From Limnobacter parvus (GTDB lineage Bacteria > Pseudomonadota > Gammaproteobacteria > Burkholderiales > Burkholderiaceae_B), in contig NZ_JANKHG010000001.1 in the NCBI RefSeq assembly GCF_024623725.1, positions 1-64,000 on the forward strand: a stretch of 64,000 bases of DNA, read 5' to 3'. A program made the position numbers and the translations under genes. Below are positions 1 to 64,000 of this stretch, piece by piece; the first letter of the stretch is position 1, and every line of letters begins with the position of its first letter. The notes beneath the pieces are model-generated. The model worked only from the letters and a program-made list of their open reading frames with translations, made no database searches and had not been told where the DNA came from.

Positions 1-333
1 TGCTTGCTTCGTTTCGTCCTGCTTGTCGTGCAGCAGAGAAACGAGATTATGCACATCAATTCAAAACCTGTCAAACACTTTTGCGAAGAAATTTGTATTT
101 TTCCGCAACGCCGCAAAAGTCTGTTCCAACGACCCCACAGGCCGACGAAAACAAGCCCCTGACGCACAAGGATTTTTTGGCTCTGTGCTCAAAAAATAGG
201 CTCCAAAAGGAGCCCTGAAAATATTTGAATTTGTTTGTCCAGAAACCCAGTTTACGGGTGCCCAGTTTGGTTCAGGCAAAAATTAATTGCCAATTAAGCA
301 GCAAAGAATCGCGAATTATTGGCATCACAACAC
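1..333. other. intergenic region, no gene supported
   Basis: No coding region is convincing here. A 72-codon minus-strand frame at 61-279 has no recognisable domain and contains the terminator hairpin described separately, so it is probably 3' untranslated sequence of the enoyl-CoA hydratase gene. I see nothing else definable up to the window edge. Confidence 0.6.
189..214 (-). terminator. Rho-independent terminator after the enoyl-CoA hydratase gene
   Basis: A perfect 6-bp stem GGCTCC/GGAGCC with a 4-nt loop lies at 199-214. Read on the minus strand it is followed directly by TATTTTTTG, a good U-tract. It is about 120 nt beyond the stop codon of the minus-strand gene ending at 334. Confidence 0.75.
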
Positions 334-1110
334 TTACTTGTTTGAAAAACTGGGTTTGCGCTTCTCAACAAACGCAGCCATGCCTTCTTTTTGATCGTCT
401 GTAGCAAACAAGCTGTGGAACATGCGGCGCTCGAACAGCATGCCTTCCGACAAAGACCCTTCAAATGCGCGATTAATGCTTTCCTTGGCCATCATCACAG
501 ATGGAAGTGAATAAGCGGCGATTACGGTGGCAGCCTCAATGGCTTCATCAAGACAACGTTCGGCCGGCACTACACGGGACACCAAACCGGCTCGCTCTGC
601 TTCGGCTGCATCCATCATTCGGCCAGTCAAACAAAGGTCCATGGCTTTCGCTTTGCTGACAGCACGCGGCATGCGTTGCGTTCCGCCAGCACCCGGAATA
701 ATGCCGAGTTTGATTTCTGGCTGACCAAATTTGGCTGTGTCGGCACAAATAATGAAGTCGGTCATCATGGCGAGCTCGCAACCACCGCCCAATGCAAAAC
801 CACGCACGGCGGCAATAACCGGCTTGCGCACGTTGCGGATGGTTTCCCAGTTGCGGGTGATGTATTCGCTTTTGTACACGTCCATATAGCTAAAGGACGC
901 CATGGCACCAATGTCGGCCCCGGCAGCAAATGCTTTGTCGCTTCCAGTGATTACCATGGCGCCAATGTTTTCATCGGCATCAAATGCCATAAGCGCTTCG
1001 CCAAGTTCGGTCATGAGCTGATCGTTCAGCGCATTCAATACTTGGGGGCGGTTAAGTCGAACCAAGCCAACTTTGCCGTGGGTTTCTACAAGAATGGTTT
1101 CGTAGGTCAT
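334..1110 (-). CDS. enoyl-CoA hydratase/isomerase family protein
   Basis: A 258-residue crotonase-fold protein, the usual length for a short-chain enoyl-CoA hydratase, which hydrates trans-2-enoyl-CoA to 3-hydroxyacyl-CoA in beta-oxidation. Visible landmarks are the oxyanion-hole segment AAGADI near residue 65, the GGGCEL motif with the first catalytic Glu around 110, and [15 protein letters not shown] with the second catalytic Glu around 130. Both glutamates are kept, which favours hydratase activity over a dehalogenase-type crotonase. The ATG start is preceded by GGAGACC on the minus strand. The gene stands alone, divergent from the SDR gene at 1273, and ends at a clear terminator. Substrate chain length cannot be told from sequence. 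Confidence 0.93.
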
Positions 1111-1272
1111 CGAAGGTCTCCGGCTTATTAATAGGAATACATATATGAGTATGGAAAGTCTAACCCCTGAATTTTGATGAATTGGGGAATTGGTAGTGAT
1201 TTGAATGAAGACGTGACTTTATTTTCTGTCTAGGACAAAATAGCGCTACGTTAGACAAAACTGGTAGTCAAG

Positions 1273-2019
1273 ATGAGCAAATGTGTATTTGTAATGGGCG
1301 CCAACAGCGCGATTGCCCAAGAATTGGTTCAGTTGTGTGTAAGTGCCGGGCAAGAAGTGATTGCGGCCGGGCGAGACACTGCGGTGCTGGAGGCGCTTTA
1401 CGGCCACATTGCGGGTGTAAATATTGTAGAAGTGCAGGCCTGTGAATCGGAATCTGTGAACGCTGCTTTTGATGAGCTAGCCGCGCAAGGCAAACAAATT
1501 GACGGTTATGCCCATTGTGTAGGATCTATATTAGTGGCTCCGCTCACCAAGACCAGCGATGCGCAAATAGACAGTGTGTTGCAGGTCAACCTGATTTCCG
1601 CCATGTATGGTTTGCGGGCTTTCTTGAAACAGGCTAAAACCAACGCGCAAGGCGGTTCAGCTGTTCTGGTATCGACTTGCGCCACTGGAATTGGTGTGCC
1701 TAATCATGAGGCGATTGCGGCGGCAAAGGGTGGCATCGAAGGATTGGCGAAATCCGCCGCAGCCACACACGCAAGCGACAACATTCGCATTAATGTGGTT
1801 GCGCCAGGTCTAACTGACTCGCCGATTGCATCGGCTTTCCTGAAAAGCGATGTGATGCGGGCCGCCAGCGCAAAACAATACCCCTTGCATGGCGTTAACA
1901 CGCCCTTGGAGGTTGCTCAAAGCATGCACTGGCTATTGAGCGAATCTTCAAACCGGATGACAGGTGCCGTATTGAACATAGATGGGGGCTTCCGGAACAT
2001 TCGCCCTTTGGTGAAATAA
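1273..2019 (+). CDS. SDR-family protein lacking the catalytic tyrosine
   Basis: A 248-residue classical short-chain dehydrogenase/reductase fold. The N-terminus has a nucleotide-binding turn of the form GANSAIAQ in place of the usual TGxxxGIG. The C-terminus has the INVVAPGLTDSPIA and GAVLNIDGG segments typical of the family. The YxxxK active site reads I148-A-A-A-K152, so the proton-donating Tyr is Ile while Lys is kept. It may be a pseudoenzyme, or it may belong to a subfamily with altered chemistry. It starts a tight plus-strand run with the photolyase-like and DUF3429 genes, an association reminiscent of light- or stress-responsive photolyase clusters. Specific function is unknown. Confidence 0.85.
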   Translation: MSKCVFVMGANSAIAQELVQLCVSAGQEVIAAGRDTAVLEALYGHIAGVNIVEVQACESESVNAAFDELAAQGKQIDGYAHCVGSILVAPLTKTSDAQIDSVLQVNLISAMYGLRAFLKQAKTNAQGGSAVLVSTCATGIGVPNHEAIAAAKGGIEGLAKSAAATHASDNIRINVVAPGLTDSPIASAFLKSDVMRAASAKQYPLHGVNTPLEVAQSMHWLLSESSNRMTGAVLNIDGGFRNIRPLVK

Positions 2020-2033
2020 GTAAATACAAGACA

Positions 2034-3365
2034 ATGGCTTGCACCATGCCCAAGCCAGACAAAAGGCAAATGATGCAGTACGAGACAACGATCAAATACG
2101 AACCCAACCGGCAAGCCGCCTTGGATGTATTGGCTGCAATTGACCCACTGCAATACAGCCGCAGCCGAAATTTCCTCGATGGCGCCGTAACGGGCTTGTC
2201 GCCCTGGATTACCCACGGATACATCAACGTTCGGGAAGCCACGCAAGTGTTGATGAAAAAACACCGCCTGAGTTTTGAAGACAAACTTATTTTCGAGTTT
2301 GCCTGGCGAGAGTTTTTTAAACACGCACACGGGGAGTTGGGCATCGGCATTTTGTCTGACGTTCGCAGACCAGTGTGGTCGGGCCGCTACAACCATCAAT
2401 TGCCAGACGATATTCAAGAGGGCCGAACCGGTGTTGAGGCCATTGATGCCGGTGTGGCCTTGCTCTACAAAACGGGTTACCTGCACAACCATGTACGAAT
2501 GTGGATTGCGTCGTATGTGGTTCACATGCGCAAGGTGCACTGGAAAGTAGGTGCTGACTGGATGTACGCGCATTTGCTGGATGGCGACTTGGCCTCGAAC
2601 CACTTGAGCTGGCAATGGGTGGCAGGGACCTTCAGTCACAAGCCCTACGTTTTTAATGCGGACAATGTGAAGAAGTTTGCCCCGAAATGGGACTGCCGTG
2701 GCACTGTTATCGACTCTGATTATGAAGACCTGGAATCCATTGCACGCGCCAAGCGGGACACAGGACGAGAACGAAATGCGCCGTCAGTAGGCGTGGCGGA
2801 ACCGAGCACCTACGGATTTGACTTAGAAAGCCTTGGAGAATCGTCCAGACGGAAAATCGTTGATTTGCGTGACACTGCTGGTGTTGATTCGAGCTGCCTA
2901 CTGGTTAAACAATTCAGGGAAATCGAATTGGTTCACCCATGGGATTTGAAAACATGCTTTCAGCCGACCACCCAAGGCTTGCTTCGGTTGGGAGTGATCG
3001 ACTGCGCATTTCACAAGGCGCACAAGTGGAGTGAGCTACGTTGGAATTTTGTAATGGCCGCTTTAGAAAAGGGCTGTGAGCAAATCTGGATTGTGAACAC
3101 GGACCATCTTGCGCACAACGCCGCTATCTTGGCCAAATTCAAACAATGCAATGTTCAGCTAAGTATGCGAACCACGTTAAACCCTGGCTATTCAGCCATG
3201 TGGCGCTGTTTTCCACTGCAATGGACACCTGAGGAAAAACTACTTCCCAACCCTGCTCGTTTTCAACAAAGCTTTTCACGCTTTTACAAAGAAGCGACTC
3301 AAATTGCGGGCAGCCTTGAAGAGGCGGTACACGATGAAGCCTTGGTTCACCAATTACCGCTCTGA
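2034..3365 (+). CDS. photolyase/cryptochrome-like FAD-binding protein without the N-terminal antenna domain
   Basis: Up to 443 residues. The first ~240 residues resemble the helical FAD-binding domain of the DNA photolyase/cryptochrome superfamily, with LSPWITHGYINVREA, FEFAWREFF and HLSWQWVAGTFSHKPYVFN segments matching the flavin and substrate face. The alpha/beta antenna domain that normally precedes it is absent. Instead the protein continues for ~190 residues (from about 250) with a region containing GVIDCAFHKAHKWSELRWNFV and ending near PARFQQSF, which I cannot assign firmly. The start is uncertain: ATG codons at 2070 and 2073 lie behind AAAAGG and are better ribosome-binding contexts than 2034. 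It follows the SDR gene closely and precedes DUF3429 by 15 nt. Repair activity is not shown by the sequence. Confidence 0.82.
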   Translation: MACTMPKPDKRQMMQYETTIKYEPNRQAALDVLAAIDPLQYSRSRNFLDGAVTGLSPWITHGYINVREATQVLMKKHRLSFEDKLIFEFAWREFFKHAHGELGIGILSDVRRPVWSGRYNHQLPDDIQEGRTGVEAIDAGVALLYKTGYLHNHVRMWIASYVVHMRKVHWKVGADWMYAHLLDGDLASNHLSWQWVAGTFSHKPYVFNADNVKKFAPKWDCRGTVIDSDYEDLESIARAKRDTGRERNAPSVGVAEPSTYGFDLESLGESSRRKIVDLRDTAGVDSSCLLVKQFREIELVHPWDLKTCFQPTTQGLLRLGVIDCAFHKAHKWSELRWNFVMAALEKGCEQIWIVNTDHLAHNAAILAKFKQCNVQLSMRTTLNPGYSAMWRCFPLQWTPEEKLLPNPARFQQSFSRFYKEATQIAGSLEEAVHDEALVHQLPL

Positions 3366-3380
3366 GCTACTGGAGTAAAC

Positions 3381-3866
3381 ATGACGCAGGCACTTAAAAC
3401 GCATTGGATGAGTACCTTGGGCTATGGTGGACTAATTCCCTTTCTCGGCTTGGCTGTGCTTACAGGCGTGTACAGCGGTACAGACACGGCTGCTGAACTT
3501 GCCCGATACAACATGGTGTATGCGCTGTGCATCGTGTCGTTTCTGGGCGCTGTGCATTGGGGACTAGCTATATCACTAAGCAGCAGCCCGCCGAAACCAG
3601 GGTTTCTGGGTGGTGTGGACCAGGCTGAGTTCGAAACCCGAAGTTTCATCTGGGGTGTGACGCCTTCTCTGTTGGCTTGGCTGGCTGGTGCATTTTCACC
3701 AGCGCAACACACATTGTGGATTCTTGGCGGGGTGTTGGCCTTTGTTTGGCTGGTGGACCAACACTTGTTAAAGCCAATGAAGGCATTTGATTCTTACTTG
3801 AAATTAAGAAACCACCTGACTGCGGGCGCGATCCTTGGCCTGTTGATCACGGCCTGCTTTGTTTAA
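3381..3866 (+). CDS. DUF3429 family membrane protein
   Basis: A 161-residue integral membrane protein with about five hydrophobic segments. It matches the DUF3429 pattern: GYGGLIPFLGL near the N-terminus, then YALCIVSFLGAVHWGLA around residue 50, and two hydrophobic hairpins in the second half. The family has no defined biochemical role; it often occurs beside photolyase genes, as it does here, 15 nt downstream of the photolyase-like gene. The ATG is preceded by CTGGAGTAAAC, an acceptable ribosome-binding site. It is probably the last gene of the SDR/photolyase unit. Confidence 0.85.
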   Translation: MTQALKTHWMSTLGYGGLIPFLGLAVLTGVYSGTDTAAELARYNMVYALCIVSFLGAVHWGLAISLSSSPPKPGFLGGVDQAEFETRSFIWGVTPSLLAWLAGAFSPAQHTLWILGGVLAFVWLVDQHLLKPMKAFDSYLKLRNHLTAGAILGLLITACFV

Positions 3867-3916
3867 ATGGTGTAGTCTTGATTTGAAGACTAACAAAAAG
3901 CAAAGACGGAGACGGT

Positions 3917-4900
3917 ATGTTCAAGGCATTATTTCTTCAGAAAAATGAGCAGGGCGAGTTCAAGGCGAGCATTGAACAGATCGATGAAAACCAGTTGCCT
4001 GAAACCGGTGACGTGCTGGTTCAAATTTCCCATTCAACCCTGAATTACAAAGATGGCCTAGCGATTTGCAACAAGTCGCCAGTAGTACGCCAATGGCCCA
4101 TGGTTGCGGGCATTGATGGCGCAGGCACTGTGCTTGAAAGCGCGCACCCAAACTTCAAACCTGGTGATGAAATCATTTTGAATGGCTTTGGCGTTGGGGA
4201 AACCCATTGGGGTTGCCTGGCAGAAAAAGCCAAACTGAAAGGTGACTGGCTGATAAAAATGCCCGCTGGCTTGAATGCGGAACAAGCCATGGGAATTGGC
4301 ACGGCTGGCTACACGGCCATGCTTTGCGTGCTTGGCCTGGAAGCACATGGCGTAAAACCTGAGCACGGTGAAATTTTGGTAACCGGCGCAACGGGTGGTG
4401 TGGGTTCTGTGGCAATCGCTTTGCTAAGCAAACTGGGTTACACCGTGGTGGCCACCAGCGGTAAGGCAGATCAAACCGATTTCCTGAAAAACTTGGGCGC
4501 AGCTGAAGTGGTGGATCGAAAAGCACTGAGCGAACCGGGAAAACCATTGCAACGCGAACGCTGGGCGGGTGTGGTGGATTGTGTGGGATCTCACACTTTG
4601 GCCAATGCATGCGCGCAAACCAAATACGGTGGAACTGTGACTGCATGTGGTTTGGCACAAGGAATGGACTTGCCCTCTTCAGTAGCACCTTTCATTTTGC
4701 GCGGCGTTACCCTAAAAGGCATTGATTCTGTGATGGCGCCCCTAAGCGTTCGGGAAGAAGCGTGGCGCAGGCTGGCCAGTGACCTGGATGTGGAAAAATT
4801 ACACAGCCTTTCGCGCCTGCTGACACTTGATGATGCGATTGAAGCCGCAGGAAAGATTATGGCGGGCACCAACATTGGCCGCGTAATTATTAAAATCTGA
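3917..4900 (+). CDS. acuI: acrylyl-CoA reductase AcuI/YhdH-type, NADPH-dependent MDR oxidoreductase
   Basis: A 327-residue medium-chain dehydrogenase/reductase of the YhdH/AcuI subfamily, which reduces acryloyl-CoA to propionyl-CoA. Full length for the family. Diagnostic stretches are STLNYKDGLAI near residue 40, VAGIDGAGTV near 70, the NADP-binding VTGATGGVGSVA around 155, and the C-terminal GTNIGRVIIKI typical of YhdH-type enzymes. No zinc-ligand pattern is visible, as expected for this non-zinc subgroup. GGAGACGGT precedes the ATG. It lies 50 nt after DUF3429 and just before the M61 peptidase gene, so co-transcription is possible. Subfamily assignment is stronger than the exact substrate. 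Confidence 0.88.
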   Translation: MFKALFLQKNEQGEFKASIEQIDENQLPETGDVLVQISHSTLNYKDGLAICNKSPVVRQWPMVAGIDGAGTVLESAHPNFKPGDEIILNGFGVGETHWGCLAEKAKLKGDWLIKMPAGLNAEQAMGIGTAGYTAMLCVLGLEAHGVKPEHGEILVTGATGGVGSVAIALLSKLGYTVVATSGKADQTDFLKNLGAAEVVDRKALSEPGKPLQRERWAGVVDCVGSHTLANACAQTKYGGTVTACGLAQGMDLPSSVAPFILRGVTLKGIDSVMAPLSVREEAWRRLASDLDVEKLHSLSRLLTLDDAIEAAGKIMAGTNIGRVIIKI

Positions 4901-4956
4901 TGATTCAAATTTGATTTGAAAACTTGAACGCTCAACACCACACATTGAAAAACACC

Positions 4957-6810
4957 ATGCTGCATTACCTGGTTGAATTGGCAGACCCCAAAGCCCATTA
5001 TTTTGATGTTCGTCTGCAGGTGGAGGTTCCACTTGCATCGCTGCAGAATGAGCAGGGCGATTACTACATTGACCTTTCCCTGCCAACATGGATACCAGGA
5101 AGTTATTTGATCCGGGAGTTCGCGCGAAATGTGCTGCATGTGCGCGGCCAAATTAATGGATCGAGCGCAGCCTGTTTGAAAGTACTGAAAGACACTTGGC
5201 GAATTCAAGTGGAGAAGGCTTTGATTCAATCAGCGACCTCGAGCGTTTTATTGAACTGCGAGTGGCGCGTGTACGCCTGGGATTTGTCGGTTCGCGGCGC
5301 CCACTTCGACGAGAACCATGCCTTTTTCAACGGCACCAGCCTGTTTTTATGCCCGAAAGGGTTCGAGAACACATCGGTTGAGTTAATAATTTCCAGACCC
5401 GGTACAGATTTGAAAGACTGGACAGTGGCTTGTGGATTACCGAGCCAAGCTGGTTCTTTGAAAGACATACACGGCTGCCCACTGCTGAAGGCCGGTGGCG
5501 TTGTAAAACTGACAGCGCCCAACTACGACAGCCTGATTGACCACCCCGCTGAAATGGGCGAGCTGATGACAAGCAGCTTTGAAGCCCTGGGTGTGAAGCA
5601 TGTGTTTGCTGTATACGGGGCAGATGCAGACCTGGACCTGCAAAGAATTTGCGATGACCTGAAACCCGTGTGCGAAGCTCAAATCACCTTGTTTGAACCG
5701 ACAAGTAAACAAGCGCCCTTCGAACGCTATGTGTTCATGCTGCATGCCACTGATGAAGGCTATGGCGGACTGGAACACCGAAACAGCACAGCCTTGCTGT
5801 TTAAATCAGGGGAACTTCCACAACGCAATGTAAGCGAAGCTCCCAAGGGATATGACGGCTTTTTGGGTTTGTGTAGCCATGAATACTTTCATTCATGGAA
5901 TGTGAAAAGGATGAAGCCTGCGGCGTTTGTACCCTACGATTTGACGCAGGAAAATTACACGCGATTGCTGTGGGTTTTTGAAGGTTTTACCTCGTATTAC
6001 GACGATGTGATTTTGGCTCGTGTAGGCAAACTGGATGAGACCGCTTACCTGAAAAGCTTGGGAAAAACGGTGTCACAAGTGATGAAAGGGCCTGGGCGCT
6101 TGAACCAAAGCGTTGCGGACAGTTCCTTCGATGCATGGACGAAATATTACCGGCAAGATGAAAACGCACCGAACGCAATTGTGAGTTATTACACCAAAGG
6201 CGCTTTGGTCGCCTTGTGCATAGATTCCTCAATTCGACAACACACGCGTGGCGAAAAAAGTCTGGATGACGTGATGCGCCGGATGTGGCAGCGGATGTGG
6301 CAACTTCAGGGCGAAACTGGACTAGGATTGCAGGAAGACGAGTTTGCGCAAATTGTATTGGATGCAACGGGCGTGGACCTGAAAAATGAAATTGAGCAAT
6401 GGACTCAGGGTACAGATGAGTTGCCACTTGCTGACGCATTGAAGACCTACGGTTTTGGTATTAGCATGGCCCCGAACAGCGAGGCAGTTAATTTTGGTTT
6501 GCACGGGCAGTTCAAGCCAGAAGGCATGCTGGTGAAACAGGTAATCAATGGCAGCCCTGCCCACCACGCTGGTATTTCTGCAGGTGACATACTCGTGGCC
6601 TTGGGTGAAAAAAAGTTGACCGAGGCAAACTACAAACGCTTGCTTGCCTCGACACAGCCAGGCACCACCTTGACTGCGATTGGCTTTCGCGCGGAACGAT
6701 TAATGAATTTGAATTTGACTGCTGGTGAGCCGAATTCCAATGAGTGGCAGATCAAAAAACTGGAACACACTGAAGGTGCAACTCTGCATGCACCATGGGT
6801 ATGTCAGTAA
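4957..6810 (+). CDS. M61 family metallopeptidase with C-terminal PDZ domain
   Basis: About 617 residues, the usual length for glycyl aminopeptidase-type M61 proteins. The zinc site is visible: H308-E-Y-F-H312 followed by E342 in WVFEGFTSYY. The N-terminal ~170 residues form the family's beta-rich domain, and a PDZ-like domain (GMLVKQVINGSPAHHAGI, then GDILVALG) occupies roughly 505-590. I chose ATG 4957 because its product begins at the conserved MLHYLVELADP stretch; an in-frame TTG at 4924 would add 11 residues. No signal peptide is evident, so a cytoplasmic location is likely. It converges on trpC with 21 nt between stop codons. Confidence 0.9.
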   Translation: MLHYLVELADPKAHYFDVRLQVEVPLASLQNEQGDYYIDLSLPTWIPGSYLIREFARNVLHVRGQINGSSAACLKVLKDTWRIQVEKALIQSATSSVLLNCEWRVYAWDLSVRGAHFDENHAFFNGTSLFLCPKGFENTSVELIISRPGTDLKDWTVACGLPSQAGSLKDIHGCPLLKAGGVVKLTAPNYDSLIDHPAEMGELMTSSFEALGVKHVFAVYGADADLDLQRICDDLKPVCEAQITLFEPTSKQAPFERYVFMLHATDEGYGGLEHRNSTALLFKSGELPQRNVSEAPKGYDGFLGLCSHEYFHSWNVKRMKPAAFVPYDLTQENYTRLLWVFEGFTSYYDDVILARVGKLDETAYLKSLGKTVSQVMKGPGRLNQSVADSSFDAWTKYYRQDENAPNAIVSYYTKGALVALCIDSSIRQHTRGEKSLDDVMRRMWQRMWQLQGETGLGLQEDEFAQIVLDATGVDLKNEIEQWTQGTDELPLADALKTYGFGISMAPNSEAVNFGLHGQFKPEGMLVKQVINGSPAHHAGISAGDILVALGEKKLTEANYKRLLASTQPGTTLTAIGFRAERLMNLNLTAGEPNSNEWQIKKLEHTEGATLHAPWVCQ

Positions 6811-6831
6811 TCACCTGAGTACAACACAACC

Positions 6832-7620
6832 TCAGTAAAACAAATCAGCCAATGCCTGCCCTGGTGACGGGGCACGCATAAAGGCTTCGCCCACCAAAAA
6901 GGCGTGTACATCATTCGAACGCATTAGGGCAACATCTTCACGCGTTGCGATTCCGCTTTCAGTGATCAACAGGCGATCTGTTCCTATGCGGTTTTTCAAA
7001 TCGAGCGTGGTTTGCAGTGATGTTTCAAATGTGCGCAGATTGCGGTTGTTCACACCGATGAGCGGGGTTTTCAATTGCAGGGCCACGTCCATTTCAGCAG
7101 CGTCATGCACCTCCACCAACACGTCCATGCCCAACTCATTGGCGCACTGCTCGAGTTCGAGCAATTGTGGAAGTTGCAAGGCCGAGACGATCAGCAAAAT
7201 GGCGTCGGCACCCAAACCACGAGCTTGAACGACTTGATAGGTATCGATGATGAAATCTTTGCGAATACAGGGCAAACCACTGGCTTCGCGTGCCATGTCG
7301 AGATACTGCGGCGCGCCTTTGAAATATTGAATGTCAGTGAGTACCGACAAACACGTAGCACCATGCTCGGCGTAGCTTTTTGCAATTTCGACTGGGTCGA
7401 AAGGCTCGCGCAAAATACCTTTGCTGGGGCTGGCGCGCTTAACTTCCGCAATGATTGCGGGCAGGCCTTTGGCCACAGCGGTTTTCATGGCCAAGGCAAA
7501 ACCGCGGGGAGATTCCAGCTGGGCCGCTTTGGCCAACCACTGAACTTCAGTCAACACCTGCTTGCCCTGTGCAATTTCTTCACGCTTGGTGGCGAGTATT
7601 TTGTCGAGAATGTCGCTCAT
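6832..7620 (-). CDS. trpC: indole-3-glycerol phosphate synthase
   Basis: A 262-residue TIM-barrel enzyme that converts carboxyphenylamino-deoxyribulose phosphate to indole-3-glycerol phosphate, the fourth step from chorismate to tryptophan. The substrate-binding [13 protein letters not shown] segment near residue 60, the [10 protein letters not shown] segment near 120, [11 protein letters not shown] near 190 and [11 protein letters not shown] near 220 are all present. It is monofunctional, with no fused PRAI domain. It is the last gene of the minus-strand trp operon, 12 nt after trpD. Confidence 0.97.
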
Positions 7621-7632
7621 GGTGCGCCTGCC

Positions 7633-8670
7633 TTATTGATCAATCGACTTGGTGAAGTCGACGAATTCATTGAGTTTGCGAATGGCAGCGCCACTGGCCA
7701 CTGTTGATTTGGCCAGATCAATGCCCTCTTTCAAGCTGCTGACCAAACCTGCGGTGTACAAACCCGCTGCGCTATTCAGCAACACGATGTCGCCCACTGC
7801 GCCACCTTTGCCGTTTAAAGCATGGAAAATTTTGTCGCGAGATTCTTCCACTGAACCTGCATGCAGGCTGCTGTGTGAGGCGCGCGTGAAACCGAAATCT
7901 TCTGGCTTGATGCTGTAGTGCTTGATTTCTCCGTCACGCAACTCGGCAATCTTGGAATCGCATTCAATACACAGTTCGTCCATGCCGTTTTCACCATGAA
8001 CAATCAGTGCCTGCACCGACCCCAAACGCTTCAGCACTTCGGCCTGAAGCTCGAGTAAATTTGGGCTGTAAACACCCATCACCTGCCGTTTGGCATTGGC
8101 TGGGTTGGTAAGTGGACCCAAAATGTTGAACACTGTGCGCACACCCAGTTCTTTGCGGACTGGCCCTGCAAAACGCATGGCGCTGTGATGGTTTGGCGCG
8201 AACATGAAGCCAATGCCCACCTGCTTGATTGATTCGGCCACTTGATCGGGCTTCAAGTTGATGTTCACACCCATCAATTCGAGTACATCGGCACTGCCCG
8301 AATTGGACGACACACTGCGGCCACCATGCTTGCCCACCTTGGCACCCGCTGCGGCCAATACGAACATGCATGCGGTGGAAATGTTGAATGTTTGTGCGCC
8401 GTCGCCACCGGTACCACACAGGTCGACTACCTCGGTGCCTGCTGGTAAATCCACGGGGGTGACGAGGTCTCGCATCACCTGAGCGGCGGCGGCCACTTCT
8501 TCAGCGGTTTCGCCTTTTAAGCGCAGCCCCACCAGCAAAGCCGCAATTTGCGCCGTGCTTAAACCACCACTTAGCAACTGTTGAAACGCCTCGCGGGTCA
8601 GTTCATGCGACAGATTTTGCCCGGCAAGCAGCTGGTTCAATGTGGCTGGGTAATTAAAAGGCAGAGACAT
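7633..8670 (-). CDS. trpD: anthranilate phosphoribosyltransferase
   Basis: A 345-residue enzyme that joins anthranilate and PRPP to give phosphoribosylanthranilate. The PRPP-binding loop CGTGGDG is at about residue 84, followed by FNISTACMF and KHGGRSVSSNSGSADVLE. The anthranilate-site segment FAPNHHSAMRF lies near 160 and GPLTNPA near 185. It is monofunctional and not fused to TrpG. It sits 29 nt after trpG and 12 nt before trpC in the same operon. Confidence 0.97.
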   Translation of the reverse strand: MSLPFNYPATLNQLLAGQNLSHELTREAFQQLLSGGLSTAQIAALLVGLRLKGETAEEVAAAAQVMRDLVTPVDLPAGTEVVDLCGTGGDGAQTFNISTACMFVLAAAGAKVGKHGGRSVSSNSGSADVLELMGVNINLKPDQVAESIKQVGIGFMFAPNHHSAMRFAGPVRKELGVRTVFNILGPLTNPANAKRQVMGVYSPNLLELQAEVLKRLGSVQALIVHGENGMDELCIECDSKIAELRDGEIKHYSIKPEDFGFTRASHSSLHAGSVEESRDKIFHALNGKGGAVGDIVLLNSAAGLYTAGLVSSLKEGIDLAKSTVASGAAIRKLNEFVDFTKSIDQ

Positions 8671-8699
8671 GATGTTTTTTGATTTTGATGTGAGTTTTT

Positions 8700-9284
8700 T
8701 CAGGCAACTGCAGGTGACTTGACCCGCTTCAGGAAGTTCTTCAGCAGGTCGTGCCCACGATCGCTCAATATGGATTCAGGGTGAAACTGAACGCCTTCCA
8801 CATCCAGTGTTTTGTGGCGAACGCCCATGATTTCGCCATCGGCAGTTTCAGCAGTAATTTCAAGGCAGCTTGGCAGGCTTTGCCGTTCAATGGCCAGGGA
8901 ATGGTAGCGAATGCAGGTCAACGGATTAGGAAGCCCAGCGAACACACCCAGGTTTTGATGGTGCACCGGCGAGGTTTTGCCATGCATGATTGTTTTGGCA
9001 CGCACTACTTTGCCACCAAATGCTTCGCCAATGGCCTGGTGCCCAAGGCATACGCCCAGCACCGGCACAACACCGGCCATGCGCTGAATGATTTCAATGG
9101 ATATGCCAGCTTGCGCCGGCGAACAAGGGCCTGGCGACACGCACACCGCACTGGGGTTTAAGGCCATGGCTTCGCTGACCGAGATTGCGTCATTACGGAC
9201 CACGTGAACCTGCTGCCCCAGCTCGCCGAAATACTGTACGAGATTGAAGGTAAAACTGTCGTAATTGTCGATCATCAACAGCAT
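8700..9284 (-). CDS. trpG: anthranilate synthase component II (glutamine amidotransferase)
   Basis: A 194-residue class I glutamine amidotransferase that delivers ammonia to TrpE. The nucleophile elbow GVCLGHQAI carries the catalytic Cys near residue 79, and the His-Glu pair is in VQFHPESIL near 170. The opening [19 protein letters not shown] is the standard family start. It may also serve aminodeoxychorismate synthase (PabA role), as is common when only one copy is present; that is inference. It lies downstream of the unrecognised gene at 9396 and 29 nt before trpD. Confidence 0.96.
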
Positions 9285-9395
9285 TGGCGGGCCTGCGAAC
9301 GGAAAGTGGGTGAATGCGCTTAAGTGGTTGAAATTTTAGCACATGCCCACTTGCCGATCTTGTCGAACCACAGCCAATCCATGCAAGGGCGAGAA

Positions 9396-9950
9396 TTAGG
9401 CGTATTGCGGAGCCAGTGCACCGTCTACGCCGCATTGAACCTGCTTGGACAAGTCGAGCAAGGCATTCTTGATTTCGGTCATTTTATGGCTGGGTTGATC
9501 CATGTAACGCACAATCTGATCAATCGCAGCGCACGCCAGTGCCATGTGCTCGCCAGTACAACGCTGCTTTAACCATTGCAACTGCCGGTGGGTAACAGGG
9601 CCATGACACAAACTGTTCAATGTGTGGTGCATGACTTGGAGCTGCACTTGGGCTTCCCGCCCTTTAACGTTGGAGACACCTGAAAAATGGTTATTGATTT
9701 CGTCAATGACCTGTGTGGCATCGCAAGGCAAAATCACAAACCGTTGAACCCCATTTTCACGCGCAGCCAGAATTGTCTGTCGGTCTGCACGACACACCAT
9801 CAAAGGGAAAAAATAAGGGCTGGTCAAACGTTCCAGAGCCTGTTCATTGTTTTCTACCCGCTCAATGATGCCACCGGGCCAGTGGGGCTGAACTGCCGCA
9901 CACCATTTGTCTTGAATTTCAGCATCGTTTCCCACCACGAGCATTCTCAT
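9396..9950 (-). CDS. hypothetical protein with receiver-like N-terminus, inside the trp operon
   Basis: About 184 residues. I do not recognise a named family. The first ~95 residues look like a degenerate response-regulator receiver fold: MRMLVVGNDAEIQDKW, then alternating hydrophobic strands (PLMVCRAD, RFVILPCD). The acidic pocket and phosphorylatable Asp pattern are not clearly present. The C-terminal part is helical with several Cys and His. ATG 9950 is preferred; a GTG at 9956 is in frame just upstream. It lies between trpE and trpG in the same orientation, with about 97 and 111 nt of flanking spacer, so it is probably co-transcribed with them. A regulatory role is possible but unproven. 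Confidence 0.65.
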   Translation of the reverse strand: MRMLVVGNDAEIQDKWCAAVQPHWPGGIIERVENNEQALERLTSPYFFPLMVCRADRQTILAARENGVQRFVILPCDATQVIDEINNHFSGVSNVKGREAQVQLQVMHHTLNSLCHGPVTHRQLQWLKQRCTGEHMALACAAIDQIVRYMDQPSHKMTEIKNALLDLSKQVQCGVDGALAPQYA

Positions 9951-10053
9951 TTTCACCCCACCCCATGCTTTTCGTCCAAGGTAGAGCGTAAAAAGAAGTG
10001 AGCCAGATGATAGCTACCCGGCTGGGGGAAAGGTCCGGTCAGGAAAAGCAGCG

Positions 10054-11559
10054 TTAAGAAAGCTCGCCGTCCAGCCCAGCCTGAACCAGTTCTGCAGCGC
10101 GCATCACAGCGCGAGCCTTGTTTTCAGTTTCAAGCCATTCGCTTTCAGCCACAGAATCGGCCACAACGCCAGCACCGGCCTGTACATACAGGGTTTGATC
10201 TTTGACCACGCCTGTGCGAATTGCGATGGCCACGTCCATGGTGCCGGTAAAACTAAGGTAGCCACAGGCACCGCCGTATACGCCGCGCTTGGTGGGCTCA
10301 AGCTCGTCAATAATTTCCATGGCGCGAACTTTGGGTGCACCGGAAAGCGTTCCCGCAGGGAAAGTGGCGCGAAGCACATCCATAGCGCCCATGCCCGGTT
10401 TCAAATCGCCCTGCACATTGCTGACAATATGCATGACATGGGAATACCGTTCGATGATCATTTTCTCGGTGACCTGCACCGAACCCACCTGCGCAATGCG
10501 ACCCACGTCGTTGCGGGCCAAGTCAATCAACATGACATGTTCGGCAATTTCCTTGGGGTCCGCCAACAATTCTTCGGCCAAAGCGACGTCTTCTTGCTGG
10601 GTTTTGCCGCGTGGGCGCGTGCCTGCGATTGGGCGCAAGGTGACCAAAGGGTCTTTGCCCTCGATTTGGTCTTGCCGCACCAGAATTTCCGGTGAAGAAC
10701 CCACCACTTGAAAGCTGCCGAAGTTGTAATAGAACAAATAAGGGGAAGGATTCAAGGAACGCAGTGCACGATAAAGCATGAGTGCGTCTTGCGTAAAGCG
10801 TTTGCTGAGCCGCTGGCCCAGCACCACCTGCATCACATCGCCAGCAGCAATGTATTCTTTCGATTTGGCCACCATGTCGAAGAAATACTCTTTGCTCATG
10901 CTGCGTTCGACCGTTGTGCTTTCACTGCTGCCTGAAACGGGAATTGCGATGGGCTGGCGAAGTTGAGCCATAAGCCGCTTGACTTCAGCCACGCCGTTTT
11001 CGTAGGCATCGGCTTGTGCGGGGTCGACAAACACGATTAGCTGAATGGTGCCTTGAATGTTGTCAACCACCGCCATGCGGTCGGTGAACATCAGCAGAAT
11101 ATCGGGAATTCCAAGGTCGTCGGCCTTGCGGCTGGCTTCCAAGCGGGGTTCCATGTACCGCACAGTGTCATAACCAAAATAACCAGCCAATCCACCGAAA
11201 AAACGGGGAGCGCCTTGCACCGGCGGCACCTTGAAACGCGCATGGTATTGCTCGATGAACTGCAGCGGGTCGCCGTTGAAGGTTTCCAGTGTTTCAAGCG
11301 TGCCATCAGCCTGCTGCTGTTGGACCACCACGGAATGCTCTACCACTTTGATGGTGATGCTGGAGGGCAAGCCTACGAAGGAGTAGCGGCCCGAGCGTTC
11401 TCCGCCTACCACCGATTCCAACAGAAATGTGTTCGGTTTGTTGGCCAGCTTGAAGTACACCGACAAGGGCGTATCAAGATCGGCATAGCAACGTGCAATC
11501 AAGGGAATACGGTTAAAGCCCTGCGCCGCGAATTGGTCAAATTCAAGTTGTGAAATCAT
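10054..11559 (-). CDS. trpE: anthranilate synthase component I
   Basis: A 501-residue chorismate-utilising enzyme that forms anthranilate with ammonia from TrpG. The tryptophan feedback site LLES is visible in [19 protein letters not shown] near residue 47. The catalytic core has [14 protein letters not shown] around 240, [10 protein letters not shown] near 315, DLARNDVGR near 350, and [20 protein letters not shown] near 405. Full length with no fusion. Its start overlaps the gph stop as ATGA, showing translational coupling. The feedback motif implies allosteric inhibition by tryptophan. Confidence 0.97.
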
Positions 11560-12236
11560 GGTGTAACCCGTGTGCCCAAAAGGCGTTGTGCCGCTTCTTC
11601 GATCGTGTTCACAATGCCATCACATGGCGTGTCGTGAACGGATCGCCCTTCGTTGTAACCATAGGGCAAAAGCCAACATTCCACGCCTGCGGCGTTGGCC
11701 GCCAAGGCATCGTTCACCGAATCGCCGATCATCAAGGCCTGTGAAGGATCAACCCCCAGAAGCTTACAGGCGTGGGTCACAGGCATGGGATCGGGTTTTT
11801 TCACAGGGCAGGTGTCGCCACCCACCATGACTTCAAAATAATGGGCAATGCCTGTGCGTTCAAGCAGGGGCCTGGTGAAACGTTCAGGCTTGTTGGTGAC
11901 CACGGCCAGTTTGTAACCTGCATTTTTAAGCAGTTCCAGCCCCTCTTTCACACCCGGATAAAAAACCGAGTGATTGCCGTTGATGTGGGTGTAATGGTTT
12001 TGCCAGTTGGCCATGGCCTGCGCATACAGTTCAGGCGATGCTTTTTCCGTCATGCTGCCTGTCAGGCTGCGATTCACCAAATTTTCAGCGCCCTTGCCCA
12101 CATACACGGCCACGGTTTCCTCAGGCAACACCGGTTTGCCCAAATCAACCAGCATGGCATTCACCGCAGCGGCCAAATCGGGCACTGTGTGCAACAAAGT
12201 GCCATCAAGGTCGAACAATACTGCTTGCTTGGTCAT
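11556..12236 (-). CDS. gph: phosphoglycolate phosphatase
   Basis: A 226-residue HAD-superfamily hydrolase that removes phosphate from 2-phosphoglycolate. HAD motif I is [11 protein letters not shown] at residues 8-18 with the nucleophile Asp; motif II is VVTNKPERF near 117; motifs III/IV are KKPDPMPV and [16 protein letters not shown] near 170. Length and order fit Gph. It lies between rpe and trpE, the classic betaproteobacterial rpe-gph-trpE arrangement, and overlaps the trpE start by 4 nt. Other small HAD substrates cannot be excluded. Confidence 0.92.
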
Positions 12237-12251
12237 GATGCTTGGTCTCGC

Positions 12252-12932
12252 TTATCGGGTGGTTGCCAGCTCAGCACGCATTTGGTCGATCACGGCTTTG
12301 TAATCGGGTTTGCCGAAAATTGCAGAACCCGCAACAAATGTATCGGCACCGGCCCGTGCAATTTGCGCAATGTTGTCGGGCTTCACACCACCATCCACTT
12401 CCAGGCGAATATTCTGGCCACCATTGGCCACGTGGGCATCAATTCGCTTGCGCAGATCGGCAAGCTTCACCAAAGCTTGGGGAATGAAACTTTGCCCACC
12501 AAAACCTGGGTTGACAGACATCACGAGAATTAGGTCGAGCTTGTCCATCACATTGTCGATCCATGAAATTGGCGTGGCCGGGTTCAGCACAATGCCAGCC
12601 TGGCAACCTGAATCGCGGATCAGGCCCAAAGTACGGTCCAAGTGATCGGTGCCCTCGGGGTGCACGCTAATCACATTGGCTCCTGCTTTGGCGAAATCGG
12701 GAATAATCCGATCGACTGGGCGCACCATCAAATGCACGTCAATCACCGCGTCGGTGTGTGGCCGCAAAGCCTCGCACACCAGCGGACCAATGGTCAGATT
12801 GGGCACGTAATGGTTGTCCATCACATCGAAATGCACCCAATCTGCGCCCGCCGCAATGACGTTCTTCACTTCCTCGCCCAAGCGGGCAAAATCGGCAGAA
12901 AGAATACTGGGGGCAATTAAGAACGGGTTCAT
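12252..12932 (-). CDS. rpe: ribulose-phosphate 3-epimerase
   Basis: A 226-residue TIM-barrel enzyme that interconverts ribulose 5-phosphate and xylulose 5-phosphate. Visible motifs are [16 protein letters not shown] at the start, [17 protein letters not shown] around residue 34 with metal ligands, [10 protein letters not shown] near 140 and [10 protein letters not shown] near 180. It is the first gene of the rpe-gph-trp operon, so the operon promoter probably lies in the 150-bp gap toward the divergent apaG. Confidence 0.97.
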
Positions 12933-13082
12933 GGCAAGCCTTCAATGAAGAATTCAGAGTCAACCCCAGAGTTTAAACGAAGTTGGCTTGTGCAGATGTT
13001 CCTGAAAGCGGCTTCGGATTTGTGAAATCAGGGGTTTGAAGTCATACTTGATCGCTAGAACCACACTTACAAGTCATGCAGC

Positions 13083-13466
13083 ATGAGCAGCCCTTCGCCG
13101 TATCAGTTTGAAGTTAAAGTAAGCACCCAATTTCTGGACGAACAAAGCGACAAGGAAAAAGGCCCTTACGTGTTTGCCTACACCATTGAAATTGAAAATG
13201 TGGGGGAGCGTGCGGCTCAGCTGCTAAGCCGGCACTGGTTCATCACCGATGCACACAATATCGTGCAAGAAGTGAAGGGCGATGGCGTGGTGGGTGAACA
13301 GCCCACCCTTAGGCCCGGTGAACGTTTTGAGTACACCAGCGGTTGCCCATTGCCTACGCCGGTGGGCACCATGAAAGGTATTTATACTTTTGTGGGCGAT
13401 GGTGGCGAGCAGTTTGATGTGCCTGTGCCTGAGTTTCTACTGTCTATGCCACGCGTGTTGCATTAA
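13083..13466 (+). CDS. apaG: Co2+/Mg2+ efflux protein ApaG
   Basis: A 127-residue single-domain protein with the fibronectin-III-like ApaG fold. Characteristic segments are FAYTIEIENVGERAAQLLSRHW, VKGDGVVGEQPTLRPGE and FEYTSGCPLPTPVGTMKG, covering nearly the whole length. The family is linked genetically to divalent cation handling, but its mechanism is unsettled. It is divergent from rpe, and its stop codon overlaps the stop of the small minus-strand gene ending at 13463. Confidence 0.95.
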   Translation: MSSPSPYQFEVKVSTQFLDEQSDKEKGPYVFAYTIEIENVGERAAQLLSRHWFITDAHNIVQEVKGDGVVGEQPTLRPGERFEYTSGCPLPTPVGTMKGIYTFVGDGGEQFDVPVPEFLLSMPRVLH

Positions 13467-13621
13467 CTTCTGGTTGAATCGTCCTTGGTTTCCGTTTTTT
13501 CTACGGCCGCTTCATCGTCTGTTTTCTTCACAGGATGATCGACCCGCGCCCGCAAAGTCCACCACATGATAAATATGATCAGGCTTAAAGCCAAAACCAT
13601 TTCCGCAATGAGTAACCACAT
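13463..13621 (-). CDS. small single-pass membrane protein, hypothetical
   Basis: A 52-residue frame starting MWLLIAEMVLALSL, with one transmembrane helix over residues 2-21, then a basic stretch (LRARVDHPVKK) and an acidic, Lys/Glu/Asp-rich tail. This is the layout of many real small inner-membrane proteins. GGAGTGG lies about 9 nt before the ATG on the minus strand. Its start codon shares a CATG with the proposed mltA start on the other strand, so the two genes are divergent with overlapping starts. A longer frame continuing upstream to 13996 is antisense to mltA and is not credible. No named family recognised. Confidence 0.5.
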   Translation of the reverse strand: MWLLIAEMVLALSLIIFIMWWTLRARVDHPVKKTDDEAAVEKTETKDDSTRS

Positions 13622-14864
13622 GTTTAATCCACTCCGCTGTTTCTGGCCCAGCACTGTGCTGGCTGGCCTTATTTTATCTGGATGCGCTTCTACTCCGACC
13701 GCAAAACCCGTCGATTGTTCATGCCCTGCTGTTGAAAAACCCGCAACAGTCGACAAAAAAGACGAAAAACCCGTACTTCCTTTGTTTGTTAAGTCAGACT
13801 TTTCGAAATTGCCAGGCTGGGGAACCACCGACCACAAGGTATTTCTGGAGGCATTTGCTGAGCAGTGTTCGGCCAACGGAAATGCACTGGCCAAACGCAA
13901 GGCGACCCCCAGCGGCTTGTTGGATGCATGCCGAAAAGCCCGCCAGAACATGACTGGCAATGCCTTGTTGCCCGCGCAAATCTGGATGGAAGCCAACTTT
14001 GATGTGTGGCAGCTTCAGCAGGAAGACGGCAAAAAGGAAGGCTTGTTGACTGGCTATTTCGAGCCCATGTTGAAGGGATCGCGCACCGCACAGGGCCCTT
14101 ACAGCAATCCGCTGTATGGTGTACCGGACGACTTGATCACGGTGAAGCTCGATACGATTTACCCAGAACTGAAAGGAAAGCGACTGCGTGGTCGCCTGCA
14201 AGGCGATACGCTGGTGCCTTTTTTTGACCGGGCTGAGTGGGAGCGCCTTGGGCCCGACCGTGAAAAGCCGATTGTTTGGGTGAACGACAAACTGGACGCC
14301 TTTTTGCTGCAGGTTCAAGGCTCGGGGCGAGTCACTCTTCAAGATGGCACTGTAATTCGCTTGAGTTACGCAGAGCAAAATGGCCACCCTTACAAATCAA
14401 TTGGCAAAGTGTTGGTTGACCGTGGCGAATTAACGGCTGCGCAAACCACCATACCTGGAATACGCAATTGGGCCAAAGCAAATCCGGGCAAGCTGGATGA
14501 TTTGTTGAACGCAAACCCAAGCGTGGTGTTTTTTAAAGAAAACAAAGTATTGCGCCCGCAAGAAGGGCCTGTGGGTGCCATGGGTGTGCCCTTGACAGGT
14601 GGGATCAGCCTGGCCATTGACCGGGAAAAGATTCCATACGGTAGCCCGATGTGGATTGAATCAAGCAACCCGGTGAACAATTCTGCAATTGCACATGGGG
14701 TATTGGCACAAGACACCGGCGGTGCGATTCGCGGCCGGGTACGTGCAGACTACTTTTGGGGTACGGGCGAAGCCGCAGGCGAAGCGGCCGGCCTGACCCG
14801 CCAACCGCTAAAGATGTGGTTGATTTGGCCCAAGGGCGCGCCCCTGCCCGAGAGCGGAAGCTGA
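13620..14864 (+). CDS. mltA: membrane-bound lytic murein transglycosylase A
   Basis: About 414 residues. The lipoprotein signal MFNPLRCFW...LILSGCAS has a clear lipobox (LSGC), so I place the start at ATG 13620; upstream in-frame ATGs at 13566 and 13608 would lengthen the signal unnaturally. The MltA beta-barrel domain includes GLLTGYFEPMLKGS and LQVQGSGRV. The 3D domain near the C-terminus (LAQDTGGAIRGRVRADYFWG) holds the catalytic Asp. It cleaves peptidoglycan to 1,6-anhydromuropeptides at the outer membrane. Converges on dsbC. Confidence 0.94.
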   Translation: MFNPLRCFWPSTVLAGLILSGCASTPTAKPVDCSCPAVEKPATVDKKDEKPVLPLFVKSDFSKLPGWGTTDHKVFLEAFAEQCSANGNALAKRKATPSGLLDACRKARQNMTGNALLPAQIWMEANFDVWQLQQEDGKKEGLLTGYFEPMLKGSRTAQGPYSNPLYGVPDDLITVKLDTIYPELKGKRLRGRLQGDTLVPFFDRAEWERLGPDREKPIVWVNDKLDAFLLQVQGSGRVTLQDGTVIRLSYAEQNGHPYKSIGKVLVDRGELTAAQTTIPGIRNWAKANPGKLDDLLNANPSVVFFKENKVLRPQEGPVGAMGVPLTGGISLAIDREKIPYGSPMWIESSNPVNNSAIAHGVLAQDTGGAIRGRVRADYFWGTGEAAGEAAGLTRQPLKMWLIWPKGAPLPESGS

Positions 14865-14883
14865 AGCCCAACGAGCCAATAAT

Positions 14884-15663
14884 TTAATTGGAACGAGCCG
14901 CCGCAGCGATTCGGCGGTTCAAATCAGAAGCAGCCACTGCGCCGCTAACGCGTGTTCCGTCTTGGAAAAACACGGTGGGCGTACCCGCTACACCCATGCT
15001 GCGGCCAAGATTAACCAAGGCGTCGATGGGTGGGTTGCAATTGCCAGTGCCTGTTGGCGATTGGTCTTTCAACATCCAGTCGTCCCACATTTTTGCCTTG
15101 TCAGTGGCGCACATCACCTTTTGGGCTTTGTCGACTGAGTCTTTGCCGAGCACAGGGTATACATAGGTGTACACAGTGGTGTCTTGCAACTTGACCAGGG
15201 TTTCTTTGCGGAAACGTTTGCAGTAACCACAATTTGGATCTTCAAATACAGCGATTTTCCGGCTGCCAGTGCCATAGACCGACTTCAACGCCAATCCCAA
15301 TGGCAGGTCTTTCTCAAAATTGATCGCATTGAGTTTGTCTAGACGGGCCTCGGTGATATTCACCATGGATTTGCTTTCCAGCAACTCGCCAAGAATCAGA
15401 TGGCTACCACTTGCGTTGGTGTAAATAATTTTTTTTGTACCGTTGTGATTGACAACCACTTCAAACAGGCCCGACACGAAGGGAATGTCGGTGACCGACA
15501 TTACTTTTACACCAGACGCCCCCAACGACTCGTTGACTGCAGCGGTGATTCGCTCCACCTCGGTTTTACTGGCAGCCGCGTAAGCACCAAAAGACAACAC
15601 GGCCAGAGACAACAATGCAGCGGCTGCGCGCTTGGGCATGAACGTGGATAAATTGAATTTCAT
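14884..15663 (-). CDS. dsbC: thiol:disulfide interchange protein DsbC
   Basis: A 259-residue periplasmic disulfide isomerase. A signal peptide covers about residues 1-30 (ending GAYAAA). The N-terminal dimerisation domain contains VKVMSVTDIPFVSGLFEV, and the thioredoxin-fold domain has the active site CGYC in DPNCGYCKRF near 145 and the cis-Pro loop GTPTVFF near 232. A further Cys pair (KVMCAT and GNC) matches the structural disulfide of DsbC. It is downstream of, and convergent with, mltA. Confidence 0.94.
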   Translation of the reverse strand: MKFNLSTFMPKRAAAALLSLAVLSFGAYAAASKTEVERITAAVNESLGASGVKVMSVTDIPFVSGLFEVVVNHNGTKKIIYTNASGSHLILGELLESKSMVNITEARLDKLNAINFEKDLPLGLALKSVYGTGSRKIAVFEDPNCGYCKRFRKETLVKLQDTTVYTYVYPVLGKDSVDKAQKVMCATDKAKMWDDWMLKDQSPTGTGNCNPPIDALVNLGRSMGVAGTPTVFFQDGTRVSGAVAASDLNRRIAAAARSN

Positions 15664-15748
15664 AAGCCTGCTTGAATTAAAAGGATTGAATTTTAGTTAA
15701 GACACATGCGAAAGCAATTTGTTCATTGCTTCAGCGTACGCGGTTTAA

Positions 15749-16984
15749 TTAGCGCATGGCTTGTTGGGACAACCAACGCTTTAACATGGGCAATTGGTTG
15801 ACAAGTCGCATGCCTTTGTTTCGCGCCCAAGCTGCGCCGGGCAAATCCAGTCGGAACAAGGTGTGCAAACCATCCGTCAAAAAATGCACAGGAGTACAGG
15901 CCGCTTTGCGACGTCGCTCCCAGGCTTGCCACAACTGCTCGTCGGCCAGGCCCAGGCGCTGCACGGCCAACAGTCGCTTGCGCGAGGTTAACAGATTGGC
16001 CAATTCCGCTGCATCTTCCAGACCAAGGTTTAAGCCCTGACCGGCCAACGGATGGATAACATGCGCGGCATCGCCCATCAACACGACACCATTGTCGAAC
16101 CACACTGGCGCCACACCGTGCTTCAAGGTAAATGCATAGGTTTTGCCCACGGGAACGAGGTCGCCATAAAAACTGTGCACGGCAGCACCGGAAAAGGCCT
16201 TGACCTTCTCAACCATTTCTACAGGGTTGGCTTGCATCAACGCCTGCGACTGCGACAAGGGCATGGACCACACCATGGACACATGTGGTCCCGGCAGGGG
16301 CAGCATGGCCAAAATCGAATCGCCACTGAACCACTGCCGCGCAGTACCGTGGTGCGGCTTTTCAATCGCGAAGGTAGTCACCACGCCTTCCGCACTGTAA
16401 TCGTCGATTGAGAAGTCAAGCCCTGCCTGCTTTCGGGTTTGGCTTTGTGCACCGTCTGCAGCAATCAACAAAGGCACACGAACCGTTTTCAGGTTGGTGA
16501 CCACGGCCCAACCTTCTTTCTCGCGCGAAAGGCCTTCCACACGGGCATCAAGCCAGTCAATTCCGGGCTGGTAGCGCATGGCAGCAAACAACACATCGAA
16601 CAAACAACTTTGCTCAATAATCCAGGTTAAATAATCGACACCGGTGTCGCTGGCGTTGAAACGCAAATACCCTTGCGCATCTCCAACCGAATCGCCCCAC
16701 ACTTGCATTTCGGAAACTGCTTGCACCTTTTCGCTGGGAATGTTGTCCCACACACGAAGACGGTCAAGCACGCGTTGGCTGCGATGTGAAAGGGCAAACA
16801 CCCGGGGGTCGAAGCGCTGACTGGCATCGGGCTGAAACTGCGGTGGGCGCGCGCCCACCACCAACACTTTGAACCCCGAGCTGGCCAGCACCAAAGCCGC
16901 CACCAAGCCAACCACGCCACAACCTATGACGGCCACATCGTGTGCTGACTCATTTGGGTTTGACGAAATCGATGTATTGCTCAT
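15749..16984 (-). CDS. UbiH/UbiF/COQ6-family FAD-dependent hydroxylase
   Basis: A 411-residue flavoprotein monooxygenase. Visible are the N-terminal Rossmann motif VIGCGVVGLVAALVLASSG, the mid-region LLIAADGAQSQTRKQAG, and the second FAD motif GDAAHVIHPLAGQGLNLGLEDAAEL. These define the ubiquinone-biosynthesis hydroxylase group. Which ring position it hydroxylates (UbiH, UbiI, UbiF or UbiM type) cannot be decided by reading. It lies upstream of dsbC with an 85-nt gap, and tRNA-Phe is on the opposite side. Confidence 0.9.
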   Translation of the reverse strand: MSNTSISSNPNESAHDVAVIGCGVVGLVAALVLASSGFKVLVVGARPPQFQPDASQRFDPRVFALSHRSQRVLDRLRVWDNIPSEKVQAVSEMQVWGDSVGDAQGYLRFNASDTGVDYLTWIIEQSCLFDVLFAAMRYQPGIDWLDARVEGLSREKEGWAVVTNLKTVRVPLLIAADGAQSQTRKQAGLDFSIDDYSAEGVVTTFAIEKPHHGTARQWFSGDSILAMLPLPGPHVSMVWSMPLSQSQALMQANPVEMVEKVKAFSGAAVHSFYGDLVPVGKTYAFTLKHGVAPVWFDNGVVLMGDAAHVIHPLAGQGLNLGLEDAAELANLLTSRKRLLAVQRLGLADEQLWQAWERRRKAACTPVHFLTDGLHTLFRLDLPGAAWARNKGMRLVNQLPMLKRWLSQQAMR

Positions 16985-17123
16985 TGGTCTTCTCGATGGC
17001 TTTTCAGCAAGGACATTCTGGAATATTGATCATGCTACCGCGATTTTGCATTTCTTGTTTGCGCAACGCGAAAGTTTCGGATAAACTTGCGGGCTTCGGT
17101 GGTGAAGACCACTGAAAACGCGT

Positions 17124-17199
17124 GGCCGAGTAGCTCAGTCGGTAGAGCAGAGGATTGAAAATCCTTGTGTCGGCAGTTCGATTCTGTCCTCGGCCACCA
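17124..17199 (+). tRNA. tRNA-Phe (anticodon GAA)
   Basis: A 76-nt cloverleaf. The acceptor stem GGCCGAG pairs with CTCGGCC and is followed by A and an encoded CCA. The D arm is GCTC...GAGC, the anticodon arm GAGGA-TTGAAAA-TCCTT carries GAA, and the T arm has TTCGATT. All stems pair with at most G-T wobble. Confidence 0.98.
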
Positions 17200-17373
17200 C
17201 CCCTCCAAATTGCGTTACCCGTCTGCTTCAGGCTGTAACTTCAAATCTGCATCCCCCGACGAAAATTTTGTTTTGTTTTGCAAAATTGCACTCACCTGTA
17301 ATAATGGGTGCATTAGAACAAAAACACCCTTGGTTTGCTGTCTACTTCACTTCAACTTAAATCCCGAAATTTG

Positions 17374-18498
17374 ATGCGCATGCTGCTTTCGGCGGCCGTG
17401 GCGCTCGTTTGCGGACATTCTCACGCTGTCGACTACTCACTCAGCGGCTTTGGCACAATTCAATACACCCAAGGTGCCAACGAACAAAATTACCTTCGCT
17501 TCATCAACGAGGATGGCACGTTCAAGGTCAACTCAATTATTGGCGGGCAGCTTGATGTTCAACTGAACGACGAGTTCAGCGCCACTGTTCAATATGTGAT
17601 TGCCCCAAAACAGCGGCGCGACGAAGGCGTGGATCTGGACAACCGCTGGGCCTTCATCAAATACAAGCCGAATGACAACTGGCACTTCAAGCTGGGGCGC
17701 CAGCGCCTGAATCTGTACCTTGACTCCGAGAACCTTGATGTTGGGCATACGTACATCCCTGCCAACCTGAACCCGGAGGTGTACTACAACGCCGGGGTGC
17801 TGGCTGCCGACGGCTTTTCAGCCAACTACAATTTTGAAGATGCAGCGGGGCGGTACTGGGGCGTGCAGGCGATTGCGGGCAAGCAAGACATTGTTCAACG
17901 GCTGCGCGGTTTTCAAAATGATTTTCCAGAAAATTCATTCGACATAGCCGGCTTGGTGCTGGGCGTTGAAGGCAGTAACTACAGGCTTCACCTGGCGCAC
18001 CATGATGTGCGTTTCAGCAGGGAAATTACCCAGTTTCGGGGAATTCCGGTTACCGAAGGCGTTGCCGGTGGTACCGGGCGCCTGACCAACTTGGGCGCCG
18101 AATACCGATGGCCACTGTACACACTGCGCGGGGAGATCACCCAAACTGAACTGATGACAGCGGCCAGCGGTGTTGTGGGATTCCCCCCGCCTGTCGGCCC
18201 TATGCGGCGAACTGTTGAAGATCCCAAATTTGAGGAACACGGTGCGAACCTGCTTCTAATTAGAAAAGTGTTTGAGCAACACGCGGTGTATGGCAGCTAT
18301 GGACGTTTTATTTCGCAATTTGATGATCAGTATTCTTTCGCGATTGGCGGCAAGTACAACTTAAGCCGGTCTGACTCAATCAAAGTCGAATTGCACCATG
18401 TTGTCGAGAAAAGTAACCGCCTGCAGCTTTCCGACAATCCAGTTCCCAACACCACATTCAATTTTCTGAGTGTGTCTTACAACTGGGTGTGGGAATGA
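17374..18498 (+). CDS. outer-membrane porin-like beta-barrel protein
   Basis: About 374 residues. The signal peptide is MRMLLSAAVALVCGHSHA followed by a mature start VDYSLSGFG. I chose ATG 17374 because it gives a clean n-region; an in-frame TTG at 17335 is also possible. The body is made of alternating amphipathic strands (for example WAFIKYKPNDNWHFKLGRQR) and ends in a Trp/aromatic-rich C-terminal strand (LSVSYNWVWE), as expected for a BAM-assembled barrel. No specific porin family can be named with certainty. Its stop overlaps the next gene's ATG as ATGA, so the two products probably work together. Confidence 0.8.
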   Translation: MRMLLSAAVALVCGHSHAVDYSLSGFGTIQYTQGANEQNYLRFINEDGTFKVNSIIGGQLDVQLNDEFSATVQYVIAPKQRRDEGVDLDNRWAFIKYKPNDNWHFKLGRQRLNLYLDSENLDVGHTYIPANLNPEVYYNAGVLAADGFSANYNFEDAAGRYWGVQAIAGKQDIVQRLRGFQNDFPENSFDIAGLVLGVEGSNYRLHLAHHDVRFSREITQFRGIPVTEGVAGGTGRLTNLGAEYRWPLYTLRGEITQTELMTAASGVVGFPPPVGPMRRTVEDPKFEEHGANLLLIRKVFEQHAVYGSYGRFISQFDDQYSFAIGGKYNLSRSDSIKVELHHVVEKSNRLQLSDNPVPNTTFNFLSVSYNWVWE

Positions 18499-18953
18499 TT
18501 GCCCGCACCTTGTTCAAATCCGCCCTGCTTTTCAGCACTTTGCTGTTGCTGGGTGTCAGTGGACGAGCCGCGTCTTCGGATGTCATTTTGGTCACAGCAG
18601 CCCAAAACCCGATTGACGAACTTGATGCGAGGGAAGTGAATAGTTTGTACAAAGGTCGCTTGACGACCATCAAAGGGATTCCCCTAAAACCCCTGAATGC
18701 GCCGCCTGGCAGCATTCACAGAACCAAATTCTTGGCTCAAATTTTGAAACTCGATGAATCGGGTTACACGGGATATTGGCATGTGCGCCGCTACTCTGGC
18801 CAAGGCACACCACCCGCCGAAATCAGTGATGAAAAAGAATTGTTCGAAACTTTAAGGCTGCAACCTGATCGTGTTGGCTACCTTTGGACACCCGCTGGAA
18901 AAGAAATAAAACTGCCTGAAGGCCTGAAAATTATTCGATTGAAAGAAAAGTAA
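18495..18953 (+). CDS. small periplasmic substrate-binding-like protein (PstS-like fold)
   Basis: About 152 residues with a signal peptide (MIARTLFKSALLFSTLLLL, cleavage after RAA). The mature part, with VILVTAAQNPIDELDAREVNSLYKG and YWHVRRYSGQGTPP, resembles short PstS-like periplasmic proteins that carry only part of the binding-protein fold. The ligand is unknown. The ATG overlaps the porin stop codon (ATGA), indicating coupling; a GTG two codons upstream is an alternative start. A strong terminator follows. Confidence 0.75.
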   Translation: MIARTLFKSALLFSTLLLLGVSGRAASSDVILVTAAQNPIDELDAREVNSLYKGRLTTIKGIPLKPLNAPPGSIHRTKFLAQILKLDESGYTGYWHVRRYSGQGTPPAEISDEKELFETLRLQPDRVGYLWTPAGKEIKLPEGLKIIRLKEK

Positions 18954-18979
18954 AAGCCCGCGACTGCGGGCTTTTTTTA
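18952..18979. terminator. bidirectional Rho-independent terminator
   Basis: The stem GCCCGC/GCGGGC with loop GACT at 18956-18971 is followed by seven T on the plus strand and preceded by AAAA (a short U-tract for the minus strand). It serves the plus-strand porin/binding-protein pair and probably also the minus-strand DUF1145 gene ending at 18977. Confidence 0.85.
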
Positions 18980-19243
18980 TTCCTTCGTGTAGCCTTTGCT
19001 TAAAGGCAGCCACCATGTAAACCCAAACACCAGTGTTTTCAACACGACTTTGCCTGTTGGCACGTTCTTGCTCCTGAGGCGATTGATCGCCAACGGAATT
19101 TCCAGCACGTGCGCCAACAAAATGATGCCTGCGAGAATGGTCAGTGCAGGAATGTGATAGCCCAGCAAACCCACCAAAGGCACTGCCAGCCAGAAAAAAA
19201 CCAAACCTGCCTGCATGCCGTACCAAATACGTTGTTCACCCAT
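18977..19243 (-). CDS. DUF1145 family small membrane protein
   Basis: 88 residues with three predicted hydrophobic segments and the DUF1145 signature near the C-terminus, LKTLVFGFTWWLPLSKG. Family function is unknown. The arrangement of segments (residues 8-27, 33-50 and a half-segment at about 65-80) fits the family. Single gene between the terminator and the TadG-like gene. Confidence 0.78.
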   Translation of the reverse strand: MGEQRIWYGMQAGLVFFWLAVPLVGLLGYHIPALTILAGIILLAHVLEIPLAINRLRSKNVPTGKVVLKTLVFGFTWWLPLSKGYTKE

Positions 19244-19286
19244 GTTCTGTCTCTGTTGTTGTTTGAAGTGAAGAAAGTTTAACTGA

Positions 19287-20780
19287 TTACCGGGTTAAAA
19301 CCGCGGTGTTAAAACAGTCCATGTTGTCGACTTGAACCACAACTTCATTTGCTTCCAGTCCCAACGCCCCTAAAATTTCATCCAGAGAGCCGCCCAACAA
19401 TCCAAGCGCATTTCGAAGTGCTGGGTTGGTCGCAAGTACATTTAAAACGCCACCCAACAAACCAATCTCAGAGTTCAGATTGGTCAATAAATTACCAACA
19501 CCCTGGCTGGCTTCAAAACTGTAAGACGTAGTAACCACAGGGTCGGGAAATCCAGCCATTGAGACATCGTTGGCCGAACCGCTGCCAACGTTTGCATTCA
19601 CGGTGGGCCTGCCCAACAGTGGCAAGGAAGGAAGGCGCAATGCTGCTGAGAGCGGCGTTGATTCGAGGTCTACCAGCACCGCTGAGTCAGATTGAGGCAA
19701 CCTGCAATCGATGTCTTTAATCTCAACCGACCCACCCCCCACTTCCACATTCAATTCCAACAAACCACTAATGCGTGTTGACACTGCCACTTGTTCGGTT
19801 CGGGCTGTTGCAATGACAGCCCCATCGGAATTGCGTTTTGTAGCGACAAACAATTGTGGAGGGCTTAACACGGACACATTCAATGTGTTACCCAGATTCA
19901 ACCGAATCCCATTCCCACCGATCCCAGTTGCCGCAGCAAAACTTGAAGCAAAAGCCAAATTCCCCAATCGCACAGAAGCACCTGCAAACTGCGAGTTGCC
20001 ATTGGTGTCTGTGGCGAGGATATCGCTGAGTAAGAAATCAACTGTATCGATAGGTCCGTTTCCAGGAATTGTGACTATTGGGGCGTCGGGCCCGACAATA
20101 TCAAGCGCAGCGTTGAGTAATTGCGCGGCAGACACCTCGGTATTTAACAATCTCGCCATGTCCAATTGCTCTCCGGCACCAAACACGCCAAGCTCAACAC
20201 CCAGCTCAAGCAGATCGACCTGGGCATTCGAACCCAGCAAACCCTCGAAGCCCAATAAGTTCAGACGAAGTTCAGTTCCAACCGCACTTAGAAGAGGAGA
20301 CAAACCGGAATTATTCAAATTCAGCGCCAGCAAATTGGTACCTACAATGCCGGAAATGAAGGGCAACACAGTGGCTTCGGCAACGGCGACCACAGGTTCG
20401 CTTCCCAGGAATGCGGCAGGCACTTCGCGGGTGACACGCACCAGCGCAGACTGTTGGCAAGACTGAGCCGGCAACAGGGTGTCGGTGCCCTGAACATTGC
20501 AGTTGATTTCGATTGAATCCGTGTCAAGATCAAGGCCATTTCGTTGCGCGTAATCTCGCGCAGCTTGAAAGCCATTGCTGGCGTTGTCGATGTCGCTGGC
20601 GGCGGCCTTTGCAGCCAGGTCGGCAATGCGCTGCACTTCCTCGCGTTCCCAAACGATTTGGCCAAGGCCGAGCACGCCGAACGCTCCCACCGCCATCAAC
20701 ATGATGAAAATAGTGAGTATTGTCATGGCCCCACGTTGACGGGCTTTGGCAATTGCAAGCTGTGCATTAAAGTTGGGCAT
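19287..20780 (-). CDS. TadG-like putative Flp pilus/secretion-associated protein
   Basis: About 497 residues from ATG 20780. An in-frame start at 20852 would add 24 residues with no matching domain. The N-terminus has a short basic lead, then the hydrophobic segment MTILTIFIMLMAVGAFGVLGLGQIVW and the REEVQRIADLAAKAAASD helix typical of TadE/TadG-like N-termini. Next come Cys-containing segments and a long Leu/Asn/Gly-rich region with no recognised domain. It probably sits in the inner membrane with a large periplasmic part. No other tad genes are in the window, but a receiver-like gene and a ParA-type ATPase lie just upstream in the same orientation. Confidence 0.7.
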   Translation of the reverse strand: MPNFNAQLAIAKARQRGAMTILTIFIMLMAVGAFGVLGLGQIVWEREEVQRIADLAAKAAASDIDNASNGFQAARDYAQRNGLDLDTDSIEINCNVQGTDTLLPAQSCQQSALVRVTREVPAAFLGSEPVVAVAEATVLPFISGIVGTNLLALNLNNSGLSPLLSAVGTELRLNLLGFEGLLGSNAQVDLLELGVELGVFGAGEQLDMARLLNTEVSAAQLLNAALDIVGPDAPIVTIPGNGPIDTVDFLLSDILATDTNGNSQFAGASVRLGNLAFASSFAAATGIGGNGIRLNLGNTLNVSVLSPPQLFVATKRNSDGAVIATARTEQVAVSTRISGLLELNVEVGGGSVEIKDIDCRLPQSDSAVLVDLESTPLSAALRLPSLPLLGRPTVNANVGSGSANDVSMAGFPDPVVTTSYSFEASQGVGNLLTNLNSEIGLLGGVLNVLATNPALRNALGLLGGSLDEILGALGLEANEVVVQVDNMDCFNTAVLTR

Positions 20781-20895
20781 GTCGAAATTCGATGGACTGA
20801 CATGCTTGATTTTGCACGAATTCGAGCACATTTGATATGCAAAGCTGAGCACATTTCAGGCCTCAGCCCAGGCTTTTGCACAAAGCTGATTGGTC

Positions 20896-21306
20896 TTATT
20901 TGTGGTCTTTCAGGAACTTGCTCAAGATCCGTTTGCTGGGCTTTAAACGCGCAACAAGAGCTTTGGCTACGCTGGCCACGATTTCCATGGGGGCTGCCAT
21001 TCGAGAGGTTTGAGCATGTGCGCCCAATTCCTGCAAAGTGGCAGAATCAATAACCCCAGCATGCCCTTGCACCAGAACAACGCCTAGCTCGGGGTTTTCA
21101 TCTTTGATGCTAAGAAGCAGCGTGGAGTCACCCACTTGATCGGCGTCGACCAGCATCACTTTGACCCCATGCTGCTGCAACATGGGTCGAACCGCATTCA
21201 GGCTTGAGCAGGAACACACCCTTTCAAACTGATTGGATTCAGACAACTGGGCCTCCAAAGCAAGGCGGGTGTCCTTGTTTGGATCAACAATCAGCACCGT
21301 AGTCAT
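20896..21306 (-). CDS. response-regulator receiver-like protein
   Basis: About 136 residues from ATG 21306, which is preceded by the strong AAGGGGG ribosome-binding site; this rules out the longer start at 21342. MTTVLIVDPNKDTRLALEAQ begins a receiver (CheY-like) fold with VMLVDADQVGDS at the position of the phospho-acceptor strand. The acidic pair after strand 1 is reduced (VDPN), so phosphorylation is doubtful. A single domain resembling the N-terminal receiver-like part of CpaE/TadZ proteins. The next gene upstream (21409-22032) encodes a ParA-type ATPase. Confidence 0.7.
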   Translation of the reverse strand: MTTVLIVDPNKDTRLALEAQLSESNQFERVCSCSSLNAVRPMLQQHGVKVMLVDADQVGDSTLLLSIKDENPELGVVLVQGHAGVIDSATLQELGAHAQTSRMAAPMEIVASVAKALVARLKPSKRILSKFLKDHK

Positions 21307-21408
21307 GTATCCCCCTTGTTGTGTTTGGGAGATATTTAGCAAGTTGGGTGCCAGCCCAAGGTGTTGAAAAAGGTCTGTTTTGGTGCAAGAAACCTTTTGA
21401 TCAAATAC

Positions 21409-22032
21409 TTATCCGCGGCTGACCAGGCTGCGCACTTCCTTCCAAAGACTGTCTATTTCAAACGCTGCCTTGGAATTTGGGGCGAATTCAGTCACCGATT
21501 TACCCAGGCCTACACTGATCACAAAGTCATTTCGCTCATGAACAATGGTGCGGCAAATTTTTGCAGTGGCCTTCAATTGCTCAAATACGATTTCTGGTGT
21601 GCTGCTAAAGACCGATGCACCGTTGATGACCCAGGTTACTTTGCTGCCAGCGTCGGAGGCCCATTCCAGCGTGCTGCTGGCGCTGTGAATGTCTAAAGGA
21701 CTTGCTTTGGTGGGTATAAGCACCAAATCCGCGTGTTGTAGCGCGTCTTTTACCCACTTTTTGTCGGTCGGCGGCATGTCGATGAACACGTAGTCATAGC
21801 CCGCTTCGTCCAGCTCGGAAAGCTCAATCACGATGTCGTTGAACCCCACCTTGCGCACATCGGGGTAATCCGCCTCCCGCAACGAATCCCAAAACTGACT
21901 TGACCCTTGTGGATCAAGATCGAGCAAGGCCACTTTTTTTCTGCCCTGCTGGCTGGCATGCGTTGCCAGGTTCAAGGACAAAGTCGTTTTCCCAGCCCCG
22001 CCTTTGCGGCTGCTTATGATGATGGTTTTCAT
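21409..22032 (-). CDS. ParA/MinD-superfamily ATPase
   Basis: A 207-residue P-loop ATPase with a deviant Walker A (KGGAGKTT) at residues 10-17, Walker A' ALLDLDPQGSS near 35 and a switch region DYVFIDMPPTDKKW near 78. It is shorter than chromosomal ParA and has no DNA-binding N-terminal extension. Such orphan ParA proteins position membrane complexes or plasmids. With the neighbouring receiver-like and TadG-like genes it could be the ATPase half of a split CpaE/TadZ-like localisation factor; this is inference. Confidence 0.85.
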   Translation of the reverse strand: MKTIIISSRKGGAGKTTLSLNLATHASQQGRKKVALLDLDPQGSSQFWDSLREADYPDVRKVGFNDIVIELSELDEAGYDYVFIDMPPTDKKWVKDALQHADLVLIPTKASPLDIHSASSTLEWASDAGSKVTWVINGASVFSSTPEIVFEQLKATAKICRTIVHERNDFVISVGLGKSVTEFAPNSKAAFEIDSLWKEVRSLVSRG

Positions 22033-22078
22033 GGGTGGACAATCCTGTGCGGTCAGAGATTTATACAGTATCGAGAAT

Positions 22079-24373
22079 TTATTCTAACCTGCCAACGCAG
22101 TGGGGAAAAAGTTGTTGGATCCGGCTGACACGCAAGGGCATTTGAATGCTTTGCCGGGTTTGCCACAAAGGTATTTGGTCGGTGACCAGCTGGCTGCCCA
22201 CCCACCCGTCTTGGCCACCCAAGAGCACAAAAAAATTCTCGTCAGGATCAGACAAATCGGACAGGTGCCTGCTTTGCGACCCATAACTGGTTTCATCAAA
22301 ACCACGAATCAGGTTGTGTGCATTTTTCATCAACGTTTCCCGGGAACCAGCGGCAGGAAACGATTTGGAGGAAAACAGCTTACCCAAAACCGGAACATGT
22401 CCCAACACGTGGCGAAGCCGAATTTTGTGCAAGTTGCCCCACAATTGCCAATGCTGGGCTTTGCGGTTGGCCTCATCAATACAAGGTGGCACCACCTTCA
22501 TTCGCTCGTGGGGCGTCAAGGTGTCCAGGTCTTCCATCAAACAACTTGTTAAATAGGCCCATTGATCCATCAAGCCAGGGGTTCGGCCGGCGTAGCGCAA
22601 AACCGACACTTGCCGAACCAACGCCGCGAGTAAAAATTCAAACTGCAAGGCTGCGAAACTGTCGGCGGTGTAGGCCCCTTCCCATCCATCAATTGAATTG
22701 CACAGCACCAATTGTTCACTGGTGCGCAAATGAGGTCGACAAAACTCGGCCAGTTGACTGGACAATTGATCTGCCAATGGTGAAGTCACATCGAGCTGCA
22801 ACGTAAGCAAAGCCTGCGGACTGAATCGTTTTTGGGTATTGAACAGTGAACGTGCCCGCATGACGCGATCATCGCCGTTGAACAAGAAACCAAGCCCTGT
22901 GACCTCGGACGGCCTGTTGTTGGCCGACACAATAAAGCCGCTGGAGGGGTTGATTACGCTGGGAAAATCACGAGCGCATACTCTTTCCGACCACTGCGCG
23001 TTTGCCATGGTTTCGCCCAAAACCCAGTCGTTCTCGGGAAAGCCCGGTCGCTTCGGCAAGGTTGCAGCCAACACATGGCCAATGTTTCCTTCGGTATCGG
23101 CGCCAAGCACATTCAGTGGCGTTACGCCCACACCGTGCATTGCCTCCTGCAACTGGGCCACAGAATGCGCACGCATGCCTTGCAGAAAGCTGGAAATTTC
23201 ATCGGTGGGCCAATGGCCGGCCCAGCGTAGTGCCAGGGTGTCTTTACCGCAAAGGCGCCCTAAGGCAGGGCAATCTGTAAGCACCGGGCCGTGTGGCGAA
23301 AACCGCAACTTTCGTTTTCGCGACCAGGAAAAACGAACTCGAATTCGAGCGATTTGCTCGGCTGTGTTGCTGACTGTTGCGTCGTCTAGCCGAACAAGAT
23401 CAGACGAAGCCGCCCGCAAATTGGTGCCGCCCCAAGCCAGCGACAGGTTTCGACCCAGCCCAAGAATGGGCACACCGGGAAACATTAAACCCACGCAACG
23501 GTAGGTGGGGGTGCGCAGGCCCACCATCATCCACACATTGGGCAGGTGTTGGCCCAAATGTGGATCATTCACCATCAAGGGTTTGCCGCTTTGTGTGCGC
23601 GTGCCATGCAGCACAATTGAATTGCTGCCAGAACGGGAAAGACTGTTCAAAAATTCACTGATTTGCTGGGCTGTACCTGGCTTACCCATTTTTGGGCTAT
23701 CGAAACTGGTGGACACGCCCGCCCCCACTCGGCGAAGGCGATTCCACCACTCGATGAAGTCGCCAGACAGACGATGTTCGATCAGGGAAAAATAAATGGG
23801 CCAGTTCACATCTGCACCGGCCAGCCTGCCAAACAACAAAATATCCAGTGGGGTGTAAGGCTCGGGTTGAATACCCAAAAATTTTTCATCCACACCCCGC
23901 TTGCGTTGTGCTTGAACACAGTTCAAACCCGCCACAAATCCTTCGACCCATTCACGGCTGGACTGGGGCATGCGGTCCCATATTTCAGGTGCGGCGCGGC
24001 CAAAATCAAGCAGTCGAATCAAGTGGTCCATGTCGACGAAACCACCCCCACCCATTTCTGAAAGTCGACCTTGGGCCAATCGTTTCAGAAACTGAAGCTG
24101 CGGACCGCGCTGGAATTCGGTGATGGTTCCCAAGGCGAAAGCGCCGTCTCGATCGGAATCAGAGAACACATAGGGCACGAAAAACTCATTGAAACAAATG
24201 CCTGTGCCCTTCTCAAAGGGCAGGTCAAGGGCGCGGAATTGCGCCAAGCGATCTTCAAGCGAGTAAACCGGGTAGCGTATTGAAAGCCAACCCATTGCAC
24301 TGGAAACCCGGGCAAGGCCCCGAGCCAGTTTGCGAAGAATGGGGTTTTGAGAAGGACCTAAGGATTTCAGCAA
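22079..24373 (-). CDS. penicillin acylase family protein (Ntn hydrolase)
   Basis: 764 residues, matching the alpha-spacer-beta precursor of this family. The autocatalytic processing site is G-S250-N-S, where the exposed Ser becomes the N-terminal nucleophile of the beta chain. It is followed by GKPLMVNDPHLGQHLPNVW, the family's conserved beta-chain start. GVTPLNVLGADTEGNIGHV and VSANNRPSE further on are also typical. The N-terminus (MLKSLGPSQNPILRKLARGL) is basic and amphipathic rather than a classical cleavable signal peptide, so the export route is unclear. Likely substrates are N-acyl compounds such as acyl-homoserine lactones or beta-lactams, but this cannot be resolved here. Confidence 0.9.
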   Translation of the reverse strand: MLKSLGPSQNPILRKLARGLARVSSAMGWLSIRYPVYSLEDRLAQFRALDLPFEKGTGICFNEFFVPYVFSDSDRDGAFALGTITEFQRGPQLQFLKRLAQGRLSEMGGGGFVDMDHLIRLLDFGRAAPEIWDRMPQSSREWVEGFVAGLNCVQAQRKRGVDEKFLGIQPEPYTPLDILLFGRLAGADVNWPIYFSLIEHRLSGDFIEWWNRLRRVGAGVSTSFDSPKMGKPGTAQQISEFLNSLSRSGSNSIVLHGTRTQSGKPLMVNDPHLGQHLPNVWMMVGLRTPTYRCVGLMFPGVPILGLGRNLSLAWGGTNLRAASSDLVRLDDATVSNTAEQIARIRVRFSWSRKRKLRFSPHGPVLTDCPALGRLCGKDTLALRWAGHWPTDEISSFLQGMRAHSVAQLQEAMHGVGVTPLNVLGADTEGNIGHVLAATLPKRPGFPENDWVLGETMANAQWSERVCARDFPSVINPSSGFIVSANNRPSEVTGLGFLFNGDDRVMRARSLFNTQKRFSPQALLTLQLDVTSPLADQLSSQLAEFCRPHLRTSEQLVLCNSIDGWEGAYTADSFAALQFEFLLAALVRQVSVLRYAGRTPGLMDQWAYLTSCLMEDLDTLTPHERMKVVPPCIDEANRKAQHWQLWGNLHKIRLRHVLGHVPVLGKLFSSKSFPAAGSRETLMKNAHNLIRGFDETSYGSQSRHLSDLSDPDENFFVLLGGQDGWVGSQLVTDQIPLWQTRQSIQMPLRVSRIQQLFPHCVGRLE

Positions 24374-24379
24374 GGCGGA

Positions 24380-24502
24380 TCAAGACAGGCCGTATGACAC
24401 CAGCTTGCCCAAGCGCTTGCTCAGTTTTTTCTGTAAACGTTGATTGCGGGCTGCCTTGAATTGGCCCCCCAGCTTGTTCACCCACACCATGGCTTGGCGC
24501 AT
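24380..24502 (-). CDS. possible 40-residue basic small protein
   Basis: A short frame (MRQAMVWVNKLGGQ..., ending LVSYGLS) between the second ParA gene and the penicillin acylase gene. It is Lys/Arg/Gln-rich with an amphipathic helical pattern and uses codons like its neighbours. It lacks a good ribosome-binding site, and I recognise no family. The alternative is plain intergenic sequence. The remaining ~100 bp to 24603 hold nothing I can define. Confidence 0.25.
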   Translation of the reverse strand: MRQAMVWVNKLGGQFKAARNQRLQKKLSKRLGKLVSYGLS

Positions 24503-24603
24503 TGCACACACTCATCAATTTGGTTGCGATCAATGAGTGTGACCGGTGTAGGTTTCAGGAATGTGACAAGCGAGGCAGCCCCAGCTTGAGCCCAAGAACC
24601 AAA

Positions 24604-25401
24604 TCAGGCCACTTTCTTTTTTCGTTTGCTGGCCGCAGTTTCAATTTCCTGGTGCATGGCCACGAATTCCTGGCTTAGCTTGTGGGCAGGCATGAAATGA
24701 ATCATGGGTTTGGCTGCTTCGTGGCTTTCACGAATTTTCACGGAAGAAGACAGGCAGGTGTTCAATACGGGGTGCCCTTCCTCCAATAACTCAGCCACCA
24801 GTTTTTGGGGCAGGCTGGCACGGGGCTGAAACTGGTTGACCACAATGCCTTCCACTTCCAAGGCAGGGTTGTGGTCGGCGCGAATTTCATTGAGTGCGTC
24901 CATCAGGTTGTAAAGGGCGCGTCGGGAAAACTCGTCGCAATCAAAGGGTATTAGTACGGAATCGGCGGCAATCAAGGCGGAGCGAGAGAAAAAATTCAGC
25001 GCGGGCGGGGTGTCAATGTACACACGGTCATATTGACCTTTTAATTCATCCAGTGCTTCACGCAGTTTGAAAATTTTGTAGCGTGATTCAAGCTTCACCT
25101 GCAGCTCTTCAAGCGCAGGGTGGCTACCCAACAAATCAAGATTTTCATAGGGTGTTTCCACCACAAATTCGGCGCTTTTCTTTGGACGAATTTTGAAGTT
25201 TAAGGCTTGATCAAAAAAATCTGCCAAGGAGTATTCCAAAGGTTCCGTTCCGCGCCCCATGATGTACTGGGTGCTGTTGCCTTGGGGATCCAGGTCGATT
25301 AAAAGCGTTTTCAACCCATTGTGGGCTGAAATTGCAGCCAGGTTACTGGTGATGGTGGATTTGCCGACCCCACCTTTTTGATTGAAGACAACCCGACGCA
25401 T
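24604..25401 (-). CDS. ParA/Soj-family chromosome- or cargo-partitioning ATPase
   Basis: About 265 residues from ATG 25401, which has GGGAG seven nucleotides upstream; an in-frame start at 25431 is less likely. Walker A is KGGVGKST near residue 9, A' is TLLIDLDPQGNST near 35, and the switch segment is RVYIDTPPALNF near 125. The C-terminal tail is Lys-rich (ASKRKKKVA). No parB gene is adjacent, so this is an orphan ParA. An inverted repeat overlaps its ribosome-binding site (separate entry), suggesting control of its translation or transcription. Confidence 0.88.
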   Translation of the reverse strand: MRRVVFNQKGGVGKSTITSNLAAISAHNGLKTLLIDLDPQGNSTQYIMGRGTEPLEYSLADFFDQALNFKIRPKKSAEFVVETPYENLDLLGSHPALEELQVKLESRYKIFKLREALDELKGQYDRVYIDTPPALNFFSRSALIAADSVLIPFDCDEFSRRALYNLMDALNEIRADHNPALEVEGIVVNQFQPRASLPQKLVAELLEEGHPVLNTCLSSSVKIRESHEAAKPMIHFMPAHKLSQEFVAMHQEIETAASKRKKKVA

Positions 25402-25410
25402 GCACTCACT

Positions 25411-25452
25411 CCCTGAAAAGTTATTTGTCACTACTGTAACAACTTTTCAGGG
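25411..25452 (-). promoter_or_regulatory. 12-bp inverted repeat overlapping the parA-type gene ribosome-binding site
   Basis: CCCTGAAAAGTT at 25411-25422 and AACTTTTCAGGG at 25441-25452 are perfect inverted copies separated by 18 nt. The arm nearest the gene shares three nucleotides with the GGGAG ribosome-binding site of the ParA gene starting at 25401. In RNA it would form a long hairpin partly hiding that site; in DNA it could be an operator. Confidence 0.55.
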
Positions 25453-25477
25453 CAGTGTGCGATGGCACTTCGCGTGA

Positions 25478-27820
25478 TTACACCTTGGCGCCCCGACGAT
25501 CGAGGAAGTAAGCCAATGCGGGCAAGAAGACAACTGCCCCAACCATATTCCACAAGAACATGAAGGTCAGCAGCAAGCCCATGTCGGCCTGGAACTTGAT
25601 GGGCGAGAATGCCCAAGTGGCAACACCAATGCCCAGTGTAAGGCCAGTAAACACCACAGCTTTGCCTGTGGACTTCAGGGTTTCAAAGTAGGCATCTGCA
25701 AATGGCATGCCCTGCTTTAAATATTCTTCAAGCTTGCCGTAAATGTAAATGCCGTAATCCACGCCAATACCCACCCCCAGCGCAATAACTGGCAAGGTAG
25801 CCACTTTCACGCCAATGCCCAGCACCACCATGAGCGCAGAACACAACAGCGAGGTCAAGGCCAGCGGTGCGATGATACAAATGACCGTGCGCACAGATCG
25901 GAAAGCCAGCCACACCAAAATGGCGACCACTGCGTACACCCAGATCAACATTTCAACCTGCGCTCGCTCAACCACTTCATTGGTGGCTGCCTCAATACCC
26001 GCATTTCCCGCGGCCAGCTTGAACACTGCATCACCAGTGTCATTTTTAGCAATGAAGTCTTCCGCCGCAGCAACCACACGCTTCAAGGTGTCGGCCTTGT
26101 GGTCTTCAAGGAACACGATGATTGGCATAAAAGAACAATCAGAGCTGAACAATCCATCTGACAAATTCATGCCACTGATGGTGCCGTTCAACACAAACTG
26201 GTTGCGGTTCAGCGCGTTCCACTTGATGTCGCCTTCACTGTAGGCGCTGATTACAAACTTCGAGCGGTCTGCCAGCGAAATGCTGCTTTGCACACCAGGA
26301 ACCTGTTCGATGGTCCATTGGAACAAATCCACTGCAGCCAAGGTGTTGTACTTGATACAGCCGTCAAGCGTGGTTTCAACCATCACGACGAACACATCGG
26401 TGCTGGTGGAATAGTTGTCGGTTACATAGGCGTTGTCCAGGTTGTAACGCGAATCTGCGCGCAGTTCCGGGGCTCCCTTGTCCAGGTCGCCGATTTGAAC
26501 GTTCGCATTACCCCACAGGCCCACTGCCAGCAAGGCCAGGCCAACCGCCAATGCGCCTTTCGCCATTTTGGCTTGGGCAAACCCAGCCAGGAAATGCCAC
26601 AGCTTGTTGCTTCCCGATTCAGATTCTTGCAACACCTTGACTGCTTTTTCGTCCACTCCCGTGTAGCTCATGATCAAAGGCAGCAACACCAAATTGGTCA
26701 GAATAATAACCGCCACACCCACTGAGGCAGCAATCGCCAAATCGCGAATCACTGGAATGTCGATCACCATCAAGGTGGCAAAGCCAAAGCCATCTGACAA
26801 CAAGGCAGTAAGGCCTGCAATGTACAAGCCACGGAAAGCCAAACGGGCTGAGTTCAGCTTGTTGTGACCATCGCCCTGCTTGTGTGCAATCGCGTTCACA
26901 ATTTGCACGCCATGGCTTACACCAATCGCAAACACCAAAAACGGCACCAACATGGAATACGGATCAAGCCCCATGCCCAAGGCATTGAGCAAACCCAACT
27001 GCCAAATTACAGCGGTGATGGAACATGCCAAAGTAGCAACCGTACTTTTTACACTGCGTGAATACAGGAACAGCATGACCAACGTAATCAGCACGGCCAC
27101 CGCAAAGAACATCACAACCTGTGTAGCGCCTTCGATCAGGTCACCCACAATTTTTGCAAAACCAGTTACACGAATTTCGATTTTGTCTGAATTGAATTCA
27201 TCGCGAAGTTCGGTTTCAATGCGCTCGGAAAACTCTTTGTAATCCAGGCGGTCGCCGGTTTCCGGATTAATTTCCAGCAAAGGCAAATACACAATAGTGC
27301 TTTTGAAGTCGTTGCCCACCAAGCGGCCAATCTGCCCGGAAAGCTCCACGTTCTGGCGCACCTGGTCAATACTTTCCGCATCGCCGGTGTAGGTGGCTGG
27401 GATAACCTGACCTCCCTCAAGACCCTCTTCAGTCACCGATGTCCAGCGCGTGTTGGCTGTCCACAGCGAAGCCATTTCTGGTCGGTTCACACCGGGAATA
27501 TAAAAGGCTTTGTCGGTGACCTGCTTCAGGGTTTCAAGGTAGTCAGGGCTGAATATATCGCCTTCCTTGGCTTGCACGGTAACGCGCACAACGTTGCCAA
27601 GGCTGGTCAGGTCGGCCCGGTTTTCAAGAAAATTGATCACATATTCATGCTTGGTCGGAATCATTTTCTCGAAGCTGGCCGCCACTTTCAATTGCGTGGC
27701 CTGCCAAGCCAACACCGCAGTGGCCAACAGCATAAAAACGATGACCAGCAAGCGGTTGTTGAAAATCAACCTTTCTGCAAACGGCGCTTTGTCGTGGATA
27801 TTTATTTCTGGAGAAGTCAT
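25478..27820 (-). CDS. RND superfamily / MMPL-type exporter
   Basis: 780 residues with the two-fold RND layout: one transmembrane helix near residues 25-45, a large periplasmic loop, about five helices at 230-400 (including VGVAVIILTNLVLLPLIM), a second helix near 415 and loop, and a final bundle from about 625. GIGVDYGIYIYGKLEEYLKQG and GIGVSHGVQIVNAIAHKQGDG are the paired GxxxDY/GxSH-type motifs of MMPL proteins. It belongs to the predicted exporters found with YCF48, DUF1329 and DUF1302 genes, all of which lie immediately upstream on the same strand. Cargo is unknown; lipids or other hydrophobic compounds are plausible. Confidence 0.88.
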   Translation of the reverse strand: MTSPEINIHDKAPFAERLIFNNRLLVIVFMLLATAVLAWQATQLKVAASFEKMIPTKHEYVINFLENRADLTSLGNVVRVTVQAKEGDIFSPDYLETLKQVTDKAFYIPGVNRPEMASLWTANTRWTSVTEEGLEGGQVIPATYTGDAESIDQVRQNVELSGQIGRLVGNDFKSTIVYLPLLEINPETGDRLDYKEFSERIETELRDEFNSDKIEIRVTGFAKIVGDLIEGATQVVMFFAVAVLITLVMLFLYSRSVKSTVATLACSITAVIWQLGLLNALGMGLDPYSMLVPFLVFAIGVSHGVQIVNAIAHKQGDGHNKLNSARLAFRGLYIAGLTALLSDGFGFATLMVIDIPVIRDLAIAASVGVAVIILTNLVLLPLIMSYTGVDEKAVKVLQESESGSNKLWHFLAGFAQAKMAKGALAVGLALLAVGLWGNANVQIGDLDKGAPELRADSRYNLDNAYVTDNYSTSTDVFVVMVETTLDGCIKYNTLAAVDLFQWTIEQVPGVQSSISLADRSKFVISAYSEGDIKWNALNRNQFVLNGTISGMNLSDGLFSSDCSFMPIIVFLEDHKADTLKRVVAAAEDFIAKNDTGDAVFKLAAGNAGIEAATNEVVERAQVEMLIWVYAVVAILVWLAFRSVRTVICIIAPLALTSLLCSALMVVLGIGVKVATLPVIALGVGIGVDYGIYIYGKLEEYLKQGMPFADAYFETLKSTGKAVVFTGLTLGIGVATWAFSPIKFQADMGLLLTFMFLWNMVGAVVFLPALAYFLDRRGAKV

Positions 27821-27837
27821 TGTGATTTAGGGTCCGT

Positions 27838-29010
27838 TTATTTGAATTCAGACAGGGGCAGGGTTTTGAAACCGCGCATGCCCGCCAACAGAATTTCCTG
27901 ATCGTTCAATTGCACAACGCTTGCGGAAGGCAGTTTGTCGGAACGACGCGTCACTTGCAGGGTTTGAAAATCGTCTGTGCTGCGCGCCAAAATTCCGCGC
28001 GAACCCACCACCACCATAGAGCCGTCGGAAAGCACAGTGGCCCCGTTGAAAGTTTCACGCAAGTTGGTGGTCACTTCCTGCCACTGCTCACCACCGAATG
28101 GCAAACGGAACGCATTGCCCCGCAGGCCCACAGCCACAACGGTGCGCGTATCAGGCGCTTCGATCAAGGCAAAAATGGACCCATCGTAATCAATTTTTTT
28201 CGCGACCCAGCTTTCGCCTTCGTCGCTGCTTATCAGCACGGTGCCTTGTTCGCCACCCACCCACAATTCACCTGTTTTGCTCAACATCATGGTGTTGAAG
28301 TGGTAGTTGCTGGGGTTGTTGGTGCGGTCGCCCAGGTACGTCCAGTTCGCGCCCTTGTCGGTGCTTTTCAGCAACTGGCCATAGGCACCGGCCACAAATA
28401 CGGTCCCTGTTCCATTGACCATCACGTCCAGCAGGGGTTTGGATGGCCCTACTTCGAAATCGCCTTGCGCAAGGTCCATGGTGAACATGGCTTCTTCGGC
28501 CGCAATTTCCAGGCGCTCACGTTCTTCAGGCGCTGCATTGGCAGGCAACGAATCCAGTTGTTCCTGAAGGCTGTCCGCCCTCGCGCTTGCATTGTCCAAA
28601 ACAAATTGGTTGATGGTGGAGCCATCGATCAACTTGGTCCAGTTGGCACCCGCATCTTCGGTTTTCAACACAACACCATCGTGACCCACCGCGTAACCCA
28701 GGGCGTCATCGGCAAACGCCACCGAAGTTAATGTAATAGACACAGGCACCTTGCCCGCGGTCCAGGTTTGACCGTTGTCTTCGCTTTTCAGAATTTGCCC
28801 AAATTCACCTGTGGCAAAAAGGTTTTTACCGACACGTTCTACATCGAGCAACAAAGAGCGCGTAGCATTCACGCTGGGTATTGCGGGTATTTGCAGCAGA
28901 TCGACCTTGGCCGTGGACACGCCACCATAACCGATCAAACCTGCGCACAAAACTCCGCCAAACACCAGCGTGGAAGCCGCCTTGTTAGAAAAACGATTCC
29001 GGAGAAACAT
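27838..29010 (-). CDS. YCF48-related / BNR-type beta-propeller exported protein
   Basis: 390 residues with an N-terminal hydrophobic signal (TLVFGGVLCAGLIGYGG). Repeats of the form ILKSEDNGQTW, VLKTEDAGANW, LLKSTDKGANW and LISSDEGESW mark BNR/YCF48 propeller blades, at least six of them. AAGGA lies seven nucleotides before the ATG. It is located in the periplasm or outer envelope by inference. It sits between DUF1329 and the MMPL transporter and is 17 nt from the latter, so it is likely a partner of that transport system. Confidence 0.85.
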   Translation of the reverse strand: MFLRNRFSNKAASTLVFGGVLCAGLIGYGGVSTAKVDLLQIPAIPSVNATRSLLLDVERVGKNLFATGEFGQILKSEDNGQTWTAGKVPVSITLTSVAFADDALGYAVGHDGVVLKTEDAGANWTKLIDGSTINQFVLDNASARADSLQEQLDSLPANAAPEERERLEIAAEEAMFTMDLAQGDFEVGPSKPLLDVMVNGTGTVFVAGAYGQLLKSTDKGANWTYLGDRTNNPSNYHFNTMMLSKTGELWVGGEQGTVLISSDEGESWVAKKIDYDGSIFALIEAPDTRTVVAVGLRGNAFRLPFGGEQWQEVTTNLRETFNGATVLSDGSMVVVGSRGILARSTDDFQTLQVTRRSDKLPSASVVQLNDQEILLAGMRGFKTLPLSEFK

Positions 29011-29080
29011 TGAAGATCCTTTGAAATTGAAAAAGGCTACAAAGGGCGCTTGCCCCCTGTAGCCTGAATTTACCTAGCGA

Positions 29081-30448
29081 TTACTGAACGCCGAGACGAC
29101 GCAGGCCGGCAGGTGTGTAGTCTGCGCGATCAGGCGTGAAGTCGAACACAAACGGCTGTGCGGCTTCGTTGGTCAGACCGATGGTCAGGTAACGGCCAGA
29201 TTGCAGGTCGTACAACGCTTCAGCTGCGTAGAACGGAACCATTTCACCGTAGTACTGAATATTGTGTGCTTCAGCAACACGCCACAGCGCGCCTTTGCCA
29301 TCGTAGTGATCGATGATCGAGGCTTGCCAATTGTCTTCGTTCACGAAGAAAGTGCGCTTGGCGTAGATATGACGCGCGTCGCTCTTCAACGTGGCTTCTA
29401 CTTCCCAAACGCGATGCAATTCATAGCGCAGCACATCAGGATTCATGTGCAGTGGTTGGTGAATTTGCTTGTAGGTCAGCTTGTTGTCGGCCAACTTGTA
29501 CGCGTTGTACGGAATGTACATTTCTTTCTTGCCCTTCAGCTTCCACTCGTAACGGTCGGGTGCGCCATTGAACAAATCGTAGTTGTCTGTGGTGCGCAGG
29601 CCGTCAGCCGCTGTTCCTGGTGAGTCATATGCCACCTGCGGTGCACGGCGCACTCGGCGCTGACCCGCGTTGTACTGCCAGGCACGGCGACCTTCTGTAA
29701 CCTGGTCCAGTGTGTCATGTACCAACAGCACGTTACCGGAAACAGAAACTGGGCTCTTCAGGATTTGATAGAAGTAGAAGTTGATGTTGTCGTCTTCACC
29801 GGCCTTGTAGAAATTGGGCAGGTTGCGCGGAAACACCAAGGTATCTTCAATGCGGTTAATAATGAAAGAACCGTCACGTTCTACGGGAACCTGCACAAAG
29901 TCGCGCTTGGCAGCACCACCGCGGTAACGGGTCAGGTGGTTCCAGATTACCTCAACGCCATTTTGTGGAATCGGGAATGGAATCGCCTGTTCGAAACCTA
30001 CCACACTGTTACCGCCGTTCTCGGTTTTTGCATTGATGGCGTTTTTCTTGGCTGCGTCCAACACTTTCTTGGGGTAAGCCGTGCTGCGGTGTGTTTTGTA
30101 CACATTCATTTTGAACGTGGGGTACTTCTTCAGCATTTCCAGCTGACCTGGTGACAGGTTGGCTTTGTACTGTTCAGCATTGGCACCGGTGATGGTGAAC
30201 AATGGCTTTTCACTGGCAAACGGGTCGACCAAATGCTGGCCAGCCTTGTAGCCAGCTGGGCCCTTGGTTAAACCACCTGTGTAGGCTGGAATGGTGCCGG
30301 CAGCATTACCCGCCTTTTCCGCACCAAATTCCGTCAGGCTGGTGCCCAGCTTGGCAGCCTCTTGCGCGCTGACAGCCGCTTGCGCGGTGCCAACAGCAAA
30401 CAAGCTTGCCAAAGCAAGTGCTGTGAGCTTTGTTTGAAACTTCAACAT
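29081..30448 (-). CDS. DUF1329 family exported protein
   Basis: 455 residues with a clean signal peptide (MLKFQTKLTALALASLFAVGTAQA). The body has the DUF1329 pattern, including TEFGAEKAGNAAGTIPAYTGGL near the start, WNHLTRYRGG mid-protein, KKEMYIPYNAYKL and RHIYAKRTFFVNEDNWQ toward the end. The family is periplasmic or outer-membrane associated and almost always paired with DUF1302, as here. A near-perfect GGAGGAG ribosome-binding site precedes the ATG, so strong translation is likely. Biochemical role unknown. Confidence 0.92.
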   Translation of the reverse strand: MLKFQTKLTALALASLFAVGTAQAAVSAQEAAKLGTSLTEFGAEKAGNAAGTIPAYTGGLTKGPAGYKAGQHLVDPFASEKPLFTITGANAEQYKANLSPGQLEMLKKYPTFKMNVYKTHRSTAYPKKVLDAAKKNAINAKTENGGNSVVGFEQAIPFPIPQNGVEVIWNHLTRYRGGAAKRDFVQVPVERDGSFIINRIEDTLVFPRNLPNFYKAGEDDNINFYFYQILKSPVSVSGNVLLVHDTLDQVTEGRRAWQYNAGQRRVRRAPQVAYDSPGTAADGLRTTDNYDLFNGAPDRYEWKLKGKKEMYIPYNAYKLADNKLTYKQIHQPLHMNPDVLRYELHRVWEVEATLKSDARHIYAKRTFFVNEDNWQASIIDHYDGKGALWRVAEAHNIQYYGEMVPFYAAEALYDLQSGRYLTIGLTNEAAQPFVFDFTPDRADYTPAGLRRLGVQ

Positions 30449-30476
30449 AAAAATCTCCTCCAGAGTGTCTCTGTTC

Positions 30477-32342
30477 TTAGAATGAGTATGAGCCGGTTAG
30501 CGAAATGAAATCACGGTCGCGCAGTGGGTCGAAATCAGCTGCGTTAGTAAAGGTTGTGTAGTTGATTGAGCCTTTTGTATTGGCATCAAATTCGAAACCA
30601 AGACCCAAACCAACTGATTGACGACCTTCGTTGAATACTTGTCCAGGCTCTGGTGACCAACCATCCACATCGTGAGACCAAGCTATGGACGGAATCAAGT
30701 CCACACCTAAGAACGCGTCTCTATAAGTCGCTTGCGAACGAAGACGATATCCCCATGAAAAGTCAGTTACGTAACCTTCGTTTCCACGCACTGTGCCGAA
30801 TACTGGATTTCTGCCATAACGCTGACCGGGCGCTACGTCAGGCAATCCATTCACGAACACAGCACCAACTTCGGCAATAAATACCACTTGGCTTGAGTTC
30901 AAAGCACGATCGAATGTCTTGATGAACGCGGACTGAATCTGAGTCACGTCAAAGCGATCGAAGCCCTGAAACGCTTGCCCAGGAGCCAATGCGCGAATGC
31001 GCTGGTCAAGCGGATTGCCGGCAGTGCCCACGCCAGCCCCTAAGGTCGAGGCAAGCAAATCATTTGCATTCAGCTGAATGGGCACATCTTGAGCAAGTGA
31101 AATCTCGCCCGCTACCGACCAACCTCCGAGATTGGTTGACGCACTCAGGCCAAATACAGGGATATCCTCTGCATAATCTACGAAGTAACTACCACCACCG
31201 CCAGCTAAAGCACGCGGTAAAGCATTCCCAGGAGTTAGCCCCACCAACTCAGAGTTGACCAGTGCCCCCCCGGGACCCAGCGGTAATTGAGCGGGTGTCG
31301 GTGTATTACTTGCTCTTACACTGATTAATGGCAAGCGACTATGGTAATTCAGGTAGTAAGCACCAAATTCGGTGTCAAGGCTGGATACATAATTGCGCAG
31401 CGCGAAACCGAACTGACCGTTGTCATCGGGTTGATTGTCTGCAGAGCGAACCACTGGACCGCCCTGAACGGCAAAGCCCGGTGCCAAGTTAGTAGAATCC
31501 GGCAGAGGTGCCGCGAACGCCAAGCGATCGCAACCATCCGCCGCAAAATCGTTGGTCGAAAAATAAGTACCACATCCCTCAGGTACCGTCTTGCGCCACT
31601 TCAGCTGGTAAAAAGCTTCCAAGCTGGTGTTATCAGTTACGCCCAAATTGAAATACAGCATTTCTGTGGGGGTGAAACCCTCTTTCAAGTCGGCACCAGG
31701 CCTACGAAACGCAGAAACGTCAATAGTGTTCAAACCAGAAATTGCACTTGGAATAAACAGGCTTTCGCCCCAACTGATGACTTGACGCCCTAGGCGGAAA
31801 TCCAGTGGTTTGTCCGCCACGGTGGTGTTCATATAAAAGAAGGCATCAAGAACGTCAATGCCGTCAAATCGGGCGTAGGGATGAAATCCGCTGTCGTTTA
31901 GTTTCTGATTGCGCGCGTTGCTGGTAGGTTCATGACCGTGAAACACTTCGTCGTTATTCAGCGTGTGGTCATAGAACCACTTCACACGGCTAAAGAAGCC
32001 ATAGTTGTCCTTCTTCAATTCGAAATCGTGCACACCCTTGATAATCGTCGAAAAGGCGTCGCCTTTATCGAAGTTCAAATTACCGTCGTCGGACGTATTT
32101 GAAAAACCTGTGCCGTTTGCACCATCAGATGAGACGTTTCCTTGGCTGTAAAGCGCTCGATCCCTGTTTTCAACTCGGAAGCTTGTACCAGCACTGATCG
32201 TCGAGTTAATGCTCAAATCAAAATCGCCAATTTTAAAGTCTTTGGCCTGCGCAGGCATTGCCGCAGCAGCAAGCACCGCAGCGGCAAACATGTTGCGAAC
32301 TGCAACATTTGTTTTTGTTTTAGAAAAAGAATGTTTGTTCAT
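30477..32342 (-). CDS. DUF1302 family outer-membrane protein
   Basis: 621 residues with a signal peptide ending AAAAMPAQA. Long beta-barrel-like body with DUF1302 landmarks: FKIGDFDLSINSTISAGTSFR at the mature start, VISWGESLFIPSAISGLNTIDV mid-protein, and the C-terminal strand ISLTGSYSF ending in Phe, the usual BAM recognition. First gene of a four-gene unit (DUF1302, DUF1329, YCF48, MMPL). Its upstream region carries the candidate TetR operator. Probably the outer-membrane channel of the system; this is inference from fold and context. Confidence 0.92.
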   Translation of the reverse strand: MNKHSFSKTKTNVAVRNMFAAAVLAAAAMPAQAKDFKIGDFDLSINSTISAGTSFRVENRDRALYSQGNVSSDGANGTGFSNTSDDGNLNFDKGDAFSTIIKGVHDFELKKDNYGFFSRVKWFYDHTLNNDEVFHGHEPTSNARNQKLNDSGFHPYARFDGIDVLDAFFYMNTTVADKPLDFRLGRQVISWGESLFIPSAISGLNTIDVSAFRRPGADLKEGFTPTEMLYFNLGVTDNTSLEAFYQLKWRKTVPEGCGTYFSTNDFAADGCDRLAFAAPLPDSTNLAPGFAVQGGPVVRSADNQPDDNGQFGFALRNYVSSLDTEFGAYYLNYHSRLPLISVRASNTPTPAQLPLGPGGALVNSELVGLTPGNALPRALAGGGGSYFVDYAEDIPVFGLSASTNLGGWSVAGEISLAQDVPIQLNANDLLASTLGAGVGTAGNPLDQRIRALAPGQAFQGFDRFDVTQIQSAFIKTFDRALNSSQVVFIAEVGAVFVNGLPDVAPGQRYGRNPVFGTVRGNEGYVTDFSWGYRLRSQATYRDAFLGVDLIPSIAWSHDVDGWSPEPGQVFNEGRQSVGLGLGFEFDANTKGSINYTTFTNAADFDPLRDRDFISLTGSYSF

Positions 32343-32478
32343 GTAGCCCCCAATAATTATTGAATAGGCAAGCGAAAGCGCCTGCGTTTAACCGGCCATG
32401 CCCCTGAACGGAGAGTGGCGGTAAATCAACTGAAAAATCGAATAGTTGCTCCGGCCTGCGAAAGGCGCGAACCAACCA

Positions 32479-32517
32479 TCATGGGGAACTTCGGGAACCT
32501 TGAGAAAAATTAGACAT
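32479..32517 (-). CDS. 12-codon leader-like open frame with a strong ribosome-binding site
   Basis: GGAGGTGAC directly precedes an ATG that opens 12 codons (MSNFSQGSRSSP) and a TGA, ending 136 nt before the DUF1302 start. The ribosome-binding site is stronger than that of the DUF1302 gene itself. It may be a regulatory leader peptide or a chance arrangement. Confidence 0.3.
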   Translation of the reverse strand: MSNFSQGSRSSP

Positions 32518-32595
32518 GTCACCTCCAGTTATTGCACCTTGATTGATGCTTTGATTTCATTTTTTTGCATAGTGTAAAACAGCTTTCTAAAAAAA

Positions 32596-32617
32596 CAAAA
32601 CCGTAATTACAGTTTTG
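32596..32617. promoter_or_regulatory. 22-bp palindrome, candidate TetR operator
   Basis: CAAAAC-C-GTAATTAC-A-GTTTTG is a near-perfect palindrome with one mismatched pair. It lies between the tetR stop and the DUF1302 start and overlaps the -35 area of a plausible promoter. Its size and symmetry suit a TetR dimer or dimer pair. Confidence 0.55.
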
Positions 32618-32721
32618 CTTATTTAGAGTGTCTTAACTAAAAATGTACCACCGGAGTAACATGAAATGTTGCGCGATTTGTCAATCAATGCAAATTAGTA
32701 GTAATTTCACTACAAGCCTTG

Positions 32722-33381
32722 CTAGGGCTGGATTCCAAGGTAACGGCTTACCACATCCTGAATTCGGATTTCAAATTCTTGCGTTCTGAATTTGATCGGG
32801 CCTGCATCGCGCAAACGCGCGTTGTGAAGCGCGCCATACACCACCTGAATTGCAAATGCCAAAGCCCGCAATGGGTCTGGATGAACCGCGTGGTCAATAT
32901 GTGGCAACAATGGTTTTGATACGGTGGTGATGAAGCCAAAACCCACATCTCGCATGGGCGTGGATTCCAGCGCGCCTTTGGATTCGCGAATAAATGCTTC
33001 GGTAAGGATTGAACTGTATTCACCCTGAAAAATACCGACCAGAAAACTGACCACTTCGTTGCAAATCAACTTGCCATTGACACCCGCCCAAATGCGATCA
33101 TCGAACTGGCTGGCCGCGCTCATTAACAGTTCCTGACAGCTTTCAGCAATTAATGCGTCGAAGTAGCTTTCTTTGTCTTCGAAGCGGCTGTAGAAAGAAC
33201 CCACCGTGCAACCCGCTTCAGTGCAAATGTCTTTGATGGAAATTTCCTCTAGTACACGGGTGTGCAAAAGCTTACGGCCTGCTTTCAACAGATCGTGTCG
33301 CTTTTGCAAGCTGCGCGCCTGCATGGCGGGGCGCACACCTTGGGTGTTTTCAACTGCGGCTGCTTTGGCTTGAGTTTTCAC
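32722..33381 (-). CDS. TetR/AcrR family transcriptional regulator
   Basis: 219 residues. The N-terminal HTH domain spans about 25-75 with SIKDICTEAGCTVGSFYSRFEDKESYFDALI, a classic TetR recognition helix region. The C-terminal ligand domain has no recognisable subfamily signature. The start at 33381 is GTG without a good ribosome-binding site; an ATG at 33324 would still keep the HTH. It lies upstream of the DUF1302 operon in the same direction, with a palindrome between them, and downstream of the hydrolase lipoprotein gene. It is the obvious candidate repressor of this cluster. Confidence 0.88.
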   Translation of the reverse strand: MKTQAKAAAVENTQGVRPAMQARSLQKRHDLLKAGRKLLHTRVLEEISIKDICTEAGCTVGSFYSRFEDKESYFDALIAESCQELLMSAASQFDDRIWAGVNGKLICNEVVSFLVGIFQGEYSSILTEAFIRESKGALESTPMRDVGFGFITTVSKPLLPHIDHAVHPDPLRALAFAIQVVYGALHNARLRDAGPIKFRTQEFEIRIQDVVSRYLGIQP

Positions 33382-33392
33382 TGGAAATAGTT

Positions 33393-33413
33393 GCGCCCAC
33401 TGGGAGTGGGCGC
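33393..33413 (-). terminator. strong hairpin after the hydrolase gene
   Basis: GCGCCCACT/AGTGGGCGC forms a perfect 9-bp stem with a 3-nt loop, 40 nt beyond the stop of the minus-strand gene ending at 33454. The following sequence (AACTATTTCC) is a poor U-tract, so termination may be weak or Rho-assisted. Confidence 0.4.
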
Positions 33414-33453
33414 TGCAAGTAATCTATAGGTACCTGAATTATGGCATTAAATT

Positions 33454-35556
33454 TCAAAATGCGGGCAAATTCAAGCTGCCCCGCAAGGCCACCAATGGGG
33501 TAAGCAGGTCACGCGAACCCGTGGCCAGGTATTGTGGATGGTAGCCGTACACCATCAGGCCAAGGCTTTCACCGTCGGCCAGGCGTTCAGCAACGCCGGT
33601 TAGTTCAACATGGCGTTGACCAAAACCACGAATGGGCGTGACCTGATCGTCGATCAAGCGCCATCCGCCATTTCGATTTACACCCAAACCCACAAACAAA
33701 ATAGGATCGCAACCGGGCTCCAGCCCCAGCAAACCAATTGGCGACATGGCTGTGGCGGCATAAAGTTCGCTACACACTGGGTTCATTACCATGTCCACAG
33801 CCGGTGCAATTTCAAACGTGGCAGTGGGAACACCGGCAATGGTGTTCACACCCACAGGCAATTCAATGGGCATCACAGCTGGGGCAAATGGGTAACGCAA
33901 TATACCGGTCACTGCACTCGTCAACACGCTGAGTGGATCAGTCCCTGGGGTGAAGTCAACGGCAATTGGCGCAATCGCGGATTCAGTGGGCTGGCCTTTG
34001 CCTTTTGGTACAAGCTGATCGAAAAATGTACTTTCATTGACCCACACGGCTGCATTTTCTGAAGCGGTGCCCTGCCCCACGTCGTCGTTCAAACTTATGC
34101 ACACTTTGCCTTTGTTGTCGGCAAGCGTGTTGAATGCCGTCGATTCGCTGCCCTCTTTGATGGTTGCTGCTTCTTGCGCAGTGAACAGCTTTTCAACCAG
34201 GAATGCGAACTGCGCGTCAGGAATCGCGAGGTCGCCACACGCGAATGGGCCGCCGGGTTTCTGGAATTCAATTTCGTTCAACCCATTCTGCACACCCTGC
34301 TCGGTCAAATCACCAAGGCCGGGAATCATTGATGGCGATAGCGGAAGAATGTGGCCGCTTTGGTGGGTCAGCAAGCGCACATCGGCTTTGTTGCCTTCGG
34401 CATTTTCCAGTTCACGGTAGCAAGTGAAGTTGTGCAGGGCGTCGTTGAAATTAAACAGCGTGTCGCGGAATCCCTGCGTGAACAGAATGTCCACTGGGTC
34501 GGGCGTTCTTGGTGCCAAGCCGGGTGTTACTTCACTTTGAAGAAAGGTTTGTGCACCGGGGGCTTCGGCATCGCACCAATAACTGGGGCTGTGGTAACGG
34601 AAAAACTCCAAAGCGCCTGCCGGAAAACGATTGGCGGTGCTACCGCGCAAAAGCGTTTCACGAATCAAGTTGTCTTGTCCGCTGGTCAGCACAGCCGTGG
34701 GGTCGCCAGCTTGCAGCTTGGGTTGCAGCGAACCAGCTTCCCCACCCGCCACCAACAGCAAAGCCCAGCCCGATTTCACAACGCCCACAGGATCTATATT
34801 GCCATCAGTGGGCTCAAAGTTTTCAATGCCGTATGCGCCGCCGGGGTTCAGGCTGTAGCGCAGGTCGTTCCAGGCAATGTCGGGTGTTAGCGCATCAAGT
34901 CGCTTAAGCGGGTCAATGTTGTGAATCAACATTTGGTAGCCACCACCGTAACTGCCACCTGTGGCACCCGCCACCATATTGAATTCACGGTCGCCTGCGG
35001 GTTTGTCGCTGGCGTAGCGCAGCCAGTCCAGGTTGGCTTCCGCCCAGTCCAGAATTTGAAGTAAATCCTGGCCTTCGAAGTCGGGGTCGAGCACGCGAAC
35101 TGTGCCACCACTTTCGCCGAAACCGCGTTGGTCAATGCTGATTACACCTGCGCCTGCTTCAATCAAATTGCTCATGATGCCGCGCGGTGCAGTTGCGCGC
35201 GCGCCACCGTAGCCATGGCCTTCCAGTACAAGGGGGTTGCCCTGCGCGCAATTGAATTCAGCGGGTTCCATTACAGTGAAAGCGATGTTTGCACCACTGG
35301 CTGATTGCAAATTCACACTGTAAATGCCACCGCCCGCGCGGGGCTGCTGCGCGTTTTCGCTGCAAGCCGGGGCGTTGAAGTCGCGGACCATACCTTCGAA
35401 ATCGGGGTTGGCCGCGTTGGCCAACAGACGAACCTGCTCAACTTCTTCATTCGGATTGGTGGGGTTACCCGGGTTGGCGCTGCCAATTGAATTGTCATCG
35501 CTGCCGCAGGCTGCCAAGCCTATGGCAACAAAGGCCAAAGTAATTACTGCTTTCAT
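33454..35556 (-). CDS. alpha/beta-hydrolase (S15/CocE-like) lipoprotein
   Basis: About 700 residues from ATG 35556, which has AGGAG eight nucleotides upstream; the longer in-frame start at 35736 adds an unrelated segment. The lipoprotein signal MKAVITLAFVAIGLAACGSDD contains the lipobox LAAC. The hydrolase core has GHGYGGARATAPRG, then VISIDQRGFGESGG and the nucleophile elbow GGSYGGG, as in S15/CocE-type acyl hydrolases. A C-terminal beta-rich domain with PFAPAVMPIELPVG follows. Substrate unknown. It lies upstream of tetR in the same direction and is perhaps part of the same envelope regulon. Confidence 0.85.
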   Translation of the reverse strand: MKAVITLAFVAIGLAACGSDDNSIGSANPGNPTNPNEEVEQVRLLANAANPDFEGMVRDFNAPACSENAQQPRAGGGIYSVNLQSASGANIAFTVMEPAEFNCAQGNPLVLEGHGYGGARATAPRGIMSNLIEAGAGVISIDQRGFGESGGTVRVLDPDFEGQDLLQILDWAEANLDWLRYASDKPAGDREFNMVAGATGGSYGGGYQMLIHNIDPLKRLDALTPDIAWNDLRYSLNPGGAYGIENFEPTDGNIDPVGVVKSGWALLLVAGGEAGSLQPKLQAGDPTAVLTSGQDNLIRETLLRGSTANRFPAGALEFFRYHSPSYWCDAEAPGAQTFLQSEVTPGLAPRTPDPVDILFTQGFRDTLFNFNDALHNFTCYRELENAEGNKADVRLLTHQSGHILPLSPSMIPGLGDLTEQGVQNGLNEIEFQKPGGPFACGDLAIPDAQFAFLVEKLFTAQEAATIKEGSESTAFNTLADNKGKVCISLNDDVGQGTASENAAVWVNESTFFDQLVPKGKGQPTESAIAPIAVDFTPGTDPLSVLTSAVTGILRYPFAPAVMPIELPVGVNTIAGVPTATFEIAPAVDMVMNPVCSELYAATAMSPIGLLGLEPGCDPILFVGLGVNRNGGWRLIDDQVTPIRGFGQRHVELTGVAERLADGESLGLMVYGYHPQYLATGSRDLLTPLVALRGSLNLPAF

Positions 35557-35781
35557 GGTGGTGTCTCCTGCCATCTCCGCTTTGAAAACCAAAGTCGGGG
35601 AATTTTTGTGTATTGCTTTGTTACTGGGAGATGACAGGAAATGGATGCGGGGGCAATTCGGTCTGTGTCGGCTTGGCGACACAGGGTTGCAAATGTCATG
35701 GGTCGCCAAATGAACCAACGACATGCAACTAGACACTTAAATGGAATAAACCGTTGTTTCGCTTCTGCAGGTCCCCAATCC

Positions 35782-37545
35782 ATGAAAGTTTTCGGCTTCA
35801 AGTTTTTAAACACCTCGGCCGTAGACGGTTTGGGTTTTAATCAGGAAAAAATCAGAAATGCGGTCACTCAAACACTGAATGAGCACCTTGCAAACAACCA
35901 CTTTTCTACCTTGGTTCAGTCGCTTGCTTTCAAGCAAGACGAGCAATGTTTTTATGGTCCCGGCATGGATAAACGATGCGGGCTAGTCATTGATTACGGC
36001 AATATTGACCAAGGTATGGAAGGCGGACAGGTGGGCCGAGCCTACGTTGACGTGTATGCCCGCCCGGTATCAACAGAATTTGTAGATTGCGCCCCACCCG
36101 ACCAAGCCACTGCGGCACGCATTGATCAAGTACTTGAAAGCGTGAATAAGCAGCTTCGGGATTGGGGCATGCCCAATTTTCAATTCATCAACAAACTGCC
36201 ACAAGAAATTCCTGGACAAAAACAAAGTGACCATTACATCGATGTTTCCAGCTGCGCCAAGGTTCAAGGTGCAAATGTGGAGGGCGACTACGTTGACCGA
36301 ATTACCCAGATTGAAGACAAAACAGCAGGAGAACAACGCGCAGTTGGGCAGGCAAGCATTCAGCTTGAGCGCAGCAAAACGGTTTTAACCAACTTGATCG
36401 CCCATGAGTTTGCTCACACCACGGGCAGCCATCCACACGAAACACTTGATTTAAAAAAAGTAAACCCGGATGTGCTGCAGTTTATGTGTGAACCGATTTC
36501 CACAAACACGAAGGGGTCGCAGCTGATCTTCGATGAAAAATGTATGTCTCGCCAGTACGACCCAAACATCCTAAAAGTTTTAGTCAACGCACCAGGCCAG
36601 GAAAAGTGGGGCGAGTTTGAACTTGCAACCCTGCGCTCAGTTTACGCAAACACGCCTGGCCAACGCACAGCTGACTTCAACGATTCCGTTCAACGCATTG
36701 TTAATTCCATTCGCGAAAACTATGGGCAAAAAGTAGCAAGCCAGGCTATGGCCGCGTTTTGCGCAACGGCGTGCACATTGATTTTGCACCACGGTATTGA
36801 CCAACTACCACTGGGCCAAGGGTACAAGCAAGTGTTAAAAAACACCGCCAATATTTTTTCCAGTGTAATGCGATTGGCAATTCTTCACCAATCGCTTACA
36901 TCGTTTGCCCATATTTATTCGACGGGTTTTTTGGTGGCCACTTTGGGCAGCAACACACTAAAATCACTTGCACATTTATTGGGGGCCGCCGGTATGGGCC
37001 AAACTTTCTTGTCGCTTATACGCGGCAATTCAGACGCCATGGTTGGAATGCTGTTTGCCTTTGGCGGCAGCGTGGCAGGGCGCGCCTTTGCAGAAACGGT
37101 AAACACCTTGGTAAGCAAAGGGGCGCAGCGCAGCCCTCAATATTTTGAAAAAACCTGCATGGCGATGCTTGAAAACACAGCAGACACCGAACAACAACTG
37201 AACTTCATACAGCGCCACCTGCCAGACACCGTAAACAATTCAATTGCGCTAATAGGCAGGCTAGACAATTCCGTTGCCGAATTCGTGAACAAATACTGCA
37301 CACTGAATTTCTTGTATTCGAAACTTTTGAATGCTGCACCGGCTGCAAGCGCTGCGGTTGCTTCATCTGCACCGCCCACAGCACCGCCAGTAAATCCTGA
37401 AACTGTGCCAAGCCGACTTGAAATTCTGGAAAGCCAAGCCATTGAACTGGCGATTATCGAGAGCACGCATTCAAGCCAACTGGCCGCGCTTGCAGATGGC
37501 CATGCAACCATCAACCAACTGAATGCGGCAAGCCGTTCGAATTAA
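35782..37545 (+). CDS. putative metzincin-like zinc metalloprotease, candidate secreted effector
   Basis: About 587 residues from ATG 35782; an in-frame ATG at 35641 would add 47 residues lacking any domain-like pattern. The zinc motif H-E-F-A-H-T-T-G-S-H is at residues 208-217, followed by PHE and, some 50 residues on, an EKCMSRQYDP segment suggestive of a Met-turn and GEFELATLRSVY resembling the closing helix of matrixin-type enzymes. The third ligand spacing (His at +9 or +11 rather than +10) is unusual. The second half has hydrophobic, Gly/Ala-rich stretches (about 355-460) that could insert in membranes. No classical signal peptide. No close family recognised. Confidence 0.6.
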   Translation: MKVFGFKFLNTSAVDGLGFNQEKIRNAVTQTLNEHLANNHFSTLVQSLAFKQDEQCFYGPGMDKRCGLVIDYGNIDQGMEGGQVGRAYVDVYARPVSTEFVDCAPPDQATAARIDQVLESVNKQLRDWGMPNFQFINKLPQEIPGQKQSDHYIDVSSCAKVQGANVEGDYVDRITQIEDKTAGEQRAVGQASIQLERSKTVLTNLIAHEFAHTTGSHPHETLDLKKVNPDVLQFMCEPISTNTKGSQLIFDEKCMSRQYDPNILKVLVNAPGQEKWGEFELATLRSVYANTPGQRTADFNDSVQRIVNSIRENYGQKVASQAMAAFCATACTLILHHGIDQLPLGQGYKQVLKNTANIFSSVMRLAILHQSLTSFAHIYSTGFLVATLGSNTLKSLAHLLGAAGMGQTFLSLIRGNSDAMVGMLFAFGGSVAGRAFAETVNTLVSKGAQRSPQYFEKTCMAMLENTADTEQQLNFIQRHLPDTVNNSIALIGRLDNSVAEFVNKYCTLNFLYSKLLNAAPAASAAVASSAPPTAPPVNPETVPSRLEILESQAIELAIIESTHSSQLAALADGHATINQLNAASRSN

Positions 37546-37546
37546 G

Positions 37547-38716
37547 TTACATCTGAAAGTAAGTTCGGTACCACGCCACAAATTCGGCAATTCCCTTTTC
37601 AATGGGTGTGTCAGGGCGAAACTGAGTGGCTTGCACAAGTGCGGTTACATCAGCGCAGCTTTCACTTTTTTCAAGAATTGGGCCAGTAATGAATTCTTTC
37701 ACTGCGGTGCATTCCAGCGCCTTTTCCAACGCCGCAATTAACTCTTCAATTGAAACCGGTTTGCTGTTGCCCACATTCAGAATTCGCCAAGGGGCACTGC
37801 TACTGGCTTGGTCGGGTGCTTCCACCAGCCAGAACGGGTTACGCTCGGCGGGTGTGTCGCTGGCACGCAGTATGGCTTCCACCAGGTCGGCCACGTAGGT
37901 GTAGTCGCGGGTGTTGCTGCCGTCGTTGTAAATTTGAATGGGCTTGCCTTCCAGAATGCGTTTGGTGAATGCAAACAAAACTGAATCGGGTCTGCCCCAA
38001 GGGCCGTACACCGAGAAAAATCGCAAACCCGTGGTGGGCAAATTGAACTGGTGGCTATATGAATGCGCCATTAACTCACAGGCACGCTGCGTGGCAGCGT
38101 CTAGCCGCTGGGGGTGGTTGGCGCTGTCGCGTTCGCTCATCGGTTTTTGAAAACCTGCACCATAAACGGCATGGCTGCTGGCGTAGGTTAAATGGTGAAT
38201 TTTAAAATTGCGGCAAGCTTCCAGAAGCGACACAAAACTGTTGATGTTGTTCTGGACGCAATCGGTCGCGTTTTCATTCGACAAAAATTTGTCTGTTTGG
38301 CCCGCAAGGTGAATAACGCGCTGCACCTTGTAAGTTTCAAGGCATTCATTCAGCTCGGTGCTGTTGCACAAGTCTGCGCGAACGGTGTGGTATTTCGACC
38401 CTGTGGCTTTTGCAATTTCTTCCAACATGCCCAAACGTTCACGCTTTAAGCGGGTGTCGTAGTGGCTGTTCATGGAATCGAAGCCAATTACTTTGTTGCC
38501 ACGTTCAAGCAAAGCCTTGGCAGTGTGAAAGCCAATGAAGCCTGCATGCCCGGTCACCAACACCGTTTGTTTTTGCCTGGCTTTTTTGATCAACAGCGGG
38601 TTAGCGGCTTCCAGCTCAGCGTCGGCCAGGGCGGGCGAAGGTTCAAGTTCCGGAATTGCAGCGGTTTTTAATTGATCTGGGCCAGGGACGGCTTCCATCT
38701 TGATCTTGTGGTGCAT
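37547..38716 (-). CDS. NAD-dependent epimerase-like protein (UDP-glucuronate 4-epimerase-type), catalytic residues lost
   Basis: About 389 residues from ATG 38716; an in-frame TTG at 38773 is a weaker start. The Rossmann motif VTGHAGFIGFHTAKALLERG is intact near residue 55. The second half follows UDP-glucuronate/GDP-mannose-type epimerases closely (TTGLRFFSVYGPWGRPDSVLFAFTK). At the active site, where relatives have YxxxK, this protein has D206-A-A-T-Q210. Both Tyr and Lys are therefore missing, which argues against normal redox epimerisation. An N-terminal extension of about 45 residues precedes the fold. Downstream of cysC; convergent with the metalloprotease gene, stops 1 nt apart. Confidence 0.82.
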   Translation of the reverse strand: MHHKIKMEAVPGPDQLKTAAIPELEPSPALADAELEAANPLLIKKARQKQTVLVTGHAGFIGFHTAKALLERGNKVIGFDSMNSHYDTRLKRERLGMLEEIAKATGSKYHTVRADLCNSTELNECLETYKVQRVIHLAGQTDKFLSNENATDCVQNNINSFVSLLEACRNFKIHHLTYASSHAVYGAGFQKPMSERDSANHPQRLDAATQRACELMAHSYSHQFNLPTTGLRFFSVYGPWGRPDSVLFAFTKRILEGKPIQIYNDGSNTRDYTYVADLVEAILRASDTPAERNPFWLVEAPDQASSSAPWRILNVGNSKPVSIEELIAALEKALECTAVKEFITGPILEKSESCADVTALVQATQFRPDTPIEKGIAEFVAWYRTYFQM

Positions 38717-38792
38717 GCAGGGTTCATGAAAATGCGAAAGATGTAGCGTTGCCCGAATCCTGAACCTTGTCAACCAGTAAACGCTGGCTTGG

Positions 38793-39380
38793 CTAGGCGC
38801 AGTTCCAAATTCCCTGCTGCTGAAGGCGCATTTTTAGTGTTTGCACACACGCGGCCACCGTGGTTTCAGCGGTGTTCAACACCAAATCGGGCTGGGTTGG
38901 TGTTTCGTATGCAGAGTCGATTCCGGTGAAATTCGGCAACAAACCAAGCCGGGCCTGGCGGTACATGCCTTTGGGGTCGCGTTGTTCACACACGGCCAGG
39001 GGTGCATGCACAAACACTTCAAGAAATTGATCGGAAGGCACCAGCGAGCGGGCATACAAGCGGCCTTCGTTGTATGGCGAGATCATGGCCACAATCACCA
39101 ACAAACCGGCATCGGCCATAAGTTGCGCAACATGTGCGGTGCGCTGTACGTTGCAGGCACGGTCTTGTGGGCTGTAACCCAGGTCTGCATTCAGGCCGTG
39201 GCGCAGCTTGTCGCCGTCAAGCACGCAGGTGTGTACACCCGCACGGCGCAGGCGAAGTTCAAGTTCGCAAGCAATGGTCGATTTGCCTGCACCGCTTAGG
39301 CCTGTCAGCCACACAATTCCAGCCTTGTGCCCTTTTAACTGCTCATGGGTTACAGCGGGCAGTTCGGCGAGCGCATTCAT
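38793..39380 (-). CDS. cysC: adenylylsulfate kinase (APS kinase)
   Basis: A 195-residue P-loop kinase making PAPS from APS and ATP. Walker A is GLSGAGKST near residue 32, followed by VLDGDKLRHGLNADLGYS, DRACNVQRTAHVAQLM, and the phospho-serine region VIVAMISPYNEGR, all CysC hallmarks. No fused sulfurylase domain. The preceding TIGR03032 gene ends TGA directly before this ATG, so the two are translationally coupled. PAPS could feed a sulfotransferase or sulfated-glycan pathway rather than assimilation; that is inference from context. Confidence 0.93.
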   Translation of the reverse strand: MNALAELPAVTHEQLKGHKAGIVWLTGLSGAGKSTIACELELRLRRAGVHTCVLDGDKLRHGLNADLGYSPQDRACNVQRTAHVAQLMADAGLLVIVAMISPYNEGRLYARSLVPSDQFLEVFVHAPLAVCEQRDPKGMYRQARLGLLPNFTGIDSAYETPTQPDLVLNTAETTVAACVQTLKMRLQQQGIWNCA

Positions 39381-40562
39381 TCAACATTCCTCGACAGGTT
39401 CAACAGGAACAACGGGTTCCAGTGTCTCCGGCTTTTGTGCAGGCGGGGTGTTGTTGGCCTGCCCTTCAAGAACCACAAGGTCAGGGTGCTGGGCTTCATC
39501 CAGATTCATGATAACTGCATGGCGACAATCGGGAAGAATAATTGTGTCGAACAGTTCACGCGCGGCACCTTCAAATGTAACCGCAGGAATGACGTTGCCT
39601 GTTTTCAAATTCACTGCCACCAACTGGCAACGGTCAATTTCGCCAAGGGCGCGCAAGCGGTCATGCAGCGGAAAGTTTTCAACATACATATTGTGGCGTG
39701 GTTTGCTGACACCAAACACGGCGTAATCGCCAACAAAACTTAAGCCGCGGCCGTAGCCACCCACAAAGGCAATGCATTCATACTTACCGGTTTCCACATC
39801 AATTCGACCAAATTCACCAGCACCGCTGTTGAGCACATACAGTTCGCCTTCATGCAGGCGTGGGCTGTGGGGCTGAACCAAACCTGTACACACGGCTTCC
39901 TGTTCTTCGACACTCCACACCATGCCCGAATTGAAAGGCATATTGCGCCAGCCATTGGGTTCTGCTGTGGCGGCGAATAAGGTTACGTATTTGGCTTCGC
40001 CATTTTCCATGCACAGGCCATTTAAATGGCAGGCGTCGGCAGGGTTTAGTTCTTTGATGAATTTGGGTTGCCACACGGGCTTCATGCTGTGCGTGGCGCT
40101 GGGTACGCCCAGGCAGCTGTACTTGCTGGCCACAAACAAGGGCGTACCGGTGTGGTCGTATTTCATTTCGTGGATGTCCAGGTCGCCAGTGAAGCTGATT
40201 GACCGAGGTGTGTAGCACTTGTGGTAAATGGGACTTTCAATGCGGGGGTGAACCAATACGTCGTGGTACTGGCGAATGTCGGTTTGGCAAACCACCGCCA
40301 AGTGATCGCCCTGCACGTCCATGCCCATGCACAGCGGAAACTGCACAATGTGAAAATTCACGGAATCGGGATTGGGCACGCTAAGCACCAGCAAGTCGCC
40401 CATGCTGCGCGTGCCCATGATGACTGAAAAGCCCAGCTCTTGTTGCAAAGCTGCCCATTCCGGGTTGGTCAAAATACGTGTGTGCGGCTGTTGCTGTTGT
40501 TGTGCTTGCTGTTGTTGTGCTTGCTGTTGTTGTGCTTGCTGTTGTTGTTGTGCCTGTTGCAT
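39381..40562 (-). CDS. TIGR03032 family protein with N-terminal polyglutamine tract
   Basis: 393 residues. The TIGR03032 family pattern includes CHLNGLCMENGEAKYVTLFAAT, PHSPRLHEGELYVLNSGAG and YGRGLSFVGDYAVFGVSKPR. The family is uncharacterised and is expected to be a beta-propeller-like protein. The first 26 residues are a Gln-rich tract built from AQQQQ units and encoded by a 15-bp tandem repeat. A ribosome-binding site (AGGGTGAG) precedes the ATG. It ends with TGA abutting the cysC ATG. TIGR03032 members are reported near sulfotransferase or tetratricopeptide genes in other genomes, which fits the cysC neighbour. Confidence 0.85.
   Translation of the reverse strand: MQQAQQQQQAQQQQAQQQQAQQQQQPHTRILTNPEWAALQQELGFSVIMGTRSMGDLLVLSVPNPDSVNFHIVQFPLCMGMDVQGDHLAVVCQTDIRQYHDVLVHPRIESPIYHKCYTPRSISFTGDLDIHEMKYDHTGTPLFVASKYSCLGVPSATHSMKPVWQPKFIKELNPADACHLNGLCMENGEAKYVTLFAATAEPNGWRNMPFNSGMVWSVEEQEAVCTGLVQPHSPRLHEGELYVLNSGAGEFGRIDVETGKYECIAFVGGYGRGLSFVGDYAVFGVSKPRHNMYVENFPLHDRLRALGEIDRCQLVAVNLKTGNVIPAVTFEGAARELFDTIILPDCRHAVIMNLDEAQHPDLVVLEGQANNTPPAQKPETLEPVVPVEPVEEC
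40489..40560 (-). repeat. 15-bp tandem repeat encoding AQQQQ units
   Basis: The 15-bp unit TGCTTGCTGTTGTTG (plus strand) is repeated in full at 40504, 40519 and 40534, with partial copies on both sides. It lies in the 5' end of the TIGR03032 gene, and each unit adds five residues in frame, so copy-number change would alter tract length without shifting frame. Confidence 0.9.
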
Positions 40563-40657
40563 CTTCTCACCCTAGAAAGATTTGTTTCATCTTCCATACG
40601 CTACGCCGTTGCAAACAGGTCGACCACACCCTTTCAAGCTACCCCGATCAGACAACT

Positions 40658-43126
40658 TCAGTTGTACCTTGCATAGTTTTTCATTTCCGCCTTGATTTCT
40701 TCCAGCGAAATGCCCTGTGCCAAAATTGTTTTGGGCCCATGATCACTTAACTCGTGGGCAATGTAATGCTGCCCATTCAAGGTGGTTTGCTGCTCCACCA
40801 CAACAGCGGTTAATTTGTTTTCACTGATTCGGTGAAACAGCAGTGTTTTGGCAGCAGCATCCACTACGTTGTAGGAACTACCCAAATCGATGTGTGCCGG
40901 GTCGAGGGCGGCCAGCTTTTGCTTGATGACTTGGTGAGCAATTTCATTGATCGCGCTGCCACTGGGTGACTGCATGGCCAAATTTAAAACCCGTTCTTGA
41001 GCCTGTTCAATTTTTTTCTGTATGGCGGGCAATGTGGTGCTTTCTACAAGGGCCACATTGGCATTGACCTTGGCATCTTTGGCAGCCAAGGGCGCTGCGT
41101 CTTGAACAAATTGCCGGGTTGCTGCCAGCAATTCTGTTTTGCTGAGGTACTCCATTTGGGCAAACATTTCACTGCTACGCAAAAGGGTTCGCATGTAACT
41201 GCGCATGCTGGAATATCCGCAATTGGCGTCTTTTTGAGGGGCTTGAATAATAGGCTGCAAAGGCAGGCTGCTGGACTCGGGATTTTGGGTTAGCGAATCC
41301 AGCAGCGCATGGAACGAGGCCAGATTCGACAAAATACTGTGACCTTCACCAAAACTGACAGTAGACCCTTTGTTTTCCGCAGCTGTTTCCATGGTTGAAT
41401 TGGCATAGCCGATCAACTTTGAAAACACATCGAAACCCAGTGCGCCAGGGCGGTTGGCTTGCGCAGTCAGTTCAATGCCCCGGTAAACCTTGACGGTCTT
41501 GTATTTGGCGCCGCTGCTTTTCGATGAAGGCACACGATCATGAAAGTGATTAACACCGTAACCCCGGTTCATGAATTCAATATCGAAAGTGCCATCGGGG
41601 TTCTTTGTGAATGCAAGTGTAGTGACATGGGCGAAACCTTCTTCGCTCTCTGCAACCTGAAAAATTAGGGGCATGGCAAAGTGGGCCGAATTGCTGATTC
41701 GATCGAACAATGCTGTTGTGGTTTTTTCAATTTCTGCGGTGCTGTTTAGCTTGAAAGAAAAATCAAATTCAACCGCGTTTTTTGAAAACTCGATCAAGTT
41801 AGCTTTTAACTTATCCATGCTGGTAAAAAGTGCAGAGCCCGGTGTGCAGCGTGCCATGGATTTTTCAATCAGCTCGCTTTCGATTCTGGCGAACACAGCA
41901 CCATATCGTTCAGATGCATTTCCGTCTTTTTGGGTTTCATTTTCCGGTGTAATAATTCCGCCATACCTTTCAAGCAGCGTAATAGTTTCTTTGGGTATGG
42001 CGGCGAACTGCGTGTTCAAACCCGCAACATGGGCAAGGTAAGAAAATGTGAGCGGAATGTTTTTTGATGGGCTGGTGTCTACAAACACGGGGTTGCGCTT
42101 GTGATAGGTGGGGAAAAAATTTTTGTTGGCGTATTCTGCCAGTACGCTGTTCTTAATGTTTTCGCGAACCATCGCCACCACTTTGTCAGATTGAATGTCA
42201 ACAGCCTGTTTTCTTGGGTAGCCACTTTCATTGAAACCCGTTTGCAGACGCAGCACACCAAATTTTTCCCCGCCTTTTTTCAGAATTATGAAATTTAATC
42301 GCGAAGGCGCTGGTGCTGATTCCATGTACTCGCCAACCCGAAGATGCTTGAGCGAACCGGGTTCTTGAACCAGTGACTCAGCAAACTTGTTATTCATGAA
42401 TGTTCTAAGTTGTTTGAATGTTTCTATGCCAGGCAGTTTTATTTTTTGTGATCCTTGAAGTTCGAAACATTCAATTTTTTCCTCTTGTTTTGATGCACCC
42501 TGGTTCTGAATCAGCACCGGGTAAAAAGTGGTGTCATCGATTCGCTGAACATAAATGGAAGTGGATTCGTCGTCGCTTGAAAAAAACTCGGTTTTTCTTC
42601 CTTGCGGAATTGTTTCCTTGAAGCCATCCCAATCGGTGTGATATTTGATTAGATCGCCAAGTTCTTCGAAAGCCTCTGCCTGCAGTAGTTCCTGGGTTAA
42701 TTTACGGCTAAGCTTGGTTCGTAGCCCCTCCACAAAATCGTTTTCAGCAACAACCTTGTTGGACTTCATGTCAACAGCTTTGAAAACTCGATTGCCTTTT
42801 TTATCAATCGCGTTTTCAATGCGGTAGGTGCTTAAAGCGTTGATTCCTGTTTTTTGAATCAAAAACTGACGACCCTGTGCTTCAGATTCAGGCTGCACAA
42901 ATTCACTGATTTTCACAGCACCAATTTTAAAACTGCTTTTCAACATGGACAGTGCCAGGCGGTTGCTTTCTTCTGAACTGGTTTGCGGCTTTGATTTTTT
43001 CAAATACCGAGTGGTGTTCGCCAGCCTTTTTCCCAAGCTTTCCACCGCAGTGGATAACCGCGTTTTTTGCGGCACTGCATTTGCAGTGTCGCTGTTCGAA
43101 GATTTGTGAAAAGTTGTTATTCTCAT
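40658..43126 (-). CDS. unrecognised 822-residue protein, candidate secreted effector
   Basis: No family recognised with certainty. The N-terminal ~55 residues are Ser/Thr/Lys-rich and look disordered, as in many type III effector signals. Two similar segments, near residues 88-135 and 275-325, share a 'K-x-G ... YRIE/LRLQ ... AVDM/AVDI-x-S-x-KVVA' pattern, suggesting an internal duplication. H500 (FAHVTTLAF), N520 (EFMNRG), Q631 and C636 (QKDANCGYS) fall in the order His-Asp/Asn-Gln-Cys typical of clan CE cysteine proteases and YopJ-type acetyltransferases, with Q five residues before Cys. That functional guess is weak. It lies 130 nt after the LRR-NEL gene in the same direction. Confidence 0.7.
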   Translation of the reverse strand: MRITTFHKSSNSDTANAVPQKTRLSTAVESLGKRLANTTRYLKKSKPQTSSEESNRLALSMLKSSFKIGAVKISEFVQPESEAQGRQFLIQKTGINALSTYRIENAIDKKGNRVFKAVDMKSNKVVAENDFVEGLRTKLSRKLTQELLQAEAFEELGDLIKYHTDWDGFKETIPQGRKTEFFSSDDESTSIYVQRIDDTTFYPVLIQNQGASKQEEKIECFELQGSQKIKLPGIETFKQLRTFMNNKFAESLVQEPGSLKHLRVGEYMESAPAPSRLNFIILKKGGEKFGVLRLQTGFNESGYPRKQAVDIQSDKVVAMVRENIKNSVLAEYANKNFFPTYHKRNPVFVDTSPSKNIPLTFSYLAHVAGLNTQFAAIPKETITLLERYGGIITPENETQKDGNASERYGAVFARIESELIEKSMARCTPGSALFTSMDKLKANLIEFSKNAVEFDFSFKLNSTAEIEKTTTALFDRISNSAHFAMPLIFQVAESEEGFAHVTTLAFTKNPDGTFDIEFMNRGYGVNHFHDRVPSSKSSGAKYKTVKVYRGIELTAQANRPGALGFDVFSKLIGYANSTMETAAENKGSTVSFGEGHSILSNLASFHALLDSLTQNPESSSLPLQPIIQAPQKDANCGYSSMRSYMRTLLRSSEMFAQMEYLSKTELLAATRQFVQDAAPLAAKDAKVNANVALVESTTLPAIQKKIEQAQERVLNLAMQSPSGSAINEIAHQVIKQKLAALDPAHIDLGSSYNVVDAAAKTLLFHRISENKLTAVVVEQQTTLNGQHYIAHELSDHGPKTILAQGISLEEIKAEMKNYARYN

Positions 43127-43256
43127 TTTTGCGGCCCAGTGCGAACAGCAAAGCCGATTTTCATTCCATAGGCAATGAAAAGCGCGGCTTGTGCCTTTAG
43201 GCTTATGAGTGTTTTTTACACGCGGAGGGGTTCAAAACTGATCATAGTTAAACGAG

Positions 43257-45434
43257 TTAACTCGGCCCAATTTGCTGCCTTACCTGATCAGTAAGCTTTA
43301 CCAACGAATCAGTTTCAATACTGCGGTAGTCGGCTTTCAGCACATTACTTTCCGCCAGCAAATCCAGGTACTGCGTACTGCGCTCACCACGCATTGATTT
43401 GGTGGCAGCCAACCGATCAATCAGATTGTCCATTTTCTCGTGCATTTTTTCCTGATGCTTTTTTACTTCCGCCTGCACTTGCGCATATTCCGAAGGGTAC
43501 TGTTTGTTTAAGGCCTGCTGCCACGGGTGCCAGTTGGCCAGGAAAATGTTCAGATTAGCATCCGTCGATTGTTCCTGAATTTGCCTGCGTGCGCTTTGAA
43601 TATCTTCTTCAGCTACCTGCAACGCACAACGATGAAAAATCATGTCATCAAGCTGACTGGGCAAGTTGAATTCTTTCGACAATTTCACCACGTATTTAAG
43701 AATGATCTCAGTGGGGTCTACAAATCCTACCAAGGTAGAAACTTTTTGCTGTGCAATGGTTTGAAGCAATTGTGATTTGTGCAAACCACCTGCAGTATCA
43801 ACCAGCGTGTTCAAATTCGTTTCATTCAGGCTTCGATGGTTAACTACGGATTCTTCCAGTTGAATAAAGGCCAGTGCAATTCGGTCGTCGCAGGTGGCAG
43901 TGCCTTCCACTGCCACCGCTGCGCAGTATTGAAGTAAATCAGGTGCCTGTTCAACATAGTTCAAAAAAGCGTTTATGCGCTGCACAAGGTCTTGCGGCGC
44001 TTTTTTATAATGCGCAGTTACACGCAAGCGGGCTAGTTGGCCTGAAAGCGCGGTTGCTTCGATATTTGAAAGTTCACCAAGTGCAGCCAGAAAGGCTGGC
44101 TGCTGTGCTTCGGCAGAACTATCAACCCCACCTTCTGAGCGCCAAGATGCAATTTCATCATTCAACGGCCTGGCGGCAACTCGAACATTGAATGCCGACA
44201 TGTTGTATTCCAGACAAGGAAAAATATCAGGCCCTTGACTGCGGTGGCTTGCCTGGTGCGCCACAAAGGCCTGCGCCAGCCTGTTTAGAATTGGTTGCGG
44301 CAAAGGGTTTGATTCAAGATGAACGTTGCAGCCCACAGGTAACTGCACAAGGCTTCTGGGCAGGTCTGAAAGCTGATTTTTTTTAACATTCAGCAAACGG
44401 AGTTTCTGCAAATTACCTATCGACGCCGGCAGGGTTTGCAGTTTGTTAATGGGGTAGTCGGGGTGTTCCTGACCAAACCTTTTATGAAAATAAAACTCGG
44501 TATTTCTACCCCTAATGTTGTCGACCCGAAGCTCTTGAAGTTCTGAAAGATTACCGATTGATTCGGGCAGGCTTTCAAGTTGATTGTTTTGAATAATCAA
44601 ATAACAAAGGTTGTTTAGCTGCCCAATTGAATCAGGCAAGGTTTTCAAGAAGTTGGTGTATAAATCCACTCGCCTTAGTTCAGTCAGCGAACCAAAAGTA
44701 CTGGGCAATGTTTGCAGTTGATTGTGTTGAATAGTCAAGCACCGCAAATTTTTTAACAGGCCAAATGCCAGTGGCAGATCACGAAGTTCGTTGTAAGAAA
44801 GCTCAAGGTTTTCAAGAGATTTCAGTGAAGCGATGGAAGGTGGCAATGACTCAAGTTGATTGCGCGTTAAATCCAGGGTAACCAGTTTTGAAAGCTGACA
44901 GATTGATTCAGGAACATGTTGAAATAAATTGAGTCCAAGATTGAGCGTTTCAAGCGCTGAAAGTTGAGCCATTGATTCCGGCAAACTGTGCAATTTGTTG
45001 TTACATATTTTCAGTTTTTTAAGTGTTGACAATGACCCGAATGAATCCGGCAATTCTTCGAGCAGATTGCCAGTTAGGTCAAGGTCGTGAACGCCCTTTA
45101 AAAAACCCAGGTCTTCTGGCAGTTTTTTTAATTCGAGAAAATTCAAACCCAAATAGTTGTTTGTAGGCGGGTCCGAATCAAGCGCTTGGCTTATTGAATC
45201 TATTCGGGCTGACACACTGGGTGAATGTATGCTGTCAAAGCATTCCAACATTCTCTCTTTGGCTTTCAGGCGGTTTTCTTCAGGCGCACCATCACGCACG
45301 TATTCGGTCAACATGTGCTCTACTTCAACCCGATTCATTTTGCGGGGTGGTACGTGAACAAGGCCTGGAGATTCAGTGGTGCTGGCTGGGTCTACATGCC
45401 GGGTGGCATTTGTACAATTGAAAAAACTGGGCAT
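43257..45434 (-). CDS. leucine-rich repeat protein with C-terminal NEL-type E3 ubiquitin ligase domain
   Basis: 725 residues. After a ~90-residue N-terminal region there are about eleven 23-residue LRRs (residues ~92-375) of the form L-x-x-L-x-L-x-x-N-x-L-x-x-LP-x-S-I-G-x-L. The C-terminal ~300 residues match the NEL domain of IpaH/SspH/SlrP effectors: C515 in TCDDRIALAFIQL corresponds to the catalytic Cys-x-Asp-Arg motif, followed by FVDPTEI and the W-x-P-W motif in FLANWHPWQQAL. NEL proteins transfer ubiquitin to host proteins inside eukaryotic cells, usually after type III secretion. The 23-residue repeats differ from the 20-residue repeats of IpaH. No Sec signal is seen. Confidence 0.87.
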   Translation of the reverse strand: MPSFFNCTNATRHVDPASTTESPGLVHVPPRKMNRVEVEHMLTEYVRDGAPEENRLKAKERMLECFDSIHSPSVSARIDSISQALDSDPPTNNYLGLNFLELKKLPEDLGFLKGVHDLDLTGNLLEELPDSFGSLSTLKKLKICNNKLHSLPESMAQLSALETLNLGLNLFQHVPESICQLSKLVTLDLTRNQLESLPPSIASLKSLENLELSYNELRDLPLAFGLLKNLRCLTIQHNQLQTLPSTFGSLTELRRVDLYTNFLKTLPDSIGQLNNLCYLIIQNNQLESLPESIGNLSELQELRVDNIRGRNTEFYFHKRFGQEHPDYPINKLQTLPASIGNLQKLRLLNVKKNQLSDLPRSLVQLPVGCNVHLESNPLPQPILNRLAQAFVAHQASHRSQGPDIFPCLEYNMSAFNVRVAARPLNDEIASWRSEGGVDSSAEAQQPAFLAALGELSNIEATALSGQLARLRVTAHYKKAPQDLVQRINAFLNYVEQAPDLLQYCAAVAVEGTATCDDRIALAFIQLEESVVNHRSLNETNLNTLVDTAGGLHKSQLLQTIAQQKVSTLVGFVDPTEIILKYVVKLSKEFNLPSQLDDMIFHRCALQVAEEDIQSARRQIQEQSTDANLNIFLANWHPWQQALNKQYPSEYAQVQAEVKKHQEKMHEKMDNLIDRLAATKSMRGERSTQYLDLLAESNVLKADYRSIETDSLVKLTDQVRQQIGPS

Positions 45435-45602
45435 GGCAAAGCCTGGGGGTGCTTAAGACGCCCTTAGGTGACTGCGCTGCCAGTTTGGTTCAATAAAAAT
45501 ACGGCTCACCGCAGCTCACCATCTTGCATTGGCAAGGCAAAATTTTATTCCGTTTCCTACGCAGCAACAAATGCATTGCCGTTACCCAGGGTTGGCTGCC
45601 CG

Positions 45603-48600
45603 TCAACCCGTTTTAATCCAGCTGGCCTTAATCGACTTGCCCGCCGCATTGGCCTTCACCGTGTTGCCCACCGCCATCAGCTCAATGCCTTCGCTGGCAA
45701 TAGTCACCACTTTGGCCTGGCCCGCATTCACAATCACGGTGGCGGTGGCGTAGCTGCCGTCCATCGCGCTGGTGTTCACCGTGTAGTGGCCGTCGCTAGG
45801 CGCAGCAAACAGGAAGGCAGGCGCACCCACACCGGCATACACTTGCGCAGCCCCAGTGTTCACCTGCTTGGCCTGTACCGAATTGGCCACGGCGGTGTTG
45901 GCTTTCAGGCTGTCTACATCCAGTTCACGAATAGCGGCCATTTCGGCTTCCAGGCGCTGGGTGTACACCGAGTTCGATCGCACTTTCTGTGCAGTGAAGT
46001 TGCTCACTTTCAATTCGGTGGCCAATACGGTTAGCAAAGAACCGTCTTCAGACGCACTGAAGGTGTTGCCCCAACGGGTGTTGATGCTGTTGATTGAATC
46101 GGTGTTGCCTTTGACTGTGCCGTCTAGCTGAACCAGTACATCGTCAAGCCGCTTGATGTCGGTGGTATTGCTTTGAATGGCCAGTGCGTTTTCAGCAATT
46201 TTCTTCACGTTGGAATCGATGGCCATTTGAAAGCCATCCATGCGGCCAACCGCTTCGGTTTTCCAGGTTTCAAGGCTGGCCACGCGGATGTCTACGCCGC
46301 TTACTTTTTCATCCAAAGCAGTAATCAACGTGCCTTGCTCGGTTACGCGATTGTCCAGTATTTTGAATTTGCTGCTTAACTGGCCCACACCCACTGCCGC
46401 CATGGCACCCAGTGCGTTGTAATCCACCGCCATGAATCCATCTGAACGCACGGCAACTGCTTCAGGAAACAAGGGTTGCAGTTCTTGCGCAATTACACCG
46501 ATTCGGCGGCCTAAATCGCGGTTGGCAATGTAGTCGTAACTGTAGGTGCGCAACATTTCCAGTTTGTCCAGCACATTGCCGGTGTCAAGCTGGCTAACAT
46601 TGGTTTTAAGCCTGCGGTCGGAACTGACGTTGAATGCAGTGGCGGTCATCGACCCCACAACGCTGAGGTTGCCGCCTGCTGTCAATGCCATATTTTGAGT
46701 GTACGCATTGGCCCCCGTTGATTCACCAAATGAGAACCCGCCAGGGCCTAAACCTTTTTGGTTGATCAGGTAAGTGGCGCCGGTACCACCATCGCGGTTC
46801 CACTGCAAGTAGGCGCCCTGTGAGTTAATGGTACTTCCTGTTACAACTTGGTTGGCATGCGAAATAATATTGCCTTGAACATACAGTTTATTACCCGGTG
46901 AATCATCGTTGCGGCTGTTGCCGCCAATGACAACCTGGTGGTTTCCATCACTGCGGCCCAGTACCATGGTGTTGCTGGTGGCAACGCGCGCATCGGCACC
47001 AATTACGGTGGCGTAGGTAAGTGCAGCACCGATTGCATCAGCGGCGTAACCAATGAAGGTGTTGTTGCTGCCTGTGGTGTTTATTGTGCCTGCATCGTCA
47101 CCCAAGGCTGTGTTCCTAAAGCCGGTGCTATTAAAAAACAGGGCGCCACCACCAATGGCCGTGTTTTCATAACCCGTGGTGTTGGTATAAAGGGAGACAT
47201 TACCGTTGGCCGTGTTTGAATAACCAGTGGTGTTGAAATACATGGAGAGCCCACCACTGGCCGTATTGCCAGACCCCGTGGTGTTGAAAAACAACGACTG
47301 ATTACCACTGGCGCTGTTATTGTTTCCAGAGATGTTGCTAAACAGGGCGCGCCTACCACTGGCCGTGTTAGCCGAACCAGTGGTGTTGGCAGCCAAAGCC
47401 TCTATACCCAAAACAGTGTTGGCGCCTGTGCCACTTTGCGCACCTGGCATTGCACCCGTGCCCACAATCATGTTGGGGATGCTTACACCACCGGCTGATG
47501 TGCTTACGTTAATCCGCGGCACATTCAGTGCACCAGCATGGTAAGCCGTACCGTCTGAATCGAAGTGGTGGCGAACAGAATTGTTTGTTGTGGCGATTTG
47601 AAAACGGTCGCCATTGCTACCATATGCAGAACCAGGGTCATCACCCAATGTCATTTGAAGAATTGAGTTGTTGTCCGATGGGTTAATACGGCCCATGAAT
47701 ATGGGGTCGCTGCCTTCATTGGCCGCACCAAACTGGATGCGCGAGTTGATGGTTGTACCCGTGCCGGATGTGTTTAATACCACATTGCCGGTAACACCTG
47801 CATTGCCGGTAACCTGCAGGCGGTTGCCGCTGCCATCGTCGCTTGCTGAAGCAAGCAACAAATTGCCTCCAGAAGTTAAACGCATGCGCTCGGCATCGGC
47901 GTTGTTCAAATTTCCGGTATTTTTTGTGCGGAAAGCAATGTGGCTAGACTGGGTGTTGTCATCCAGAAAGCGGATTGTGGCTGGTGCCGAGTTTGTGTAA
48001 CCGGGGTAACCTGCACCGGTAATGTCGACATATCCGCCCGGTGCGTACACGTCGCGAACCAAGGCCAGCGCCGTGCCGTCTGCGGGCAAATTGGCTTCAA
48101 TTGTTCCGGTAACCTGCAATTTGCTACCCCGGCCATTCGTACCGGTTGCGCCAATTACTGTGGTGTCGGTGGTGCGGCCCAGTACAACGGTGTTGCTGGT
48201 GTTTACGCTGCTAAATGAACCAATTGCTGTTGCAAACTGCAAATTGCCAGACATGTATTGGGTGTAGGCTCCCAAAGCAGTGTTATTAGAGCCAGTGGTG
48301 TTATTCATCATGGCTTGCTCGCCAATCGCTACGTTGCCTGAACCTGTTGTGTTCTCGCCCATGACACCATCGCCAACGGCAGTGTTGTCAAAGCCAGTTG
48401 TATTGTCACCCATTGCGCCCCAACCCACCGCAGTATTATCGTAACCATTGATATTGGCCTCCAACGCTCTGTAGCCAACGGCAGTGTTGTAACTTCCTGT
48501 TGTGTTCGAATCCATGGCATAAGTACCAACAGCCACGTTCTGGATAGCATTTGTATTACTATATAGTGCGTCAAAGCCCAGCGCTGTGTTGCTGTAGCCC

Positions 48601-51600
48601 GTGGTATTTGCGTACAAAGCGCGACGGCCCACGCCTGTGTTTCTTTCCCCTTGGTTGGGGTTGGTACCGTCAAGTTGGCTAAGTACACCGTCGCCAATCG
48701 CCACGTTTCCACCCGATTTAAATGTGCCACCCAAGGCATTGGTGCCCAAAGCCAGGTTTGGCGCGGCGGTGACAGTACTTTGGCTTGCAAAGGTGAGTGC
48801 CGCGTCTATATTTGGTTTAGTAAGGGCTTTCACTTCAACCCCGTTGGCAAACAAGGTGTTGGCATACAATGCGCCGTTGAAGTTGCTAATACCGTTCACA
48901 TACAGCTTGGTGTTTGCGTAGGTGTTGTTGCGGGTGGCGGTGCCGATCACAATTTGATCAACTGTGCTGTTGCGACCCAAGGCTATGGTGTTACTGGTGG
49001 CAACAGTACTACTTGCGCCAATGGCTGTGGCATATGTTAATGCACCGCTAGTCGCGTCTGCATCGTAACCAAAAAATGAGTTGTTGCTACCAGTGGTTAT
49101 TGTATTACCACTAAGACGACCAAATGCCGCATTGTCGGAACCAATTGTATTTGCAAACAAGGCTTCTCTGCCATAAGCAACGTTGCCATCACCTGAAACG
49201 TTATTTGATAATGCATTAAAACCAGTGGCGACGTTTCTGCTGCCTGTGGTGTTGTCGTACAAAGCGTACGCGCCGATGGCAACGTTGAAACTACCAGTGG
49301 TGTTCGAGACAGCAGCAAAGTAACCATTGGCCGTGTTTTCAAAACCAGAAGTGTTACTTCGCAAAGCATTCCCACCGGTCGCCACATTGGCACCGCCTGT
49401 TGTGTTCGCCGCCAGTGCTTGACTACCCACGGCCGTATTGTCACCATAGCCGGACTGCACCCCAGCCATTGCTCCTGAGCCAATGATCATGTTGGGGTTA
49501 GTTACACCCGCAGTTGCAGACAAATCCAGCCGCTGAAGTGAAAGCGAACCCATGGTCACCGCACCACTAAAATTGGCTGTAGTGCCATACAATGCGCCGT
49601 TGAAGTTGCTAATACCGTTCACATACAGCTTGGTGTTTGCGTAGGTGTTGTTGCGGGTATTGGTGCCAATAACTACCTGATCAGCATTGCTGTTGCGGCC
49701 CAATGCAATCGTGTTGCTGGTGGCAACAAGGCTGTTCGAACCAATTGCGGTTGCATAGGTAAGCGCACCGGTTGTTGCATCGGCGTAATAGCCAAGAAAT
49801 GTGTTGTTACTACCGGTGGTGTTTGTTCCGCCACTGCTGTTACCAAAAGCAGTGTTGTCATTGCCCGTGGTGTTGCTGCTTAACGCCCATGATCCACTTG
49901 CCGAGTTATCGCTACCCGTGGTGTTGTCGTTCAATGCACCATAGCTGGTTGCAGCGTTGCCGGTACCACTTGTATTAGAAAACAATGACTGGCTTCCGAT
50001 TGCTGTATTCCAGTTGCCAATGGTGTTATTCCCCATAGATTGATTGCCAATCGCCGTATTCTGCTGACCGGTGGTGTTACGCATCAGTGCAGACGCACCA
50101 TAAGCAGAATTTGAGCCTCCAGAGGTGTTGTAATACATTGCAGCAGCGCCTGTGGCGGTGTTGTTGCTACCTGTTGTGTTTGAAAACAAGGTACGGTTGC
50201 CAGTCGCGGTGTTGTCATAACCTGTAGTGTTTGCTGCAAGTGCGCTGATACCCAGCGCCGTGTTGGCACCCAAACCACTTTGTGCACCCGCCATAGCACC
50301 AGTACCAATAATCAGGTTGGGGTCTGTTACTCCCCCTGCGCTTGTTGAAATATTCAGCCTTTCCACCGCAAACGAACCCATGCTGACTGCGCCAGTGAAA
50401 ACAGCCGTAGTGCCATATAGTGTGCCGTTCAAACGAGTGTCGCCATTCACGTACAGCTTGGTGTTGGCGGTGGTGTTGTTGCGGGTATTGGTGCCAATCA
50501 CTACCTGATCCACGTTGCTGTTGCGGCCCAAAGCGATGGTGTTGCTAGTGGCAACAAGGCTGTTCGAGCCAATCGCCGTTGCATAGGTAAGCGCGCCGCT
50601 GGTTGAATTGGCCTCGTTACCCAAAAATGTGTTGTTGCTACCCGTGGTGTTTGCGTTGCCCGAGTTATAACCAAAGGCAATGTTGTTGGAACCGGTTGTG
50701 TTGGCAGAAAGCGCACCTGCGCCATTCACGGCGTTGCGGTTGCCAGACACGTTGGCATACATGGCTGCATCGCCAATGGCCGTGTTTTGGTAACCAACGG
50801 TGTTGAACAGCAATGCGGCGTCGCCCATTGCGGTGTTGGAATAACCCGTGGTGTTGTTGTACATCACCCCGTCGCCAGCCACAGTGTTTTTGTAACCCGT
50901 GGTGTTAGAGAACAAGGAGAAATTACCCGTTGCGGTGTTGTAAAAACCGTTTGTGTTGCTGGCCAATGAACCCATGCCCACCGCGGTATTTCCACCCGTG
51001 CCACTTTGCGCGCCCACCATGGCGCCCATGCCGATAATTACGTTGTCGTTAAGCACACCACCTGCGCTGGTTGCAATGTCCAGCCTTTCCACAGCAAATG
51101 CCCCCATGCTAACCGCACCGGTGAATACAGCATTTGTGCCGTACAAAGTACCGTTCAAGCGCGTGTCGCCATTCACGTACAGTTTTGTATTGGCGGTGGT
51201 GTCGTTGCGTGTATTTGTACCAATAACAATTTGATCAACGTTGCTGTTGCGGCCAAGGGCAATGGTGTTGCTGGTGGCGACGCGGCTGGCTGCACCTATT
51301 GCACTGGCGTAAGTGAGTGCGCCGCTTGCTGCATTGGCATCGAAACCAAGGAAAGTGTTGTTGCTGCCGGTGGCGTTTGAATCGCCTGCATCTTTACCCA
51401 AAGCCGTGTTGTTAATTCCCGTAGTGTTGAAATACAGGGCGCCACTGCCACTAGCTGTATTGCTGTAACCAGTGGTGTTGGAATACAAGGCGTCCCAACC
51501 ACTTGCCATGTTGTAGTAACCCGTGGTGTTGCTGTACAGCGAGCGGTAACCACTGGCTGTGTTTTGGCTGCCTGAGGTGTTTGTACGCAGAGCCCCGAAA

Positions 51601-54600
51601 CCAATTGCCATATTGCTTCCACCAGTGGTGTTTGCAGCCAAAGCCTGGTAGCCAGTGGCCGTATTGAGGCTACCAGTGGTGTTTACAGCCAGTGCGGACA
51701 AGCCCAATGCCGTGTTGCCACCGGCTCCACTTTGCACACCTACCATGGCACCCGTGCCCACAATCATGTTGGCGGTGGTTACACCGACTGATGTAGTAAC
51801 GTTAAGCCGTGCAGCGGCAAGTGAACCCACCGTAACTGCACCGCTGAAGTCGGCAGTGGTACCGTACAGCATGCCGTTTAAGCGCGTGTCTCCATTCACG
51901 TACAGTTTGGTATTGGCGGTGGTGTCGTTGCGGGTGGCTGTACCAATTACAATTTGGTCTAAGTTGCTGTTGCGGCCCAGGGCGATGGTGTTGCTGGAGG
52001 CGACGCGGCTGCCTGAACCGAATGCTGTTGCGTAGGTGAGTGCAGCGCTGGTCGCATTGGCATCTCTACCAATAAATGTGTTGTTGCTGCCGGTGGTATT
52101 CGTAGCACCTGCACGAGTACCCAGTGCCGTGTTATCGAAACCCGTGGTGTTAACGACCAAAGCTTCCGTACCAGATGCTACGTTGTTATAACCAGTGGTA
52201 TTGTCACTGAGAGAATAGTTACCAGAGGCCACGTTGTAATAGCCTGTGGTGTTTCGGAAAAGAGCATAACTGCCCGATGCCATATTATCGAAGCCGGTGG
52301 TGTTGTAGTACAACGCATTACTGCCATTTGCAACGTTATAGCGACCTGTGGTGTTCGAGTACAACGCACGATAACCACTTGCAGTGTTTTCATCTCCGGT
52401 GGTGTTGGAGTACAAGGCACGATAACCACTCGCAGTGTTGTAAAAACTGTCGGTGTTGGCAGCCAATGCACCAATACCCACTGCGGTGTTGCCACCAAAA
52501 CCACTTTGCGCTAGCGGCATGGCACCCGTGCCCACAATCATATTGGGCATGGTTACGCCACCAGCGCTGGTTGACACATCCAGCCGCTGAACAGCCAGTG
52601 AATTCATGGTGACCGCACCGCTGAAGGTGGCATTTGTTCCGTACAAAGTACCGTTCAAGCGAGTGTCGCCATTCACGTACAGCTTGGTGTTGGCGGTGGT
52701 GTTGTTGCGGGTGTCGGTGCCAATTACTACCTGGTCAATGTTGCTGTTGCGGCCTAAGGCGATGGTGTTGCTGGTGGCCACTGTGCTTTGTGCGCCAATG
52801 GCAGCAGCATAGGTGAGTGCGCCGCTGGTTGCATCGGCATAGTAACCAATAAAAGTGTTATTGCTGCCGGTGGTGTTCGAAGTGCCGGTTAGTCTGCCCA
52901 ACGCCGTGTTGTCATTACCCGTGGTGTTGCCACTCAGTGAGCCCCAACCACTGGCCGTGTTGCCTCTACCCGTGGTGTTGTAATAAAGGGAGGAATAACC
53001 GGTTGCCGTATTGCCGTCACCCGTGGTGTTGGAATACATGGAGTTAGAACCACTTGCTGTGTTGGTGTTACCCGTGGTGTTGGAATACAGGGAGTAAATA
53101 CCATTGGCTGTGTTACTGCCGCCCGATATGTTTGCAGCCAAAGCGTTGATACCCAAAGCGGTGTTAGCACCAAAACCACTCTGCGCAAGCGGCATGGCAC
53201 CTGCACCCGCAATCATGTTGGGCTCACTTACACCACCTGCACTGGTTGACACATCCAGCCGCTGAACAGCTAGTGAATTCATGGTTACCGCACCGCTGAA
53301 GGTGGCATTTGTACCGTACAGCATGCCGTTCAGGCGGGTGTCGCCATTCACGTACAGCTTGGTATTGGCGGTGGTGTTGTTGCGGGTGTCGGTGCCAATT
53401 ACTACCTGGTCAACGTTGCTGTTGCGGCCTAAGGCGATGGTGTTGCTGGTGGCCACCCGCGCGTCGGAACCAATGATGGTGGCGTAACTGAGGTTGCCGG
53501 AAACAACATCGGCATTGGCACCCAAAGCAGAGTTGTTGAAACCATCCAGGTTATTGGACAATGCACTGTAACCCACCGCGCTGTTGTTATATCCATTTCG
53601 GGTACCCGTTAGCACATCTGTGCCGATGCCCGAGTTTTGATAGGCCAGGTCAGCGTTGACCATTGCATAGTTACCCACTAGGGAGTTGGAGCTGCCATCA
53701 CCTGAATACATATTCAATGCGCCAATTGAGACGTTGTCAGTAGCGCCATTGCCACTAAACAGCATTGATTCCCAGCCCATTGCAATGTTGTAATTACCCA
53801 CTGTGCTTGAGGTCATCACGAGGGAACCAATGGCAATGTTGTAAAAACTGTCCGTTGCGCCGGTTAATGTGGCTCGGCCAAGGGCTACGTTGCCCCAACC
53901 TGTGATATTTGCACCCAAAGCTGAAGTACCTAGAGCCGTGTTTTGCTGACCTGTGGTGTTTGCATCCAAAGCATTGTAACCACTGGCTGTGTTTGAGCTG
54001 CCTGTGGTGTTTGCAGCCAAAGCACCGTAACCGCTGGCTGTGTTTGAGTTGCCTGAGGTATTTGAAGCAAGTGTATTAATACCCAAAGCGGTGTTGCGGC
54101 CTGAGCCACTTTGCGCTAGCGGCATGGCACCCGTGCCCACAATCATGTTGGGGTTGGTTACACCACCCGCGCTGGTTGATACATCCAGCCTTGCTGCTGC
54201 AAGCGACCCAACTGTAACCGCACCACTGAAGGTGGCTGTAGTGCCGTACATTGCACCGTTGAAGTTGCTGATTCCATTGACATACAGCTTGGTGCCAGCA
54301 TAGGTGTCGTTGCGGGTGTCGGTGCCAATTACAATTTGATCCAGGTTGCTATTGCGGCCGAGGGCAATGGTGTTGCTGGTGGCCACTCGGCTGGTGGCAC
54401 CGATTGCGGTGGCGTAGGTAAGTGCCGCGCTTGTTGCATCAGCATCGTAACCAATGAATGTGTTGTTACTGCCGGTGGTGTTTGTATTACCGGTTTGGTA
54501 GCCAAGTCCTGTGTTGTTGAAACCTGTGGTGTTGCTGTAATAAGACTCATACCCCACTACAGTGTTGTTATAGCCCGTGGTGTTATCATGAGAGGCTTCA

Positions 54601-57600
54601 TAGCCAGTTGCAACGTTACGGAAACCTGTGGTGTTGCTGAACAACGCAGCATCACCCGTGGCGATGTTGCTGTAGCCTGTGGAGTTGCGAAACAAAGCAC
54701 TATTGCCCGTGGCAATGTTGCCGGAACCCGTGGTGTTGTAATACAACGCACTGTCACCCATGGCAACGTTGTTGACGCCCGTGGTGTTGTAATACAACGC
54801 ACTATTGCCCGTGGCCGTGTTCTGGCGACCCGTGGTGTTGCTGTACAACGATTGATATCCACTGGCCGTATTGTGATAACCCGTTGTATTGGCAGCCAAG
54901 GCTTGTATGCCCAAAGCGGTGTTGCCACCGAAACCAGTTTGCGCAAGCGGCATGGCACCCGTGCCCACAATCATGTTGGGGTTGGTTACACCACCTGCGC
55001 TGGTTGACACATCCAGCCGCTGAACAGCCAGTGAATTCATGGTGACCGCACCACTGAAGGTGGCGTTGGTGCCGCGTAAATCGCCATTCAAATTGGTTAC
55101 GCCGTTCACGTATAGCTTGGTGTTTGCAAAGGTGTCGTTGCGTGTATCTGTGCCAATTACAATTTGATCAAGCGCGCTGTTTCGGCCAAGTGCGATTGTG
55201 TTGCTGGTGGCTACCCGCGCGTCGGAACCAATGATGGTGGCGTAACTGAGGTTGCCGGAAACAACATCGGCATTCGCACCCAAAGCAGAGTTGTTAAAAC
55301 CAGTGGTGTTAACCAAAAGTGCGTTGTAACCTACCACGCTGTTGTTGTAACCGCTGGTGGTGCCGCTTAGGCTGTAAGTGCCAAGAGTCGTATTCTGATA
55401 ACCAGTAGTCAAAAAATTAGAAGAACTAGCACCTATAGTAATATTGCGGCTGCCACTACCACCGTTATACATGGCGTAATCGCCCAGGGCAATGTTGTCG
55501 TCGCCCGTGGCAGAACTGCCAAACATGGCCAGGTTACCAATTGCGAGGTTGGAAACGCCTAGATTGGTAGCACCACTAAATGCCCGGTAACCAATGGCGA
55601 TATTGTAATAACTGTCGGTCGCATTCAGCAGAGCGCTTGAGCCAACTGCAATGTTGTAGTAGCTATCAGTAATTGAACTTAATGTATCACGCCCTATCGC
55701 AACGTTTCGTTCACCGGTGGTGTTGGAATCCAGCGCAAATGCGCCCAGCGCCACGTTGCCAACACCTGTTGTGTTGGCAGCCAAAGCCTGGTAACCACTG
55801 GCTGTGTTATACCTGCCCGATGTGTTTGCAGCCAATGCACTGATACCCAAAGCGGTGTTGCCACCTAAACCAGTTTGCGCAAGCGGCATGGCACCCGTGC
55901 CCACGATCATGTTGGGGTTGGTTACACCACCCGCGCTGGTTGACACATCCAGCCGCTGAACAGCCAGTGAATTCATGGTGACCGCACCGCTGAAGGTGGC
56001 ATTTGTTCCGTACAAAGTACCGTTCAAGCGAGTGTCGCCATTCACATACAGCTTGGTGTTGGCGGTGGTGTCGTTGCGGGTGTCGGTACCAATTACGACT
56101 TGATCAAGGTTGCTGTTGCGGCCAAGCGCGATTGTGTTGCTGGTGGCAACGCGGCTACCCGCGCCAATTGCGGTGGCGTAGCCCAGTGCAGCACTGGTTG
56201 CATCGGCATCGAACCCCAGAAACAGATTGTTGCTGCCGGTGGTATTGGTTTGGCCCGCACTGTGACCCAGTGCAGTGTTTTGAACACCTGTTGTTGTGTC
56301 ACCTAGCGCAGCGAAACCCGTTGCGGTGTTCAAGTAACCCGTTGTATTGCTGTACAGCGCGGCGTGACCAATGGCTGTGTTGTGGTCGCCTGAAGTATTG
56401 TTGTATAGCGAGTTAGTTCCCAGTGCCGAGTTGTAAAAACCGTTGGTGTTTACCTGCAATGCTGCACTGCCCACGGCCACGTTGTATGCACCTGTGGTGT
56501 TGGCAGCCATTGCGTTAACACCCAAGGCGGTGTTGGCACCAAAACCACTTTGCGCGCCCACCATGGCACCCGTGCCAACAATCATGTTGCGGTAAGTTAC
56601 ACCACCAGCTGATGTTGAAACATTGATACGGTCCGCAGTTACAGCACCCGTAAACGTAGCCGACGTGCCGCTAAACGTATTGGCTGCAAAATCACCGACA
56701 ATGGCCAGGTTGCCGCTAATACCCACATCGCCAGTAACCTGCAACCGCTTGTTCTGCAAAATGCCGCTAGTGGCTGTGCCGGTAGCGCCGATTACGGTGA
56801 AGTCGCCAACACGGCCAAGGGCAATGGTATTGCTGGTGGAAACACGGCTATCCGCACCAATGGCTGTGGCATAGCCCAATGCGCCTGTTGTCGCATCGGC
56901 GTAGATACCAATGAAACTGTTGTTGCTGCCCGTGGTGTTTGAAGTGCCAGCAAAACGACCTACGGCTGTGTTGTTGGTGCCAGTGGTGTTGACAGGCAAA
57001 GCGTTTTGACCGAATGCTGAATTGTTGCTGCCCGTGGTGTTAAAGTTCAAGGCATTGCGGCCAAGCGCGGTATTGAAAGAGCCAGTGGTGTTGCGCGTCA
57101 GCGCTGCGCGCCCCAGTGCGGTGTTTTCCGAACCTGTGGTATTGTCCTGCAAAGCCAAGATACCCACGGCTGTATTAGCCCCAGCGCCACTTTGCACACC
57201 AACCATGGCATCTGTGCCAATAATCATGTTGGGTAAGGTAACGCCTGTAGGGTCAGCAACATTCAAGCGCAACGTAGTGAGTGAACCGACATTCACAGCC
57301 CCGGTGAATGTCGCTGCGGTGCCCATTAAATCGCCGTTCAGCATCATGCCGCCAAACGTGGGTGTGCTGGTAACGCCAATGGCTTGGGGCAGGCTTAGCA
57401 CCACGTCGCCGTTGTTGGCACTGGCCACAATTTGGTCGGCTGTGCCGGTAATGCTAAGCACTCCGGCGTTGCCAATGGTAATGGCACCCGCGTCGTTCAA
57501 CACGGAAATGCCTGCACCTGCGGTCAGCGTGCCCAGGGTAAAGCCACTGCCGTTGCCAATCAGCAAAGTGCCGTTGGCCGCGGCTGCGCCGTTTACACCT

Positions 57601-58547
57601 GTGCCGCCAAATTCAGGGCTAATAACGCCTGAACTGAAATTGGCTGCATTCAAATCAGTTAAGCCTGCGCCGTTGCCGGTGAAGGTGGCAGCAGCCACAT
57701 CGCCGGTAAACACGGCGCTTGCACCGCTAACCGCGCCTGTTACTGCCACGGTAGTGGCTTGAAAATCGGCCACTGTAACGGTGCCGCCGGTGTAGCTAAT
57801 GGCGCCTGTGCCATTCACTGCGGAATTGTCGCTAAACGGGCTGGCTTGTACGCCTGTCCATACGCCATTCACGTAGCTGTACAGTTTGTTGGTGTCTAGC
57901 ACCAAGCGAATGTCGCCTTCTTCACCCGGGGTGGTCAGCAAATCAGCTTCGGTGCCCACTGCGGTTTTGTACTGCTTGCTTGAAACCTGAATGGGTGCGG
58001 TTACCTGCACATGGTCGTCGCCCACACCCACGCCATTTTGCAAAATGTAGGCGCAGGTGGTTTGCATGGCACCGTTTAACCCTGGCGACACAACGGCATA
58101 CACCAAGGGGTTACCAACACCCTGCCCTGCATTGTAGTCTGCACTGGTTACTGCAGATTCATTGTCCCAGGCGCAATAACCCAGTGGCCTGCCTGCGCCA
58201 TCGCGTTGGGGCAAGTTCACATTGTTGGGCACTGAACCCATGTCGGCAGGAAAACCCGTGGGGCGTGGGCCCATGGCCGGGCCACGTTGCTGGCCACCCA
58301 CATCGGCAACATAACCCTGCATGCCCAGTGAAACTTGCGTCACCGTGTTTTTAAGCGTGAACTGGCGCACCAACTGGGTGGCGGTGAACGCGGCGGCTGA
58401 ATCGCTGCTGCGGCTTGATGCGGGTTGCGAGATCGACAACGCCAGGCTTAAGCCCACCACATAGGGCAAGGCGTGCCGCACGGCGGTAACCAGGGGGCGT
58501 TCATGAAAACTGCCGGTGTGCTGTGAATGTTGTGTGTTCTTTTTCAT
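45603..58547 (-). CDS. giant head-repeat fibre protein with S74 tail-fibre chaperone domain
   Basis: About 4,314 residues from ATG 58547 (AGAGG upstream; a GTG one codon earlier is possible). A signal peptide covers about residues 1-45. Next is a unique N-terminal domain with a few Cys to ~residue 430, then ~3,450 residues of 'NTALGxxALxxNTTGxxN' head-type repeats in 13 modules. Each module ends in a segment like ATSNTIALGR followed by TKLYVNG. From ~3,970, SSDRRLKTNV and RRIGVIAQELQPLFPEAV form a peptidase S74 intramolecular chaperone (Ser at 3,976), as in phage tail fibres. A further ~235 coiled and beta-rich residues follow. The minor-pilin stop overlaps its ribosome-binding site. Confidence 0.85.
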   Translation of the reverse strand: MKKNTQHSQHTGSFHERPLVTAVRHALPYVVGLSLALSISQPASSRSSDSAAAFTATQLVRQFTLKNTVTQVSLGMQGYVADVGGQQRGPAMGPRPTGFPADMGSVPNNVNLPQRDGAGRPLGYCAWDNESAVTSADYNAGQGVGNPLVYAVVSPGLNGAMQTTCAYILQNGVGVGDDHVQVTAPIQVSSKQYKTAVGTEADLLTTPGEEGDIRLVLDTNKLYSYVNGVWTGVQASPFSDNSAVNGTGAISYTGGTVTVADFQATTVAVTGAVSGASAVFTGDVAAATFTGNGAGLTDLNAANFSSGVISPEFGGTGVNGAAAANGTLLIGNGSGFTLGTLTAGAGISVLNDAGAITIGNAGVLSITGTADQIVASANNGDVVLSLPQAIGVTSTPTFGGMMLNGDLMGTAATFTGAVNVGSLTTLRLNVADPTGVTLPNMIIGTDAMVGVQSGAGANTAVGILALQDNTTGSENTALGRAALTRNTTGSFNTALGRNALNFNTTGSNNSAFGQNALPVNTTGTNNTAVGRFAGTSNTTGSNNSFIGIYADATTGALGYATAIGADSRVSTSNTIALGRVGDFTVIGATGTATSGILQNKRLQVTGDVGISGNLAIVGDFAANTFSGTSATFTGAVTADRINVSTSAGGVTYRNMIVGTGAMVGAQSGFGANTALGVNAMAANTTGAYNVAVGSAALQVNTNGFYNSALGTNSLYNNTSGDHNTAIGHAALYSNTTGYLNTATGFAALGDTTTGVQNTALGHSAGQTNTTGSNNLFLGFDADATSAALGYATAIGAGSRVATSNTIALGRNSNLDQVVIGTDTRNDTTANTKLYVNGDTRLNGTLYGTNATFSGAVTMNSLAVQRLDVSTSAGGVTNPNMIVGTGAMPLAQTGLGGNTALGISALAANTSGRYNTASGYQALAANTTGVGNVALGAFALDSNTTGERNVAIGRDTLSSITDSYYNIAVGSSALLNATDSYYNIAIGYRAFSGATNLGVSNLAIGNLAMFGSSATGDDNIALGDYAMYNGGSGSRNITIGASSSNFLTTGYQNTTLGTYSLSGTTSGYNNSVVGYNALLVNTTGFNNSALGANADVVSGNLSYATIIGSDARVATSNTIALGRNSALDQIVIGTDTRNDTFANTKLYVNGVTNLNGDLRGTNATFSGAVTMNSLAVQRLDVSTSAGGVTNPNMIVGTGAMPLAQTGFGGNTALGIQALAANTTGYHNTASGYQSLYSNTTGRQNTATGNSALYYNTTGVNNVAMGDSALYYNTTGSGNIATGNSALFRNSTGYSNIATGDAALFSNTTGFRNVATGYEASHDNTTGYNNTVVGYESYYSNTTGFNNTGLGYQTGNTNTTGSNNTFIGYDADATSAALTYATAIGATSRVATSNTIALGRNSNLDQIVIGTDTRNDTYAGTKLYVNGISNFNGAMYGTTATFSGAVTVGSLAAARLDVSTSAGGVTNPNMIVGTGAMPLAQSGSGRNTALGINTLASNTSGNSNTASGYGALAANTTGSSNTASGYNALDANTTGQQNTALGTSALGANITGWGNVALGRATLTGATDSFYNIAIGSLVMTSSTVGNYNIAMGWESMLFSGNGATDNVSIGALNMYSGDGSSNSLVGNYAMVNADLAYQNSGIGTDVLTGTRNGYNNSAVGYSALSNNLDGFNNSALGANADVVSGNLSYATIIGSDARVATSNTIALGRNSNVDQVVIGTDTRNNTTANTKLYVNGDTRLNGMLYGTNATFSGAVTMNSLAVQRLDVSTSAGGVSEPNMIAGAGAMPLAQSGFGANTALGINALAANISGGSNTANGIYSLYSNTTGNTNTASGSNSMYSNTTGDGNTATGYSSLYYNTTGRGNTASGWGSLSGNTTGNDNTALGRLTGTSNTTGSNNTFIGYYADATSGALTYAAAIGAQSTVATSNTIALGRNSNIDQVVIGTDTRNNTTANTKLYVNGDTRLNGTLYGTNATFSGAVTMNSLAVQRLDVSTSAGGVTMPNMIVGTGAMPLAQSGFGGNTAVGIGALAANTDSFYNTASGYRALYSNTTGDENTASGYRALYSNTTGRYNVANGSNALYYNTTGFDNMASGSYALFRNTTGYYNVASGNYSLSDNTTGYNNVASGTEALVVNTTGFDNTALGTRAGATNTTGSNNTFIGRDANATSAALTYATAFGSGSRVASSNTIALGRNSNLDQIVIGTATRNDTTANTKLYVNGDTRLNGMLYGTTADFSGAVTVGSLAAARLNVTTSVGVTTANMIVGTGAMVGVQSGAGGNTALGLSALAVNTTGSLNTATGYQALAANTTGGSNMAIGFGALRTNTSGSQNTASGYRSLYSNTTGYYNMASGWDALYSNTTGYSNTASGSGALYFNTTGINNTALGKDAGDSNATGSNNTFLGFDANAASGALTYASAIGAASRVATSNTIALGRNSNVDQIVIGTNTRNDTTANTKLYVNGDTRLNGTLYGTNAVFTGAVSMGAFAVERLDIATSAGGVLNDNVIIGMGAMVGAQSGTGGNTAVGMGSLASNTNGFYNTATGNFSLFSNTTGYKNTVAGDGVMYNNTTGYSNTAMGDAALLFNTVGYQNTAIGDAAMYANVSGNRNAVNGAGALSANTTGSNNIAFGYNSGNANTTGSNNTFLGNEANSTSGALTYATAIGSNSLVATSNTIALGRNSNVDQVVIGTNTRNNTTANTKLYVNGDTRLNGTLYGTTAVFTGAVSMGSFAVERLNISTSAGGVTDPNLIIGTGAMAGAQSGLGANTALGISALAANTTGYDNTATGNRTLFSNTTGSNNTATGAAAMYYNTSGGSNSAYGASALMRNTTGQQNTAIGNQSMGNNTIGNWNTAIGSQSLFSNTSGTGNAATSYGALNDNTTGSDNSASGSWALSSNTTGNDNTAFGNSSGGTNTTGSNNTFLGYYADATTGALTYATAIGSNSLVATSNTIALGRNSNADQVVIGTNTRNNTYANTKLYVNGISNFNGALYGTTANFSGAVTMGSLSLQRLDLSATAGVTNPNMIIGSGAMAGVQSGYGDNTAVGSQALAANTTGGANVATGGNALRSNTSGFENTANGYFAAVSNTTGSFNVAIGAYALYDNTTGSRNVATGFNALSNNVSGDGNVAYGREALFANTIGSDNAAFGRLSGNTITTGSNNSFFGYDADATSGALTYATAIGASSTVATSNTIALGRNSTVDQIVIGTATRNNTYANTKLYVNGISNFNGALYANTLFANGVEVKALTKPNIDAALTFASQSTVTAAPNLALGTNALGGTFKSGGNVAIGDGVLSQLDGTNPNQGERNTGVGRRALYANTTGYSNTALGFDALYSNTNAIQNVAVGTYAMDSNTTGSYNTAVGYRALEANINGYDNTAVGWGAMGDNTTGFDNTAVGDGVMGENTTGSGNVAIGEQAMMNNTTGSNNTALGAYTQYMSGNLQFATAIGSFSSVNTSNTVVLGRTTDTTVIGATGTNGRGSKLQVTGTIEANLPADGTALALVRDVYAPGGYVDITGAGYPGYTNSAPATIRFLDDNTQSSHIAFRTKNTGNLNNADAERMRLTSGGNLLLASASDDGSGNRLQVTGNAGVTGNVVLNTSGTGTTINSRIQFGAANEGSDPIFMGRINPSDNNSILQMTLGDDPGSAYGSNGDRFQIATTNNSVRHHFDSDGTAYHAGALNVPRINVSTSAGGVSIPNMIVGTGAMPGAQSGTGANTVLGIEALAANTTGSANTASGRRALFSNISGNNNSASGNQSLFFNTTGSGNTASGGLSMYFNTTGYSNTANGNVSLYTNTTGYENTAIGGGALFFNSTGFRNTALGDDAGTINTTGSNNTFIGYAADAIGAALTYATVIGADARVATSNTMVLGRSDGNHQVVIGGNSRNDDSPGNKLYVQGNIISHANQVVTGSTINSQGAYLQWNRDGGTGATYLINQKGLGPGGFSFGESTGANAYTQNMALTAGGNLSVVGSMTATAFNVSSDRRLKTNVSQLDTGNVLDKLEMLRTYSYDYIANRDLGRRIGVIAQELQPLFPEAVAVRSDGFMAVDYNALGAMAAVGVGQLSSKFKILDNRVTEQGTLITALDEKVSGVDIRVASLETWKTEAVGRMDGFQMAIDSNVKKIAENALAIQSNTTDIKRLDDVLVQLDGTVKGNTDSINSINTRWGNTFSASEDGSLLTVLATELKVSNFTAQKVRSNSVYTQRLEAEMAAIRELDVDSLKANTAVANSVQAKQVNTGAAQVYAGVGAPAFLFAAPSDGHYTVNTSAMDGSYATATVIVNAGQAKVVTIASEGIELMAVGNTVKANAAGKSIKASWIKTG
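46880..57260 (-). repeat. 13 degenerate tandem modules of the giant fibre gene
   Basis: The TSNT(I/V/M)xLGR codons recur at about 46953, 48174, 48971, 49695, 50521, 51248, 51971, 52748, 53421, 54353, 55181, 56115 and 56812, so modules are roughly 670-930 bp, with the distal one about 1.2 kb. Some stretches are nearly identical between distant modules (for example 52564-52700 and 55933-56069). Each module contains several short 'NTTGxxN' units, giving a dense low-complexity DNA pattern. Confidence 0.9.
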
Positions 58548-58555
58548 CACGACCT

Positions 58556-59098
58556 CTAGTTCAACACGATGAACACAAGTTCATCGCCGTCCAGCGCTGC
58601 GGTGCTGGGGTATTGCCGTAGCAGGCGATTGCGGGTGGCTTCTGCACCCCCCGCAACACGCGGGTTTAAACGCAATCGAATTCCATTTAATTCAGTGTGT
58701 TCGTATATCCATTCTTCAAATTCTGGGGGGCTGGCTGGCAGGGGTATTCCGTCCGACATGGTGGCCAGCGAACGCGAGCCCAGGGGCGCACCCGGGCACT
58801 CTACGTTTGAAATCAAATCCCGATTGCCCACACCTGCGGGCGCCGGGTAAGCATGCCGAGTATTGAATTGCAGGTGGTCGCCGTCTGGGTAAATGGCTGC
58901 GCACAACAACACTTTGCCGCGTATTACTTCAAGCTGGCTGGCCACGTCTTCAACGGTTTGCTGCACAACCCGGCCCTGCTGGTTGCTCATGTTCAAACGA
59001 CCGTACGCCACGCCGACAATCGCCAACAGACCAATTCCGTACAATATGTACGAAGCGATAAAGCCCGATTGTCGTTTTGCGCGTTGCAAGGTGTTCAT
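58556..59098 (-). CDS. prepilin-like protein (minor pilin candidate)
   Basis: 180 residues. A type IV prepilin-like N-terminus, KRQSG|FIASYILYGIGLLAIVGVAY, has the Gly-Phe cleavage context and a hydrophobic helix. The usual Glu at mature position 5 is absent (Tyr). The C-terminal domain has two well-separated Cys (LLCAAIYP and NVECPGAP), possibly a disulfide. Its TAG stop is part of the giant gene's ribosome-binding region, so the two are translationally coupled. This suggests it works with the fibre protein, perhaps as a tip or priming subunit. Confidence 0.72.
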   Translation of the reverse strand: MNTLQRAKRQSGFIASYILYGIGLLAIVGVAYGRLNMSNQQGRVVQQTVEDVASQLEVIRGKVLLCAAIYPDGDHLQFNTRHAYPAPAGVGNRDLISNVECPGAPLGSRSLATMSDGIPLPASPPEFEEWIYEHTELNGIRLRLNPRVAGGAEATRNRLLRQYPSTAALDGDELVFIVLN

Positions 59099-59197
59099 TT
59101 ATTTCTGGTCCAGTTCCATTCACGGATTACGCCATACATCGATTTAACGGCTTTTCTTGGGTGTGGCAGTATCCCTACATCAGGTTAAGCAGGGCAT

Positions 59198-59236
59198 AGA
59201 AAAACCCCGGCCTGCCTAGTGGGTGTGCCGGGGTTA
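59198..59236 (-). terminator. Rho-independent terminator after the pilin-like gene
   Basis: AACCCCGGC (59203-59211) pairs with GCCGGGGTT (59227-59235), a 9-bp stem with a 15-nt loop. On the minus strand it runs into TTTTTCTATG. It lies 35 nt beyond the stop at 59271 and separates the pilin-like gene from the minor pilin and fibre genes. Confidence 0.8.
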
Positions 59237-59270
59237 AGTGGAATTTAAGTGCTGCGGAATTAACTGCCGC

Positions 59271-59960
59271 TTAGTTTTCTTGAACAGCTTTGAAGTAAAC
59301 GTAGCTTGCGTCGCTGGTTTCAACACAACCTTCAGGCCAGCCTGCCGCATCGCCTGCGGTTCCAAGTCCGCCATCCGCATCGGTGGTCCAGGCTGTCAGG
59401 GCAGCAGTGCCAACCGGAATGTTCGCTGTGCCATACAGCAGTGTGTTGACGCGGCCACATACATCTTGACGCAAACCAGGCAACACCACCATTGGATCAA
59501 CCCCAGGGCCGCCCAAACCATCGCCGGGTGTGGCTCGGTTAATGTACCAATGGCCAGCAGCAAGTGGGTTGGTTCCCAAGGTTTGAATGACAGTGGCAGG
59601 GCCAGCTACGAATGCTGAAGTGGGCATGATTTGCGGGGAAGCGTAGCGCGCTGCGGGATCAAACAAACCAACCTGTGTAGTGCCAGTGAAGTCCATGGTG
59701 TCTTCAACTGCTGAAGAACCGAAGTCGCTTGAATAACGCGCCACGCCGTCGCGCAGGTCGCTGGCCTGTTTCAAAATAACCGAGGCATTGACTTTGGCCT
59801 GTTCCACGTCGGTTTGCGAGGTGGGGCTGCGGTTGGCCAGCGCAAAGCCGCCCAGCACTGCAGTCATCAACGCGATACCAAACAACAGCGCCGCTTGTAT
59901 GAAGCCCGATTGGGCTGATTGTTTGACCAACAATGGTCTGGTTTGTCGTATTACTTGCAT
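59271..59960 (-). CDS. prepilin-like protein (major pilin candidate)
   Basis: 229 residues. The N-terminus KQSAQSG|FIQAALLFGIALMTAVLGGFAL is prepilin-like, with a hydrophobic helix, but mature position 5 is Ala rather than Glu. A Cys pair near the C-terminus (QDVCGRVN and PEGCVETS) could be the pilin D-loop disulfide. It is followed at once by a strong terminator, the usual arrangement for an abundant major pilin. Same strand as the GspE/GspF-like genes upstream. Confidence 0.75.
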   Translation of the reverse strand: MQVIRQTRPLLVKQSAQSGFIQAALLFGIALMTAVLGGFALANRSPTSQTDVEQAKVNASVILKQASDLRDGVARYSSDFGSSAVEDTMDFTGTTQVGLFDPAARYASPQIMPTSAFVAGPATVIQTLGTNPLAAGHWYINRATPGDGLGGPGVDPMVVLPGLRQDVCGRVNTLLYGTANIPVGTAALTAWTTDADGGLGTAGDAAGWPEGCVETSDASYVYFKAVQEN

Positions 59961-60008
59961 GACTTTCTCCTCGGCACTTCCAATAAGTGTGTTATTTCGT
60001 CGCTTTGA

Positions 60009-60893
60009 TTAACCAAGTTCTACTTTGGCTTTTCTTCGGGCTTGTTCCAGTTCTTCATTAAACTTCTGCATCGCAAGGGCTTGAACAATGTCTTGTTTCA
60101 AGTCTTCCATCTTGGGCTTGTCAATCTTTTTGCTGTCCTCGATTTTCAGAATCAGCAAGCCATTGCGCAGTTGCAAGACTTCGCTGTACTCGCCTTTCTT
60201 CATCTTGGACACCACGCGCCCCAAGTTGTAAGGCAAGGCAGACGCTGCAGCAAAACCATCGCCTTGTTCAATCAGTGGCTTTAGCTGTTCTTCAGCGTCT
60301 TTGTCGCCTTTCTTGAGGCTGGCCAGTGTTTTTTGCACGTCGTTGGCGTCGACACTCAAGTAGTAGCTGACTTTCCATAGCTGGAAGTTTTGATCAAGCA
60401 CATTGGCGTCGTAGTAGGTTTTTACTTCTTCGTCACTTACACCTTTGCGAAGGTCTTCCATGCGGCGGGTGGTGTAAAGCGTTGAAAGTACTTCGCGCTC
60501 TGCGGCTTGCAGGGTTGCTTGCGCTTCTTCGGCGTACATTTTTCGACCCAACTCGGCGGCAATTACTTTGTTGATGTAGCGGTCAATCACGATGGCTTTG
60601 TCTACACCCGACTGCAGCAAACCGCCCACTTCCATTTCGGTCACTTTCATGCCGTCGATGCTGGCCAGCACCACGTCACTGCCCTTGTTGGCGGCGTTTG
60701 CATTGGCCAGTGGTGAAACACCCGAGCTGCTTGATGCCGAATCACCGAACACGGTCATGCCCGCCCAGGCCACAAGGCCTACGAAGGCCAAGCCCGCACC
60801 GCCCATAATTAATTTTGTTCGGGTGTCAGTTTTCGCGGAAGAGGCTTCAACGGGTTGGGCAAACTCTTCATTCAGTGTGTTCATGTCATTCAT
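60009..60893 (-). CDS. membrane-anchored PpiC/SurA-like peptidyl-prolyl isomerase-type protein
   Basis: 294 residues. A cytoplasmic N-terminus, a transmembrane helix at about 28-48 (IMGGAGLAFVGLVAWAGMTVF), a Ser/Ala linker, then a SurA-like helical N domain (VVLASIDGMKVTEMEVGGLL) and a parvulin-like region around 165-260 containing YNLGRVVSKMKKGEYSEVLQL and GLLILKIEDSKKIDKP. Such proteins assist folding of exported subunits; here the likely clients are the pilins and the giant fibre. Its start overlaps the preceding gene by 8 nt. Catalytic competence of the short parvulin region is uncertain. Confidence 0.78.
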   Translation of the reverse strand: MNDMNTLNEEFAQPVEASSAKTDTRTKLIMGGAGLAFVGLVAWAGMTVFGDSASSSSGVSPLANANAANKGSDVVLASIDGMKVTEMEVGGLLQSGVDKAIVIDRYINKVIAAELGRKMYAEEAQATLQAAEREVLSTLYTTRRMEDLRKGVSDEEVKTYYDANVLDQNFQLWKVSYYLSVDANDVQKTLASLKKGDKDAEEQLKPLIEQGDGFAAASALPYNLGRVVSKMKKGEYSEVLQLRNGLLILKIEDSKKIDKPKMEDLKQDIVQALAMQKFNEELEQARRKAKVELG

Positions 60894-61371
60894 TTTCTTG
60901 ACCCCTTAATTTAACTTCTACCTTTTCGACGATTCCAGTGACCAAAGCAGTTGAAGCCTTGCCCGCACAACCTGCCAAACAAATTTCCTTGGCCTTCCAA
61001 ACCACGTCTTTCGATACACCCTGCACACTGTTGAGCACATACATGAACTCGGCGTACCTTGCAGGGTCTGTGATGTCGATGCGCAAGCCGTCTTTCTCTG
61101 CTGCTACCGTGACGTGAGGACTCAAGCGCCCCAACACGACCGAATAGTCTTCATAAACTTTTTTACCCACAGGCAATTTTTTCAAGGTGAAGGCAGGAAG
61201 CTCCATACTTTTCTTTTCCTTTTGTGTTTCAACCAGCAGGTCTTGCACAGAAAAAATAGCCAGCACCAGCATCAACACAGCGATCATCATCGTGAGAATC
61301 GGCGCCAGCCCGAGCATGCGGCTGACCTCGGTCATCAACATTGATGCATCTGTCTTGAAGTCGAGCCTCAT
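60886..61371 (-). CDS. pilus/secretion-associated membrane protein, hypothetical
   Basis: 161 residues with a transmembrane helix near 22-42 (LAPILTMMIAVLMLVLAIFS) and a periplasmic domain containing KKVYEDYSVVLGRLSPHVTV and a late Cys pair (EICLAGCAG). The single-helix-plus-domain layout recalls PilO/PilP/GspM-type assembly proteins, but I cannot name a family. It overlaps the upstream gene by 4 nt and the downstream PpiC-like gene by 8 nt, so it is firmly in the operon. Confidence 0.65.
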   Translation of the reverse strand: MRLDFKTDASMLMTEVSRMLGLAPILTMMIAVLMLVLAIFSVQDLLVETQKEKKSMELPAFTLKKLPVGKKVYEDYSVVLGRLSPHVTVAAEKDGLRIDITDPARYAEFMYVLNSVQGVSKDVVWKAKEICLAGCAGKASTALVTGIVEKVEVKLRGQENE

Positions 61372-62243
61372 GATTTTTTCCCCTTCTTACCTTCTTTACG
61401 TACCGTTAGCAGTCCTTCCATATCCCTTAGATCGGTGATTACCCCGGCGCGCCCCAAGGAATCGAGATAATCCTGACTAACCCAACTGGGCAGCACCAAT
61501 TCAAAACTTTCATCGTCTTCATCAATTAAGCGATAGGATTGAATCCACCCGCCTGAACGCACCACGGTGGCGGAAACAATTTGAATTCTTGAAATTTGGC
61601 GGGCCAGGGGCTGTTGTACGCTGAGGTCTTTGAGCGTGGCGTTCAAATCGTTTTCTACGGCCTGCGCATTCAGCGAAGTTTCATTGGTTCGGCTTAACAC
61701 GGTGTTTGTAATCTGCACGCCCACAAAGCTGAGTACAGACACCGCCAAAATGCCGATGGAGCCTTTCATTAAATAGGAACTAACTCGATCTGAAATGCCC
61801 TGAATGGCCTGGGGAACACTGGCCAAGGGCCTGCCGCCCTTGTTGTTGATTTCAACCACTTGCAAGTCAAGGTCGATCAAATAATCTTTAATGGCTTCGG
61901 GGTCGTTGCACAACAACCGCATGCTGCCACTTTCAAGAATCATGGCGACCGAGAAGTCGCTGCCATGAAGCAGGTAAATCGCATCGCCTTGATGAAGCGG
62001 CCCGTTGGGCAATACATCAATAAATGGCAACTTGAATTCTGACGACGAGGCCAGAAAGCTGCTTTCAATGGCGAAGTAATACACATACCCCGCACGTTCA
62101 ATAAAATAGGTGTGCAAGCGATTGGTGCCCAACAAAGCGTATGCGTGGTTAACCACCACACGCTGCGGGCTGGCGCTGCCCACGGGCAATCGGCCTGCGA
62201 TCAGGTTGGAGTAAATCGCTTTTAAGTTGACGTGTTGTTCCAT
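61368..62243 (-). CDS. pilus/secretion-associated membrane protein, hypothetical
   Basis: 291 residues with a ~150-residue N-terminal cytoplasmic-type domain (VNHAYALLGTNRLHTYFIERAG), one transmembrane helix at about 155-180 (GILAVSVLSFVGVQITNTVL), and a periplasmic C-terminal domain. This resembles bitopic PilN/PilM-fusion or GspL-like organisation, though no family signature is clear. It lies 4 nt from the GspF-like gene and overlaps the next gene by 4 nt. Probably an inner-membrane platform component. Confidence 0.62.
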   Translation of the reverse strand: MEQHVNLKAIYSNLIAGRLPVGSASPQRVVVNHAYALLGTNRLHTYFIERAGYVYYFAIESSFLASSSEFKLPFIDVLPNGPLHQGDAIYLLHGSDFSVAMILESGSMRLLCNDPEAIKDYLIDLDLQVVEINNKGGRPLASVPQAIQGISDRVSSYLMKGSIGILAVSVLSFVGVQITNTVLSRTNETSLNAQAVENDLNATLKDLSVQQPLARQISRIQIVSATVVRSGGWIQSYRLIDEDDESFELVLPSWVSQDYLDSLGRAGVITDLRDMEGLLTVRKEGKKGKKS

Positions 62244-62247
62244 TTTT

Positions 62248-63498
62248 TTAGGATCCTGAAATCACCAGTTCGTTTTGCAGGTACACCACCGCAAGGCTGA
62301 AAAGCACCGCAATGCCGGAATACACAAGCGAGCCCACAAAGGCGAGAATCGCGAATCTGCGTGCTGCGGAATTGGCTTTGTCCTCGCGGGTTTGTGAAAT
62401 TGAGGCCAAACACTCGGCCAATTGGGTTTGGTCTTTGTGAGCGCGTATCAGCAGCCTTTCGCTGCTGTCGAGCAACATGTGATTGAATGCGCTTGCCGGT
62501 TGCTCGCCGATTTCACTGCGGTTGGTGATGTCTTCCCAAAAGCGTGTAATGGTGGGGGTGATGGTGCCCTTGCGCGCAATTTGCACTGCATTCAAAAACG
62601 CAACACCGCCTGTTAACAGCGAACCCAGCACACGGGTTGTTGCAGCCATGCCGGAAGATATCAACAGCTCGCCAATCACTGGTACTTTTTCCAGCATGGC
62701 AAAGGCCTGGGTTCTGGTTTTCTGGTCGGGCGACAACACCATCATGGTGAAATAAATCAACACCAGCATGAACACAAACGAGAACGCCAAAAGGCCGTTG
62801 TTGACCTGTTCAGCAAGCGCCAGCGAACTTTCAAACTGAGCAATTTTTTCCGGGTCCTCACTCATCAGCGGAGTGCCCTTCAATTGCTCGATCAAGCCGA
62901 AGCGCATGCCCACCACGGTGGACACTGCCATGATCAAATCAAGCGCAGTCCAGGTGACTGCACCAAACATCAACTTGAAAGTTGCGGAACCCTTTTCATA
63001 AAAACTAACCGCTGTTTCAAGCGCTTTGCTAAGCTGCCCGGCTGTTTCACCGGCACGCAGAACCGCCAGTGTTGAATCATCGAACCAATTCAACAATTCA
63101 AGGGCTTGAACAAATCCAAAACCCTGTCGAAGTGCATTCAATGCTTGATTCAAGACCAAACGTTGCTCGCCCAGCTCGCCCAAAATAACCTGTTCCAATG
63201 CTTTTTCAGGCGACAGGCCTGAACGCACATTGAATGCCAAAGCCTGCAAGAATTTTTGTTTGTAACTGCGGCTTACCTTGGATGCAAACAGCCTTTGCAA
63301 TGCGCCTTTTGAACGCACTTCAAAAATATCGAGTACAACCCCACCCCGGTCAATCACCTGCTGAATGGCCTCGCGTTTTCGGGAAGCAGTAATAACAAGT
63401 TCGTGACGGAAATAGCCGGTTAAACGATCATCTGGGCGCGCAGTGGCGTCGAGCATTTGCGGTGCAAGATATTGAACCCTGTAGTTTGCAATGGCCAT
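62248..63498 (-). CDS. GspF/PilC-type inner-membrane platform protein
   Basis: About 416 residues from ATG 63498; a longer in-frame start at 63549 would overlap the GspE-like gene. Two GspF (T2SSF) domains are visible: AFNVRSGLSPEKALEQVI ... FDDSTLAVLRAGETAGQLSKALE in the first half, and LISSGMAATTRVLGSLLTGGVAFLNAVQIA in the second. Hydrophobic segments are near 165-190, 240-265 and at the C-terminus (IAVLFSLAVVYLQNELVISG). It is the integral platform of type IV pili or type II secretion, working with the ATPase encoded just upstream. Confidence 0.9.
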   Translation of the reverse strand: MAIANYRVQYLAPQMLDATARPDDRLTGYFRHELVITASRKREAIQQVIDRGGVVLDIFEVRSKGALQRLFASKVSRSYKQKFLQALAFNVRSGLSPEKALEQVILGELGEQRLVLNQALNALRQGFGFVQALELLNWFDDSTLAVLRAGETAGQLSKALETAVSFYEKGSATFKLMFGAVTWTALDLIMAVSTVVGMRFGLIEQLKGTPLMSEDPEKIAQFESSLALAEQVNNGLLAFSFVFMLVLIYFTMMVLSPDQKTRTQAFAMLEKVPVIGELLISSGMAATTRVLGSLLTGGVAFLNAVQIARKGTITPTITRFWEDITNRSEIGEQPASAFNHMLLDSSERLLIRAHKDQTQLAECLASISQTREDKANSAARRFAILAFVGSLVYSGIAVLFSLAVVYLQNELVISGS

Positions 63499-63502
63499 GC
63501 GC

Positions 63503-64000
63503 TTACTCCACCGCACCGAATAGTTGGGCCACGCTGCGCCAATCCACAAGCCCCTGGTCCATCAGGGTTTGCAATGTGTCCAGGCGGCTGGTGTACTCCA
63601 CACCATTTTCTTCGCGCAAGTCCACTGGCAATTCAAGCTCATTGTTCTTGAATGCCCGCACAAAGTTGGCCCTCATTCCTTCATTGGTGGGCACATGCAA
63701 AGTTTCATGCGCGGCCACACGACCTGAATACCCAGTGCTTGCGCAGCGCGTGCAACCAGTTTTCTTTTTAAGGCCGGGGCGGGCTTGAATCAACCCACCT
63801 GTTAGTCGCAGGGTGTGGCTTTGTAGCTGTTCAATTTCGTCGTTGTGCATGGGCTTGGCACATGAACACAAACGTCGCATCAAGCGCTGGTGCACCACCA
63901 TGCGCAAGAAGTGCGCAATCAGAAATTCTGAATCGGCCCGGTGCGAAGGGTCGATCATCGACAAAAACCGTTCGCTGACTTGAATCACGCTGTTGGCGTG
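63503..64000 (-). CDS. GspE/PilB-type secretion ATPase, C-terminal part (5' end outside window)
   Basis: The frame runs off the window edge, so the Walker A region is not visible. The ~165 C-terminal residues show the tetracysteine zinc region of GspE/PilB ATPases: RLMRRLCSCAKP, then CTRCASTGYSGRVAAHETLHV. They also keep the typical FLRMVVHQRLMRRL motif before it. It ends 4 nt before the GspF-like start. A GTG at 63988 is only an in-frame codon, not the true start. Confidence 0.88.
   Translation of the reverse strand, partial: HANSVIQVSERFLSMIDPSHRADSEFLIAHFLRMVVHQRLMRRLCSCAKPMHNDEIEQLQSHTLRLTGGLIQARPGLKKKTGCTRCASTGYSGRVAAHETLHVPTNEGMRANFVRAFKNNELELPVDLREENGVEYTSRLDTLQTLMDQGLVDWRSVAQLFGAVE

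Follow-up and report, generated by a model that had tools for sequence, protein, structure and literature searches.

A giant S74-bearing fibre encoded by the last gene of a type IV pilus-like operon in Limnobacter parvus

Type IVb pili are equipped in several bacteria with dedicated proteins encoded alongside the pilus itself. One such example is PilV from the IncI1/IncI2 type IVb pili of R64, R721 and TP114 (PF04917), which is encoded by the last pilus gene, joins a constant N-terminal part to a variable adhesive remainder, and is described as an adhesin that binds and chooses recipient cells (PMC9045228). A second solution is provided by TcpF of Vibrio cholerae and CofJ of ETEC, small Sec-exported proteins encoded with the pilus that engage it through a short flexible pilus-binding peptide; TcpF is reported to be trimeric, to bind a trimeric minor pilin in a 3:3 arrangement and to be carried on it through the secretin (PMC9565799), and CofB is described as forming a trimeric tip (PMC7248040). 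Comparable building blocks are found in phage fibres and tailspikes of the S74 type (endosialidase, T5 L-fibre, SPO1), which combine head repeats, an S74 domain with a Ser-Lys pair and a tailspike-like jelly roll, and in the YadA-type trimeric autotransporters, which bear head repeats.

A giant fibre gene of Limnobacter parvus, lying on the minus strand at 45603..58547 of the window (the whole 64,000-nt stretch of DNA analysed here), brings several of these features together. On the best reading of the tests made, its product resembles PilV and TcpF/CofJ in its way of working and belongs to neither. Like PilV, it is encoded by the last pilus gene, has a constant N-terminal part followed by a variable body, and contains a trimerisation module that also occurs in a PilV protein of another genome; unlike PilV, it has neither a class III leader nor Glu5, its C-terminus is constant as well, it carries an S74 chaperone, and it is up to ten times longer. 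In agreement with this, Shufflon_N (PF04917) was not matched in the fibre by a library that detects it in R721 PilV and in P0012. With TcpF and CofJ the fibre shares putative Sec export and a gene encoded with the pilus, but it is a giant product in which a whole conserved domain takes the place of the short peptide for putative pilin binding. It differs from the S74 phage proteins in an N-terminal domain (N-domain) specific to a pilus system and in a jelly roll that follows the predicted cut, and from the YadA-type proteins, with which it shares head repeats and a presumed trimeric state, in the absence of a detected barrel and in its separate export machine. A preliminary description of this DNA had proposed a new class of pilus-linked adhesin; this term is too strong, because PilV (PMC9045228) and TcpF/CofJ (PMC9565799), as portrayed in these sources, already work along the same general lines. 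Among the literature matches listed, from a collection that leaves out most subscription journals, nothing concerned this operon or an S74 fibre tied to a pilus.

The fibre is encoded by a single frame of 4,315 codons (45603..58550, minus strand) uninterrupted by stops, which agrees with the length of about 4,300 residues first proposed. Translation from the ATG at 58545-58547 gives 4,314 residues and from the GTG at 58548-58550 gives 4,315; residues are numbered here from the GTG. The host contig has 414,625 bases and belongs to a genome of 25 contigs listed as 99.87% complete. The frame opens 5 nt past the prepilin-like gene P0004 (58556..59098), whose product has the cleavage site G|FIASY with Tyr at position 5. 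Upstream of it lies P0005 (59271..59960; G|FIQAA, without Glu5), the first prepilin-like protein and presumed major pilin, so that the reported coupling to a prepilin-like gene is correct apart from the number of such genes, which is two rather than one. These are preceded, all on the minus strand, by the membrane-anchored PpiC-type protein P0006 (Rotamase_2; 60009..60893; PF13145, E 3.6e-11), by P0007 (P7; 60886..61371), a single-TM protein of unassigned family conserved in the operon, by P0008 (P8; 61368..62243), a bitopic protein specific to this operon type and used as its marker, by a GspF/PilC-type inner-membrane protein (62248..63549; PF00482, E 7.2e-21), and by the C-terminal part of a GspE/PilB-type ATPase (63503..64000; PF00437), which has 592 aa in full and whose gene leaves the window and reaches contig position 65281. 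Still farther upstream lie genes for an exported protein of 281 aa and for a BfpB-like secretin (66073-67773). A single operon is likely, because the largest intergenic gap from secretin to fibre is about 170 nt; promoter and terminator scans gave results close to the shuffle background. The fibre is the terminal gene of a conserved pilus-like operon, in keeping with the earlier mention of type IV pilus-like genes upstream.

The export machinery points towards type IVb pili. The closest solved relative of the secretin is BfpB, the T4b secretin of the bundle-forming pilus (E 1.2e-9), and comparison with PilN of R721 by hhalign gave P 2.3e-5 at a probability of 76%; the ATPase matches R721 PilQ at E 3e-25. 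The GspF protein gave no blastp match to R721 PilR at E 1, and neither blastp nor hhalign related P8, P7, the PpiC protein or the 281-aa protein to R721 pilus proteins. A prepilin peptidase is encoded in the genome, as is a separate GspG-bearing system. Major pilins normally carry Glu5. This residue is missing from all 11 aligned P0005 sequences, which have the G|F site, and from all 10 aligned P0004 sequences, where Tyr stands in its place. Neither P0004 nor P0005 matched the pilin families of Pfam, and the Rhodoferax homologue of P0005 matched PilS at E 0.061, under the cut-off.

The fibre itself does not have a prepilin-type start. In its place stands a Sec-type leader (58410..58547), read by eye from a basic N-region and the hydrophobic core LPYVVGLSLALSISQPA, with the class III motif G|[FM]xxxE absent. 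The conserved N-domain follows (58002..58415), a helix and then a beta sheet with an invariant YCA...C...DD pattern. Its structure model shows a weak, middling fold similarity to the pseudopilins GspG, XcpG and EpsG, which are the most similar in VIA; Foldseek with the N-terminal model returned nothing at E 0.001. Profile comparison with GspG (15 sequences) gave no significant match (P 0.32, and 0.084 with two more sequences); its register (DGxGRPLGYC against DPWGQPYQY) agrees with the fold match and by itself is no evidence. The N-domain profile showed no significant similarity to the operon pilins P0004 and P0005 or to R721 PilV in its pilin part, and none of the profiles searched against the PDB (N-domain, P5, P4, P8) gave a credible result. 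The next segment, a trimerisation module (57804..57980), is similar to those of collagen XV/XVIII and of phage tails, and it recurs in a 486-residue protein of a Burkholderiales genome, G323 (HMM E 2.5e-6 and 1.7e-6). With a PF04917 match at E 1.6e-16 and with PilS, PilM and PilO encoded in the same type IVb pilus operon, this protein is a true PilV, and in it the module sits between the pilin part and the tip.

Several of these features would also fit a type II-like secretion system devoted to one substrate, in which the fibre, once complete, would be pushed through the secretin by a short pseudopilus and then released or held at the surface, and no long pilus would be built. The Sec-type leader, the N-domain closest to pseudopilins in VIA, the pilins lacking Glu5, and a set of operon genes that, as far as seen, includes neither a lytic transglycosylase nor a retraction ATPase are all consistent with such a system. 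However, the secretin is closest to BfpB and the ATPase is PilQ-like, the trimerisation module held in common with PilV indicates a pilus tip, and the genome already has a GspG-bearing system elsewhere. Taken together, secretion of the type II kind appears unlikely, while still deserving consideration.

The link between operon and fibre was examined across genomes by a search for P8, with the fibre not used as a query, in 84,980 species genomes, which yielded 18 confirmed loci. P8 relatives come from Limnobacter species, uncultured Burkholderiales and, more distantly, Noviherbaspirillum. In 17 of the 18 loci, the HMM of the fibre N-domain is matched by the gene that directly follows the second prepilin-like one, and 11 of these 17 count as independent because the other six come from genomes used in building the HMM; this genome-context check, seeded by P8, bears out the association described from the single locus. 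In the one exception (L042), the operon is rearranged and a fibre was not found, and in a metagenome assembly (L034) the fibre is broken into two frames. Of the 16 genomes of the genus, 14 have the N-domain, 15 have P8 and 14 have both, always on one strand and separated by at most 5.6 kb; G903 has neither, and G904 (85% complete) has P8 alone. Five further genomes of the genus repeat the order secretin, 281-aa protein, ATPase, GspF, P8, P7, PpiC, pilin, pilin, fibre. Beyond it, the N-domain and P8 appear rare in the genomes sampled: the N-domain occurs in 9 of 151 family genomes, seven of them within the genus, and order-wide in 4 of 399, where P8 occurs in 2 of 399, few genus members having been drawn. 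In Limnobacter litoralis (L027/L028), the ATPase, the GspF protein, the 281-aa gene and half of P8 are missing between the secretin and P7, and the fibre frame is open; there, the fibre is either served by another motor or undelivered.

A 257-kb Rhodoferax ferrireducens plasmid, typed as conjugative, has this operon as well, with a fibre whose body differs. The plasmid fibre has 1,049 residues and only the N-domain in common with that of L. parvus (34.5% identity over 131 residues), and tail-fibre assembly is represented on the plasmid by a gene of its own (PF16778). Five imperfect pairs of shufflon-like inverted repeats (72-81%) were seen in this fibre region, none of them convincing. Downstream of the Rhodoferax fibre (L031:18944-21758, plus strand) lie genes for a glycine-rich 301-aa ORF, a tail-fibre assembly protein, a sulfotransferase and an adenylyl-sulfate kinase, and the gene content suggests sulfation near the plasmid fibre genes. 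The conjugative plasmid, together with the recipient-choosing role described for PilV (PMC9045228), raises the idea of a mating-pair or contact pilus, in which the same machine would hold partner cells for DNA transfer. In Limnobacter, however, the operon occurs in 14 of 16 genomes and lies on large contigs (414 kb here, at most 3.5 Mb), and a role in mating is considered improbable.

A more distant genome, G320, contains adjacent fibre-like genes (L052:11504-19260, plus strand), one with S74 (PF13884, E 1.1e-15) and one with a prepilin-like start and a GYCxWD domain; the start of the latter is unlike that of the fibre in the window. A PilS-type pilin is encoded 9 kb from these genes. A phylum-wide search for the divergent G320 N-terminus gave 0 of 398 genomes, a count that is uninformative since the set held no known positive.

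The shaft of the L. parvus fibre (46872..57233, minus strand; residues about 440-3893) consists of 13 modules of 17-residue head repeats and linkers, which confirms the number of head-repeat modules counted at first. The 13 module ends follow the pattern SNT[I/V/M][A/V]LG. A total of 74 repeats exceed a cut-off placed slightly higher than the best score from 20 shuffles of the fibre protein, an in-sample count, as the matrix was learned from 46 of the fibre's own repeats; the spacing is exactly 17 for 54 of 73 neighbouring pairs. At the DNA level, tandem arrays of 51-bp (or 102-bp) units account for eight of the nine rows of the repeat listing. With duplicate copies of a fibre and fragments no longer than 100 aa excluded, the nearest relative of an internal module lies in the same protein in nine of 12 cases, is tied in one and lies in another species in two. 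This predominance of same-protein relatives indicates that module duplication within the lineage built the shaft, which evolves in this way as both ends stay constant. Complete fibres span 840 to 4,315 residues, and the same repeat scan found head repeats absent from the Noviherbaspirillum, L045, L049 and Rhodoferax fibres.

The C-terminal end is modelled as an S74 autocleavage domain, a coiled coil and a tailspike-like jelly roll. Peptidase_S74, an intramolecular chaperone (46455..46622, minus strand), is matched at residues 3977-4032 with E 5.9e-15, exceeding the Pfam cut-off, and is the sole S74 match detected in the genome. The tail-fibre chaperone reported earlier is therefore present, as a domain within the fibre protein itself rather than as a separate gene. 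Its dyad consists of Ser3977 and Lys3982, a spacing of five, as in the catalytic pairs given for MyRF (S587/K592) and the endosialidase endoNF (S911/K916) (PMC8326128). The pair at this spacing is invariant in all ten complete fibres aligned, namely that of L. parvus and nine from the 18 loci; L033, L034, L037, L038, L040, L041, L043 and L048, which run off the locus edge or are split, and the fibreless L042 were left out. In all ten, S74 is followed by a conserved domain closing on a W-I/L-K/R-x-G/H motif. Between the two, the structure model contains a long helix of about 120 residues (46062..46421, minus strand) that is probably a trimeric coiled coil, and the constant jelly-roll domain (45606..45860, minus strand) is similar to tailspikes and T4 gp9. 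Both ends of the fibre are under purifying selection, with dN/dS of about 0.16 for the N-domain and about 0.13 for the C-terminus, values that are rough because dS is above 1. The jelly roll is conserved despite its position past the predicted S74 cut; perhaps it serves as a clamp during folding and is then lost, or perhaps no cut takes place.

The YadA-like head repeats would suit a trimeric autotransporter adhesin whose barrel has escaped recognition. Against this, Pfam searches to E 0.5 showed no YadA-type anchor, and the conserved C-terminus after S74 is predicted to be a jelly roll, in agreement with the original remark that there is no obvious autotransporter barrel; such an adhesin is hardly credible here. 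The head repeats and S74 also match phage tail proteins, as would be expected if the gene were a chromosomal tail-fibre remnant of a prophage or tailocin. One head-repeat module is matched in 48 phage records, at 37-43% identity among the matches listed, and the PHROGs of the shaft are tail spike and virion structural. Yet a search of 50,697 phage records at E 0.001 gave no match to the N-domain, no relative of it is encoded by any of 31 pattern stretches on viral contigs, a PHROG is absent for P0004, P0005, P0007, P0008 and P0009, and pilus synteny and purifying selection are maintained, which makes a phage remnant very unlikely. Judged by sequence matches, the shaft is of phage type and the putative docking end belongs to the pilus system, because the former matches phage tail proteins and the latter gave no match in the phage records and viral contigs searched. 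Neither of the two findings that the preliminary description had named against itself and that can be checked from sequence, a C-terminal barrel and a prophage remnant, appeared.

With these alternatives weighed, it is rather probable that the product forms a trimeric fibre, that it is loaded in the periplasm, and that it stands at the tip of a type IVb-like pilus (or a long pseudopilus) or is pushed out by it. Judging from the leader, Sec would export the fibre as a soluble periplasmic protein. The predicted folds suggest that it would trimerise through its N-terminal module, coiled coil and jelly roll, folded by the S74 chaperone and perhaps assisted by the PpiC protein. The conserved pair is consistent with a cut before Ser3977, which would release a 3,976-residue fibre from the chaperone, coil and jelly roll. 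By analogy with PilV and TcpF/CofJ, and given the invariant gene order, the N-domain would then dock on the Glu5-less pilins, and the growing pilus would drive the rod through the secretin. Delivery would thus fall to the pilus and adhesion to the fibre, whose variable shaft would set the reach and bind a surface, a cell or a glycan. Several observations sit less easily with this model: the pilins lack Glu5 and Pfam pilin matches, R721 pilus counterparts are missing for P7, P8, the PpiC protein, the 281-aa protein and (by blastp) GspF, the N-domain gave no profile match to pilins and only a middling pseudopilin fold match, the jelly roll is conserved past the predicted cut, L. litoralis keeps the fibre without the operon's motor, and L042 and the 85% complete G904 have P8 and no fibre hit.

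A more specific form of the pilus-loaded fibre is proposed tentatively, with less than even confidence: a phage tail fibre may have been domesticated as a pilus harpoon, in which an anchorless domain with a pilin-like fold, exported by Sec, would insert into a Glu5-less pilus or cap it, the chains ranging from 840 to more than 4,300 residues. The trimer might leave through the secretin, with S74 self-cutting arming it and module duplication tuning its reach. If true, this would constitute a third route for type IV filament cargo, beside PilV fusions and TcpF/CofJ passengers, and type IV filaments could carry very long trimeric fibres made of phage tail parts. The passage of a folded rod through a secretin, the timing of surface display by the S74 cut and the assembly of Glu5-less pilins would then become testable. 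Nature supplies a length series, from relatives of 840 aa with few or no head repeats to the expanded form of 4,315 aa, as well as a comparison in the motorless L. litoralis operon.

Other genes near these operons were recorded as well. Upstream of the operon in locus L002, two adjacent, similar-looking ORFs of 427 and 372 aa (13315-14598 and 14674-15792, plus strand) are reminiscent of acetyltransferase effectors, but had no credible Pfam match, and Pfam did not bear out a 'YopJ-like' assignment. In the window, an 822-aa protein (40658-43126, minus strand), encoded past the gene that adjoins the fibre, matched nothing in Pfam, NCBIfam (E 0.1) or PHROGs. The adjoining gene itself (43257-45434, minus strand) encodes a protein of 725 aa that combines leucine-rich repeats with a NEL E3 ubiquitin ligase domain (PF14496, E 4.7e-33) and resembles type III effectors, and one T3SS is listed for Limnobacter sp. 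MED105 (PMC2702493).
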